Shown piece after piece: positions 1 to 64,000 of a stretch of DNA of 64,000 nucleotides (its first letter is position 1; every line of letters begins with the position of its first letter). Under the pieces are notes generated by a model. The model ran no database searches and had not been told where the DNA came from. It worked only from the letters and a program-made list of their open reading frames with translations. Position numbers and translations under genes: made by a program. Source of the DNA: Liquidambar formosana (taxonomy: Eukaryota; Streptophyta; Magnoliopsida; Saxifragales; Altingiaceae); the NCBI GenBank assembly GCA_039720395.1, contig CM077832.1, forward strand, positions 27,267,763 through 27,331,762, read 5' to 3'.

Positions 1-1447
1 AGACAAAACCCTTAACTACACTACAATCTTTTCATGGATCAAATTGGATATTTCTTAACATAAGAGAGATATTGTATCTCTATTAGAATGTGAAAGAATT
101 GTTCCTTGGTGATAAAGATCACCAAGATAATCCTATTGATTATGACTAGACGATGTTTCACATCAACTCGAGAAATGACTAAGAGTCATTAAATCCAATA
201 TGGATAGGTAGAGACCTAAAAGGCTTGGCTATTTAAGAATGTTTTCAACATAGGCAAAAAGTTGTCTATAAAGAAACTTGTTTGATAATAGTTATGCTGA
301 AATCCATTTGGATCTTGTTATCTATAAACACACATTTTGAATATAAGATATGTCAAAAAGGATATAAAGATGTTATATCAAATGGTGAAAAACCATAAAA
401 GTGTGTAAGTTATAGAAGTCTATTAATAGACTACAAGGTTCTCATAATTAGAACATCTATAAAGTTGAGGTAATCAAATTGTTTGATTTCTCTCATTGTA
501 TAGATGGACCATGAGTGTATAAAAGGTTAGTGGGAGTGCGATCGTTTTTCTTTATCCTAAGTATGGATGACATCATATTCATTATGAATGATATATGAAT
601 GTTATCTAATGTAAAGTTTTAGTTTTTGGAGAAAAACTAATTCATGAAAGATTTGGCAAAAGCATCCAATAAGATCTATAGAGATAGATCATATAGATTG
701 CTAAGTATCTCCAAATCATCAAACATAATTGAAATGTTGAAGGAGTTCAACATGGAGAATTCTAAGGGAGGTCTGATTTACTTCAGATAAGAATTCATTA
801 TTCAAGGGCATGTGCCCTAGGATAACATAAGTAAGATTCTTAAAGTGTTAAGAAGCCTTATTTTACACTATGTGTTGAACCTGATATCTATTATGTTGTA
901 ATTGTTACAAATAGTTATCAATCAATTCAAATTTGGAATATTGGATTGTATATGCAAATTGTAAACTCATAGTAGATGGGTATATGGATTTGGATATAAT
1001 CCATATGGGGTATATTTTATATTCACTTTAGTTGGTGAAATACTTAATGGAAGAACTGTATGAAAGATACAGTGGATTCCATTATTAAGGGTGAATTAAT
1101 TGTCACATTGTCTAGGAGACTGTTTGGATCTATAAGTTCATTTAGAACTTGGAGTTGTTCCTTCCATTGAGTTGCCCACACCTTGTTTTGTGACAACAAT
1201 GGGTCTATAGCTCAAGTATAGGAATCACGGTCTCATCAAAAGTCCAAACACATAGAGTGACAATTCCAAGTGATTAGAGGAATCATTGGAAGAGGTAATA
1301 GATACATTACAGAAGATATTATCTACATAAGTTTTTGTAGACCTACTGACTAAAGCTTTAAAACATAATTGGTTATGTCTAAGACCAACATCTTGAGAAG
1401 ATAGGTATGCGATACATGGTCGATTGGCTTTAGTGCAAGTGGGAGAT
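1..1447 (+). pseudogene. E0: decayed 3' pol region of a Ty1/copia element
   Basis: Decayed RT/RNase H end of a forward copia element whose 5' part lies outside the window. No long frame survives. Identity rests on two points. The segment ends in the plus-strand primer AAGTGGGAGAT directly before an LTR starting TGTTAGG. It is also the reverse complement, with scattered differences, of the 3' internal region of E1 (7236 to about 8688). A stretch near 1200-1260 (caacaatgggtctatagctc and what follows) matches the RNase H end seen more clearly in E2 and E5. Non-functional; family assignment is by context. Confidence 0.75.
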
Positions 1448-3105
1448 TGTTAGGATTATGCCCTAGAGCCAATCATAGAGATGATTGTTTAGGGATTAGG
1501 AACAATCATTTGATTTCATTTATGTATGTCACATTTATTATTGATTTAATAAAAGGGCTTATTCTATTATGTTTATATGCATCATTTATATTTACATAAT
1601 ATGTCCATGGAGTTAGAGTTGAGAATATGGAATTACAAAGAGTTGTAATTTTGAGACTATAGATATATCTCTGTACTAAACTCCTTAAGCATTCCTAGTT
1701 GAAGGTTCACTATGATGGACAGTAATGAACCATAGGACTAGCACTTGCTAGGTTGACTTTATAGGAGGATAGCTAGTCTCAAGCTATTTGTGTGGAGACA
1801 CTACAACCAACAAGTGGGTGCCTATTATAAGAATAGGTACATTGAATGTAACCAAAGATATGAGATAAACTGAATGGAGTTTTATCCTGCCTGTCAATCA
1901 GTTTCTCATTGTTATAGTGGTACAAGTAATCCTTAGACCTGAGACACCATAGTTGCCTTATGCATGTAGCTTTAGAAGTTTGATAACACTAAGTGTAGAT
2001 CCTATTCAGGGGTCTGCAAAGGTGTTCATTGGCCCTACTGCTATGTGTATGAAGGCATGTGAGTGATCAACAAGGGATCCATCACTCTCAGGAAAAAGAG
2101 AGAGAATGTCTCATATAGCATTCATAATATAACTCATTAAATCCATGGCCATGGTAGGATGAATATGAAAAGAGTTTCATGAGTTCATCAATGAGTTGAT
2201 ATCTATGAATGAGTATAAAGTAATTGAACTAGGGACTTGACAGACTTCCATGTCCTATTAGTTTAATTGGAGACATTGTGTTGAAGGAAGGATGCAATTG
2301 TAACCTATAAACTATAACAGAAGGGTTCTTTGTAAATGACTATTCACCTCATTAAGGACCACACCATGAGCCATATGCTAGGTGTTACTCATGGTTAGTA
2401 GAAGCCCTAATTGATATAAGTGAGTTATAAACAATTAGGGAATTGGAAGGAGTTCCAATTAGACCCTAAATGGAAAGAGTTCCATTGTGCACACCTTGTG
2501 CTATTCCTACTACTTAATGATGTGAACCCAATGGGTCACACACTGATCATGCAAGAAGGGCTTTAAAGTCTATGAGAGAAAGGGTTTTAGTGAATAAAGA
2601 ATAGTTCTTTATGGGCCTATTTGTATTTGATACAAATAATAGGGGTTAATGTGCAATTAAGAGTAATTACACATAACCCTATTAGGGTTTCTTCCCCATG
2701 GCCAGCCCCCTTTAGTGGGCTGCCTATATAAGTCACACTTATGTGTGACATGGCATAATAGGCTTGCACAATAAACCCTAGCCGTCCAGCCCCTTGGAGG
2801 CTCTCTTCTCTCTCTCTCTCTTCTCCACCTCTAGCAACAACAAGGAAGAAGAAAGAAAGGACTTGAAGCTCTAGCTAGGTGTGGATACCGTTGGAGGCAG
2901 CACACTTGGGCTGCTCATTCACCGCTGTCCGGAATCAAAGCTTAGAGCAAAAAGGAGAAGACAAAAATTCTGTAAGTGTTCTAACCCTCTTTGTAGTTAG
3001 GGTTTGATTTTGTGTTACGCATAGTTAGATTCATGGGCTGTGGAATCGTAGGAAAAATTTTTATATTCCGCACTTCAATTTTTCCCTCTTGTTCGATTCC
3101 CAACA
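1448..3105 (+). repeat. E0 3' LTR (group I copia LTR)
   Basis: Complete LTR of 1658 bp, from TGTTAGG to CCCAACA. A TATA box (TATATAA, about 2725-2731) is followed at 2732-2749 by a perfect 7-bp inverted repeat (GTCACAC, loop TTAT, GTGTGAC). A CT-rich tract follows near 2805-2825. It is the 3' LTR because the primer AAGTGGGAGAT lies just upstream and gypsy gag begins right after it. The target duplication cannot be checked because the 5' end is outside the window; the expected copy here is GGGAA (3106-3110). Confidence 0.93.
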
Positions 3106-4784
3106 GGGAAGACTTCAGATACAGATTCTGTGTTGGCTAGCAAGGTAGAAGCATTGGAAAGAACTATAAAGGGAATCCGTAGGACAGATGACATGGTGGA
3201 TGTACGTACCCTATCTTTGTTTCCTCAAGCTCGTATTCCACTACAATTCAAGATGCCCAAATTAGAAAAGTTTGATGGAACGGGTTGCCCTAAGACCCAT
3301 TTGAAGATGTATGTACGAGCTATGCACCCTCGGGGAGCAACAGATGAACTCTTGGCCTAAATGTTCCATGAAACCTAGCCACTTCTGCCCTAAAGTGGTT
3401 CCTAGCCTTGGATGAGAATAGAACCCGAACTTGGGAGGACATATGTAATGAGTTTTTGGAGCACTACAAGTACAACATTGAGGTGGATGTCACAAGAAGG
3501 GACCTAGAGACCACGAAACAAGGGGCTAATGAGACTTGCTCCGCTTTCATTACGAGGTGGAGGCAAAAGGCCTTGAAAATGGCAGATAGACCGAATGAGG
3601 AAGATCAGATTCAGTTGGTGGTTAAGAACCTATTGCCGGTGTATCACATGCACCTCTTTGCTCACTACTTCCCTAATTTCAAAGCTCTTATTGGAGCAGG
3701 TACACAAATTGAGGATGCTATTGCTGATGGGTCAATCAAGACAGAAGAAGCCCAAAGGAGCCACAGGCCGAACTTTGCTGGGAAAAACAATGCCGAGGTC
3801 AATGCCATAACCCAACCCACTCAACCTATCTCCCTAAATGACACTAACCCACCTCGCCAATTCACTGAGTTGCACATGCCACTTGAGAGAGTACTTGAAA
3901 AGCTAAAAAGTCGAGGCCTTTTGAAACCTCTCGACCCAAGACCACCACCAAACCCATTGCCCAAGAACTACAATGAGAATGAATACTGCAAATTCCACCA
4001 AGCCAAAGGCCACTCAACCAACCATTGCTATCGCCTTAGGCATGAGATCCAAGACTTACTTGACAAGCAAATCATCTCACCACCAACTCCGCTAAATCGC
4101 CCAAATGTCACCCAAAATCTACTTCCCTCTCATAATTCACTCAACTCCATAAATGCCATTGAAGCCGACCCATCTCGACCTTGCCTACCCATAAGACAAT
4201 ACACCGCATTACCCATGTCCTTGACCCAAGCTTTTTACCAATGCTGTAACAAAGGCCTCATCATACTTCACCTTCCAAAGCCAAGACCCCAAACACCCCA
4301 TCAATATTGCCAATACCATGGTATACCCGGCTATGACACTGAGGACTGTGCTATGTTGAGAAAGGTCATCTAAGACCTCATTGATCAAAAGACCCTACAA
4401 TTGCCAAAGAAGTCTATCCAACAGCAGTTGAAAGAAAGATGTGAAGCAGGAGACCCTCAAGTGGGGCTATTAGGAGAACATTCGGGGAAATTTGATTACT
4501 ATGTGCTTTATCCGGATCCATTGCCAAGTGAGCCCATAATTCCTACAGGTTGGGATGATATACTCGAAGAGGTGCAGATGGAGGACATTGATATGATTGA
4601 ATGGGATGACCTAATGGGTGACACAAATGAAATTGATGACATATGGGCTAGTGATAAAGAAGTAGACCACATGACAAAATAGGGCCGCCATTTCAAACCT
4701 CCGTACTTGGAATCTGATAATCCACTGGGTGAGTTAGATAAGTTCCTTGATGTGCAAGAAGAAGAGGATGAAGTACTCCGATAG
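3106..4784 (+). pseudogene. Gypsy A gag (Tat-like Ty3/gypsy), broken
   Basis: Capsid-type gag of a Ty3/gypsy element, lying in three open pieces (3130-3360, 3408-4373, 4401-4682). It lacks its N-terminus because E0 inserted at 3105. The core reads PLQFKMPKLEKFDGTGCP, then a helical retrotransposon-gag region with RTWEDICNEFLEHY and FITRWRQKA. Two Cys/His clusters follow (YCKFHQAKGHSTNHC and YCQYHGIPGYDTEDC), resembling the knuckles of Tat gags. Gypsy B (52409-54378) is a close homologue. Against it several stops are single transitions, e.g. TAA for CAA at about 3358 and 4371. Acidic tail 4550-4680 leads into protease. Not functional. Confidence 0.9.
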
Positions 4785-5574
4785 TTGAAGAAGACCAATG
4801 CCAATATCACCATATGGGGCTTGCTTATGGCCTCTCACAAACACAGACAAACAGTGCTGAAGTTGTTAAATCAGATACAGGTTCTGGTTGATTTGTCTCC
4901 TGAGGGATTGGTGAATCTAGTAAACCTTGCTCCGAAGAATTCCACTATAGTGTTCACAGAGGCTGACTTACCTAAAAGTGGGCCAAGCCACTCCCAAGCC
5001 TTGCATATAACCTTTGACACCATGGGGAAGAGGGTTCCCACGGTCTTGATTGATAATGGTTCCGTGCTGAATGTATGTCCCTTGAGAATTGCAACTGTTT
5101 TGGGCTTGGGGCCCATTGATTTCACTCCATCTGGACAGACGGTGAGGGCGTATGATAACACTCGTAGAGAAGTAATTGGGGTGATCACTTTACCTCTAAT
5201 CATGGGACCTACGGAGTTCAGAGTGGAGTTCCAGGTTTTGGATGTGTCGTCTTGTTTTAATTTGTTATTGGGAAGGCCTTGGATTCATCCTGCTGGGGTT
5301 GTACCATCATCATTACATCAAAAGGTAAAGTTCCCACATGAAGGAGCCATTGTCACGCTTCAAGGGGACTATGATTTGAAAATGGTGGGAGTACCCATAT
5401 GTGAAATAAAACCAGAATCAGTTAAGATACCCTTGTCGGGGTTTGAGTATGTGCAATGTTTAGAAAAGGAGTTGGAAAAGGAAGAGTTGATACCCCTTAA
5501 CTATTGCCCCCAGGGTAATTTACATGTTGGTGAGATAATGCGAAAAATGAATTTCTTTCCGGGTATGGGCCTAG
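4785..5574 (+). pseudogene. Gypsy A protease region, interrupted by E1
   Basis: Retropepsin-like aspartic protease domain that would cleave the gypsy polyprotein. The visible core is VPTVLIDNGSVLNVCP, with an Asn where most retropepsins have Ser/Thr after the catalytic Asp; as I recall, DNG is usual in Tat-lineage proteases. The flap region and the closing LLLGRPWIH motif follow. The frame stays open to the E1 junction at 5575, and its last residues read GMGL. After removal of E1 and one CCTAG copy, gypsy sequence resumes at 15298. An in-frame TAG separates this frame from gag just upstream at about 4783 (likely CAG before mutation). Confidence 0.88.
5570..5574. repeat. Target-site duplication CCTAG of E1 (second copy 15293-15297)
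   Basis: CCTAG directly precedes the left end of E1 and recurs directly after its right end at 15293-15297. A 5-bp duplication fits copia integrase. It shows that E1 inserted into the Gypsy A protease/linker region. Confidence 0.95.
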
Positions 5575-7235
5575 TGTTGGGAATCGAACAAAGAGGGAAA
5601 AATAGAAGTGCGGAATATAAAAATTTTCCCTACGATTCCCAATCCCATGAATCTAACTATGCATAACACAAAATCAAACCCTAACTACGAAGAGGGTTAG
5701 AACACTTACAAGATTTTTGTCTTCTCCGTTTTGCTCCAAGATTCTACTCCGGACAGCGATGAATGAGCAGCCCAAGTGTGCTGCCTCCAACGGTATCCAC
5801 ACCTAGCTAGAGCTTCAAGCCTTTTCTTTCTTCTTCCTTGTTGTTGCTAGAGGTGGAGAAGAGAGAGAGAGAGAAGAGAGCCTCCAAGGGGCTGGACGGC
5901 TAGGGTCTATTGTGCAAGCCTCTTATGCCATGTCACACATAAGTGTGACTTATATAGGCAGCCCACTAAAGGGGGCTGGCCATGGGGAAGAAACCCTAAT
6001 AGGGTTATGTGTAATTACTCTTAATTGCACATTAACCCCTATTATTTGTATCAAATACAAATAGGCCCATAAAGAACTATTCTTTATTCACTAAAACCCT
6101 TTCTCTCATAGACTTTAAAGCCCTTCTTGCATGATCAGTGTGTGACCCATTGGGTTCACATCATTAAGTAGTAGGAATAGCACGAGGTGTGCACAATGGA
6201 ACTCTTTCCATTTAGGGTCTAATTGGAACTCCTTCCAATTCCCTAATTGATTATAACTCACTTATATCAATTAGGGCTTCTACTAACCATGAGTAACACC
6301 TAGCATATGGCTCATGGTGTGGTCCTTAATGAGGTGAATAGTCATTTACAAAGAACCCTTCTGTTATAGTTTATAGGTTACAATTGCATCCTTCCTTCAA
6401 CACAATGTCTCCAACTGAACTAATAGGACATGGAAGTCTGTCAAGTCCCTAGTTCAATTACTTTATACTCATTCATAGATATCAACTCATTGATGAACTA
6501 ATGGAAACTCTTTTCCACATTCATCCTACCATGGCCATGGATTTAATGAGTTATATTATGAATGCTATATGAGACATTCTCTCTCTTTTTCCTGAGAGTG
6601 ATGGATCCCTTGTTGATCACTCACATGCCTTCATACACATAGTAGTAGGGCCAATGAACACCTTTGCAGACCCCTGAATAGGATCTGCACTTAGTGTTAT
6701 CAAACTTCTAAAGCTACATGCATAAGGCAACTATGGTGTCTCAGGTCTAAGGATTACTTGTACCACTATAACAATGAGAAACTGATTGACAGGCAGGAAA
6801 AAACTCCATTCAGTTTATCTCATATCTTTGGTCACATTCAGTTTACCTATTCTTATAATAGGCACCCACTTGTTGGTTGTAGTGTCTCCACACAAATAGC
6901 TTGAGACTAGCTATCCTCCTATAGAGTCAACCTAACAAGTGCTAGTCCTATGGTTCATTACTGTCCATCATAGTGAACCTTCAACTAGGAATGCTTTAGG
7001 AGTTTAGTACAGAGATATATCTATAGTCTCAAAATTACAACTCTTTGTAATTCCATATTCTCAACTCTAACTCCATGGACATATTATGTAAATATAAATG
7101 ATGCATATAAACATAATAGAATAAGCCCTTTTATTAAATCGATAATAAATGTGACATACATAAATGAAATCAAATGATTGTTCCTAATCCCTAAACAATC
7201 ATCTCTATGATTGGCTCTAGGGCATAATCCTAACA
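5575..7235 (-). repeat. E1 3' LTR (left end, reverse)
   Basis: 1661 bp, starting TGTTGGGAATCG and ending CCTAACA on the + strand. Read on the minus strand it is a group I LTR like E0 and E3, with the TATATAAG box, the GTCACAC/GTGTGAC dyad and a CT-rich tract. The reversed polypurine primer follows at once. Confidence 0.95.
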
Positions 7236-10150
7236 ATCTCCCACTTGCACTAAAGCCAATCGACCATGTATCGCATACCTATCTTCTCAAGATGTTGGTC
7301 TTAGACATAACCAATTATGTTTTAAAGCTTTAGTCAGTAGGTCTACAAAAACTTATGTAGATAATATCTTCTGTAATGTATCTATTACCTCTTCCAATGA
7401 TTCCTCTAATCACTTGGAATTGTCACTCTATGAGTTTGGACTTTTGATGAGACCGTGATTCCTATACTTGAGCTATAGACCCATTGTTGTCACAAAACAA
7501 GGTGTGGGCAACTCAATGGAAGGAACAACTCCAAGTTCTAAATGAACTTATAGATCCAAACAGTCTCCTAGACAATGCGACAATTAATTCACCCTTAATA
7601 ATGGAATCCACTGTATCTTTCATACAGTTCTTCCATTAAGTATTTCACCAACTAAAGTGAATATAAAATATACCCCATATGGATTATATCCAAATCCATA
7701 TACCCATCTACTATGAGTTTACAATTTCCATATACAATCCAATATTCCAAATTTGAATTGATTGATAACTATTTGTAACAATTACAACATAATAGATATC
7801 AGGTTCAATACATAGTGTAGAATAAGGCTTCTTAACACTTTAAGAACCTTACTTGTGTTATCCTAGGGCACATGCCCTTGAATAATGAATTCTTATCTGA
7901 AGTAAATCAGACCTCCCTTAGAATTCTCCATGTTGAACTCCTTCAACATTTCAACTATGTTTGATGATTTGGAGATACTTAGCAATCTATATGATCTATC
8001 TCTATAGATCTTATTGGATGCTTCTGCCAAATCTTTCATGAATTAGCTTTTCTCCAAAAACTAAAACTTTACATTAGATAACATTCATATATCATTCATA
8101 ATGATTATGATGTCATCTATACTTAGGATAAAGAAAAACGATCGAACTCCCACTAACCTTTTATACACTCATGGTCCATCTATACAATGAGAGAAATCAA
8201 ACAATTTGATTACTTCAACTTTATAGATGTTCTAATTATGAGAGCCTTGTAGTCTAGTAATAGACTTCTATAACTTACACACTTTTATGGTTTTTCACCA
8301 TTTGATATAACATCTTTATATCCTTTTTGACATATCTCATATTCAAAATGTGTGTTTATAGATAACAAGATCCAAATGGATTTCAGCATAGCTATTATCA
8401 AACAAGTTTCTTTATAGACAACTTTTTGCCTATGTTGAAAACATTCTTAAATAGCCAAGCCTTTTAGGTCTCTACCTATCCATATTGGATTTAATGACTC
8501 TTAGTCATTTCTCAAGTTGATGTGAAACATCGTCTAGTCATAATCAATAGGATTATCTTGGTGATCTTTATCACCAAAGAACAATTCTTTCACATTCTAA
8601 TAGAGATACAATATCTCTCTTATGTTAAGAAATATCCAATTTGATCTATGAAAAGATTGTAGTGTATTTAAGGGTTTTTGTCTCAAGAGAGACAAGGGTT
8701 GGATCTTTGTTCGTTTGTGGCTTTACAGACAATTCTATAAATTCTATCTACTTTTGCATCTTTCTTGAATGAACTCTTTCTCAAGAAAATCCAGCAAACA
8801 TCCTAATGGACAACTTTTGTTCATTAGAGTAATAGAAATACTATCCCAACCACTTTTGGGATATACCACAATTCAACACTTACTTGACCTTATTTCCAGA
8901 TTGTCTACATTATGTTTCCAGACAAACGTAGCACAAGCCCAAGCCTTAACTTCTTTAAGTTGGGTTTCTTCCCATATCATATCTGATATAATTGGGACAA
9001 AACTGGAGTGAACCCTAAATTATCAATATGTAGCAATTTTAAGGTATATCCTAGATGGATACATTAGTAAAACTCATCATGGATCAAACCATATCTTAAT
9101 AGGGTTCAATTCGTTCTCTTAGATTCACCATTGAGCTATGGTATTCTAAGATGAGTCTACTGTAATTGAATGCATGCTCTACATGACTATATACATCACA
9201 ATGTATTAGTCAAATTATAAATGTAACTCTTTCACTTCACCAAGTAAAAGATGGGTTTGGTCATCTCATAACCAAGTCATAATCGTTACATTTAAATGAG
9301 AGTCTCTACATCTCTTGTATTCTCAGAATATGTTGCATTCGCTCTAATTAGTCATTTAAATTCAGAAATCAAATTTCTGGAATGTCTTAAATGACTTAGT
9401 TAAGAAATAAGTTCCCAAAATTAATCTAGCAACTCTTGCTCTATTAAAATTTTTAAAGGTAACTTATTATCTACTTAACTTTCTGCTTCGATTTAGATTA
9501 CACTAGAATCCAAAAACCAAGAAGCAGAACTAACCAACAATTTAGTTTAGAGCATGAACCAAAACTTTAAAAGGTTGGTTCTTCTAGGAAGACTGATACT
9601 TTATCAATTTCCCTTTACGATACCTTATGTTTACTACAAAATAATTATATTTCTTTGTCTTTGACTTTTCAAGACTTGCTTTCCTCTATGCTTTCATTTT
9701 AAATCACATCTAGCTTCTCAAGCTATTCTATGTGATTAATCATTTTTCAAAAGAATGATTATTAATAAACAACTTTTATTACATCCTAGTCCAGAAGAAG
9801 TCCTTTACAAGTACTATACTTTATAGTATTATTTTACTCACAATACAACCTTTGTATGTGATGTAGGACATCAAAGGCACTTGCATTTACTAATTTTGCT
9901 TCTGAAGCTCATTAGTCATCAATACTATCATATAGCATGGCAACAAGATGCCAATTGCGCATAGTGTCTTTTTCTTCTTAGGATGTTTTATGGAGGGCCT
10001 TTAATAAAAGGCCTAATAGCATATAAACAATCTTTTGGAATTGAGAACAATTCTCAATTTCCTAAGTCAATCAAAGAAATCGGGTTTAGTCAAACTATCA
10101 ATATCCTATATTAGGAAATAGGGGTTTTGAGGTGAGTAATTAGGTAATCT
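7236..10150 (-). pseudogene. E1 decayed pol region
   Basis: Starts with the reversed polypurine primer. 7236 to about 8688 matches the E0 internal region (1-1447) in reverse complement. 8700-10150 is AT-rich with no long frame. One region near 8790-8930 still aligns loosely with the region around 43870-43990 of E4 (integrase to RT linker), so it is decayed pol. The frames in it are chance. Confidence 0.65.
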
Positions 10151-13100
10151 ACATAAACAAAGAATTAGATTTCATTTTTATCCATAATGATTGGGTCTTT
10201 AATCATATGGTACCTCCCACTATTTTATCAAATTCCATACACCCTCTAATGGAATTCGGGAATCTCATTCCTAATGGGGATTGGGGTCCCACTGTGACTT
10301 AGAAGCCTCACATGTTAGTTTCTTGACTTCTAACCCACAATAAGAAGACAACTCTTTGTCTATTGCTTCATAAGCAAGTTCCAATCATTTTGCCTCTAGG
10401 GAACATACACCTCACATGTTAGTTTCTTGGAATACTTCCCTAGTTAAGTTAAACCCATCATTCACACAGGTATGTTTCGCCAAATATATACCTCACATTT
10501 TAGTTTCTTGGTATATACCAGTTTAGGCACCCCATGATATCTCATATGTGATAGTTTCAAGTAATGTCTTTAACATGGGTAGCTCCTACATGTCTGCAGC
10601 CAGGTACCCACATTAAGGGACGTTAGATGATCCTATAATGATGGAAGGCAATGAAGAATTCATTCCCTAATGACTTCTCCATTTTCAACTTAATATTAAA
10701 TAAGAGGGGTTTTAAAGGGTCTCATCAAATTAACATGCATCCTATGTATCAAAATTTAAACATATAAATTATGCTATTTATAATCATACATCTCATGCTA
10801 TTATAAATCATACATCACATGCTATTATATATCAACATATATAAAGTACCATATTTTGATATTTGTCCCTAAGTGAATAGGTAACATATACCAAACTATG
10901 GTATTGGAGCTAATACAATTATCTCATAAATTTAAGCTCCCACTATGATGATTATGGACTTTGAGAGGATTCAATCCAAGCCAATAGATTGAATCCAAGG
11001 TCTAAGGTGGGTGTAGGTGATCGTAAAATAAACCATTCGTAACATGCATGCTTTCTTGAAAAACTTCTCTAAGCTTTCAAGTCCTTCAATCTGCTCCCTT
11101 GGCTTGATGGTCTCCACCATTGGCTTGTTGGTCTCCACCATTGGCTTGTTGGGCTCCATCATACTCCTTTGGGTCCACCATGCTCCTTAGTGCGCTCTCG
11201 ATTACATAACATTTACATAATTTAAAGAAAGGGATACATAAGGGGAATGTGGGGTACATAAGAGAATGATAGAGAGAGAGGGAAGGTGGCATGCAAGCCC
11301 CAAATAATAAATTACATCACCATAATAAAATTACAACTCTTGAAAAATTATTACAACCCATTCATAAGACGGCCAATCACAATTGGTTTAAGGGGTATAG
11401 TCCATAATCATCATCCAAACACATACATACAATCTCATTGCATAATGTAAAGAAAAACTGTAAGCATTAAAACATATGGGCATTATGGTAATTCTCTTGA
11501 ATGATTTACATTAATCTCATTAATGCATCCTAATCTTATTAGGTTTAAACAAAAATATCCAGAATTAAATAAAGTCTTAACCTTTAAGACATTTAGTTTC
11601 AATTAATCAAATTAATAGAAACATATAAAGTTTCCTAAAATAACTCTAATATCCAATATTAGGGTTTCCTTATTTAAACAAAACAATTTCATTTAATTAA
11701 GAATTTCGAGATTTTAATTTAATCCCCAATTGCATTTTAAACCATTTAAAACATTATAAAATTAATCAATATTGATTAAATAATTAACATGGGAATTAAA
11801 TAAAATCAATTAAATGATGAATTAGTGTATTAGGGTTTCCTAAAACCCTAAACCCTAAATGCATAACCCTAAACCCTAAATGCAAGCCCTAATCATTAAA
11901 TGCCTTATGATTGGTCATTTAATGTCCAATCATTAAAACCCTAGGTTCATATGGTATTTAATAAAAGGGATTAGGGTTTAATTAATGCCAAATAGGGTAT
12001 TAATTACCCTTAATTAATTACACTAATTAGGGTTTCCAAAACCCTAACCCTAGACATCATTAATGGTATTAATTATGCCCTAACAATCAATAACCATGAT
12101 TGGTCATTTAATGACCAATCATTAACTCTTAATTAAGGTAATTAATATTCCAATTAGGGTTTTAATTAATGCCATAATGAAATTAGGGTTTCATCATTAA
12201 CTCAAAATTAGGGTTTCATCCTTAACTCTATGCAGCCGTCACTACCAGGGGGCTGCCTGAGCTTGGCTAGGCTGCCATGGCCACCAACGACTGTGGGAGG
12301 CCATGGCCAGTCATGGGAGAACATCCTAGGGGTGTGGGACAAGCCTCTGGACATGTGAGAAGTGGTGGAAGTGGCTGCCATCATCAAGAACAATCAGGGT
12401 TTCCAAAACCCATTGCTGGAGCCATTGTTGCAGACCTTGAAGGTCACAATAGCTTCTAAATCCTTATCAATTCGACTCCTCCATTGAAACCAGCTTTTGT
12501 ATCATGTCCCTACATGAAATACTAAGCTAATAGAAGAGGTTTGGATGATCAAATCATCACCAATTGTTCTAAACAATTAAAACAACAGTAGGCTGCCCAG
12601 AATTTGACAGCACACTGTCCATGGTCAGAAATTGATTTAAAACCCAGCAAGATGAATGAATTAGGCTACCAAACGAATTTTCCCAGTATCCTACATGTCT
12701 TAGGAAACTAATGCAATTGGTTTCATGCAATTTGGAGTTCCCTAACTCAAGTTCTAATCAAAACTCCATTGATGACTTTTCTGCAGAGAAAATCTGCTAT
12801 GCTGTTCATGAAAAATTTTCAAACTTTTTGAATCTTTTTCCATCAAAACCTTTTTGAAACTTAAAGAAAATCATATACACATGATATATAATGATCCTAC
12901 AATGATCTTCCATCATAAATACAGCAGCTTTAATTAGAATTAATTGCAAGAACCTTAGGGTTCTAAAACCCAGATTCAGCCTCCATAGTGTTCTTCTCCT
13001 TCTTCCTTCTGTTCCAGCATCTTAATCCAATTATGATGCATCTAAATGCTTGGGAACCTTTCCCTACCATGTCTAGAACATAACCCAAGTGGTGGCAACC

Positions 13101-13617
13101 ATTGCCATGCCTTTGATCTCCATCAATAACTCAAAGTTGTGGCTATTGCATCATTCCCGAGCAAAACTGTCTTTCCAGACAGCCTGTAGTAAAAAATTCA
13201 TAACTTTCACTACAGAACTCGGATTGACGCACCGTTTGTTGGGTTGGAAAGCTTATTCGAAGAGCTTTCTAACCATATATGGCTCGAAAATTTTGGAGAA
13301 GAACTCTGATTTCGGCATGCAAAACAAGATGACGGTTTTTCATGGCTACCATGAAAACTGTTCATAACAGTTTTATAAAACCCTAGTTTCCTTATTCTTC
13401 TTCTCCAAACTCAAACCCTATACAACCTATTGCATCCATGGCTACACTTAACCATCAATTAGAAGAGGAGTAGAAGAGAATTGACCTAGGGTTCCAAACC
13501 CTAGGTTCAGCCATGGAGGAAAACCAATTATGCAGAAAAAATTTTCCAGATTTTTTGAATCATTCAACTACACCATAATTACCAGCCCATATGTATTTTG
13601 TATTATGCATAATCATG
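10151..13617 (-). other. E1 untranslated leader with structured repeats
   Basis: Long region between primer site and the former gag position, read right to left. It holds decayed 'CCTAGGTTC' motifs near 13490-13515 and 12955-12990. Telomere-like AAACCCTA runs lie at 11845-11900. Palindromes built on TGATTGGTCATT lie near 11908-11933 and 12096-12121. A 21-bp minisatellite lies at 11099-11160. Three tandem hairpins sharing one loop lie at 10300-10332, 10405-10435 and 10485-10517. The same order occurs in the leaders of E2, E4 and E5. No protein is supported. Confidence 0.8.
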
Positions 13618-13629
13618 GCTCTGATACCA
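13618..13629 (-). other. E1 primer-binding site (initiator Met tRNA type)
   Basis: The minus strand reads TGGTATCAGAGC, one base inside the right LTR. This is the standard plant copia sequence complementary to the initiator methionine tRNA 3' end. It fixes the element's orientation as reverse. Confidence 0.95.
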
Positions 13630-13630
13630 C

Positions 13631-15292
13631 TGTTGGGAATCGAACAAAGAGGGAAAAATAGAAGTGCGGAATATAAAAATTTTCCCTACGATTCCCAATC
13701 CCATGAATCTAACTATGCATAACACAAAATCAAACCCTAACTACGAAGAGGGTTAGAACACTTACAAGATTTTTGTCTTCTCCGTTTTGCTCCAAGCTTC
13801 TACTCCGGACAGCGGTGAATGAGCAGCCCAAGTGTGCTGCCTCCAACGGTATCCACACCTAGCTAGAGCTTCAAGCCTTTTCTTTCTTCTTCCTTGTTGT
13901 TGCTAGAGGTGGAGAAGAGAGAGAGAGAGAAGAGAGCCTCCAAGGGGCTGGACGGCTAGGGTTTATTGTGCAAGCCTCTTATGCCATGTCACACATAAGT
14001 GTGACTTATATAGGCAGCCCACTAAAGGGGGCTGGCCATGGGGAAGAAACCCTAATAGGGTTATGTGTAATTACTCTTAATTGCACATTAACCCCTATTA
14101 TTTGTATCAAATACAAATAGGCCCATAAAGAACTATTCTTTATTCACTAAAACCCTTTCTCTCATAGACTTTAAAGCCCTTCTTGCATGATCAGTGTGTG
14201 ACCCATTGGGTTCACATCATTAAGTAGTAGGAATAGCACGAGGTGTGCACAATGGAACTCTTTCCATTTAGGGTCTAATTGGAACTCCTTCCAATTCCCT
14301 AATTGATTATAACTCACTTATATCAATTAGGGCTTCTACTAACCATGAGTAACACCTAGCATATGGCTCATGGTGTGGTCCTTAATGAGGTGAATAGTCA
14401 TTTACAAAGAACCCTTCTGTTATAGTTTATAGGTTACAATTGCATCCTTCCTTCAACACAATGTCTCCAACTGAACTAATAGGACATGGAAGTCTGTCAA
14501 GTCCCTAGTTCAATTACTTTATACTCATTCATAGATATCAACTCATTGATGAACTCATGGAAACTCTTTTCCACATTCATCCTACCATGGCCATGGATTT
14601 AATGAGTTATATTATGAATGCTATATGAGACATTCTCTCTCTTTTTCCTGAGAGTGATGGATCCCTTGTTGATCACTCACATGCCTTCATACACATAGTA
14701 GTAGGGCCAATGAACACCTTTGCAGACCCCTGAATAGGATCTGCACTTAGTGTTATCAAACTTCTAAAGCTACATGCATAAGGCAACTATGGTGTCTCAG
14801 GTCTAAGGATTACTTGTACCACTATAACAATGAGAAACTGATTGACAGGCAGGAAAAAAACTCCATTCAGTTTATCTCATATCTTTGGTCACATTCAGTG
14901 TACCTATTCTTATAATAGGCACCCACTTGTTGGTTGTAGTGTCTCCACACAAATAGCTTGAGACTAGCTATCCTCCTATAGAGTCAACCTAACAAGTGCT
15001 AGTCCTATGGTTCATTACTGTCCATCATAGTGAACCTTCAACTAGGAATGCTTTAGGAGTTTAGTACAGAGATATATCTATAGTCTCAAAATTACAACTC
15101 TTTGTAATTCCATATTCTCAACTCTAACTCCATGGACATATTATGTAAATATAAATGATGCATATAAACATAATAGAATAAGCCCTTTTATTAAATCAAT
15201 AATAAATGTGACATACATAAATGAAATCAAATGATTGTTCCTAATCCCTAAACAATCATCTCTATAATTGGCTCTAGGGCATAATCCTAACA
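13631..15292 (-). repeat. E1 5' LTR (right end, reverse)
   Basis: 1662 bp, nearly identical to 5575-7235. Differences seen include a T/C near 13960, AAGCTTC for AAGATTC near 13795, and one extra A near 14855. It supplies the promoter (TATA reversed near 14005-14015) for leftward transcription. Confidence 0.95.
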
Positions 15293-15297
15293 CCTAG

Positions 15298-16104
15298 GGC
15301 GTCGCCAATAAGGAATTCCTCATTCTATTCAAAGCCATGTGGTTTCCTACACTTTTGGGGTTAGGATATGAGCCCACCAAGAATGACTATGCAGAAATGA
15401 CAAGGAGGAATAACGAGAAGGGAAAGGCCCAAGCAGAAGGAAGGGTGCCAGATTTTAAGATTTCACCATACAGGCCGACTCTGAATGGCTATTTCATCAA
15501 GGAGGGGGATGACTTCCTGTACTATGGGTTCCCAGAGCCTATAATCAATCCAACAACCAAGATCAGAATCCTGGGGTTCGAGATTTTCTTCACCGAATGG
15601 TATCCAATCACCGCTGAAATGGTGGATGATAAAGCCATCAATGACGATTATTGGGAGAAGAAAGAAGAAGATTGGGTGGAGTATATGGATTCTGAAACCA
15701 TGGTCACTTTGTTCCAAGACATGGTCCTTACTATGGGGTTTGAAGGCGTACAAGAGTTCGGAAAGGAAGAGCCATCACATTATTGTACTTTTTACCCAAG
15801 TTCCGATCCAGCTTTGGCAGATAGAGATTTTTGTGACAAGTACTTTACAGAGGGGCCGAATCCTCGTAGCTTGACAAGTTGGTATAATTCTATAGAAGAC
15901 TGGGTAGAGCATGTGGACACCGATGCTATGGTCATCATGTTCCAAGATATGGTTCTTACTTTGGGGGAGTCAGCAGCAGAAGATTGCCAAGATTCGTCAG
16001 TTCATCATGCAACCATGCCACTTCATAATTGGTACCTAGAAGATGGAGCCATTGCAGAAATCCTTGAAGAAGAAGATCATGACCTGCTTGATAGTAGCTT
16101 GTAG
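15298..16104 (+). pseudogene. Gypsy A protease-RT linker region
   Basis: Gypsy A resumes here after E1. An open frame of 255 codons (15337-16104) begins MWFPTLLGLGYEPTKNDYAE and is acidic throughout. It joins protease to RT and has no catalytic motif I recognise. It contains an internal duplication: EDWVEYMDSETMVTLFQDMV (about residues 110-130) is echoed by EDWVEHVDTDAMVIMFQDMV (about 186-206). It ends at a TAG just before a probable intron. A stop a few codons into the resumed sequence (about 15308) separates it from the protease frame, so the polyprotein is broken here. Confidence 0.75.
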
Positions 16105-16320
16105 GTTCCTTAGTTAGAGTCTTTCCTGCTTTCAATAAAGGTGTCCGCCTATCCCACTTTGTGGAGTTAGGAGTCGTTTCATAGTCGTGGCACCAAATTT
16201 TGTTTCCTTTTTTGTCTTCAAGTTTGTGTCTTTTTGTTAGTTCCTTTAATGAAGTGTGTTTCTTTTATACATTGTTTGCTTGTAGTGTTTCCTTTCTCTC
16301 TTCTATGGATATTTATGGTA
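16105..16320 (+). other. Possible intron between protease linker and RT in Gypsy A
   Basis: Non-coding-looking, T-rich stretch between the end of the linker frame and the first RT-like codons. A donor-like AG/GTTCCTTAG lies at about 16103 and pyrimidine-rich acceptors ending TTGTAG or ATATAG lie at about 16285-16330. Ogre elements of the Tat lineage are known to carry a spliced intron between protease and RT, so this is plausible. It could equally be decayed linker. Confidence 0.4.
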
Positions 16321-17306
16321 TGGATATAGATCCTAGGAATGACGTCCTCCCGAAGCTCGTCGAGCGAAGGAAAAGGGGTGTCACCGAACCTAACATGGAT
16401 GAATTGGAATCAATCAATTTAGGGACAAATGAATTGCCAAAGATAATTAAAATTGGGATAACCTTCTCACCACTTGAAAAGGAAAAGCTGATAGCCCTCT
16501 TAAAGGCCAACATAATAGCCTTTGCATGGTCTTATGAAGACATGCCCGGCATAGATCCAGACATTGTACAGCATTTTATCCCCACTAATCCCCTTAAAAA
16601 GCCGGTAAAGCAAAAATTGGGAAGGTTAAAACCTGAATGGGCATTGAAGGTAAAGGAAGAAGTAACCAAGCAACTCGACGCAGGGTTCCTATAGGTTGTG
16701 GAGTATCCGGAATGGTTATCCAATATAGTGCCCGTGCCTAAAAAAGATGGAAAAGTAAGGATGTGTGTGGATTTTCGAGATCTTAATGCAGCCAGCCCTA
16801 AGGATGATTTCCCTTTGCCCCATATCGATGTGCTGGTAGACAGTACTGTATGACATGCGCTTCTCTCTTTTATGGATGGGTTTTCTGGATACAATCAGAT
16901 AAAGATGGCACTGCAGGATATGGAGAAAATAGCTTTTATTACACAGTAGGGAACATATTGCTACAAGGTGATGCCGTTCGGTTTGAGAAATGCCAGGGCT
17001 ACCTATCAGAGAGCTGCTACAACATTGCTGCATGACATGATCCATAAGGAGGTGGAAGTATATGTGGACGACATGATCGTGAAGTCCGTGGACCGAGAAG
17101 GACACTTCATGGCACTAGAAAGGTTCCTGGAGCGAGCAAAGAAGTACAACTTGTGGTTGAATCCACAGAAATGCACCTTTAGTGTCACTGCAGGCAAGCT
17201 ATTAGGGTTCATGATTACTTAGAGGGGAATCGAGGTTGATCCAGGGAAAATCAAGGCCATTGTAGAGATAGAGCCGCCTATCACAGAAAAGCAGATTCGA
17301 GGGTTT
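16308..17306 (+). pseudogene. Gypsy A reverse transcriptase, broken
   Basis: Ty3/gypsy-type RT that would copy element RNA into DNA. Motifs in order: AFAWSYEDMPGIDPDIVQH at the N-terminus, VPVPKKDGKVRMCVDFRDLN, DDFPLPHID, FMDGFSGYNQIKM, MPFGLRNARATYQRA, then the catalytic YVDD box at 17061-17072 and LLGFMIT. The frame is cut by TAG at about 16693, TGA at about 16852, TAG at about 16947 and TAG at about 17221. Most of these are one transition from the expected Gln or Trp codon. Non-functional, but the fold motifs leave no doubt about identity. Confidence 0.95.
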
Positions 17307-18818
17307 TTGGGGAGAATTCAGTATATAAGCAGGTTCATTGCTAATTTAACTATGGTGTGTGAGCCGATTTTTAAGTTGCTTAAAAAGGGTGTGCCAAAGG
17401 TATGGAATGGGGAATGTCAAGAAGCTTTCGAGACCATTAAAAGGTATTTGAGTAATCCACCAATTCTAGTTCCTCCGCGACGAGGTGAGCCGTTATTGTT
17501 ATACTTGACGGTCACTGAAACCACGACGGGAGCTATGCTAGCTCAGTACCTCGAGGGGTCGAAAAAGGAGAATGCCATTTATTACCTAAGCAAGAAGATG
17601 ACAGACTACGAGGTGAAGTACAATGTCGTAGAGAAGGCTTGTGTGGCTTTGGTGTGGGCAACTCAGAAACTCCGTCACTACATGATATCGTATGAGGTTT
17701 TCTTGATAAGTCGTATGGATCCACTGAAATACTTGATAGAAAGGCCGGTTTTATCCTATAGAACTGCCTGTTGGTCGATTCTTCTCAATGAATTTGACAT
17801 AAAGTACGTAACGCAGAAGTCAGTAAAAGGAAGTATCATTGCAAATTACTTGGCTAGCTACCCTGTGGCATCATCAGAACAATTCAATGATCAATTCCCT
17901 GATGAGGATGTCCTAGAAATCGGAAAGAAGGTTTGGAAAGTATACTTTGATGGAGCTGCAAATAAGAGAGGGTATGGGATAGGAGTTCTGCTGGTCTCAC
18001 CCGAAGAAGCATTCACACCATTGGCGGTAAAGTTGGGGTTCAAAGCAACCAACAACATTGCTGAGTATGAAGCCTGCATCCTTGCGTTGGAAGCTGTACT
18101 AGAATTAGGGATCAAAGAGTTGGAGGTTTTCAGAGATTCAGCACTGATCATCTGCCAGATAAAAGGAGAATGGAAGACTCGTGATGAAAAGCTGCTACCG
18201 TATCATGCTTACTTAGAAGCCTTGACTAAGGAATTTGTCGAAATAGAGTTTAATTACTTGTCGAGAAATAAGAATCAGTTCACCGATGCTTTGGCAACTC
18301 TAGCTTCTATGGTGGAAATCCCAGATGGTGGGAATGTAAAACCGTTGGTGATAGAATGTAGAGAAGAACCTGTGTATTGCTGCTCTATTCGAGAAGGAGA
18401 GGTGAAAGATGGTCATCCTTGGTACCATAACATCCTGAAGTTCATTGAGGAAAGGGAATATCCGGAAGGAGCATCCTGCGTTGATAGGAGAACACTAAGG
18501 AGGCTAGCAAGTCACTATGTTTTGTGTGGAGGAAAGCTATACTGGAGGTCATACAACGGGGTTCATCTGTTGTGTGTCACTGAGGAAGAAGCCGAACGTC
18601 TTGTTAGTGAAATCCATGAAGGAGTTGGAGCACTACACATGAATGGTTATATGCTAGCCAAGAAAATCATAAGGTTGGGCTACTATTGGTCTACAATGGA
18701 GAGAGATTGCCATGCACATGTCAAGAAGTGTCACAAGTGTCAGGTCTTTGCTAATGGACAACACTTGCCTTCCATGCCTTTGACAAGCATGTCGTCGCCA
18801 TGGCTTTTTGCAGTGTAG
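17307..18818 (+). pseudogene. Gypsy A RNase H, second RNase H and integrase zinc domain
   Basis: Open for 503 codons. About residues 1-200 are the RT connection and the usual gypsy RNase H (LLLYLTVTETTTGAMLAQ, AIYYLSKKM). About 205-345 form a second, complete RNase H: VWKVYFDGAANKRGYGIG (first Asp), NNIAEYEACILALEA (Glu), EVFRDSALIICQI (Asp) and NQFTDALATLA (Asp). Two RNase H domains mark the Tat/Ogre lineage. The C-terminal part has the integrase HHCC zinc binder, with His near HMNGYMLAKK and the pair CHKC. The frame stops at 18818 with TAG where AVWGID would be expected (likely TGG). Confidence 0.95.
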
Positions 18819-19664
18819 GGAATAGATATAATTGGGCAGATTAAGCCGAAAGCCTCCAATGGGCATGAATACATCTTGGTAGCTATTGATTAGTTCACTA
18901 AATGGGTAGAGGCAGCATCTTTCAAGACCCTGAATGCCAAGAAGGTAGTGCAGTTCATACAACTCAACATCATCTACAGGTATGGGGTACCCCATGAGAT
19001 TATTTCAGACAATAATCAGCACTTTCAGAAAGAAACCAAGGAGCTTTTGCAGAAATACAATATAGTGCACCATCTATCCTCCCCTTATCGCCCGCAAACT
19101 AATGGAGCAGTGGAGGCTGCCAACAAGAATGTTAAGAAGATACTACAGAAAACAGCTGACATTTACACTGATTGGCATGAGAAGTTACCTTTAGCCTTGT
19201 GGGGCTATAAAACATTTGTGAGATCGTCAACAGGGGCTACCCCCTATTCTTTGGTGTATGGGATGGAGGCTGTTTTGCCTATAGAGTTGGAGGTACCGTC
19301 ATTATGGGTTGCCATGGAGAGTCAGATAGCAGAAGCAGATTGGGTTAAGAACCGTTATGATGAGCTGGCATTGCTCGATGAAAGGCGATTGAGGGCCTTG
19401 TATCATGTGCAGGGATATCAGCGAAGGGTTGCAAGAGCATTCAACAAGCATGTCAAAGACCAAGGTTTGAAGATAGGAGATTTGGTGTTGAAAGAAATCA
19501 GAGCTCCAATTTTTGATCCACAAGGGAAGTTCAAGCCAAGTTGGGGTGGCCCGTATATCATTAAAGAGATATTGCCAGCAGGGGCTATTCGCCTCATGGA
19601 TTTGGATGGGATTGAGTTCACTCGTCCTACCAACTTGGATCAATTGAAGAAGTATCATGTGTAA
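18819..19664 (+). pseudogene. Gypsy A integrase core and C-terminus
   Basis: Integrase catalytic core following the zinc domain. It reads GIDIIGQI (first Asp), a TAG stop at about 18892 where a Tyr codon is expected, then FTKWVEAASF. IISDNNQHFQ (second Asp) and SPYRPQTNGAVEAANKN (catalytic Glu) follow, then GATPYSLVYGMEAVLPIE. The C-terminal segment has GDLVLKEI and KPSWGGPYIIKEIL, and ends with the natural-looking LDQLKKYHV stop. From 18948 the frame is open to the stop. Downstream begins the untranslated 3' region. Confidence 0.93.
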
Positions 19665-20143
19665 GGCTTGCTAGTTTGAAAACCCATAAGGGCGGCCTAG
19701 GCAAAAGTTAAGGCATTTGAACTACGAGGATCTGATTCCCCATTCCTAAAGAAAAAAGAAAAAAAGAAAAAAAGGAAGAAAACAAAAAGGAAAAAAAAGG
19801 AAAAAAAGGAAAAAGGAAAAAGGAAAAAAAAAAAAGAGAAAAAGAAAAAAAAAAGAAAAAGAAAAAAAAGGGGAAAAGAAAAAAAGAAGAAAAAAGGATG
19901 GGGATACGTAGGCAACCCATAAAGTTACCTTGGGTGCAGCCCAAACAACACCACAACAACAAATCTCAAAATTGAATTATTATTGGCAATTCATTTAGAA
20001 CTAATTGATTGACATAGCAATTTATTGGTGTTAGATAAAGAACTATTGACATGCCATAGATATCCTATTTCTCAAAGTCTTCAGGTCCTTTTGATTTTCT
20101 TCAGAGTCCCTTGGTTTGCTTTCTTCTCTTTTCTTTCAAGTCT
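19665..20143 (+). other. Gypsy A 3' untranslated stretch with purine tract
   Basis: No gene. From about 19746 to 19904 the + strand is almost pure A/G. It is followed by GGGGATACGTAGGCAACCC, a motif whose core TACGTAGGC recurs in the gypsy LTRs (35846-35854 reversed, about 51113-51121). The rest, to the end of the antisense DUF7745-like gene, is AT-rich with nothing recognisable. The long frames here are low-complexity artefacts of the purine tract. Confidence 0.7.
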
Positions 20144-20383
20144 TCACTTCTTTCGTAAGTCATGGACATGTGCTGCTTCCACTGCTTCCTGAATATCTTC
20201 CCTGCAAAACCCAAGTCTTGTGTCCTTGATAAGGTCATAAATCCTTTCCCTGCATAGGGTTTCTCTTTCACCCAAGCTAGTCTTCAACCATGCCTTGTAT
20301 TCAGGGCTCATGACATAAGGCCCATCAGTGTTTTCAACTCGAGTCAGTTTCAGCTGGTCAGTCCATCTAGTCTTGGCCCACTT
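20144..20383 (-). pseudogene. 3' part of antisense DUF7745-like gene (cut off by E2)
   Basis: On the minus strand 79 codons run from the E2 junction to TGA at 20146-20144: KWAKTRWTDQLKLTRVE at the start, YVMSPEYKAWLKT in the middle, AAHVHDLRKK at the end. If E2 and one CACTT copy are removed, this frame continues directly from the frame at 29923-30129. It is therefore the C-terminus of the same gene. It lies antisense to Gypsy A pol, tail to tail with integrase. Function unknown. Confidence 0.75.
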
Positions 20384-22082
20384 TGTTAGGATTATGCCCT
20401 AGAGCCAATCATAGAGATGATTGTTTAGGGATTAGGAACAATCAATTGATTTCATTTATGCATGTCACATTTATTATTGAATTAATAAAAGGGCTTATTC
20501 TATTATGTTTATATGCATCATTTATATTTACATAATATGTCCATGGAGTTAGAGTTGAGAATATGAAATTACAAAGGGTTGTAATTTTGAGACACTAAAT
20601 ATATCTCTGTACTAAACTCCTAAATCATTCCTAGTTGAAGGTTCACTATGATGGACAGTAATGAACCATAGGACTAGCACTTGTTAGGTTGACTCTATAG
20701 GAGGATAGCTAGTCTCAAGCTATTTGTGTGGAGACACTACAACCAACAAGTGGGTGCCTATTATAAGAATAGGTACACTGAATGTGACCAAAGATATGAG
20801 ATAAACTGAATGGAGTTTTAACCTGCCTGTCAATCAGTTTCTCATTGTTATAGTGGTACAAGTAATCCTTAGACCTGAGACACCATGGTTGTCTTATACA
20901 TGTAGCTTTAGAAGTTTGATAACACTAAGTGCAGATCCTATTCAGGGGTCTGTAAAGGTGTTCATTGGCCCTACTGCTATGTGTGTGAAGGCATGTGAGT
21001 GATCAACAAGGAATCCATCACTCTCAGGAAAAAGAGAGTGAATGTCTCATACAGCATTCATTGAATATAACTCATTAAATCCATGGGCCCATGGTAGAAT
21101 GAATATGGAAAGGAGTTTCCATAAGTTCATCATTGAGTTGATATTAATGAATGAGTATAAAGTAATTGAAATAGGGACTTGACAGACTTCCATGTCCTAT
21201 TAGTTCAATTGGAGACATTGTGTTGATGGAAGGATGGAATTGTAACCTGTAAACTATAACAGAAGGGTTCTTTGTAAATGACTATTCACCTCATTAAGGA
21301 CCACACCATGAGCCATATGCTACGTGTTACTCATGGTTAGTAGAAGCCCTAATTGATATAAATGAGTTATAATCAATTAGGGAATTGAAAGGAGTTTCAA
21401 TTAGACCCTTAATGGAAAGTGTTCCATTGTGCACAACTTGTGCTGTTCCTACTACTTGATGATGTGAACCCAATGGGTCACACACTGATCATGCTAAGAG
21501 AGCTTGATTGTCTATGAGAGAAAGGGTATAAGTGATTAAAGAAAAGTTCTTTAAGGGGCTAATTTGTATTTGATGCAAACTAGTGGGCTAATTGTGTAAT
21601 TAAGAGTAATTACAAAAATTAGATTAGGGTTTGGAATCCCTCCCTTGGCCGGCCCTATTAGTGGGCTATATAATGCCCACTATAAGGTGATGACATCATC
21701 ACAATCACTCCTTCCCAAGGGCTGGCTGGAAAAATTACAGCTCTCCCTCTCTCTCTCTCCCTCTTCTCCACCTCTAGCAACCATAAGGAAGAAGAAGGAA
21801 AGGACAACAAGCTCTAGCTAGGTGTGGATACCGTTGGAGGCAGCACACTTGGGCTGCTCATTCACCGCTGTCCGAAGACAAAGCTTGGAGCAAAAAGGAG
21901 AAGACAAAGCTTGGAGCATAAAGGAGAAGACATTAATCAAACTGTAAGTAATCCCAACTCTCTTGGTAGTTAGGGTTTATGGTTTTTGTATTAAGCATAA
22001 TTAAGATTCATGGGTTTGGGAATCATAGGAAAAATTTTAAATTCCGCCTTTGTGTTTTTCCTCTCTAGTTTGATTCCCAACA
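20384..22082 (+). repeat. E2 5' LTR (group II)
   Basis: From TGTTAGGATTATGCCC to GATTCCCAACA. The TATA box (TATATAA, 21667-21673) lies inside a 6-bp inverted repeat, GTGGGC/GCCCAC (21661-21680). A perfect 7-bp dyad follows at 21687-21702 (GTGATGA, CA, TCATCAC), then a CT-rich tract. Group I LTRs have a dyad of different sequence at the equivalent place. Confidence 0.96.
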
Positions 22083-22083
22083 G

Positions 22084-22095
22084 TGGTATCAGAGC
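22084..22095 (+). other. E2 primer-binding site
   Basis: TGGTATCAGAGC, one base after the LTR; complementary to the plant initiator Met tRNA 3' end. Confidence 0.96.
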
Positions 22096-25000
22096 CATGG
22101 TTATGCCTAATACAAACTGCATATGGGCTGTAATTCATGGTAAATTGATTGGTTAATAAATCTGGAATTTATGTTCATGCATTAGAATGGTTTCCCTCTC
22201 ATGGCCAAACCTAGGGTTTATGAACCCTAGGTTAATTCTCCTTCTACTCCTCTTCTAAAATAGTTTTAGGGCTGCTGGTTATTCAAAAGTTGAATGGGGA
22301 TTGAGTTTGGAGAAGATGATGAACAATTTTTATGATAGTCATGAAAAATCGTCATCTTGTTTTGCATGCCAAAATCAGAGTTCTTCTCCAAAATTTTCGA
22401 GCCATATATGGTTAGAAAGCTCTTTGAATCAGCTTTACAGCCCAACAAACGGTTCGTCAATCCGAGTTTTGTAGTGAAAGTTATGAATTTTTTACTACAG
22501 GCTGTCAGGGAAGACAGTTTTGCTCGGGAATGATGTAACAGCCACAATTGTGAGTTTTTGATGGAGATCAAAGGCATGGCAATGGTTGCCACCACTTGGG
22601 TTATGTTCTAGACATGGTAGGAAAGGGTTCCCAAGCATTGGGATGCATCATAATTGGATTATGATTCTAGAACAGAAGGAAGAAGGAGAAGACCACCATG
22701 TTTGAATCTGGGTTTTAGAACCCTAGGGTTCTTGCTACTGTTATGATCAGACACTTCTGTACAATTGATGAATAATCATTATAGGATGATGATATATGAT
22801 GTATAGATCATATTCTTTAATAATCAAAGGAGTCTTGATGCATAAAGAATCAAAAAGTTTGATTTCTTGGAAGAACACAGCAGGCTGTTTTTCTGCAGAA
22901 AGTCATCAATGGAGTTTTGTTCATATCTTGAGCTAGGGAACTCCAAATTGCATGAAACCAATTTTATTAGTTTCCTAAGACATGTAGGATGCTAGGAAAA
23001 ATAATTTGGTAACCTGAATTAATCATCTTGCTGGGTTTTAAATCAATTTGTGATCATGTACAGTGTGCTGTCAAATTCTGGACAGCCTACTGTTCTTGAA
23101 TTGTTTAGAACAATTGGGGATGATTTGATCATCCAAACCACTTCAATTAGCTTAGTAATTCATGTAGGGACATGATACAAAAGCTGGTTTTGTTGGTGGA
23201 GTCGAATTGATTAAGTTTAAGAAACTTTTGTGACCTTGGAGGTCCTCCCATGGTGGTGCCAGCAAGGGTTCTTGAAACCCTAATGTTCTTTGAAGAAGAC
23301 AGCCCTCTTGGCCACCCCACACGTGTCCATGGGCTTGGCCCACACCCTGGCTTGAGTCCCCCTTTGTTGGCCATGGCCTCCCATGGCCTGGCCAAGCCAT
23401 GGCAGCCCACTATAGGTGGCAGCAGCCTTAGGGTTTCTTAGGAAACCCTAATTCCCTTTAATGATGAAACCCTAAATCTATTAATGGCATTAATTAAAAC
23501 CCTAATTGAGCAATTAATTACCATAATTAAAGTGTTTAATGATTGGTCATTAATTGACCAATCATGGTTATTAATCATTAGGGTGTAATTAATTGCATTT
23601 ATGATGTCTAGGGTTTAGGGTTTAGGAAACCCTAATTCATATTAATTAAACCCTAATTCTATTAATGCATTAATTAATAACTAAACCTAGTAATTAATGT
23701 GTCTAACCTAGGGTTAAATGATTGGTCATTAATGACCAATCATGATCATTAATGGTTTAGTAATTAATCATTGGCATTTAATAGGTTTAAGGTTTAGGGT
23801 TTTAGAAACCCTAATTAGTGCATATTAATTAGGAGTAATTAATATCCTAGGTGGCATTAATTAAACCCTAATCCTAATCATTAATACCGTATAAACCTAG
23901 GGTTTAAATGATTGGTCATTAATTGACCAATCATAAGGCATTTAATGCATTAGGGTTACACTTAGGGTTTAGAGTTAATGCATTTAGGGTTTAGGGTTTT
24001 AGGAAACCCTAATGCACTAATTAATTAATAAAATGATTTATTTAATTCCGAAATTGATTATTTAATTAATGGTGATTAATTTTATATTGTTTTAAATGGT
24101 TTAAAACACAATTGAGGATTAAATAAAAATCTAAAATTTTTAATTAAATGAAATTGTTTTGTTTAATTAAAGAAACCCTAATATTTGATATTAGAGTTTA
24201 ATTTGGGGACTTTAACTGTATCAATTGATTTGATCAATTGAAATTGAATGTCTTAAATGTTAAGACTTAATTAATTCAGGAACTTTTGCATATCCTAATA
24301 AGATTAGGACACATTAATGAGATTAATGAAAACCAATCAATAGAGTTACCATAAATGCCCAGATGTTTATTGCTTACAGTTTTTCCTTTATTATGCAATG
24401 TGATTGTATGGTTATGGATGGATGATGATTATGGACTATGCCCTTAAACCAGTTGTGATTGGCCGTCTTATGAATGGGTTGTATTAATTTTCAAGAGTTG
24501 TTAATTTTGGTGATGTATTATTTATTTGGGGCTTGCATGCCACCTTCTTCTTCTCTCTCTCTCTATCATTCTCTTATGTACCCCACATTCCCCTTATGTA
24601 TCCCTTTCTTTAAATTATGTAAATGTTATGTAATCGAGAGCGCACTAAGGAGCATGGTGGACCTTAACAAGCCTATGGTGGAGACCATCAAGCTAATGGA
24701 AGAGATTGAAGGACTTGAAAGCTTGGAGAAGACTTTCAAGAGAGCATGCTATGTTTTGAATGAATGTTTTACGATCACCTACACCCACCTTAGACCTAGG
24801 ATTCAATTCATTGGCTTGGATTGAATCCTCTTAAAGTCCATAATCATCATAGTGGGAGCTTTTAATAAGATTAATAGTGATAGCTCCAAATCCAAAGATC
24901 GTTATATGTCACCTTATAGGGACTAATATCGATAAGTGGATTACATATATAATGTTGTTATATATTTTTATTTATATGCATGAGATGTATGTTAAATTAG

Positions 25001-25605
25001 TTTAATTTGATGAGACCCTTAAAACCCCTCTCATTTAATATTAAGTTGGAAATGGAGAATACATTAGGGAATGGATTCTTCATTGCCTTCCATCATTATA
25101 GGATCATCTAACGTCCCTTAATGTGGGTACCTGGCTGCAGACATGTAGGAGCTACCTATATTAAAGACATTACTTGAAACTATCACATATGTAGATATCA
25201 TGGGGTGCCTAAGCTGGTATATACCAAGAAACTAACATGTGAGGTATATATTTGGTGAAACATACCTGTGTGAATGATGGGTTTAACTTAACTAGGGAAG
25301 TATTCCAAGAAACTAACATGTGAGGAATATGTACCCTAGAGGCAAAATGATTGGAACTTGCTTATGAAGCAATAGACAAAGAGTTGTCTTCTTACTGTGG
25401 GTTAGAAGTCAAGAAACTAACATGTGAGGCTTCTAGGTCACAGTGGGACCCCAATCCCCATTAGGAATGAGATTCCCGAATTCCATCAGAGGGTGTATGG
25501 AATTTGATAAAATAGTGGGAGGTACCATATGATTAAAGACCCGATCATTATGGATTAAAAATGAAATCTAATTCTCTATTTAATTTTTATATGTAGTTCA
25601 TAGAA
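22096..25605 (+). other. E2 structured untranslated leader
   Basis: About 3.5 kb with no supported protein. In order it holds: AT-rich sequence shared by all copies; a cluster of CCATGG palindromes (about 23249, 23368-23400); a tandem region of about 185-bp period with TGATTGGTCATT palindromes at 23539, 23718 and 23908 plus TTTAGGG-like motifs; a conserved block at 24530-24830 with the remnant of a 21-bp minisatellite; and three shared-loop hairpins at 25218-25250, 25300-25330 and 25403-25435. Gag starts 170 bp after the last hairpin. Confidence 0.85.
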
Positions 25606-26154
25606 ATGGCTCACCTGAACCCGTTATCCAAAATATTGGACATCAACTGTTTGACTGGACCAAATTGTCTTGATTGGCTTAGGAATCTAAAAATTGTTTT
25701 GGATTCCAAGAATCTTACCTATGCACTTCATAATCCACTTCCCATTGCTCCTGCTGAGGCTGCAACTCAGCAAGAGAAAGACGCTTACCAGAAGCGCATG
25801 GACGACGATCTCATGGCAAGGTGCTATATGATGGTATTTATGAGTCTCGAGCTTAAGAAGCAACACGAGTCCATGGGAAGTGCTTACGAGATTTTTATCA
25901 ACATACAAGAGTTGTATGGGAAAGAATTCTTGCTTGAATTTAATGAAGCTGCTACTTCCAAGTCTAAGCTCAAGCCTAAGGGCAAGGGTATAGGCAAGGG
26001 TAAGAGTACCCAGAGGAAGAAGAAAGGTAACAACAAAGCCAAAGGAACCTGTTTTCACTGCGGCAAGGATGGGCACTGGAAACGTAACTGCCGGGAGTAT
26101 CTGGATACTCTAAAGAACCAACCTTTGGAAGGTATGGATCATGCTCTAAACTAA
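25606..26154 (+). pseudogene. E2 gag, internally deleted copia nucleocapsid protein
   Basis: 182 codons beginning MAHLNPLSKILDINCLTGPN and ending EGMDHALN. Compared with the 290-codon E4 copy it keeps the N-terminal copia gag region (LDWLRNLKIVL) and the basic C-terminus with an intact CCHC knuckle (CFHCGKDGHWKRNC). About 100 residues of the capsid middle, from roughly residue 108, are missing. The frame is kept across the deletion. It may still bind RNA through the knuckle but is unlikely to build a capsid. Confidence 0.88.
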
Positions 26155-28218
26155 ATGTTAGTTTTGCTTCCACTTGGGTACTTAATTCTGATGTGAATTT
26201 TGAATTCCATGTAGAATCTAGTGGGAAGTAGAAGGTAGAGTAAAGGCGGATCAACCCTACAAGTGGGGAATGGAGCAAATTTTGCTGCAGTGGGGCTTGT
26301 TGCTTGACTCTACCTAATGGAGTAGTTTAGAAATAATAGTTGGCTATCTTTACATTCCAGAAGTTATCAGAAACATTAATTTTATTTCAGTTTTATCTAA
26401 ACAAGGTTTTAGTTTGATTTAATAAATGTTTTCTATTAAATGAAGAGTTCATTACTTCTGGAGTTTATGTGGATGGCCTTTATTTTCTAAACTTTATTGC
26501 AAATATGAATTGCAATGGAGCATGATAGTTCTAAATTGAATGCTAATAAACCTAAGAGAACAAGATATACATAATGATGTATGTAGAAGTTTCTCTTACT
26601 TTACAACCTTTACCAATGATTCATTCTAGGTTTGGGTGTGTATACTTAATGAAGTACAAGTCTGAAATATTTGAAAGGTTCAAAGAATTTAGATATGAAG
26701 TAGAGAAACAAACCGGTAAAAGTATTAAAGCTCTTCGATTGGATCAAGGAGGCAAATATTTAACCGGTCAATTTTCAGATCAACTTGTTCAAACAGGCAT
26801 TCAATCACAATGGACACCTCTTGGAACACCATAACTAAATGGTGTGTCAAAAAGGAGGAAGAGGACCTTATTGGATATGGTCCGGTCCATTATAAGTTAC
26901 AACGACCTAATATTATCCTTGTTAGGATATGCCCTAGAAATTGCCACGTACCTGTGAAACAGAATTCAAACCAAGGCTGTCCCTTAGGACCTATATGAGA
27001 TATGAAAAAGGGAAGCACCAAACCTTAAGCATGTTAAGGTATGGGGATGCACTACATATGTAGAGACATATAATGCAACCAAATTGGAAATCAAGATAAC
27101 TTAAATGTAGGTTTGTGTATTATCCTAAAAGGAGTTTAGGATATCATATCTATCATCCTGATGAACAAAAGTGTTTGTTAGTAAGTTTTCAATCTTTCTT
27201 GAAAAAGAGTTTATTCAAGAAGGAGATAACAACAGGAAAATAGAACTCAAAGAGTTGTCTAATGAGACACAAACCAACATTGATGCAACCACTGTCCCTG
27301 TTGAGACAAAACCCATCATTGTATCATGATTGTACAAAGGGTTAGTGGGAGTGCGATCACATTTATGGTCCTATAAGTGAATGACGTTCTACTTATTAGG
27401 GAATAATGTAGAGACGTTGTCAAAAGTGAAAAATTGGTTTTTCACAGAGTTTCTTCATAAAAGATTTGGAAGAAGCATCCTATATTCTGGGAATAGAGGT
27501 CTATAGAGTAGATCTTAAAGGATGCTAAGTCTCTCCCAATCGAAGTACATAGACAAGATTTTGAAAGAGTTCAAAATGCATGATTTCAAAAGAGGTCTAA
27601 ATTCCTGTCAGACATGGAATCAAGTTGTCTATAACTAAAAGACAAGATATCAGTTTTGCTGTAAATGTTACGAGCAGATATCAGGCAAACCCAGATAAGG
27701 AACACTGGGAAGCAATCAAGGCTATTCTTAAGTTCTTGAGAAGAACTAAAGGACTTATGCCTTGCCTAGGGAGAAAGAAACTTGAAATGGTTGGTATAAC
27801 GGATTCAGATTTTCAATCTGACGATGATGATAGGAGATTAACATCGAGATATGTTCTCACCTTAAATGGTGGAGCTATAAATTTGAGCGCATTGCTACAT
27901 GTTTGGATGAGTAAGTTCATTGCAGAACTAGGAGTGGTTCCTAACATTGAGAAGCCTTTACTATTGTTTTTGTGACAACAATAAGGCTAGTGCTCAAGAC
28001 AAGGATCCACGGTCTCATCAAAAGTCCAAACTTTAAGTGGCGATTCCAATTGATTAGAGAGATCATTGGAAGAGATGACATATGCATATAGAAGTTTAAT
28101 ACAACAGAGAATAAAGAATACCCCTTCACTAAGGCTATAACCCAAGTGTGTTGGATCACCACCGACAGGATATGGGTATAAGATACATGGTGGATTGGCT
28201 ATAGTACAAGTGGGAGAT
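26155..28218 (+). pseudogene. E2 pol remnants and polypurine primer
   Basis: Scraps of copia pol in a region far shorter than a full pol. 26574-26834 is an integrase-core fragment with FERFKEFRYEVEKQTGKSI and a changed catalytic region (LDQGGKYL for the usual Asp-Arg-Gly-Gly). About 26880-27300 matches copia pol downstream of the integrase core. 27625-27975 is RT/RNase H (DISFAVNVTSRYQ, LKFLRRTKG, DSDFQSDDDDRRLTSRYV). Protease and the RT catalytic core are absent. AAGTGGGAGAT (about 28208-28218) is the plus-strand primer. Confidence 0.85.
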
Positions 28219-29917
28219 TGTTAGGATTATGCCCTAGAGCCAATCATAGAGATGATTGTTTAGGGATTAGGAACAATCAATTGATTTCATTTATGCATGT
28301 CACATTTATTATTGAATTAATAAAAGGGCTTATTCTATTATGTTTATATGCATCATTTATATTTACATAATATGTCCATGGAGTTAGAGTTGAGAATATG
28401 AAATTACAAAGGGTTGTAATTTTGAGACTCTAAATATATCTCTGTACTAAACTCCTAAATCATTCCTAGTTGAAGGTTCACTATGATGGACAGTAATGAA
28501 CCATAGGACTAGCACTTGTTAGGTTGACTCTATAGGAGGATAGCTAGTCTCAAGCTATTTGTGTGGAGACACTACAACCAACAAGTGGGTGCCTATTATA
28601 AGAATAGGTACACTGAATGTGACCAAAGATATGAGATAAACTGAATGGAGTTTTAACCTGCCTGTCAATCAGTTTCTCATTGTTATAGTGGTACAAGTAA
28701 TCCTTAGACCTGAGACACCATGGTTGTCTTATACATGTAGCTTTAGAAGTTTGATAACACTAAGTGCAGATCCTATTCAGGGGTCTGTAAAGGTGTTCAT
28801 TGGCCCTACTGCTATGTGTGTGAAGGCATGTGAGTGATCAACAAGGAATCCATCACTCTCAGGAAAAAGAGAGTGAATGTCTCATACAGCATTCATTGAA
28901 TATAACTCATTAAATCCATGGGCCCATGGTAGAATGAATATGGAAAGGAGTTTCCATAAGTTCATCATTGAGTTGATATTAATGAATGAGTATAAAGTAA
29001 TTGAAATAGGGACTTGACAGACTTCCATGTCCTATTAGTTCAATTGGAGACATTGTGTTGATGGAAGGATGGAATTGTAACCTGTAAACTATAACAGAAG
29101 GGTTCTTTGTAAATGACTATTCACCTCATTAAGGACCACACCATGAGCCATATGCTACGTGTTACTCATGGTTAGTAGAAGCCCTAATTGATATAAATGA
29201 GTTATAATCAATTAGGGAATTGAAAGGAGTTTCAATTAGACCCTTAATGGAAAGTGTTCCATTGTGCACAACTTGTGCTGTTCCTACTACTTGATGATGT
29301 GAACCCAATGGGTCACACACTGATCATGCTAAGAGAGCTTGATTGTCTATGAGAGAAAGGGTATAAGTGATTAAAGAAAAGTTCTTTAAGGGGCTAATTT
29401 GTATTTGATGCAAACTAGTGGGCTAATTGTGTAATTAAGAGTAATTACACAAATTAGATTAGGGTTTGGAATCCCTCCCTTGGCTGGCCCTATTAGTGGG
29501 CTATATAATGCCCACTATAAGGTGATGACATCATCACAATCACTCCTTCCCAAGGGCTGGCTGGAAAAATTACAGCTCTCCCTCTCTCTCTCTCCCTCTT
29601 CTCCACCTCTAGCAACCATAAGGAAGAAGAAGGAAAGGACAACAAGCTCTAGCTAGGTGTGGATACCGTTGGAGGCAGCACACTTGGGCTGCTCATTCAC
29701 CGCTGTCCGAAGACAAAGCTTGGAGCAAAAAGGAGAAGACAAAGCTTGGAGCATAAAGGAGAAGACATTAATCAAACTGTAAGTAATCCCAACTCTCTTG
29801 GTAGTTAGGGTTTATGGTTTTTGTATTAAGCATAATTAAGATTCATGGGTTTGGGAATCATAGGAAAAATTTTAAATTCCGCCTTTGTGTTTTTCCTCTC
29901 TAGTTTGATTCCCAACA
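28219..29917 (+). repeat. E2 3' LTR
   Basis: 1699 bp, almost identical to 20384-22082, ending CCCAACA before the CACTT duplication. It contains the same TATA, dyad and CT-rich tract. Confidence 0.96.
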
Positions 29918-30907
29918 CACTTAACCATTGTGGGGCCCACAGGTTCAACAGAATGATCAAATACCACAGAAGTAGGTATGGTTTGCGTGGCACCCATCTG
30001 GCGAAGGATTCTTGAGGTCCAATAGAATGAAGTTGATCTCAACCCTATGAGCTTAACCATAGCACACCCAGATGTTCGGAGAAGAATTTGTTCCTTGCAT
30101 CCCCATATGAAGACAAACCACTTAATGTTTCACCATGAGAGTGTCTGAAAGTAGCCTAACCATTCCCTCAAAGAAAATTGACCAGGGAGTTCAACTCGAC
30201 GACAACAATAATGTTGAGGTTTGTAAGGATTAATGGCGGTAGGGGATAAGAAGTTAAGCCTTTTAAGAAGCCACATCTGCAGCAAAATGGGGCTCCCTCC
30301 TAATGGGGCTTGTGGGTTATCATGAACTTTGTCTAAGCTATTGAGGGTTTCAGCTAGCACCATGGGAATCAGGTTGTTATGTTCAAGAAGAAAAGGAATC
30401 AGTTCACATATTTGAATAGGGACATAGAGAGTCCCCGTGGAGATAAGGAAGTGACCAATCAAGCAAAAAGCAAGAGCGCGTTGAGTAATAAGGTTGAAAT
30501 TCAAGGTACCTTTGCTATCATGAGCCAAGAAGGAAGTTGCTATTTCCATGAGATTCACCATGTGATCCGTCACAAATATGGAGACCTCTTATTGAGAAAA
30601 TCCCAAGGAAGTTGGAGAAGGAAATCAGGTAACTTGAGCGTGGAGTAGGGAAGATGAAAGGTCCTATAGGTGAAACTCCATACAAAGCGCAAAATTCCTC
30701 CATTGTTGGGCATAGCTCTTCGTAGTTGAAACGGAATACATGAAGTTGGGGATCCCAAAAGTATGTAGCAGTAGTAAGAAGAGTGGTTTCAAGCTTCACT
30801 TGCATCAAAGAGAATAATGGATCCAAGCAGTAGCGCTTGAACTCCTTCCTTGCCTCCGCACTCATAACTTTCAGAAAATCACTTAAGAATTTGTCTAGGG
30901 CTTCCAT
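29918..30907 (-). pseudogene. Antisense DUF7745-like gene, 5' part
   Basis: Minus-strand gene starting at ATG 30907 (MEALDKFLSDFLKVMSAEAR). The first frame has FWDPQLHVFRFNYEELCPTM followed by EEFCALYGVSP, which I recognise as the N-terminal signature of the plant DUF7745 family, common in and around retrotransposons. A frameshift at about 30520-30570 moves to a second frame with LPIPMVL-type features (NLIPMVLAETLNSLD, GGSPILLQMWL). That frame has one TGA at 30132-30130 and is then open to the E2 junction, continuing at 20383. So the gene has one frameshift, one stop and a 9.5-kb insertion. A TATA box lies 50 bp upstream. Role unknown; the family name is from memory. Confidence 0.75.
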
Positions 30908-30956
30908 AACTTGCTCTCAATGAATGTTAGTAGGGTTTGAGACCCCTTGGATGTGC

Positions 30957-30963
30957 TTTTATA
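30957..30963 (-). promoter_or_regulatory. TATA box of the DUF7745-like gene
   Basis: The minus strand reads CCTATAAAAGC about 50 bp before the ATG at 30907, a short leader for a plant Pol II gene. The GC-rich dyad at 31045-31134 lies 80-170 bp further upstream. Confidence 0.6.
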
Positions 30964-31044
30964 GGAAAAAATTCAGAAATCTGTGTTTTGGAAGGAGAGA
31001 TTTCGTCAAAATAGGAAGTTTCCTAAAAACAGGCGAAACACCAC

Positions 31045-31134
31045 TTCGGGCTCGGGTGACCACCCAGGCCTGGGCGACTAGCCGCTTGGGCCCAGGCGGC
31101 TAGCCGCCCAGCCCTAGGTGGTCACCCGAGGTCG
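31045..31134. promoter_or_regulatory. GC-rich dyad module upstream of the DUF7745-like gene
   Basis: Perfect 14-bp arms CTCGGGTGACCACC (31051-31064) and GGTGGTCACCCGAG (31117-31130) enclose nested palindromes, including GGCGGCTAGCCGCC. It is very GC-rich within AT-rich DNA. Related modules lie at 34357-34440 and 37441-37507. Confidence 0.7.
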
Positions 31135-31380
31135 CCGCTTTGTTTCGCCCATTTTTGCCCTGTTATGCCTTTGTTTGGCCTTTTTGTGATATTTTGACTC
31201 TTTTGTGCTTGATTTAAGCCCATTTTTCACACAATACAAGATCATATCATTACAATAAAGTTCAACATAGATTCATCAAGTATCCATAATAGAGTTCAAG
31301 GTCGGGAATTGAAATTCCTAGTTAGTACATGACAAGAAGATGATAAGTTCCAACATTCCTAACAAAGAGGTGAGTGAAAC

Positions 31381-34061
31381 TCAATGATTCCCTGTGGGCC
31401 TTCTCTTTCGACTTGGCCCAGCTCCATCGTGCCCTGAACGAGGTGCTCTAGGAGGGTGCATATCCTGTGGTGGACGAGATGATGATGCCTATTGCAAAGA
31501 AAGATAATGAGTTAGTAGGGTAATGGTGCCAATCCTAGTTGAAAGTTGATAAAAATGATCACTTAATTGGGGATTCAAGCGTGCTTCCTGAACTGAGTTC
31601 TCTAAACTCATCCGCACAAGATCCCTCCTCAATCCTTCATTGAGTTCAATGCATTCCTGGGCATACTCCCGTGGAACCTAGGAGAGTATGAACATGGTTA
31701 ACAATAATGAAAGAATCCAATTTCAAGAAGGTAAGAGTTTAGAACTCACATTCTCATAATATGGATCGATCTTGGGATATTCATCAAATGGTGGATCGGT
31801 AATGTCAGTCTTCACAAATTTCGTCCCACTGCACAAGTTCATGTACCAATTTAGTTGTGGGAGGGGTGGAGGTTGATTTCCTTCAAGGTCTTCATCCTCA
31901 TCATTGTAAGTCATCCTAGTGGCTGATCCAACTGTGGAGCTGTGTCCCCTTGCCCGTCGACCCTGAAATCCAAATGCTTGTCAAGTGAAGTCTTTCTTAT
32001 GATCTTAAAAAGAGTTTAATAGTTTGGGGAGCTCACCCCTCGAGGTGGGAGGCCAGTGACCCTAGGATTCATCAGATATTGTCGACAGAAGGCAGTGTAT
32101 TCTATGCGAGGGGAGGTGAATCCCTCAGCATCCCAACCCCTCAGAGCCTCTTCTAGTTCATCCCCCACCAAGTGGTTAGTATGCCTCATGTTCTTTGGTG
32201 GCATGGAAGGAGTCACAGTTGCATTCATGTTTCCATGGACTTGTCTTAGGACTCGCTCCCCAAGATACCAACATCTACCTGTGGGGCCTTCAAAAAGGAC
32301 CCTTTTGCTTGTCAACTCCAAACAAGAGGAGTACTTCTCGGGTAGCCTATGCTCCCATAGCCTCCATGGATCCCATTCCACCTGTTGAGCTTAAAATGAG
32401 AAATGAGGAAAAAGATAAAAAAGGTAAAAAGAGAAAGAAAGATTCTACCATATCAGCAGTCAAGCTGGCAAGATATGCCCTTGCATGGGCATAATCATGT
32501 CGGTTGGAGGCTCTTGTAGCCAAGCAAGATGGAGCGTAATTCTGGAGGATGGGCCATGACATGGCATCACTAGAAAGAGTTGGGCGACACATGTTCAGGT
32601 ACTCGTAGTACCATATCTGTGGAAAATCAAAGAAATAGAGGAAATCATGTATGTGTTAAGTTTCGGGAAATAATAGAGAATTGAATGTTCTTTGTTACCT
32701 CCCAAACGAAAGGAAGTCCCCCAAAGTTCTTTGCAACTCCCTGGGACATGTCAGTCATGGAGCGATACATGGTTGCAAAAGCAGCCCCACCCCAATTGTA
32801 TCTCCCAATTTTGTTCACATCTTCCATACTGGCTAGCAACTCTAGTCGAGCCATGTCATTGGTGCCCGCAAAGAAGGTACATGAAATCATGTAGAGCAAG
32901 AAAGCTCTCACAATGTATTGGGGATCCGTCCCATCACTCTCTTCAACAATGGCAAAGGTGTTGTAGTGCCAAGTACGGCGCACACCTTTTGGGCTTAACT
33001 CTGCTTCCACCCCAAGTAGAGCTACTATGTAATTTTGATCCGTATTGGCATGTTCATAGTATTCCAAGCACTTGCCTTTTAAGCTCAACCCAGTTATCAT
33101 GGTGAAGTCCTTAGGGGTCATGGTCATCTCCCCAAAGCTAAAATGGAAAGTGTTGGTGGTATCCCAACATAGCTCTGTCAAGGCAAACAATGCTTGCCTA
33201 TCCCATTGCTCATTCCATAGAGCATCTAGGAAGGGCCCAAAACCCGCCTTCTTTATTATCTTGCGAGCACGGGGTTGGGCATATTCCATATGTCTCCACC
33301 ATGAGATGAGCCCCTTCATTGATGTCCTTGTACGGAGACTTTGGAAATCGGGCTATTTCAAAGGATTGTGTATTGAGTTAGCATTGAAAACATAGAGATA
33401 TTGGGCATGCATTGATAATCGATTTCAGAAAAAAAAAAAAAAAAAAAAAAAGGTCTTTCCAAAAGTCTTAAAATGTAGGTTTTGATTCATGAAATGAATT
33501 AGAAATGAATGCCCATGACTTTGTGTATTCAAACTCATTGATTTTACAAGGATTGAACATGTTTTTGTCTTTCGGGCATTTTATCGAACACTTGGTGGGT
33601 GACTTGTTTTCAAGCAATGAAATAAAAGATTTTGTATACCAAATCCTTGCCAAACCATTTGACTTTGTGCTACAATGCAAACCTATTGATTTTCCAAGAA
33701 TTGAACATGTTTTTGTTTCTTTGGCATTTTATCAAACACTTGGTGGGCATCTTTTCTCAAGCATTGGGAAACAAGCTTTTTACATATTCAATCCTTGCCA
33801 AATCAATGAACTTGGCTCAACAATGATAGAAACAATCAAAAGAATATCATGGGAATGCATTTTATCCAATAGAAATCAAGATTTCAAGATAAGCATGTTA
33901 AGTTGGGAAGAACTAACCTCATGTTGGGAATGGAGGTATGAGAGATGCTTCTTGGGTTCAAGCAACACCTTGTCTTGGGATTCATCATAGATTGGTGCCT
34001 TGTATGTATTCTTGATCACATAGTATAGATACTTGATGTTGGAATCATTGCCAGAAGCCAT
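31381..34061 (-). CDS. Plant mobile domain (PMD/MAIN-like) protein, spliced antisense gene
   Basis: Apparently intact intron-containing gene on the minus strand. Exons inferred from GT-AG borders: 34061-33918 (48 codons, MASGNDSNIKYLYYVIKNTY), 33352-32699 (218 codons), 32616-32449 (56), 32381-32037 (115), 31962-31750 (71), and 31677 to a stop at 31489, or with a last splice to TGA at 31381. All five clear junctions are phase 0 and no stop falls in exons 1-5. Exon 2 carries the PMD signature: SWWRHMEYAQPRARKI, FLDALWNEQWDRQALFALTE, FHFSFGEMTMTPKDFTMITG. Exon 4 has VEWDPWRLWEH. A possible tail with RKRRP could be a nuclear signal. Host PMD proteins (MAIN, MAIL1) act in the nucleus in silencing and genome stability; this copy's role is unknown. 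It lies in the Gypsy A 3' region. The 3' end is uncertain. Confidence 0.82.
33351..33917 (-). other. Intron 1 of the PMD gene with duplication and A/T run
   Basis: 567-bp intron. It holds a tandem duplication of about 148 bp (the GAACATGTTTTTGT blocks at about 33555 and 33703) and a run of about 24 A on the + strand (33428-33452). The long frames it contains on the + strand are chance. Confidence 0.6.
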
Positions 34062-34356
34062 TGATGATGGTTGAGCTTGTATTTGAGAAAAATGGGTTTG
34101 ATAAGAAAGATGATGAATTTGATCTTGTAAATTAATGATTGATGCTTGTTTTTGTTGTTGAATGACTTGTTCTTGATGCTATTTCATGCACACCACTTGA
34201 ATTGAATGTGAAACTTGGAATGAGAATGTGTGTGTGAGTGTTTGGAGAAGATGAAATGAGTTTCTAGAGAGAGAAACTCTCAATTTTCGAAATGGAAAGA
34301 GTGTAAGCATGAATGGGGGGGTCAAGGGTTTAAAAACCCTCAAAACTGGAGACACC

Positions 34357-34440
34357 AGCCTCGGGTAACCGCCCAGCCTGGGGCGGTAAGCCGCCTGGGC
34401 TTGGGCGGCAACCCACCTGCAGCCAGGTGGTCAGCCCCCT
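34357..34440. promoter_or_regulatory. GC-rich module upstream of the PMD gene
   Basis: Contains CCTCGGGTAACCGCCC, GGGCGGTAAGCCGCC and a partner arm CCAGGTGGTCAGCC. This is the same design as the module at 31045-31134 but with weaker arms. A TATA-like TTTTTAAA (minus strand, about 34328-34337) lies between it and the PMD start codon, leaving a leader of about 250 nt. Confidence 0.6.
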
Positions 34441-34594
34441 TGCTCGCTCCCTTGTGCTCGTTTGGCCTTTGCTCGCCTATTCGCACCTTTGAACCTTCTT
34501 TGAGATGCAATCTCAAGCTTGTTTTGAGTTGAAAAATGAGTGAATACCTTGACATTGTTTAGCATGAAATGTTTTGAAATGGGTTGCATTGATG

Positions 34595-34860
34595 GCCCTT
34601 GTGTGGGCATGGCATGCTAGTAGGGTTGAACAACCCTCTCTATGCATATGATTTTTGGTCATTAGGGATGAATTCCCTCTTATGTCACTATGATTGGTTG
34701 TCATTTGGGATAAAGATACTTTCCCTATGTGCATGTGAATGTTTGTTTTCATGAGATGAATGTGTCTCCTATATGAGTTGGTGTTTGAGTTGAGGCATGA
34801 ATAGCCTCCATGTGAGATGACTTGATGAACTTGTTGTGTGTTGGTAAGTAGAAGCTTACC
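34595..34860 (+). repeat. Series of different hairpins before the tandem array
   Basis: Seven short hairpins spaced about 27-51 bp apart: GCCC/GGGC at 34595-34608; AGGGTT/AACCCT at 34622-34637; AGGGA/TCCCT at 34664-34678; GGG..AAAG/CTTTCCC at 34707-34725; GAGA/TCTC at 34753-34768; GAGGC/GCCTC at 34792-34808; GGTAAG/CTTACC at 34843-34860. Stem sequences differ but pairing is kept. The series continues into the regular array downstream. Confidence 0.7.
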
Positions 34861-34881
34861 TTTGTCTTGATGACTTAGTGA

Positions 34882-35375
34882 GAGAAAGATGCAATCTTTC
34901 TCATGTTATGTGCTTACCTTGATAGCTTGAAAGATGCAATCTTTCCTGCGATTTGTGTTTACCTTGATGGTTTGAATATAAGAAAGACGCGATCTTTCTC
35001 ATGTTATGTGTTCACCTTGAGAGTTTGACATAAGAAAGATGCAATCTTTCACATATTACATGCTTACCTTGATAGCTTGAAAGATGCAATCTTTCCCATG
35101 ATTTGTGTTTACCTTGATGGTTTGAATATGAGAAGGACGCGATCTTTCTCATACTATGTGTTCACCTTGAGAGTTTGATATGAGGAGGATGCAATCTTTC
35201 TCATGTCACATGTTTACCTTGATAGTTCGAAAGATGCAATCTTTCCCATGGTATGTGTTTACCTTAATGATTTGAGCAAGAGAAGGACATGATCTTTCTC
35301 GTGTTATGTGATTACCTTGATATTTGAATGATAACCTTGATGGTTTGAACATGAGAGAGACGCGATCTTTCTCGT
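34882..35375 (+). repeat. Tandem array, 150-bp higher-order unit of three ~50-bp hairpin repeats
   Basis: Ten hairpin units. Anchors at 34891, 34936, 34989, 35041, 35086, 35139, 35191, 35236, 35289 and 35362 give spacings 45, 53, 52 repeated three times, so the higher-order period is 150 bp. The typical core is GAAAGAT, GCA, ATCTTTC; the second subunit has a CGCGA centre. The array stops at 35375, where LTR A cuts into a unit after CTCGT. Such 3' tandem repeats are known in Tat-lineage elements as sources of satellites. Confidence 0.85.
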
Positions 35376-38179
35376 TGTGAACCCACGAAAAAGCGCGGCG
35401 CCCACAAGGGTTTGGCAAAAATAGGTTAGGTAGGAAGACAACAAACAAAAAGGAGTCGCCACCTCATTTTTTAGGGAAAAGAGGAAAACCACAAAAATGT
35501 TTTATTTCCAAAAACCACATGACTCCATTAAAGGAAAAGCAAAGTCTTTGAAACCAGAAAATTGGATTCGGGGGCTAAGTTACGACGTGGGAAGGTTCTG
35601 GGCAAAGCCCATAGGCACCCACATCGCCCGGGTTGGTCTCTTAATTTGATTGGGCTAACTTAAAATCTTTTCCACTCAAATATCAGCATATATCATCACA
35701 AAGCAGCATACATAACATATATTCCATCCATCTATTTCATCCATGCACAATCAAACAAATAAAACAAAATAGAAAAGAGAAGAAAAGAGAAGAAAAACCT
35801 AGGATACTTGGATCCTAGAACGGACTTGAGCCTCAAAACGAGCGCCTACGTACCATGCAGCGAAATACATGGATCAAAGTCCACGTAGTTCGAATAGAAT
35901 AGGGTTAAATCCTAATATAAACCTATGGTAAAAACCCTAGGTTTCCTTATTTGAAAGAGAATTGAATAAATCAAGTTTGAATTTGGAAAGAATTCCACAA
36001 AATGGAAACTTTAGTAAAAACCAGAATTTTATTATTGAAGGAAACCTTTGATTAAGACCATAAATTCATATTAAGAATTAACCCTAGGAGGGAGAAGAGA
36101 AAGAGTTAAGAAGGGAGGTGAATTGGGGCACCTTCACACCCACTTACCTAAGCGCAATAGCTCCATGCAATAGCAAAATTAAGCGATAACAACCTTATTT
36201 GCAATAAGGCAATTATTGCCCCTGTTTGTACCCTTACACGTGCCCAAAACCATGCAGTAGGAACAAAACACTAATCTGGACAGAATACTAAAAGTCCCAA
36301 AATTATCCTAATAATCATGCAAAAGCAATAATTAAAAGGAAACAAGAAACCTTAGTATGCTCCTACATAGAATATGCCTTCTAACATGCATGCAAGACTA
36401 AGAAATATGCAAAAGACTCTATAATAATCATGAGAATGTCAAATAATATCATTAAGCATGCAAACAAAGCTAACTCAAACCAAAAGTATGATATTTTATG
36501 TAAAACATGAAAATATGCTTTCTTACGGCGAGCTTTCTTAAGTAAAATTATCCTAAGATAATTTTACGTGGAAATCACCTCGTATGAAGGTTCTATCAAC
36601 ATATCTTACATAAAATATATACTTAAGAACATAGTAGAAGAGATTTCATGCTTAAACACATTCCCAAATACCCTTATGCAGAACCCTACCACCTAAAAAG
36701 GATAATTATCCTTAGAAAATGATAACTTCTCCAAAACCCTAGAAAATAAACTATATAAATGCAAAACCTAACATGGCTCAACTCCAAATCACATATATAA
36801 ACCAACCATGATGAAGAAAAACTCAAATAATCATAACAAATAGGCTATATGAAACATGCATGACTTAAAAGGATAAAAAGGATAATGCTTTCAAAACCCT
36901 AGGTGACTAAGGACTATCAAGCATATTAACCCATGAATAACCTTAAAATCATACATATAACATCACAAAAGCATTGGATTCAATCAATATGCAAAGCTAC
37001 TACATGTACTAGAACTATCATGAAGAAAGAAGGAGAAGGAGAAGGAGAAGACCTATATTCAGCATTCAAAAAGAGTGCTTACCTCTTGTAGAACCTCCAT
37101 TGCCTTCAAAGTCCTTGTTCTCTTGCTTGCTTAGGGTTGAAAAGCCTTCTCTTGATGTCCTTCTAGCTCTCCAAACTCGTAGCTCCCTCTCTCTCTAAGT
37201 GTAAAGTGCACTTGTGGCCTCCCTATGTGCTGAACATCATGTCCTTTATATAGAGAACTGACCCCCTAAACCAATGGCTAAGATTAATTCATTAAATAAT
37301 GATCCTAGGGCTCTTAGAGACTCTCTTGGTGCTCAAACAACTCAAACTTACACACTCCTAAGAGAAAACAAGTTGTAATGGCGGAGGAAACCGTCAAAAG
37401 AGGGAGAGAAGAGTCAGAATCCCACTTAAACACAAATTCCCTCGGGTGACCGTCTGGGCTTGGACGGCTGACCGTCTGGGCTTGGACGGCTGACCGTCTG
37501 CCCGAGGGCTCCCATCAACATTCCTCGGTTAGACTCCTTCGCCTTCTGGAAGTCTTTCAGGGGTCAAATTAAGTCCGATTTTGACAAAATAAAAGCCATA
37601 ACGACCGTGTTTCGAAGGGGAACACATTTTTAAGCATTTAAGGACAAAAATCCTTAACCATGGGTGCATGGTTAGGTTTTACAAAGGTGGTTAACCATGG
37701 TGCCTCACCGTCGCTAAGCTGGGTTTGTACACAAGGTCGAACCGAATGCTTTCCCAATCGAAATTCGATCTTTTTAAACACACCTAGGATGTAAATAAAG
37801 CCCAATTGAAGTTAAATGAGAGAAAATTGGTTGGGTCTTATGAGTCGATTTGAGCAAACCAAGAAAGGGTCTTTTAGCCAACCTGAACCACTATGAGCCG
37901 AATTGATCTTAAACCATTAATTCATGAAATTGAACCTATATATAGACTCTATGTACTCATATGAACTCTAATTGACAACTTGGAGATCATTTCAAAGTCA
38001 AATGGGAAAGATACGACTTAAAAGACAATAATGCCCTTAAAGTCACAAAATCTCTAATTGACCATTGAAACCTCCTCCAAATCAAACCAAAATTCATATG
38101 CATGATCTTCAACGCCATAAAATCCTAATGCAAATGCCTAGACTCAAACATATAATAAAAACCTATATGAAATGATGAC
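35376..38179 (-). repeat. LTR A: reverse Ty3/gypsy LTR, right tip missing
   Basis: About 2.8 kb. The left end TGTGAACCC is the reverse of an LTR 3' end (GGGTTCACA, compare 51598). No primer-binding site lies to its left, so it is a 3' LTR or solo LTR inserted in the tandem array; CTCGT (35371-35375) is the probable target duplication. On the minus strand it has a TATA box (TATATAAAGG, about 37245-37254) and a GC-rich repeat module upstream. The right end stops about 40 bp short of the expected GGGGTGTGACA, at the start of LTR B. Confidence 0.85.
37441..37507. promoter_or_regulatory. GC-rich repeat module in the U3 of LTR A
   Basis: Begins CTCGGGTGACCGTCTGGG and repeats a 22-bp unit (TGACCGTCTGGGCTTGGACG plus GC) twice plus a partial copy. 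It ends CTGCCCGAGG, so the outer ends form a dyad. It lies about 190-260 bp upstream of the minus-strand TATA box and resembles the modules near the two antisense genes. Confidence 0.65.
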
Positions 38180-38557
38180 TGTCACACCCCATTTTTGCAC
38201 CACCTTACTAGGGCTCATCATTTCATGCATGTTTTTGTTTTGTTTTTGAGTCTAGTCACTTGCATTAGTTTTCTAGAGTCACAAGGACAATGGATATGAA
38301 TTTTGGTTCAAATTGGAGTTGATCTTGAGGGATAATAAGAGCTTTTGTGACTTGAGGGGCATAATCGTTTTTTAAGTCCCAAACTTTTCATTTGACCTTG
38401 GAGTGATCTCCAAATTGTCAATTGGAGTTCATATGGATGCATAAGAGGTATTTCTAGGTTCAATTTGGTAAGTCAATGGCTCGGGATTAAAATGGCTCGA
38501 TGTAGTTCAAGTTGGTTAATTGACCCTTCCTTGGGTTAGCTCTAATTGACTCACAAT

Positions 38558-40218
38558 TGTTAGGATTATGCCCTAGAGCCAATCATGGAGATGATTGTTT
38601 AGGGATTAGGAACAATCATTTGATTTCATTTATGTATGTCACATTTATTATTGATTTAATAAAAGGGCTTATTCTATTATGTTTATATGCATCATTTATA
38701 TTTACATAATATGTCCATGGAGTTAGAGTTGAGAATATGGAATTACAAAGAGTTGTAATTTTGAGACTGTAGATATATCTCTGTACTAAACTCCTAAAGC
38801 ATTCCTAGTTGAAGGTTCACTATGATGGACAATAATGAACCATAGGACTAGCACTTGTTAGGTTGACTCTATAGGAGGATAGCTAGTCTCAAGCTATTTG
38901 TGTAGAGACACTACAACCAACAAGTGGGTGCCTATTACGAGAATAGGTACACTGAATGTGACCAAAGATATGAGATAAACTAAATGGAGTTTTATCCTGC
39001 CTGTCAATCAGTTTCTCATTGTTATAGTGGTACAAGTAATCCTTAGACCTGAGACACCATAGTTGCCTTATGCATGTAGCTTTAGAAGTTTGATAACACT
39101 AAGTGCAGATCCTATTCAGGGGTCTGCAAAGGTGTTCATTGGCCCTATTGCTATGTGTATGAAGGCATGTGAGTGATCAACAAGGGATCCATCACTCTCA
39201 GGAAAAAGAGAGAGAATGTCTCATATAGCATTCATAATATAACTCATTAAATCCATGGCTATGGTAGGATGAATGTGGAAAAGAGTTTCCATGAGTTCAT
39301 CAATGAGTTGATATCTATGAATGAGTATAAAGTAATTGAACTAGGGACTTGACAGACTTCCATGTCCTATTAGTTCAATTGGAGACATTGTTTTGAAGGA
39401 AGGATGCAATTGTAACCTATAAACTATAACAGAAGGGTTCTTTGTAAATGACTATTCACCTCATTAAGGACCACACCATGAGCCATATGCTAGGTGTTAC
39501 TCATGGTTAGTAGAAGCCCTAATTGATATAAGTGAGTTATAATCAATTAGGGAATTGGAAGGAGTTCCAATTAGACCCTAAATGGAAAGAGTTCCATTGT
39601 GCACACCTCGTGCTATTCCTACTACTTGATGATGTGAACCCAATGGGTCACACACTGATCATGCAAGAAGGGCTTTAAAGTCTATGAGAGAAAGGGTTTT
39701 AGTGAATAAAGAATAGTTCTTTATAGGCCTATTTGTATTTGATACAAATAATAGGGGTTAATGTGCAATTAAGTGTAATTACACATAACCCTATTAGGGT
39801 TTCTTCCCCATGGCCAGCCCCCTTTAGTGGGCTGCCTATATAAGTCACACTTATGTGTGACATGGCATAATAGGCTTGCACAATAAACCCTAGCCGTCCA
39901 GCTCTTTGGAGGCTCTCTTCTCTCTCTCTCTCTTCTCCACCTCTAGCAACAACAAGGAAGAAGAAAGAAAAGGCTTGAAGCTCTAGCTAGGTGTGGATAC
40001 CGTTGGAGGCAGCACACTTGGGCTGCTCATTCACCGCTGTCCGGAGTAGAAGCTTGGAGCAAAACGGAGAAGACAAAAAATACTGTAAGTGTTCTAACCC
40101 TCTTCGTAGTTAGGGTTTGATTTTGTGTTATGCATAGTTAGATTCATGGGATTGGGAATCGTAGGAAAAATTTTTATATTCCGCACTTCTATTTTTCCCT
40201 CTTGTTCGATTCCCAACA
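38558..40218 (+). repeat. E3: solo copia LTR (group I)
   Basis: 1661 bp from TGTTAGG to CCCAACA with ACAAT on both sides (38553-38557 and 40219-40223). No internal region, so it is the product of LTR-LTR recombination after insertion in LTR B. It keeps the TATA box (about 39836) and GTCACAC/GTGTGAC dyad. Confidence 0.96.
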
Positions 40219-41158
40219 ACAATTACCAACCAAATCTTTTCAAATTGACTTTCATTAGTCATCATTTTACTCTCAAAAGTGTTTCATGAAGTTCAATTTT
40301 GATATGGCCTGATGATGAGTTTAGTGTGGTTATTTACGGATTATCCTTGAAGAATTAGTGCGAATCACAGCATGAGATTTTTGGTTAAAATGAAAAGAAA
40401 ATTATTTTATTAAATTAGCCATTTTTATCATGACACTAACACGTGTACGTATGTGATGAGTGTGTGTACGCACATACGATACATGTGCATGCGTGTTAGC
40501 GGTCAGTCTCCCAATTTTTATAAAAGACAATTTCCTTTTCCTATTCAGATTAGAAGTCTTTTATCATTATAAAATACCTTTTGATTATTCTCCAAGGAAA
40601 CCTAGTCCAGGAAGGAAAGGGAAACTCCAGATTTAAGCTATAAATACTCTCTTAATGTCTTTAAACAAAGGGGAAGAGAAGAGGGTTTGGAGGGAGTGAA
40701 ATTCGTCATAATTCAGCAGCAGATTTTCTGAAAACCAGCAGTCGTATTTTAATCATAACTTTTTCATCCGAAGTCAGAATTTGATGAAATTGGTCTTGTT
40801 AGAAAGATAATTCAATTCTCTACAACTTTGTATTTCACAAGCTTTGTCCAAATCCAACGTTTTCATACCAAAAAACGCGATTGAAGTTGCTGCTGCTGCA
40901 AAGTGACGAGAATCACTTTTTCTTTTCTCTTGTTCTCTTTTTGTTTTCTATTTCTTTTCAAAGTTGAGTGAGTTTTGATCTCTTTGCTGTGATACCACTT
41001 TGACAAAGAGGAGGATTCGTGTTGGTTTGATTCACTCTAAAGACCTGAGGAGCCACGAACAATTACAAACACAAGGGGAGCCACTTCCTAAGGTGTGGTA
41101 TTTGTCCCATGGCAAATAGGGCTGCTTATGTCTGAAATGGCTAAATGCTTGGAGCTAA

Positions 41159-42828
41159 TGTTGGGAATCTAACTACCAAGAGGAAAAATACAAAGGCGGA
41201 ATTTAAAATTTTTCCTACGATTCCCAAACCCATGAATCTTAATTATGCTTAATACAAAACAAAAACCCTAACTAGAAGAGGGTAGAATTACTTACAGTTG
41301 ATTCAAGTCTTCTCCTTTATGCTCCAAGCTTTGTCTTCTGATTGAGCAGTCCAAGTGCACTGCCTCCAACAGTATCCACACCTAGCTTGAGCAAGTTGTC
41401 CTTTCCTTCTTCTTCCTTAGGGTTGCTAGAGGTGGAGAAGAGGGAGAGAGAGAGAGGGAGGGCTGTGTAAATTTCGGCCAGCACAAGGGAGCCTCCAAGA
41501 GTGCTTCAAGTGATGATGTCATCACATCATAAGAGGCTTTAAATAGCCTCCAACTAGGGCCGGCCAAGGGGGGGATTCCAAACCCTAATCTAATTTGTGT
41601 AATTACTCTTAATTACACAATTAGCCCACTAGTTTGCATCAAATACAAATTAGCCCCTTAAAGAACTTTTCTTTAATCACTTATACCCTTTCTCTCATAG
41701 ACAATCAAGCTCTCTTAGCATGATTAGTGTGTGACCCATTGGGTTCACATCATCAAGTAGTAGGAACAGCACAAGTTGTGCACAATGGAACACTTTCCAT
41801 TAAGGGTCTAATTGAAACTCCTTTCAATTCCCTAATTGATTATAACTCATTTATATCAATTAGGGCTTCTACTAACCATGAGTAACACCTAGCATATGGC
41901 TCATGGTGTGGTCCTTAATGAGGTGAATAGTCATTTACAAAGAACCCTTCTGTTATAGTTTACAGGTTACAATTCCATCCTTCCATCAACACAATGTCTC
42001 CAATTGAACTAATAGGACATGGAAGTCTGTCAAGTCCCTAGTTCAATTACTTTATACTCATTCATTAATATCAACTCAATGATGAACTTATGGAAACTCC
42101 TTTCCATATTCATTCTACCATGGGCCCATGGATTTAATGAGTTATATTCAATGAATGCTGTATGAGACATTCACTCCCTTTTTCCTGAGAGTGATGGATT
42201 CCTTGTTGATCACTCACATGCCTTCACACATATAGCAGAAGGGCCAATGAACACCCTTACAGACCCCTGAATAGGATCTGCACTTAGTGTTATCAAACTT
42301 CTAAAGCTACATGCATAAGACAACCATGGTGTCTCAGGTCTAAGGATTACTTGTACCACTATAACAATGAGAAACTGATTGACAGGCAGGTTAAAACTCC
42401 ATTCAGTTTATCTCATATCTTTGGTCACATTCAGTGTACCTATTCTGATAATAGGCACCCACTTGTTGGTTGTAGTGTCTCCACACAAATAGCTTGAGAC
42501 TAGCTATCCTCCTATAGAGTCAACCTAACAAGTGCTAGTCCTATGGTTCATTACTGTCCATCATAGTGAACCTTCAACTAGGAATGATTTAGGAGTTTAG
42601 TACAGAGATATATTTACAGTCTCAAAATTACAACCCTTTGTAATTTCATATTCTCAACTCTAACTCCATGGACATATTATGTAAATATAAATGATGCATA
42701 TAAACATAATAGAATAAGCCCTTTTATTAAATCAATAATAAATGTGACATGTATAAATGAAATCAATTGATTGTTCCTAATCCCTAAACAATCATCTCCA
42801 TGATTGGCTCTAGGGCATAATCCTAACA
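41159..42828 (-). repeat. E4 3' LTR (left end)
   Basis: Group II LTR, reverse. Minus-strand TATA-like TATTTAAAG lies at about 41545-41555, with the GTGATGA/TCATCAC dyad beside it. The reversed polypurine primer ATCTCCCACTTGCACT follows at 42829. Confidence 0.96.
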
Positions 42829-44868
42829 ATCTCCCACTTGCACTATAGCCAATCCACCATGTATCTCATACTCATATCCTGTGGGTGGTGATCCAACACA
42901 CTTGGGTCATAGCTTTAGTGAAGGGGTCTTCTTTATTCTCTGTTGTATTAAACTTCTATATGTATATGTCATCTCTTCCAATGATCTCTCTAATCACTTG
43001 GAATCGCCGCTTAAAGTTTGGACTTTTGATGAGACCGTGGATCCTTGTCTTGAGCACTAGCCTTATTGTTGTCACAAAAACAATAGTAAAGGCTTCTCAA
43101 TGTTAGGAACCACTCCTAGTTCTGCAATGAACTTACTCATCCAAACATGCAGCAATGAGCTCAAATTTACAGCTCCACCATTTAAGGTGAGAACATACCT
43201 CGATGTTGATCTCCTATCATCATCGTCAGATTGAAAATCTGAATCCGTTCTACCAACCATTTCAAGTTTCTTTCTTCATAGGCAAGGGATAGGTCCTTTA
43301 GTTCTTCTCAAGAACTTAAGGATAGCCTTGACTGCTTCCCAGTGTTCCTCATCTGGGTCTGCCTGATATCTGCTCGTAACATTTACAGCAAAACTGATAT
43401 CTGGTCTTTTAGTTATAGACAACTTGATTCCATGTCTGACAGGAATTAGACCTCCTTTTGGAATCATGCATTTTGAACTCTTTCAAAATCTTGTCTATGT
43501 ACTTTGATTGGGAGAGACTTAGCATCCTTTAGATCTATCTCTATAGACCTCTATTCCTAGAATATAGGATGCTTCTTCCAAATCTTTTATGAAGAAACTT
43601 TGTGAAAAACCAATCTTTCACTTTTGACAACGTCTCTACATTATTCCCTAATAAGTAGAACGTCATTCACTTATAGGACCATAAATGTGATCGCACTCCC
43701 ACTAACCCTTTGTACAATCATGGTACAATAACGGGTTCTATCTCAACAGGGATAGGGGTTGCATCAATGTTGGTTTGTGTTTCATTAGACAACTCTTTGA
43801 GTTCTATTTTCCTGTTGTTATCTCCTTCTTGAATAAACTCTTTTTCAAGAAAGATTGCAAACTTACAAACAAAACACCTTTTGTTCATCAGGATAATAGA
43901 TATGATATCCTAAACTTTCCTTAGGGTAATCCACAAACCTACATTTAAGTTATCTTGATTTCCAATTTGGTTGCATTATATGTCTCTACATATGTAGTGC
44001 ATCCCCATACCTTAACATGCTTAAGGTTTGGTGCTTCCCTTTCCATATCTCATATAGGTCCTAAGGGACAACCTTGATTTGAACTCTGTTTCACAGGTAC
44101 GTGGCAATTTCTAGGGCATATCCTAACAAGGATAATATTAGGTCGTTGTAACTTATCATGGACCGGACCATATCAAATAAGGTCCTCTTCCTCCTTTTGA
44201 CACACCATTTAGTTATGATGTTCTAAGAGGTGTCCATTAGAATAGAATGCCTATTTGAACAAGTTGATCTGAAAGATCACCAGTTAAATATTCGCCTCCT
44301 CGATCCAATCGAAGAGCTTAATACTTTTACTGGTTTGTTTTCTTTACTTCATATCTGAATTCTTTGAACCTTTTCAAATGTTTCAGATTTGTACTTCTTT
44401 AAGTATATGCACCTATACCTTAACATTTTTAAGTAAAGGTTCATAAAGTATGAGAAACTATTTCTCTTGTTCTCTTGGGTTTATTAGCATTCAATTTTAG
44501 AGCTATCATGTTTCATGCAATTCATATTTGCAAGGTAGTTTAGAAGATAAATGCTATAAATTCCAGAAGTAATGAACTCTTCATAAAAACATTTATTAAA
44601 TCAAACTAAAAACACTGTTTAGGCAAAACTGAAATAAAGATAATGTTTCTAAAAACTTCTGGAATGTCAAGATAGCTAATTAATTCTAAACTACTCCTTC
44701 AGGTAGAGTCAAGCAGCAAGTCCCATAGCTAATACAGCAACACTTTGCTCCATTCTCTACTCGTAGGGATATTCCGCTTCTACTCAGCCTTCTGCTTCCC
44801 ACTAGATCCTGCATGGAATTCAAAATTCACATCAGAATTAAGTACCCAAGTGGAAGCAAAACTAACAT
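42829..44868 (-). pseudogene. E4 pol remnants
   Basis: Reverse-strand scraps of copia pol. RT/RNase H remnant about 43072-43467 (DISFAVNVTSRYQADPDEEH, WEAVKAILKFLRRTKG, then DSDFQSDDDDRRSTSRYV after a frame break). An integrase remnant lies at about 44100-44460. Protease, the RT catalytic core and most of integrase are missing or unreadable. The same scraps, in the same order, occur in E2 and E5, so the loss predates their spread. Confidence 0.85.
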
Positions 44869-45741
44869 TTAGTTTAGAGCATGATCCATACCTTCCGAAG
44901 GTCGGCTCTTTAGAGTATCCAGATACTCCCGGCAGTTACGTTTCCAGTGCCCATCCTTGCCGCAGTGAAAACAGGTTCCTTTGGCCTTGTCAGTATTACC
45001 TTTCTTGACACCTCCCTTTGGCTTCAAGTTCTTCTTCTTCTTCCCTTGGGTACTCTTACCCTTTCCTTTGCCCTTGCCCTTAGGCTTGGGCTTGGCCTTG
45101 GAAGTAGAAGCTCCATCAAATGCGAGCAAAGAACCTTTTCCCTTCTTCATTGTCTCCTCAGTCATCTTGAGCAAATTGTGCAGCTCGGGGAGAGTGGGCT
45201 CAAGCTTGTTCATATGAAAATTCATTATGAACGGCCCAAATGAATCAGGAAGGGACTGCAATATAATGTCTGAACACATATCAGCTTCAATGATCACATC
45301 AAGCTTTTCAAGCTGCTCGATATGGTTGATCATTTTCAAGGTGTGATCAGTCACAGACGAACCCTCATTCATCCTTGCCTTGAATAGATCCTTGACAATA
45401 TTGTACTTTGCGGTCCTACTTTGCTCCCCATACAACTCTTGTAAGTGGAGAAAGATGTCGCGAGCATTTTTCATGGACTCATGTTGCTTCTGAAGCTCAG
45501 GGCTCATGGATGCCATCATATAGCATCTTGCCTTCAAATTGTCGTCCATGCGCTTCTGATAAGCGTCTCTCTCTTGCTGAGTTGCAGTCTCAGCCAGTGC
45601 CTCAGGAAGTGTGCCATCAAGTGTGTAGGTAATCTTTTCGGAAGTTAAAACTATTTTCAAGTTTCTCAGCCAATCAAGATAGTTTGGTCCAGTCAAACGG
45701 TTGATGTCCAATATTTTGGATAACGGGTTGAGGTGAGCCAT
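44869..45741 (-). CDS. E4 gag: copia capsid/nucleocapsid protein
   Basis: Intact frame of 290 codons, ATG at 45741, start MAHLNPLSKILDINRLTGPN. Residues about 1-60 are the copia gag N-terminus (YLDWLRNLKIVLTSEKITYT). About 70-210 are the helical gag region with LHLQELYGEQSRTAKY, SSVTDHTLKMINHIEQLEKL and DIILQSLPDSFGPFIMNFHM. About 215-260 form a Lys/Gly/Pro-rich basic linker (KPKGKGKGKGKSTQGKKKK). Near the C-terminus is a perfect CCHC knuckle, CFHCGKDGHWKRNC. It should package element RNA into cytoplasmic particles. It is the only undamaged retrotransposon gene in the window, separated from its LTR promoter by a 3.4-kb leader. Confidence 0.93.
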   Translation of the reverse strand: MAHLNPLSKILDINRLTGPNYLDWLRNLKIVLTSEKITYTLDGTLPEALAETATQQERDAYQKRMDDNLKARCYMMASMSPELQKQHESMKNARDIFLHLQELYGEQSRTAKYNIVKDLFKARMNEGSSVTDHTLKMINHIEQLEKLDVIIEADMCSDIILQSLPDSFGPFIMNFHMNKLEPTLPELHNLLKMTEETMKKGKGSLLAFDGASTSKAKPKPKGKGKGKGKSTQGKKKKNLKPKGGVKKGNTDKAKGTCFHCGKDGHWKRNCREYLDTLKSRPSEGMDHALN

Positions 45742-48700
45742 TTCTATGAACTACATATAAAATTAAATAGAGAATTAGATTTCATTTTTAATCCATAATG
45801 ATCGGGTCTTTAATCATATGGTACCTCCCACTATTTTATCAAATTCCATACACCCTCTAATGGAATTCGGGAATCTTATTCCTAATGGGGATTGGGGTCC
45901 CACTGTGACCTAGAAGCCTCACATGTTAGTTTCTTGACTTCTAACCCACAGTAAGAAGACAACTCTTTGTCTATTGCTTCATAAGCAAGTTCCAATCATT
46001 TTGCCTCTAGGGTACATATTCCTCACATGTTAGTTTCTTGGAATACTTCCCTAGTTAAGTTAGGCCCATCATTCACACAGGTATGTTTCACCAAATATAT
46101 ACCTCACATGTTAGTTTCTTGGTATATACCAGCTTAGGCACCCCATGATATCTATATATGTGATAGTTTCAAGTAATGTCTTTAATATGGGTAGCTCCTA
46201 CATGTCTGCAGCCAGGTACTCACATTAAGGGACGTTAGATGATCCTATAATGATGGAAGGCAATGAAGAATCCATTCCCTAATGTATTCTCCATTTCCAA
46301 CTTAATATTAAAATAGAGGGGTTTTAAGGGTCTCATCAAATTAACTAATCTAACATACATCTCATGCATTTAAATAAGAAATATATATATAACAACATTA
46401 TATATAATCCAATCATCGATATTAGTCCCTATAAGGTGACATATAACGATCTTTGGATTTGGAGCTATCTCTATTAATCTCATTAAAAGCTCCCACTATG
46501 ATGATTATGGACTTTAAGAGGATTCAATCCAAGCCAATGAATTGAATCCTAGGTCTAAGGTGGGTGTAGGTGATCGTAAAACATTCATTTGAAACATAGC
46601 ATGCACTCTTGAAAATCTTCTCCAAGCTTTCAAGTCCTTCAATCTCCTTCATTGGCTTCATGGTCTCCACCATAGGCTTGTTGGGCTCCACCATGCTCCT
46701 TTAGGTCCACCATGCTCCTTAGTGTGCTCTCGATTACATAACATTTACATAATTTAAAGAAAGGGATACATAAGGGGAATGTGGGGTACATAAGAGAATG
46801 ATAGAGAGAGAGAAGAAGGTGGCATGCAAGCCCCAAATAAATAATACATCACCAAAAATTAACAATTCTTGAAAAATTAATACAACCCATTCATAAGACG
46901 GCCAATCACAATTGGTTTAAGGGGTATAGTCCATAATCATCATCCATCCATAACCATACAATCACATTGCATAATAAAGGAAATAACTGTAAGCAATAAG
47001 CATATGGGCATTCATGGTAACTCTATTGATTGGTTTTCATTAATCTCATTAATGTGTCCTAATCTCATTAGGAAATGCATAATCTCCAAAATTAATTAAG
47101 TCTTAACAATTAAGACATTTAATTTCAATTAATCAAATCAATTGAAACATTTAAAGTCCCCTAATTGAACACTAATATCAAATATTAGGGTTTCTTTAAT
47201 TAAACAAAACAGTTTCATTTAATTAAAAAATTCCAGATTTTAATTTAATCCTAAATTGTGTTTTAAACGATTTAAAACATTATAAAATTAATCACCATTA
47301 ATTAAATAATCAATTTCGGAATTAAATAAAATCATTTTATTAATTAATTAGTGCATTAGGGTTTCCTAAAACCCTAAACCCTAAATGCATTAACTCTAAA
47401 CCCTAAGTGTAACCTTAATGCATTAAATGCCTTATGATTGATCAATTAATGACCAATCATTTAAACCCTAGGTTTATACGGTATTAATGATTAGGATTAG
47501 GGTTTAATTAATGCCACCTAGGATATTAATTACTCTTAATTAATATGCACTAATTAGGGTTTCTAAAACCCTAAACCTTAAACCTATTAAATGCCAATGA
47601 TTAATTACTAAACCATTAATGATCATGATTGGTCATTAATGACCAATCATTTTAACCCTAGGTTAGACACATTAATTACTAGGTTTAGTTATTAATTAAT
47701 GCATTAATAGAATTAGGGTTTAATTAATACGAATTAGGGTTTCCTAAACCCTAAACCCTAGACATCATAAATGCACTTAATTATACCCTAATGATTAATA
47801 ACCATGATTGGTCAATTAATGACCAATCATTAAACACTTTAATTAAGGTAATTAATAGCCAAATTAGGGTTTTTAATTAATGCAATTAATGAATTAGGGT
47901 TTCATCATTAATGGGAATTAGGGTTTCCTAAGAAACCCTAAGGCTGCCGCCACCTATAGTGGGCTGCCATGGCTTAGCAAGGCTGCCATGGCTTGGCCAG
48001 GCCATGGGGGGGCCATGGCCAGCAAAGGGGAATTCAAGCTAGGGTTTGGGCCAAGCCCATGGACACGTGTGGAGTGGCCAAAAGGGCTGTCTTCTTCAAA
48101 GAACATTAGGGTTTCAAGAACCCTTGCTGGCACCACCATGGGAGGACCTCCAAGGTCACAAACGTTTCTAAAACTTGATCAATTCGACTCCACCAACAAA
48201 ACCAGCTTTTGTATCATGTCCCTACATGAATTACTAAGCTAATTGAAGTGGTTTGGATGATCAAATCATCCCCAATTGTTCTAAACAATTCAAGAACAGT
48301 AGGCTGTCCAGAATTTGACAGCATACTGTCCCTGATCACAAATTGATTCAAAACCCAGCAAGATGATTAATTCAGGTTACCAAATTATTTTTCCTAGCAT
48401 CCTACATGTCTTAGGAAACTAACAAAATTGGTTTCATGCAATTTGGAGTTCCCTAGCTCAAGATATGAACAAAACTCCATTGATGACTTTCTGCAGAAAA
48501 ACAGCCTGCTGTGTTTTTCAAGAAATCAAACTTTTTGATTCTTATATGCATCAAGACTCTTATAAAACTTAAAGAAAATCATACATACAATATGTATAAT
48601 TATCCTATAAAGGATTTACATCAATTTTACAGAGATATCATATCAGAACAGTAGCAAGAACCATAGGGTTCTAAAACCCAGATTCGAACTCCATGGTGTT

Positions 48701-49112
48701 CTTCCCAAACTTTTTGATTTGTTTTGATTTCTATGCATCCCTATACTTGAGAAATCACCATAACAACTTTATGTGGATTAATTACAGGCATCTCATGTCT
48801 TAATTAAACCAAAACAAAAACAAAACACAAAAGAGAACAACCTAGGGTTCCAAACCCCAGGTTCGGCCTCCATAGAAGAAACACTGGTTTCTTCTTCTTC
48901 TGTATACATCACATGCTTCTCAGAAATTCCAGAATTAATGTTAGAAGAATATTAGAAGAGGAGAAGAGGGAAAAACAGCCTAGGGTTCAAAACCCCAGGT
49001 TCGGCCATGAGAGGGAACCAAGCTTTATTCATGAACAGAATTTTAATTCATTAAACCAATCAATTTACCATGAATTACAGCCCACATGAAGTTTGTATTA
49101 GGCATAATCATG
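45742..49112 (-). other. E4 structured untranslated leader
   Basis: Mirror of the E2 leader. Shared-loop hairpins at 45911-45943, about 46016-46046 and 46096-46128; conserved block with minisatellite remnant at 46620-46870; TGATTGGTCAT palindromes at about 47434, 47625 and 47804 with AAACCCTA motifs; CCATGG cluster at 47967-48020; CCTAGGGTTC palindrome repeats at about 48840-48870 and 48980-49005. No protein supported. Confidence 0.85.
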
Positions 49113-49124
49113 GCTCTGATACCA
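49113..49124 (-). other. E4 primer-binding site
   Basis: The minus strand reads TGGTATCAGAGC, one base from the right LTR; initiator Met tRNA type. Confidence 0.96.
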
Positions 49125-49125
49125 C

Positions 49126-50795
49126 TGTTGGGAATCTAACTACCAAGAGGAAAAATACAAAGGCGGAATTTAAAATTTTTCCTACGATTCCCAAACCCAT
49201 GAATCTTAATTATGCTTAATACAAAACAAAAACCCTAACTAGAAGAGGGTAGAATTACTTACAGTTGATTCAAGTCTTCTCCTTTATGCTCCAAGCTTTG
49301 TCTTCTGATTGAGCAGTCCAAGTGCACTGCCTCCAACAGTATCCACACCTAGCTTGAGCAAGTTGTCCTTTCCTTCTTCTTCCTTAGGGTTGCTAGAGGT
49401 GGAGAAGAGGGAGAGAGAGAGAGGGAGGGCTGTGTAAATTTCGGCCAGCACAAGGGAGCCTCCAAGAGTGCTTCAAGTGATGATGTCATCACATCATAAG
49501 AGGCTTTAAATAGCCTCCAACTAGGGCCGGCCAAGGGGGGGATTCCAAACCCTAATCTAATTTGTGTAATTACTCTTAATTACACAATTAGCCCACTAGT
49601 TTGCATCAAATACAAATTAGCCCCTTAAAGAACTTTTCTTTAATCACTTATACCCTTTCTCTCATAGACAATCAAGCTCTCTTAGCATGATCAGTGTGTG
49701 ACCCATTGGGTTCACATCATCAAGTAGTAGGAACAGCACAAGTTGTGCACAATGGAACACTTTCCATTAAGGGTCTAATTGAAACTCCTTTCAATTCCCT
49801 AATTGATTATAACTCATTTATATCAATTAGGGCTTCTACTAACCATGAGTAACACCTAGCATATGGCTCATGGTGTGGTCCTTAATGAGGTGAATAGTCA
49901 TTTACAAAGAACCCTTCTGTTATAGTTTACAGGTTACAATTCCATCCTTCCATCAACACAATGTCTCCAATTGAACTAATAGGACATGGAAGTCTGTCAA
50001 GTCCCTAGTTCAATTACTTTATACTCATTCATTAATATCAACTCAATGATGAACTTATGGAAACTCCTTTCCATATTCATTCTACCATGGGCCCATGGAT
50101 TTAATGAGTTATATTCAATGAATGCTGTATGAGACATTCACTCCCTTTTTCCTGAGAGTGATGGATTCCTTGTTGATCACTCACATGCCTTCACACATAT
50201 AGCAGAAGGGCCAATGAACACCCTTACAGACCCCTGAATAGGATCTGCACTTAGTGTTATCAAACTTCTAAAGCTACATGCATAAGACAACCATGGTGTC
50301 TCAGGTCTAAGGATTACTTGTACCACTATAACAATGAGAAACTGATTGACAGGCAGGTTAAAACTCCATTCAGTTTATCTCATATCTTTGGTCACATTCA
50401 GTGTACCTATTCTGATAATAGGCACCCACTTGTTGGTTGTAGTGTCTCCACACAAATAGCTTGAGACTAGCTATCCTCCTATAGAGTCAACCTAACAAGT
50501 GCTAGTCCTATGGTTCATTACTGTCCATCATAGTGAACCTTCAACTAGGAATGATTTAGGAGTTTAGTACAGAGATATATTTACAGTCTCAAAATTACAA
50601 CCCTTTGTAATTTCATATTCTCAACTCTAACTCCATGGACATATTATGTAAATATAAATGATGCATATAAACATAATAGAATAAGCCCTTTTATTAAATC
50701 AATAATAAATGTGACATGTATAAATGAAATCAATTGATTGTTCCTAATCCCTAAACAATCATCTCCATGATTGGCTCTAGGGCATAATCCTAACA
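49126..50795 (-). repeat. E4 5' LTR (right end)
   Basis: 1670 bp, identical to 41159-42828 apart from about one base. Followed by the GCTAA duplication and the rest of LTR B. Confidence 0.97.
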
Positions 50796-51601
50796 GCTAA
50801 TTGCGCTCAGGTAAGTGGGTGTGAAGGTGCCCCAATTCACCTTTCTTCTTAACTCATTCTCTTCTCCCTATTTAGGGTTAATTTTTAATATGATCCTATG
50901 GTTTAATTAGAGGTTTCCTTAACCAACAAAATTCTGGTTTTTATTAAAGTTTCCATCTTGTGGATTTCTTTCCTAAAATCAAACTTTCTATCATATTCAA
51001 CTCTTTTGATCAAATAAGGAAACCTAGGGTTTTAACCATAGGTTTATATTAGGTCTTAACCCTAATTCTAATCGAACTACGTGGACTTTGATCCATGTAT
51101 TTCGTTGCATGGTACGTAGGCGCTCTTCGTGAGGCTCAAGTCCGTTCTAGGATCCAAGCATCCTAGGTTATTTATGTTTTCTTTTCTTCTTTTTATTTTC
51201 TGTTTTTATTTGCTTATTATGCATGGATGGATGAATGAAATATATGATATGCATGCAATTCTTGTGATGATATACTTGCTGATTTTTGTATGGAAAGATC
51301 TTGATTTAGCCCAAATGAACTGAGAGACCGAAAGGGTGACATGGGTGCCTATAGGCTTTGCCTAGAACCTTCCCATGTCATAACTTAGCCTCCGAATCCC
51401 CGATTTCTTTGGTTTTCAAAAGATTGGTTTTTGCCTTTCCTTTTTTTATGGAGTCATTCAAATTGTTTTCCTAAAACAACCTGATTTTTAGGGTTTTCTT
51501 TGTTTCCTTTAAAAAATAAGGTGGCGACTCCTTTCCTTTTTCTTTTTCAAACCCACTTTCTTTTCAATCCCTCGTGGGCCCAATTTCCGGGGTTCACAGT
51601 T

Positions 51602-51618
51602 TGGCGACTCCACTAGGG
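51602..51618 (+). other. Gypsy B primer-binding site
   Basis: TGGCGACTCCACTAGGG, four bases after the end of LTR B. A TGG start next to a TG...CA LTR is the expected position. I recall Arg tRNA primers for Ogre-type elements but cannot confirm the tRNA here. Confidence 0.75.
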
Positions 51619-52408
51619 ACTTGTGGGCTAGACTCTATAAAGTTTAATTGGGCTAGGTTAATTTCTTATGTTTAATTAAAATCAATCACATTGCATCCGC
51701 TTGATTGTGTGCTTTCATTTATTGCATTGTGTGCGCAAATTCTTGCATGCTAGGATCGATGTCCCTCGATGTATCCTTGCCAACGATCGGCCTAGTCTCA
51801 ACCTTGGTTTTCCTGATTCCATGTGTTGGGGCGAAAGCTATCAACCTCTCTTGCCTAGTACCCTTGGGCTTGCCCTTGGGTATATTAAATGAGTTAATCA
51901 CGTACTGCTGGACCCACGCGGCGTTCCTGATGCCACATGTGGTTAGGTATAAGGATTGCTCAAGCAAGTGAAGGACCCCAGCCTACCCTTATCATTAGTC
52001 CATATAGACAGACTTGTAGGACACTGTGGTCTCACCTTTATGCACCCACAATTGTTTGTGATGATGATATGCCGTGTTTGTGGTGTGAGGCTTTGTATCT
52101 TATGCCCTTAACATAGACCTTTAAACCCTAGCCTTCGTTAAGGCCATGGGTTGGAAGGAATAAATTAAGGAAGTAGGATATAAAGCTATGTTTGTGATGT
52201 GCTAGTCGTAGGGGATTAATTAAACCTAGTTGAAGGACTCTATGCCCTATTCTTTAAAACATACCCTTAATCCATGATCCCTGTAAAGGTAATTGGATAA
52301 AAGGAATGAATTAATTGAACATGGTGTAGAGACCGAGTTCATTAAGGAAAATATGGAGGTTTAGGACAAGTCCTTAGGCTAAAGGTTAAAACTTTTCTAT
52401 CCATAGAC
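51619..52408 (+). other. Gypsy B untranslated leader
   Basis: About 790 bp between primer site and gag. No frame of note and no repeat recognised. Confidence 0.6.
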
Positions 52409-54378
52409 GTGCTGGCTTGGATTCGCAATCCACAAGGGCGTCTAGTGAGTGTTGAGTCTACCCATCAGACAGACATGGCCGACGAAAGAACTAGTGAGGG
52501 GCACTTTGACCTTGAGGCTTGCCTGAAAGCCATCATGGCCAAGCTTGACCATACCGCCGAGACATCCGATACCGCATTGAAAATGGCTCAAGAGAACCAA
52601 CAGAAGATGGCGGATCTTGAACAAAATGGCTCTAAGGCCCATTCCTCGGGTATACCTCATGGGGCTGGCACCGAAGAGGGACCTCAATCCAATGAGAACA
52701 CCAAGACAAGGGGGGAAAGTAGCTCGAAACCTGAGGTCACCGACCTAGAAGGGGAAGCCAAGGGGAAAGGTTCTAGCAGTGATTCCGTGTTAGCTAGCAA
52801 GGTAGAAGAAGCATTGGAGAGAACTATAAAAGGGATTCGCAGGGCTGATGACATGGTCGATGTGCGGACTCTATCCCTGTTTCCAACGGCTCGTATTCCA
52901 CTACAATTCAAGATGCCGGAGTTAGAAAAGTTCGATGGGACGGGTTGCCCTAAGACTCATTTGAAGATGTACGTGCGAGCTATGCACCCTCGAGGGGCTA
53001 CTGACGAGCTTTTAGCTCAAATGTTCCATGAAACCTTGGCCACTTCTGCTTTGAAATGGTTCTTATCCTTGGATAAGAATAGAACCCGGACTTGGGAAGA
53101 CATATGCAATGAGTTTTCAGAGCACTACAGTATAACACAGAGGTGGACGTTACTCGAAGGGACCTAGAAACTACCAAGCAAGGGGCTCATGAAACTTTCT
53201 CCGCTTACATTACAAGGTGGAGACAAAAGGCGTCGAGAATGACGGATAGGCCGAATGAGGAGGACCAAATTCAGTTAGTGGTTAAGAACCTGCTGCCCGT
53301 GTATCACAAGCACCTATTTGCCCACTATTTCCCAAATTTCAAAGCTCTCATTGGGGCTGGCACGCAGGTTGAAGATGCTATCAATGATGGACAATCAAGA
53401 CTGAGGAAGTGAGGAGTCGCAAGACAAACTTTACTGGGAAGAACAATGCCGAGGTCAACACCATAACTCAACCAATCCACCCTTTTCTCTCAATGATGTC
53501 AACCCACCTCGCCAATTCACTGACCTATTCATGCCACTCGAAAGAGTCCTTGAAAAGCTCATAAGTCGTGACTATTGAAGCCACTCGACCAAGACCTCCA
53601 CCAAATCCCTTACCCAAGAGCTACAATGAGAATGAGTACTGCAAGTACACCAATCCAAAGGCCATGCCACCATCACTGTATTCGCCTTCGCCACCAAGTC
53701 CAAGACCTCATTGACAAGCAAGTCATTTCACCACCAACCCGTCCAAATGTCACCCGTAATCCTCTCCCATCACACAACAACACACCCCCACCTAACACCA
53801 TAAATGCCATTGGGGTTGAATCCTCTCGCCCTCGCCATCCCATAAGACAATACACTCCGCTTCCCCATGACCTTAACCCGTCTCTTCACCATTTGCCGCA
53901 TAACAGCCTTATCATGCCACTTCCACCAAAGCCAAGGCCCTCAACCCCTCACCAATATTGCCAATACCATTGTGCACCCAGTCATGACACCGAGGCTTGT
54001 TCCATACTAAAAAAGATCATCCAAGACCTCATTGACCAAAAGGTTTTGTTGTTGCCAAAGAAATCTATCCAACAAGAGCTGAAAGAAAGATATGAAGCAG
54101 GGGATCCTCAGGTTGGCCTATTAGGTGAAGCGTCGGGGAAATTTGATTACTATGTGCTGTACTCAAGCCCAAGTCCGATATCAGATGAGCCGATAGTCCC
54201 TTCAGGATGGGATGACTTGCCGACAGAGATGGAGAGCATTGACATGATAGAATGGGATGACTTAATGAATGACTCCGAGGAAGTCCATGATATCTGGGCT
54301 AGTGATGATGAGCTGGATCATATAACCAGAGGGGGTCGCCATTTCAAGCCTCCCCACCTAGAATCTGAGAATCCGTTG
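52409..54378 (+). pseudogene. Gypsy B gag (Tat-like), frameshifted, cut by assembly gap
   Basis: Homologue of the Gypsy A gag with its N-terminus preserved. The first frame (52409-53167) begins near MADERTSEGHFDLEACLKAI (Met at 52475 is a better start than 52409) and includes PLQFKMPELEKFDGTGCPKT. A small deletion near 53127 shifts frame; 53143-53412 continues with FSAYITRWRQKAS. Another shift leads to 53575-54378, with YCQYHCAPSHDTEACS and an acidic tail. At least two frameshifts make it non-functional. It has fewer stops than Gypsy A. Protease and pol would lie beyond 54378, where the Ns begin. Confidence 0.9.
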
Positions 54379-54478
54379 NNNNNNNNNNNNNNNNNNNNNN
54401 NNNNNNNNNNNNNNNNNNNNNNNNNNNNNNNNNNNNNNNNNNNNNNNNNNNNNNNNNNNNNNNNNNNNNNNNNNNNNN
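54379..54478. other. Assembly gap (100 N)
   Basis: Exactly 100 N, a conventional filler for unknown size. The two sides do not belong to one continuous element: forward gypsy gag on the left, a reverse gypsy LTR on the right. Confidence 0.99.
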
Positions 54479-55021
54479 TTGAGTCCTACAAAGGTGGTTA
54501 ACCGCTATGCCTCACCATCGCTTAGCTTAGGTATGCACATAGGGTCGCACCGAATGCTTTCCAATTCGAAATTCAACCTCCCTAAACACATTTGGGGATG
54601 AAATTAAGACCAATCAAGGTCAAATGAGTAGTCATAGAGTGAAAATCATGAGCCAATTCGAGCTAACCCGAAGTAGGTCTTTTAGCCAACCTGAGCCTTA
54701 ATGAGCCATTCTAATCCCGAACCTTCAATTCATCGAATTGAACCCACAAATACCTCAAATACAACCATATGAACTCCAATTGGCAACTTGGAGATCATTT
54801 CAAGGTCAAATGGAAAGTTTGTGATCAAAAAGACGATTATGCCCCTCAAGTCACAAAAGTTCTTATTAACCCTCAAGATCAACTCCAAATCGAACCAAAA
54901 TTCATACACACCATCCTTAGGACCCTAGAAACTCAATGCAAAAGACTAGACTCAAAAAGGGAAACAAAAAGACATATGTAATGACAAACCCTAGCTAAGG
55001 TGGCAAAAATGGGGTGTGACA
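54479..55021 (-). repeat. LTR C: reverse gypsy LTR fragment
   Basis: Reverse complement of the first ~540 bp of a gypsy LTR, ending GGGGTGTGACA (the reversed TGTCACACCCC tip) at 55021. It aligns with LTR A around 37670-38170 and with the start of LTR B. The left side is lost in the gap. It directly abuts a copia LTR cut in mid-sequence, so it probably marks a gypsy insertion into the E5 5' LTR. Confidence 0.85.
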
Positions 55022-55991
55022 GGGCCCATGGTAGAATGAATATGGAAAGGAGTTTCCATAAGTTCATCATTGAGTTGATATTAATGAATGAGTATAAAGT
55101 AATTGAACTAGGGACTTGACAGACTTCCATGTCCTATTAGTTCAATTGGAGACATTGTGTTGATGGAAGGATGGAATTGTAACCTGTAAACTATAACAGA
55201 AGGGTTCTTTGTAAATGACTATTCACCTCATTAAGGACCACACCATGAGCCATATGCTAGGTGTTACTCATGGTTAGTAGAAGCCCTAATTGATATAAAT
55301 GAGTTATAATCAATTAGGGAATTGAAAGGAGTTTCAATTAGACCCTTAATGGAAAGTGTTCCATTGTGCACAACTTGTGCTGTTCCTACTACTTGATGAT
55401 GTGAACCCAATGGGTCACACACTGATCATGCTAAGAGAGCTTGATTGTCTATGAGAGAAAGGGTATAAGTGATTAAAGAAAAGTTCTTTAAGGGGCTAAT
55501 TTGTATTTGATGCAAACTAGTGGGCTAATTGTGTAATTAAGAGTAATTACACAAATTAGATTAGGGTTTGAACTCCCCCCTTGGCCGGCCCTAGTTGGAG
55601 GCTATTTAAAGCCTCTTATGATGTGATGACATCATTACTTGAAGCCATTTTGGAGGCTCCCTTGTGCTGGCCGAAAATTCCCTTGGAGGCTCTCTCTCTC
55701 TCTCCCTCTTCTCCACCTCTAGCAACCCTAAGGAAGAAGAAGGAAAGGACAACTTGCTCAAGCTAGGTGTGGATACTGTTGGAGGCAGTACACTTGGACT
55801 GCTCAATCAGAAGACAAAGCTTGGAGCATAAAGGAGAAGACTTGAATCAACTGTAAGTAATTCTACCCTCTTCTAGTTAGGGTTTATGGTTTTTGTATTA
55901 AGCATAATTAAGATTCATGGGTTTGGGAATCATAGGAAAAATTTTAAATTCCGCCTTTGTATTTTTCCTCTTGGTAGTTTGATTCCCAACA
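55022..55991 (+). repeat. E5 5' LTR, 5'-truncated
   Basis: Starts in mid-LTR at GGGCCCATGGTAGAATG (equivalent to about 62811) and runs to CCCAACA. Keeps TATTTAAAG (about 55601-55610) set in GGCT/AGCC arms, and the TGATGACATCAT dyad. Confidence 0.95.
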
Positions 55992-55992
55992 G

Positions 55993-56004
55993 TGGTATCA
56001 GAGC
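55993..56004 (+). other. E5 primer-binding site
   Basis: TGGTATCAGAGC next to the LTR end; initiator Met tRNA type. Confidence 0.96.
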
Positions 56005-59000
56005 CATGATTATGCCTAATACAAACTGCATGTGGGCTGTAATTCATGGTAAATTGATTGGTTTAATGAATTAAAATTCTGTTCATGCATAAAGCTTGGT
56101 TCCCTCTCATGGCCGAACCTGGGGTTTATGAACCCTAGGTTATTTCTCTTCTATCTCTCTTCTAAAAGGTGTTTTAGGGCTGCTGGAAATTCAAAGAGTT
56201 GAATAGGTTTCAGTTTTGGAGAAGAAGAAGGAGGAAACTAGGGTTTCCTCTTCATGGCCGAACCTGGGGTTTTGAACCCTAGGCTGTTTTTCCCTCTTCT
56301 CCTCTTCTAATATTCTTCTAACATTAATTCTGGAATTTTTGAGAAGCATGTGATGTATACAGAAGAAGAAGAAACCAGTGTTTCTTCTGTGGAGGCCGAA
56401 CCTGGGGTTTGGAACCCTAGGTTGTTCTCTTTTGTGTTTTGTTTTTGTTTTGGTTTAATTAAAACATGAGATGGCTGTAATTAATTCACATAAAGATGTT
56501 ATGGTGATTTCTCAAGCATAGGGATGCATGAGAATTAAAACAAGACAAAAGGAATAGGAAGAACACATGGAGTTTGAATCTGGGTTTTAGAAACCCTGTG
56601 GTTCTTGCTACTGTTTTGTACAGAAACCTCTGTAAAATTGATGTATATTCTTTATAGGATCATTATACATAATGTATGTATGATTTTCTTTAAGTTTTAT
56701 AAGAGTCTTGATGCATAAAGAATCAAAAAGTTTGATTTCTTGGAAGAACACAGCAGGCTGTTTTTCTGCAGAAAGTCATCAATGGAGTTTTGTTCATATC
56801 TTGAGCTAGGGAACTCCAAATTGCATGAAACCAATTTTATTAGTTTCCTAAGACATGTAGGATGCTAGGAAAAATAATTTGGTAACCTGAATTAATCATC
56901 TTGCTGGGTTTTGAATCAATTTGTGATCAGGGACAGTATGCTGTCAAATTCTGGACAGCCTACTGTTCTTGAATTGTTTAGAACAATTGGGGATGATTTG
57001 ATCATCCAAACCACTTCAATTAGCTTAGTAATTCATGTAGGGACATTATAAAAAAGCTGGTTTTGTTGGTGGAGTCGAATTGATTAAGTTTTAGAAACGT
57101 TTGTGACCTTGGAGGTCCTCCCATGGTGGTGCCAGCAAGGGTTCTTGAAACCCTGATGTTCTTTGAAGAAGACAGCCCTCTTGGCCACTCCACACGTGTC
57201 CATGGGCTTGGCCCAAACCCTAGCTTGAATTCCCCTTTGCTGGCCATGGCCTCCCATGGCCTGGCCAAGCCATGGCAGCCTTGGCTAGCCATGGCAGCCC
57301 ACTGTAGGTGGCGGCAGCCTTAGGGTTTCTTAGGAAACCCTAATTCCCATTAATGATAAAACCCTAATTCATTAATTGCATTAATTAAAACCCTAATTGA
57401 CTATTAATTACCTTAATGAAAATGTTTAATGATTGGTCATTAATTGACCAATCATGGTTATTAATCATTAGGGTATAATTAAGTGCATTTATGATGTCTA
57501 GGGTTTAGGGTTTAGGAAACCCTAATTCATATTAATTAAACCCTAATTCTATTAATGCATTAATTAATAACTAAACCTAGTAATTAATGTGTCTAACCTA
57601 GGGTTAAATGATTGGTCATTAATGACCAATCATGATCATTAATGGTTTAGTAATTAATCATTGGCATTTAATAGGTTTAAGGTTTAGGGTTTTAGAAACC
57701 CTAATTAGTGCATATTAATTAGGAGTAATTAATATCCTAGGTGGCATTAATTAAACCCTAATCCTAATCATTAATACCGTATAAACCTAGGGTTTAAATG
57801 ATTGGTCATTAATTGACCAATCATAAGGCATTTAATGCATTAGGGTTACACTTAGGGTTTAGAGTTAATGCATTTAGGGTTTAGGGTTTTAGGAAACCCT
57901 AATGCACTAATTAATTAATAAAATGATTTTATTTAATTCCGAAATTGATTATTTAATTAATGATGATTAATTTTATATTGTTTTAAATGGTTTAAAACAC
58001 AATTTAGGATTAAATAAAAATCTGGAAATTTTAATTAAATAAAATTGTTTTGTTTAATTAAAAAGATTCTAATATTTGATATTAGAGTTTAATTAGGGGA
58101 CTTTAAATGTTTCAATTGATTTGATTAATTGAAACTAAATGTCTTAATTGTTAAGACTTAATTAATTTTGGAGATTATGCATTTCCTAATGAGATTAGGA
58201 CACATTAATAAGATTAATGAAAACCAATCAATAGAGTTACCATGAATGCCCATATGCTTATTGCTTACAGTTATTTCCTTTATTATGCAATATGATTGTA
58301 TGGTTATGGATGGATGATGATTATGGACTATACCCCTTAAACCAATTGTGATTGGCCGTCTTATGAATGGGTTGTATTAATTTTTCAAGAGTTGTTAATT
58401 TTTGGTGATGTATTATTTATTTGGGGCTTGCATGCCACCTTCTTCTCTCTCTCTATCATTCTCTTATGTACCCCACATTCCCCTTATGTATCCTTTTCTT
58501 TAAAATTATGTAAATGTTATGTAATCGAGAGTGCACTAAGGAGCATGGTGGACCTAAAGGAGCATGGTGGAGCCCAACAAGCCTATGGTGAAGACCATGA
58601 AGCCAACGGAGGAGATTGAAGGACTTGAAAGCTTGGAGAAGATTTTCAAGAGTGCATGCTATGTTTCAAATGAATGTTTTACGATCACCTACACCCACCT
58701 TAGACCAAGGATTCAATTCATTGGCTTGGATTGAATCCTCTTAAAGTCCATAATCATCATAGTGGGAGCTTTTAATGAGATTAATAGAGATAGCTCCAAA
58801 TCCAAAGATCATTATATGTCACCTTATAGGGACTAATATCGATAAGTGGATTACATATATATAATGTTGTTATATATTTCTTATTTAAATGCATGAGATG
58901 TATGTTAGATTAGTTATTTTGATGAGACCCTTAAAACCCCTCTATTTTAATATTAAGTTGGAAATGGAGAATACATTAGGGAATGGATTCTTCATTGCCT

Positions 59001-59517
59001 TCCATCATTATAGGATCATCTAACGTCCCTTAATGTGGGTACCTGGCTGCAGACATGTAGGAGCTACCCATATTAAAGACATTACTTGAAACTATCACAT
59101 ATGTAGATATCATGGGGTGCCTAAGCTGGTATATACCAAGAAACTAACATGTGAGGTATATATTTGGTGAAACATACCTGTGTGAATGATGGGTTTAACT
59201 TAACTAGGGAAGTATTCCAAGAAACTAACATGTGAGGAGTATGTACCCTAGAGGCAAAATGATTGGAACTTGCTTATGAAGCAATAGACAAAGAGTTGTC
59301 TTCTTACTGTGGGTTAGAAGTCAAGAAACTAACATGTGAGGCTTCTAGGTCACAGTGGGACCCCAATCCCCATTAGGAATAAGATTCCCGAATTCCATTA
59401 GAGGGTGTATGGAATTTGATAAAATAGTGGGAGGTACCATATGATTAAAGACCCGATCATTATGGATTAAAAATGAAATCTAATTCTCTATTTAATTTTT
59501 ATATGTAGTTCATAGAA
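56005..59517 (+). other. E5 structured untranslated leader
   Basis: Three GGCCGAACCTGGGGTTT palindrome repeats at 56111, 56256 and 56394 (about 140-bp spacing). CCATGG cluster 57239-57300. TGATTGGTCAT palindromes at about 57429, 57608 and 57798 with TTTAGGG-like motifs. Conserved block 58420-58740. Shared-loop hairpins at 59130-59162, about 59212-59242 and 59315-59347. No protein supported. Confidence 0.85.
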
Positions 59518-60390
59518 ATGGCTCACCTCAACCCACTATCCAAAATTTTGAACACCAACCATTTGACTGGACCTAATTATCTTGATTGGCTAAGGAATTT
59601 GAAAATCATTTACAATTCCGAAAAGATTACCTACACACTTGATGGCCCACTTCCTAAGGCTCCTGTTGAGACTGCAACTCAACAGGAGAAAGACGCTTAT
59701 CAGAAGCACATGGACGACGACCTAAAGGCAAGATGCTATATGATGGCATCCATAAACCCTGAGCTTAAGAAGCAACATGAGTCTGTGAGTAGCGCTCCCG
59801 ACATCTTTCTCCACTTACAAGAGTTGTATGGGGAGCAAAGTAGGACCGCTAAATATAATATTGTCAAGGATCTATTCAAGGCAAGGATGAACGAGGGTTC
59901 ATCCGTGACTGATCACACCTTGAAGATGATCGACCATATCGAGCAGCTTAAGAAGCTTGATGTGATCATTGAAGCTGATATGTGTTTAGACATTATTCTG
60001 CAGTCCCTTCCTGATTTATTTGGGCCGTTCATTATAAATTTTCATATGAACAAACTTGAGCCCACTCTCCTTGAGCTACACAATTTGCTCAAGACGACTG
60101 AGGAGATGATGAAGAAAGGGAAAAGTTCTTTGCTCGCATTTGATGGAGCTTCTATTTCCAAAGCCAAACCTAAGCCCAAGGGCAAGGGAAAAGGCAAGGG
60201 TAAGAGTACCCAAGGGAAGAAGAAGAAGAACTTAAAGCCGAAGGGAGGCATCAAGAAAGGTAATACCGACAAGGCCAAAGGAACCTATTTTCACTATGGC
60301 AAGGATGGGCACTAGAAACGTAACTGCCGGGAGTATCTGGATACTCTAAAGAACCGACCTTCGGAAGGTATGGATCATGCTCTAAACTAA
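59518..60390 (+). pseudogene. E5 gag, zinc knuckle destroyed
   Basis: Full-length relative of the E4 gag, open from ATG 59518 (MAHLNPLSKILNTNHLTGPN) to a TAG at 60313-60315. The remaining codons run on in the same frame to TAA at 60390. The CCHC knuckle reads YFHYGKDGH then stop. Two Cys codons have become Tyr and the Trp codon has become TAG, all three by G-to-A change relative to E4. The capsid part is complete, but RNA binding through the knuckle should be lost. Confidence 0.93.
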
Positions 60391-62107
60391 ATGTTAGTTG
60401 CATAGAGCATGATAGTTCTAAATTGAATGCTAATTAACCTTAAGAGAACAAGATATACATAGTGATGTATATAGAAGTTTCTCTTACTTTACAACCTTTA
60501 CCAATGATTCATTCTAGGTTTGGGTGTGTATACTTAATGAAGTACAAGTCTGAAATATTTGAAAGGTTCAAAGAATTCAGATATGAAGTAGAGAAACAAA
60601 CCGGTAAAAGTATTAAAGCTCTTCGATTGGATCAAGAAGGCAAATATTTAACCGGTCAATTTTCATATCAATTTGTTCTAACGGGCATTCAATCACAATG
60701 GACACCTCTTGGAACACCATAACTTAATGGTGTGTCAGAAAGGAGGAATAGAACCTTATTGGATATGGTTAGGTCCATGATAAGTTACAACGACCTAATA
60801 TTATCCTTGTTAGGATATGCCCTAGAAGTTGCCACGTACCTGTAAAATAGAGTTCAAACCAAGGCTGTCCCTTAGGACCTATATGAGATATGGAAAGGGA
60901 AGCACCAAACCTTAAGCATGTTAAGGTATGGGGTTGCACTGCATATGTAGAGACGTACAGTGCAACCAAATTGGAAATCAAGATAACTTAAATGTAGGTT
61001 TGTGGATTACCCTAAAGAAAGTTTAGGATATCATATCTATTATCCCGATGAACAAAAGGTGTTTTGTTTGTATGTTTGCAATCTTTCTTGAAAAAGAGTT
61101 TATTCAAGAAGGCAGCAACAACAGGAAAATAGAACTCAAAGAGTTGTCTAATGAGACACAAACCAACATTGATGCAACCCCTATCCCTGTTGAGATAGAA
61201 CCCGTTATTGTACCATGATTGTACAAAGGGTTAGTGGGAGTGCGATCACATTTATGGTCCTATAAGTAAATGACGTTCTACTTATTAGGGAATAATGTAG
61301 AGACGTTGTCAAAAGTGAAAGATTGATTTTTCACAAAGTTTCTTCATAAAAGATTTGGAAGAAGCATCCTATATTCTAGGAATAGAGGTCTATAGAGATA
61401 GATCTAAAGGATGCTAAGTCTCTCCCAATCAAAGTACATAGACAAGATTTTGAAAGAGTTCAAAATGCATGATTCCAAAAGGAGGTCTAATTCCTGTCAG
61501 ACATGGAATCAAGTTGTCTATAACTGAAAGACCAGATATCAGTTTTGCTGTAAATGTTACGAGCAGATATCAGGCAGACCCAGATGAGGAACACTGGGAA
61601 GCAGTCAAGGCTATCCTTAAGTTCTTGAGAAGAACTAAAGGACCTATCCCTTGCCTATGGAGAAAGAAACTTGAAATGGTTGGTAGAACGGATACAGATT
61701 TTTAATCTGACGATGATGATAGGAGATCAACATCGAGATATGTTCTCACCTTAAATGGTGGAGCTGTAAATTTGAGCGCATTGCTGCATGTTTGGATGAG
61801 TAAGTTCATTACAGAACTAGGAGTGGTTCCTAACATTGAGAAGCCTTTACTATTGTTTTTGTGACAACAATAAAGCTAGTGCTCAAGACAAGGATTCACG
61901 GTCTCATCAAAAGTCCAAACTTTAAGCGGCGATTCCAAGTGATTAGAGAGATCATTGGAAGAGATGACATATACATATAGAAGTTTAATACAACAGAGAA
62001 TAAAGAAGACCCCTTCACTAAAGCTAAGACCCAAGTGTGTTGGATCACCACCCACAGGATATGAGTATGAGATACATGGTGGATTGGCTATAGTGCAAGT
62101 GGGAGAT
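60391..62107 (+). pseudogene. E5 pol remnants and polypurine primer
   Basis: As in E2 but with an extra deletion right after gag. Integrase-core scrap 60462-60722 (FERFKEFRYEVEKQTGKSI), copia pol matter about 60780-61200, RT/RNase H remnant 61469-61860 (DISFAVNVTSRYQADPDEEH) broken by TAA at about 61703. AAGTGGGAGAT before 62108 is the plus-strand primer. Confidence 0.87.
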
Positions 62108-63779
62108 TGTTAGGATTATGCCCTAGAGCCAATCATAGAGATGATTGTTTAGGGATTAGGAACAATCAATTGATTTCATTTTATATATGTCACATTTATT
62201 ATTGATTTAATAAAAGGGCTTATTCTATTATGTTTATATGCATCATTTATATTTACATAATATGTCCATGGAGTTAGAGTTGAGAATATGAAATTACAAA
62301 GGGTTGTAATTTTGAGACTCTAAATATATCTCTGTACTAAACTCCTAAATCATTCCTAGTTGAAGGTTCACTATGATGGACAGTAATGAACCATAGGACT
62401 AGCACTTGTTAGGTTGACTCTATAGGAGGATAGCTAGTCTCAAGCTATTTGTGTGGAGACACTACAACCAACAAGTGGGTGCCTATTATCAGAATAGGTA
62501 CACTGAATGTGACCAAAGATATGAGATAAACTGAATGGAGTTTTAACCTGCCTGTCAATCAGTTTCTCATTGTTATAGTGGTACAAGTAATCCTTAGACC
62601 TGAGACACCATGGTTGTCTTATACATGTAGCTTTAGAAGTTTGATAACACTAAGTGCAGATCCTATTCAGGGGTCTGTAAGGGTGTTCATTGGCCCTTCT
62701 GCTATATGTGTGAAGGCATGTGAGTGATCAACAAGGAATCCATCACTCTCAGGAAAAAGAGAGTGAATGTCTCATACAGCATTCATTGAATATAACTCAT
62801 TAAATCCATGGGCCCATGGTAGAATGAATATGGAAAGGAGTTTCCATAAGTTCATCATTGAGTTGATATTAATGAATGAGTATAAAGTAATTGAACTAGG
62901 GACTTGACAGACTTCCATGTCCTATTAGTTCAATTGGAGACATTGTGTTGATGGAAGGATGGAATTGTAACCTGTAAACTATAACAGAAGGGTTCTTTGT
63001 AAATGACTATTCACCTCATTAAGGACCACACCATGAGCCATATGCTAGGTGTTACTCATGGTTAGTAGAAGCCCTAATTGATATAAATGAGTTATAATCA
63101 ATTAGGGAATTGAAAGGAGTTTCAATTAGACCCTTAATGGAAAGTGTTCCATTGTGCACAACTTGTGCTGTTCCTACTACTTGATGATGTGAACCCAATG
63201 GGTCACACACTGATCATGCTAAGAGAGCTTGATTGTCTATGAGAGAAAGGGTATAAGTGATTAAAGAAAAGTTCTTTAAGGGGCTAATTTGTATTTGATG
63301 CAAACTAGTGGGCTAATTGTGTAATTAAGAGTAATTACACAAATTAGATTAGGGTTTGAACTCCCCCCTTGGCCGGCCCTAGTTGGAGGCTATTTAAAGC
63401 CTCTTATGATGTGATGACATCATTACTTGAAGCCATTTTGGAGGCTCCCTTGTGCTGGCCGAAAATTCCCTTGGAGGCTCTCTCTCTCTCTCCCTCTTCT
63501 CCACCTCTAGCAACCCTAAGGAAGAAGAAGGAAAGGACAACTTGCTCAAGCTAGGTGTGGATACTGTTGGAGGCAGTACACTTGGACTGCTCAATCAGAA
63601 GACAAAGCTTGGAGCATAAAGGAGAAGACTTGAATCAACTGTAAGTAATTCTACCCTCTTCTAGTTAGGGTTTATGGTTTTTGTATTAAGCATAATTAAG
63701 ATTCATGGGTTTGGGAATCATAGGAAAAATTTTAAATTCCGCCTTTGTATTTTTCCTCTTGGTAGTTTGATTCCCAACA
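62108..63779 (+). repeat. E5 3' LTR (group II)
   Basis: 1672 bp from TGTTAGG to CCCAACA. TATA-like TATTTAAAG at about 63389-63398. Followed by gypsy LTR sequence; the first five flanking bases are ATGAT. Confidence 0.96.
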
Positions 63780-64000
63780 ATGATCTCCAAATTGTTAATT
63801 GGAGTTCATATGGATGCATATGAGGTATTTCTAGGTTCAATTTTGTACCAGTTGTCATCTTAAGTCCCGTGGCCCTGATGATGAGTTTAGTGTGGTTATT
63901 TACGGATTATCCTTGAAGAATTAGTGCGAATCACAGCATGAGATTTTTGGTTAAAATGAAAAGAAAATTATTTTATTAACTTAGCCATTTTTATCATGAC
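63780..64000 (+). repeat. LTR D: forward gypsy LTR fragment at window end
   Basis: 63780-63845 matches LTR B at about 38401-38465 (ATCTCCAAATTG, GGAGTTCATATGGATGCATA). 63873-64000 matches LTR B from about 40316 (TGATGATGAGTTTAGTGTGG onward). The ~180 bp of LTR B between these points (E3 excluded) is replaced here by about 28 unrelated bases. E5 is therefore inserted in a second LTR B-type LTR. Confidence 0.85.

Follow-up and report, generated by a model that had tools for sequence, protein, structure and literature searches.

Three hairpins with one shared loop upstream of gag in Liquidambar copia retrotransposons: a candidate packaging domain of the genomic RNA

The retrotransposons of the window

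The window, by which we mean the whole analysed stretch of 64,000 nucleotides, contains the LTR retrotransposons E1, E2, E4 and E5. Judged by their LTRs, by the tRNA-type primer-binding site TGGTATCAGAGC that is found in 4/4 elements, and by a copia-type Gag, these are Ty1/copia elements. The LTR pairs of E2, E4 and E1 are 99.8%, 99.94% and 99.5% identical, respectively, and by this measure they are young. PF14223 is matched by the Gag proteins of E4 and E5, not by the short Gag of E2, and among the best 120 of 209 matches the organism-named Gag relatives come nearly all from flowering plants. The main features are as follows.

20383..22082, plus strand: 5' LTR of E2, 99.8% identical to the E2 3' LTR
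22084..22095, plus strand: primer-binding site of E2, TGGTATCAGAGC, by sequence match
25606..26154, plus strand: gag ORF of E2, 182 aa, zinc knuckle kept, PF14223 not matched
28218..29917, plus strand: 3' LTR of E2, pair of the E2 5' LTR
44869..45741, minus strand: gag ORF of E4, 290 aa, with PF14223 and zinc knuckle
10300..10517, minus strand: hairpin triplet of E1 (non-autonomous subfamily), from loop search and pairing
45911..46128, minus strand: hairpin triplet of E4, from loop search and pairing
59130..59347, plus strand: hairpin triplet of E5, from loop search and pairing

Some observations concern the elements as such. E2 has a short Gag ORF (182 versus 290 aa in E4) yet LTRs of 99.8% identity, so that it resembles a further non-autonomous type that moved recently. 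Positions 38556-40218 of the window hold an E1-type LTR-like stretch (97-98%) that has no obvious LTR partner and is perhaps a solo LTR, and positions 1-3105 and 5575-8683 form a large inverted pair of 98% identity, in which two E1-type 3' ends stand face to face. One copia Gag (P0003) is located on a 6.6-kb contig labelled as the bacterium Modestobacter marinus, and plant contamination is likely from the look of this contig.

Three hairpins with one loop

The 17-nucleotide sequence AAGAAACTAACATGTGA occurs three times 5' of gag in E2 (25226-25242, 25307-25323 and 25411-25427, with spacings of 81 and 104), each time as the loop of a hairpin, and two small hairpins lie between the second and the third.

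25216..25252, plus strand: hairpin H1, 10-bp stem including two G-U pairs, loop at 25226-25242
25292..25339, plus strand: hairpin H2, 7-bp inner and 6-bp outer stem, loop at 25307-25323
25358..25372, plus strand: small hairpin hp4, TTGCTT/AAGCAA, from the predicted fold
25374..25389, plus strand: small hairpin hp5, between H2 and H3, AGACAA-AGAG-TTGTCT
25392..25446, plus strand: hairpin H3, 9-bp inner and 9-bp outer stem, loop at 25411-25427

An earlier note on this DNA had described the same loop on three different stems, each of them matching, and both observations are borne out. The 8-mers that flank the loops of E2 pair at 8/8, 7/8 and 8/8 positions with G-U included, each stem being different, and when one arm is slid by 1-4 nt, at most 6/8 pairs are left. 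Over all window positions, pairing of 8/8 occurs at a frequency of 0.0012 and of at least 7/8 at 0.0084, and the product of these frequencies for the E2 stems is ~1e-8, a value that has to be read with the similarity of the H1 and H2 stems in mind, which are hence not fully independent. The H2 stem continues outward with CTAGGG/CCCTAG, and the H3 stem continues with nine further pairs past a 1x1 internal loop. The loop is also present three times each in E1, E4 and E5, as the note had reported: when 3 mismatches are allowed, the window yields 12 matches, of which 11 are exact, with 0.5 expected.

Folded singly and compared with shuffles, H2 and H3 of E2 reach z-scores of -3.4 and -6.3, and for both the sense strand folds better than the antisense strand; H1 folded alone is no better than shuffles (z +0.27). 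When the leader is scanned for local folding, the hairpin block averages a z of -0.90 and the part of the leader upstream of it -1.20, and windows at 23493-23943 have a lower z than the H3 window (-3.8), so that the hairpin area is not the most structured one of the leader. The lowest folding z-scores of the leader, on both strands, belong to the stretch 23428-24028, which consists of degenerate tandem repeats with palindromes such as TTGGTCATTAATTGACCAA.

Abundance and conservation of the leader block

Across the host genome of 718 Mb, the loop is found 8,422 times (4,363 + 4,059) at up to one mismatch and the reversed pattern 22 times (17 + 5); by loop count, the hairpin domain of ~230 nt is present in two to three thousand copies in one genome. 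Within 200 kb of contig C1, the triplet occurs in 8/8 copies with flanking sequence, and 23/24 loops are exact. These eight and the four copies of the window form a sample of 12 copies that were chosen without regard to loops, in which 2/612 cells differ in the loops, 11/576 in the stems and 144/5,171 elsewhere. Variable sites number 2/51 in the loops versus 54/433 elsewhere (one-sided P 0.047), and loops varying as much as the surrounding sequence, which the note had named as evidence against its reading, are therefore not what these 12 copies display. The stem sites of the same copies (4/48 variable, P 0.49) are not different from elsewhere. A further 20 loci were fetched by exact loops, and loop conservation among these is biased by that choice.

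24998..25590, plus strand: conserved leader block, with the core at 25026-25525

The core of this block is 91-100% identical in 9 cross-type pairs of four element types, and the part downstream 33-97%. In bins of 100 columns over 24998-25587, E1 shares 91-99% identity with the other elements, whereas other parts of the leader mostly range from 65 to 93%, with an exception of 94-99% near 24593-24664, and gag reaches 69% or less. A leader module of E2 at 22349-22640 matches E1 at 93-94% identity and is nearly unrelated in E4 and E5 (about 32-53%), which suggests that the leaders are assembled from exchangeable modules.

A probable intron upstream of gag

21944..21949, plus strand: candidate 5' splice site within the E2 5' LTR, GTAAGT, the sole one in the LTR-to-gag stretch examined
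25595..25596, plus strand: candidate 3' splice site, an AG that is preceded by a U-rich tract and lies 9 nt before the gag ATG

Exactly one GTAAGT is present from the LTR to gag in 4/4 copies, 135-139 nt before the LTR end, and in a divergent family described below the gag ATG is likewise closely preceded by a T-rich tract with TAG at its end. From the assumed transcription start (TATA+32) to the donor, no ATG is found in E2 and E1; E4 and E5 have TATTTAAA at the corresponding place, and their ATGs nearest the donor are located 227-235 nt before it. Between donor and gag there are 119-137 ATGs, with 72-76 expected by composition, which makes ATG 1.6- to 1.8-fold commoner than predicted across the probable intron in the leaders of E1, E2, E4 and E5. 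The hairpins would sit within this probable intron of 3.5-3.7 kb, and a gag mRNA spliced from the candidate donor to the candidate acceptor would lack them. Retroviral spliced RNA lacks psi.

Covariation with a divergent family

A Citrus Gag query retrieved three loci with 57-62% identity over ~263 residues that rank above the E4-type matches. These loci (L051-L053) were set apart as a divergent family by means of this query and of their leader rather than by a direct comparison of Gag with E4. They carry three hairpins at homologous places upstream of gag (spacing 88 and 107 in L053), and folds of 333 nt from L051 and L053 show all three. Their leader block is 69-71% identical to that of E2, and their shared loop is AAGAAACTATTATGTGA, of which L053 has three exact copies, L051 two exact ones and one with one change, and L052 one exact and two changed ones.

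In an alignment of 7 sequences, 96.8% of cells are paired and 11/53 pairs have changed on both sides; with 10 sequences, 96.8% of 530 cells are paired and two-sided changes affect 10/53 pairs, a covariation that comes from essentially two independent lineages. The doubly changed pairs of the 10 sequences are distributed over H1 (1), H2 (3), hp5 (2) and H3 (4), with both the inner and the outer stem of H3 being hit. The two pairs in hp5 are compensatory when set against the divergent family, and hp4 is uninformative, as it has no two-sided change in any sequence. Slid-stem controls of the 10 sequences give 35-47% paired cells and 0-3 doubly changed pairs, and in 500 shuffles the real values for paired percentage, covariation score and doubly changed cells are never attained; 59/500 shuffles do attain the count of doubly changed pairs, so that this control is weak for that count. 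As aligned, one outer pair of H2, one outer pair of H3 and the outermost pair of H1 are unpaired in the divergent family (alignment pairs 33-69, 117-160 and 224-269). A genome-wide search for an intact loop next to a doubly changed closing pair gave only 2 cases, one of them a pair. The fold is supported by covariation between the two families, and with it the proposal that an RNA structure is under selection passes the test that the note itself had suggested, since the divergent family changes the stems yet keeps the pairing. Conserved RNA stem-loops near gag, as they are looked for in a packaging signal, are thereby present.

Loop classes and their concerted change

Three loop classes can be told apart by letters 10-11 of the loop: AC (AAGAAACTAACATGTGA, in the window), TT (AAGAAACTATTATGTGA, in the divergent family) and TA (AAGAAACTATAATGTGA). 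The latter is found in all three hairpins of elements that are 95-98% identical to E5 outside the loops. The pattern AAGAAACTABNATGTGA has 934 matches in the genome and a control 4. The first 100 of the 934 matches belong to 47 elements, which comprise 17 TA triples, 12 elements with two TA loops (the third loop being unseen), 2 TT triples, 2 mixed elements (TA with TC; TA, TA with TT) and 14 with a single loop, 8 of these being GC, TC or TG. Identical central letters are found in 31/33 elements with at least two loops among these 100 of 934 listed matches. All classes share AAGAAACUA and AUGUGA, both of which were also fixed in the patterns searched, and they differ in the central two letters. 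The variants AT, AA and AG occur 58 times, each isolated in the list as read by eye and one of them being H1 of E1, as expected of later decay.

When two TA-class loci (L054 and L055) are compared with E5, 6/51 loop sites differ, all six being central letters, and only 5 and 11 of 220 others. Across these comparisons, loop letters 10-11 change in concert in the three hairpins of an element. In both loci, the tetraloop of hp5 is GGAG instead of AGAG (E2 position 25380), alongside the loop switch. On the 3' side of one of the two loci (stretch L057), an E2-like gag start (93% over 180 nt) gives way to other sequence, and the stretch on the 3' side of the other (L058) gave no match to the three references or to Gag.

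A subfamily without open gag

From the hairpins to the 3' LTR (3,065 nt), E1 has no stop-free stretch of more than 53 codons in the three forward frames, and gag relics with stops are found there. Judged by downstream sequence, 13/20 of the loci fetched by exact loops are of the E1 type; over ~1 kb downstream, 12 of them are 96-98% and one is 93% identical to E1. The longest stop-free stretch per frame over 1.3 kb is 24-59 codons in all 13 loci, and the best-frame stretch is 256-293 codons in four E4-type loci, 185 in the E2-type and 332-376 in two L012-type loci. Three E1-type copies compared with E4 are 91-99% identical in the hairpin block and 38-70% in the coding part. The H2 stem of E1 contains a single unpaired base, a T at position 25326, a feature of 11/14 copies of the E1 type.

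The E1 triplet, which the earlier note had called somewhat decayed, is more than a decayed copy, as E1 belongs to a separate and numerous non-autonomous subfamily. By these comparisons, a young and numerous subfamily without open gag retains the hairpins, which points to a signal that is needed in cis for copying and not for gag translation. Retention by non-autonomous elements is what a packaging signal should exhibit, and the E1-type copies exhibit it, their mobilisation presumably occurring in trans.

L012 and L024 represent a fourth element type with a leader that is E1-like upstream and E2-like downstream, and with 332-376 codons of open frame on the 3' side of the hairpins. Recombination is common in this element family, and part of the conservation between types could be due to exchange. 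As such mosaic leaders mean that recombination occurs, the case for the hairpins is not rested on identity alone.

Possible function of the hairpin domain

On balance, we lean towards the view that the unspliced copia genomic RNA has a cis-acting domain with the three hairpins as its core, probably a packaging (encapsidation) signal that is read by Gag. Use of the 5' splice site in the LTR and of the 3' splice site just before gag would give a spliced gag mRNA without the domain, and only the genomic RNA would carry it. The same loop would be read three times by one partner, for which the nucleocapsid part of Gag is the most likely candidate, and this partner would select the hairpin-bearing RNA for virus-like particles; Gag from elements with open gag would also carry the RNA of elements without it. 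Of the roles that the earlier note had suggested, Gag binding and packaging appear to fit the hairpins best, and its selected RNA structure is supported.

The main rival is an RNA export or intron-retention element, at which a host factor would be recruited and the unspliced RNA would leave the nucleus. The hairpins indeed lie inside the probable intron and upstream of its acceptor, and non-autonomous elements would require such a role too. Also, the unspliced EVD RNA of Arabidopsis is mostly nuclear according to the available text of that study (PMC8892269), so that genomic RNA needs an exit, and mouse elements use structured transport elements as described in the consulted part of a review (PMC12786077). 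Traces like those seen here would be expected from packaging and from export or intron retention alike. A host factor, however, should hold the loop constant, yet there are three loop classes, each common to the hairpins of one element, as though each element lineage had a partner of its own, and we think that export is rather unlikely. For the packaging signal, these classes allow the tentative idea that the three loops are a lineage-specific address label, in which AC, UA or UU would specify Gag or another partner and all copies would switch together. If this is true, the label would let lineages that compete within a genome distinguish their RNA from that of others, and parasitic non-autonomous elements would copy it.

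It is improbable that the hairpins control gag translation, although each loop contains AUG-UGA, a start with an immediate stop, in all three classes (AUGUGA was also part of the patterns used in the genome search), and stalling of ribosomes at an AUGUAA start-stop has been reported for a plant leader (PMC11915504). The E1 type keeps the hairpins without an open gag, and hence without a downstream ORF to control, the spliced mRNA would lack them, and in E2 and E1 the stretch from TATA+32 to the donor is free of ATG. Translation after a 3.4-kb leader, as the note had suggested, is probably not at issue, since the leader looks like an intron and the gag-less subfamily keeps the hairpins. We also give little credence to the idea that the hairpins, being close to the 3' splice site, regulate splicing; they are located ~150-380 nt upstream of the candidate acceptor, and ACUAAC in the window loop resembles the branch-site consensus, but this match is gone in the TA and TT classes, and a spliced gag mRNA is not needed by non-autonomous elements. 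Dimerisation by kissing of the loop palindrome would agree with the self-complementary ACAUGU, which is present in 11/12 loops of the window, and kissing loops have been proposed for the dimerisation of Ty1 (PMC5454406). ACAUGU is, however, restricted to the AC class and missing from the TA and TT classes, and the loops of one element are identical, which does not permit mutual kissing without self-complementarity; with two of the three classes lacking the palindrome, this form of the dimerisation suggestion is disfavoured and seems very improbable. Recombination or gene conversion might have produced both the conservation and the concerted letters without selection on the RNA, and the mosaic leaders of L012 and L024, E1-type-like upstream and E2-type-like downstream, agree with this; the tracts would nevertheless have to coincide with the 17-nt loop in each of the three hairpins and spare the different stems, and exchange leaves the compensatory stem changes unexplained, so that we regard this as extremely unlikely. 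A pairing of the loop with a fixed antisense site was considered as well and rejected: a conserved partner of this kind was not found, the four leaders having one 8-mer complement in common and the 1.3 kb of the divergent family containing just a single 7-mer complement.

Comparison with known systems

LTR retrotransposons can form most of a plant genome, and the selection of RNA for their particles in plants is barely known. A compact domain that is supported by covariation and comes with natural loop variants and parasites makes RNA selection by plant Gag directly testable, and it is unusual in evolution for three separate loops to switch in concert.

The words 'dimeri', 'psi', 'hairpin' and 'stem-loop' are absent from the consulted main text of a 2025 review on the life cycle of plant LTR retrotransposons (PMC12786077), and no such element is described in the titles and abstract beginnings of the literature searched. 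The loop 20-mer was not found in viral contigs or in a wider collection of genome contigs, and paired-loop pattern searches and a gag search of the viral contigs returned no result. In Rfam 15, the hairpins of E2, L051, L053 and L056 are unmatched up to E = 1, and the E2 leader has only a mir-1006 hit at 24199-24260, with 30.1 bits against a gathering score of 64.

Retroviral psi, such as SL1-SL3 of HIV-1, consists of several stem-loops shortly before gag that are present in unspliced RNA only; its loops are unlike each other, whereas here one loop is present in three copies that evolve together. The constitutive transport elements of retroviruses are structured cis RNAs on unspliced RNA, one of them with a repeated recognition loop. 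The mouse transport elements RTE and MTE can be likened to the hairpins by their description as structured RNA acting in cis on unspliced RNA, in the part of the review consulted (PMC12786077), and differ in that the hairpins have no known host partner and no Rfam match. Yeast Ty1 likewise is an LTR retrotransposon with RNA hairpins, whose kissing loops are proposed to start dimerisation and packaging; as far as the available text goes, these are two hairpins that lie at the 5' terminus and whose apices are complementary (PMC5454406), whereas here three hairpins share one loop that is palindromic in 1/3 classes, ~3 kb downstream of the LTR. The barley copia elements BARE1 and BARE2 resemble the present ones as plant copia elements with a gag-less partner that keeps RNA signals: BARE2 is a parasitic partner that is unable to make Gag and has kept packaging and dimerisation signals, Gag being made from spliced RNA, and three hairpins with identical loops are not described in the accessible portion of that study (PMC3735527). 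The candidate intron in the elements described here differs in being wholly upstream of gag. Taken together, these comparisons suggest that the hairpins belong to an already known kind, the cis-acting leader RNA domain of an LTR element, and that the three-fold concerted loop is unusual for it.
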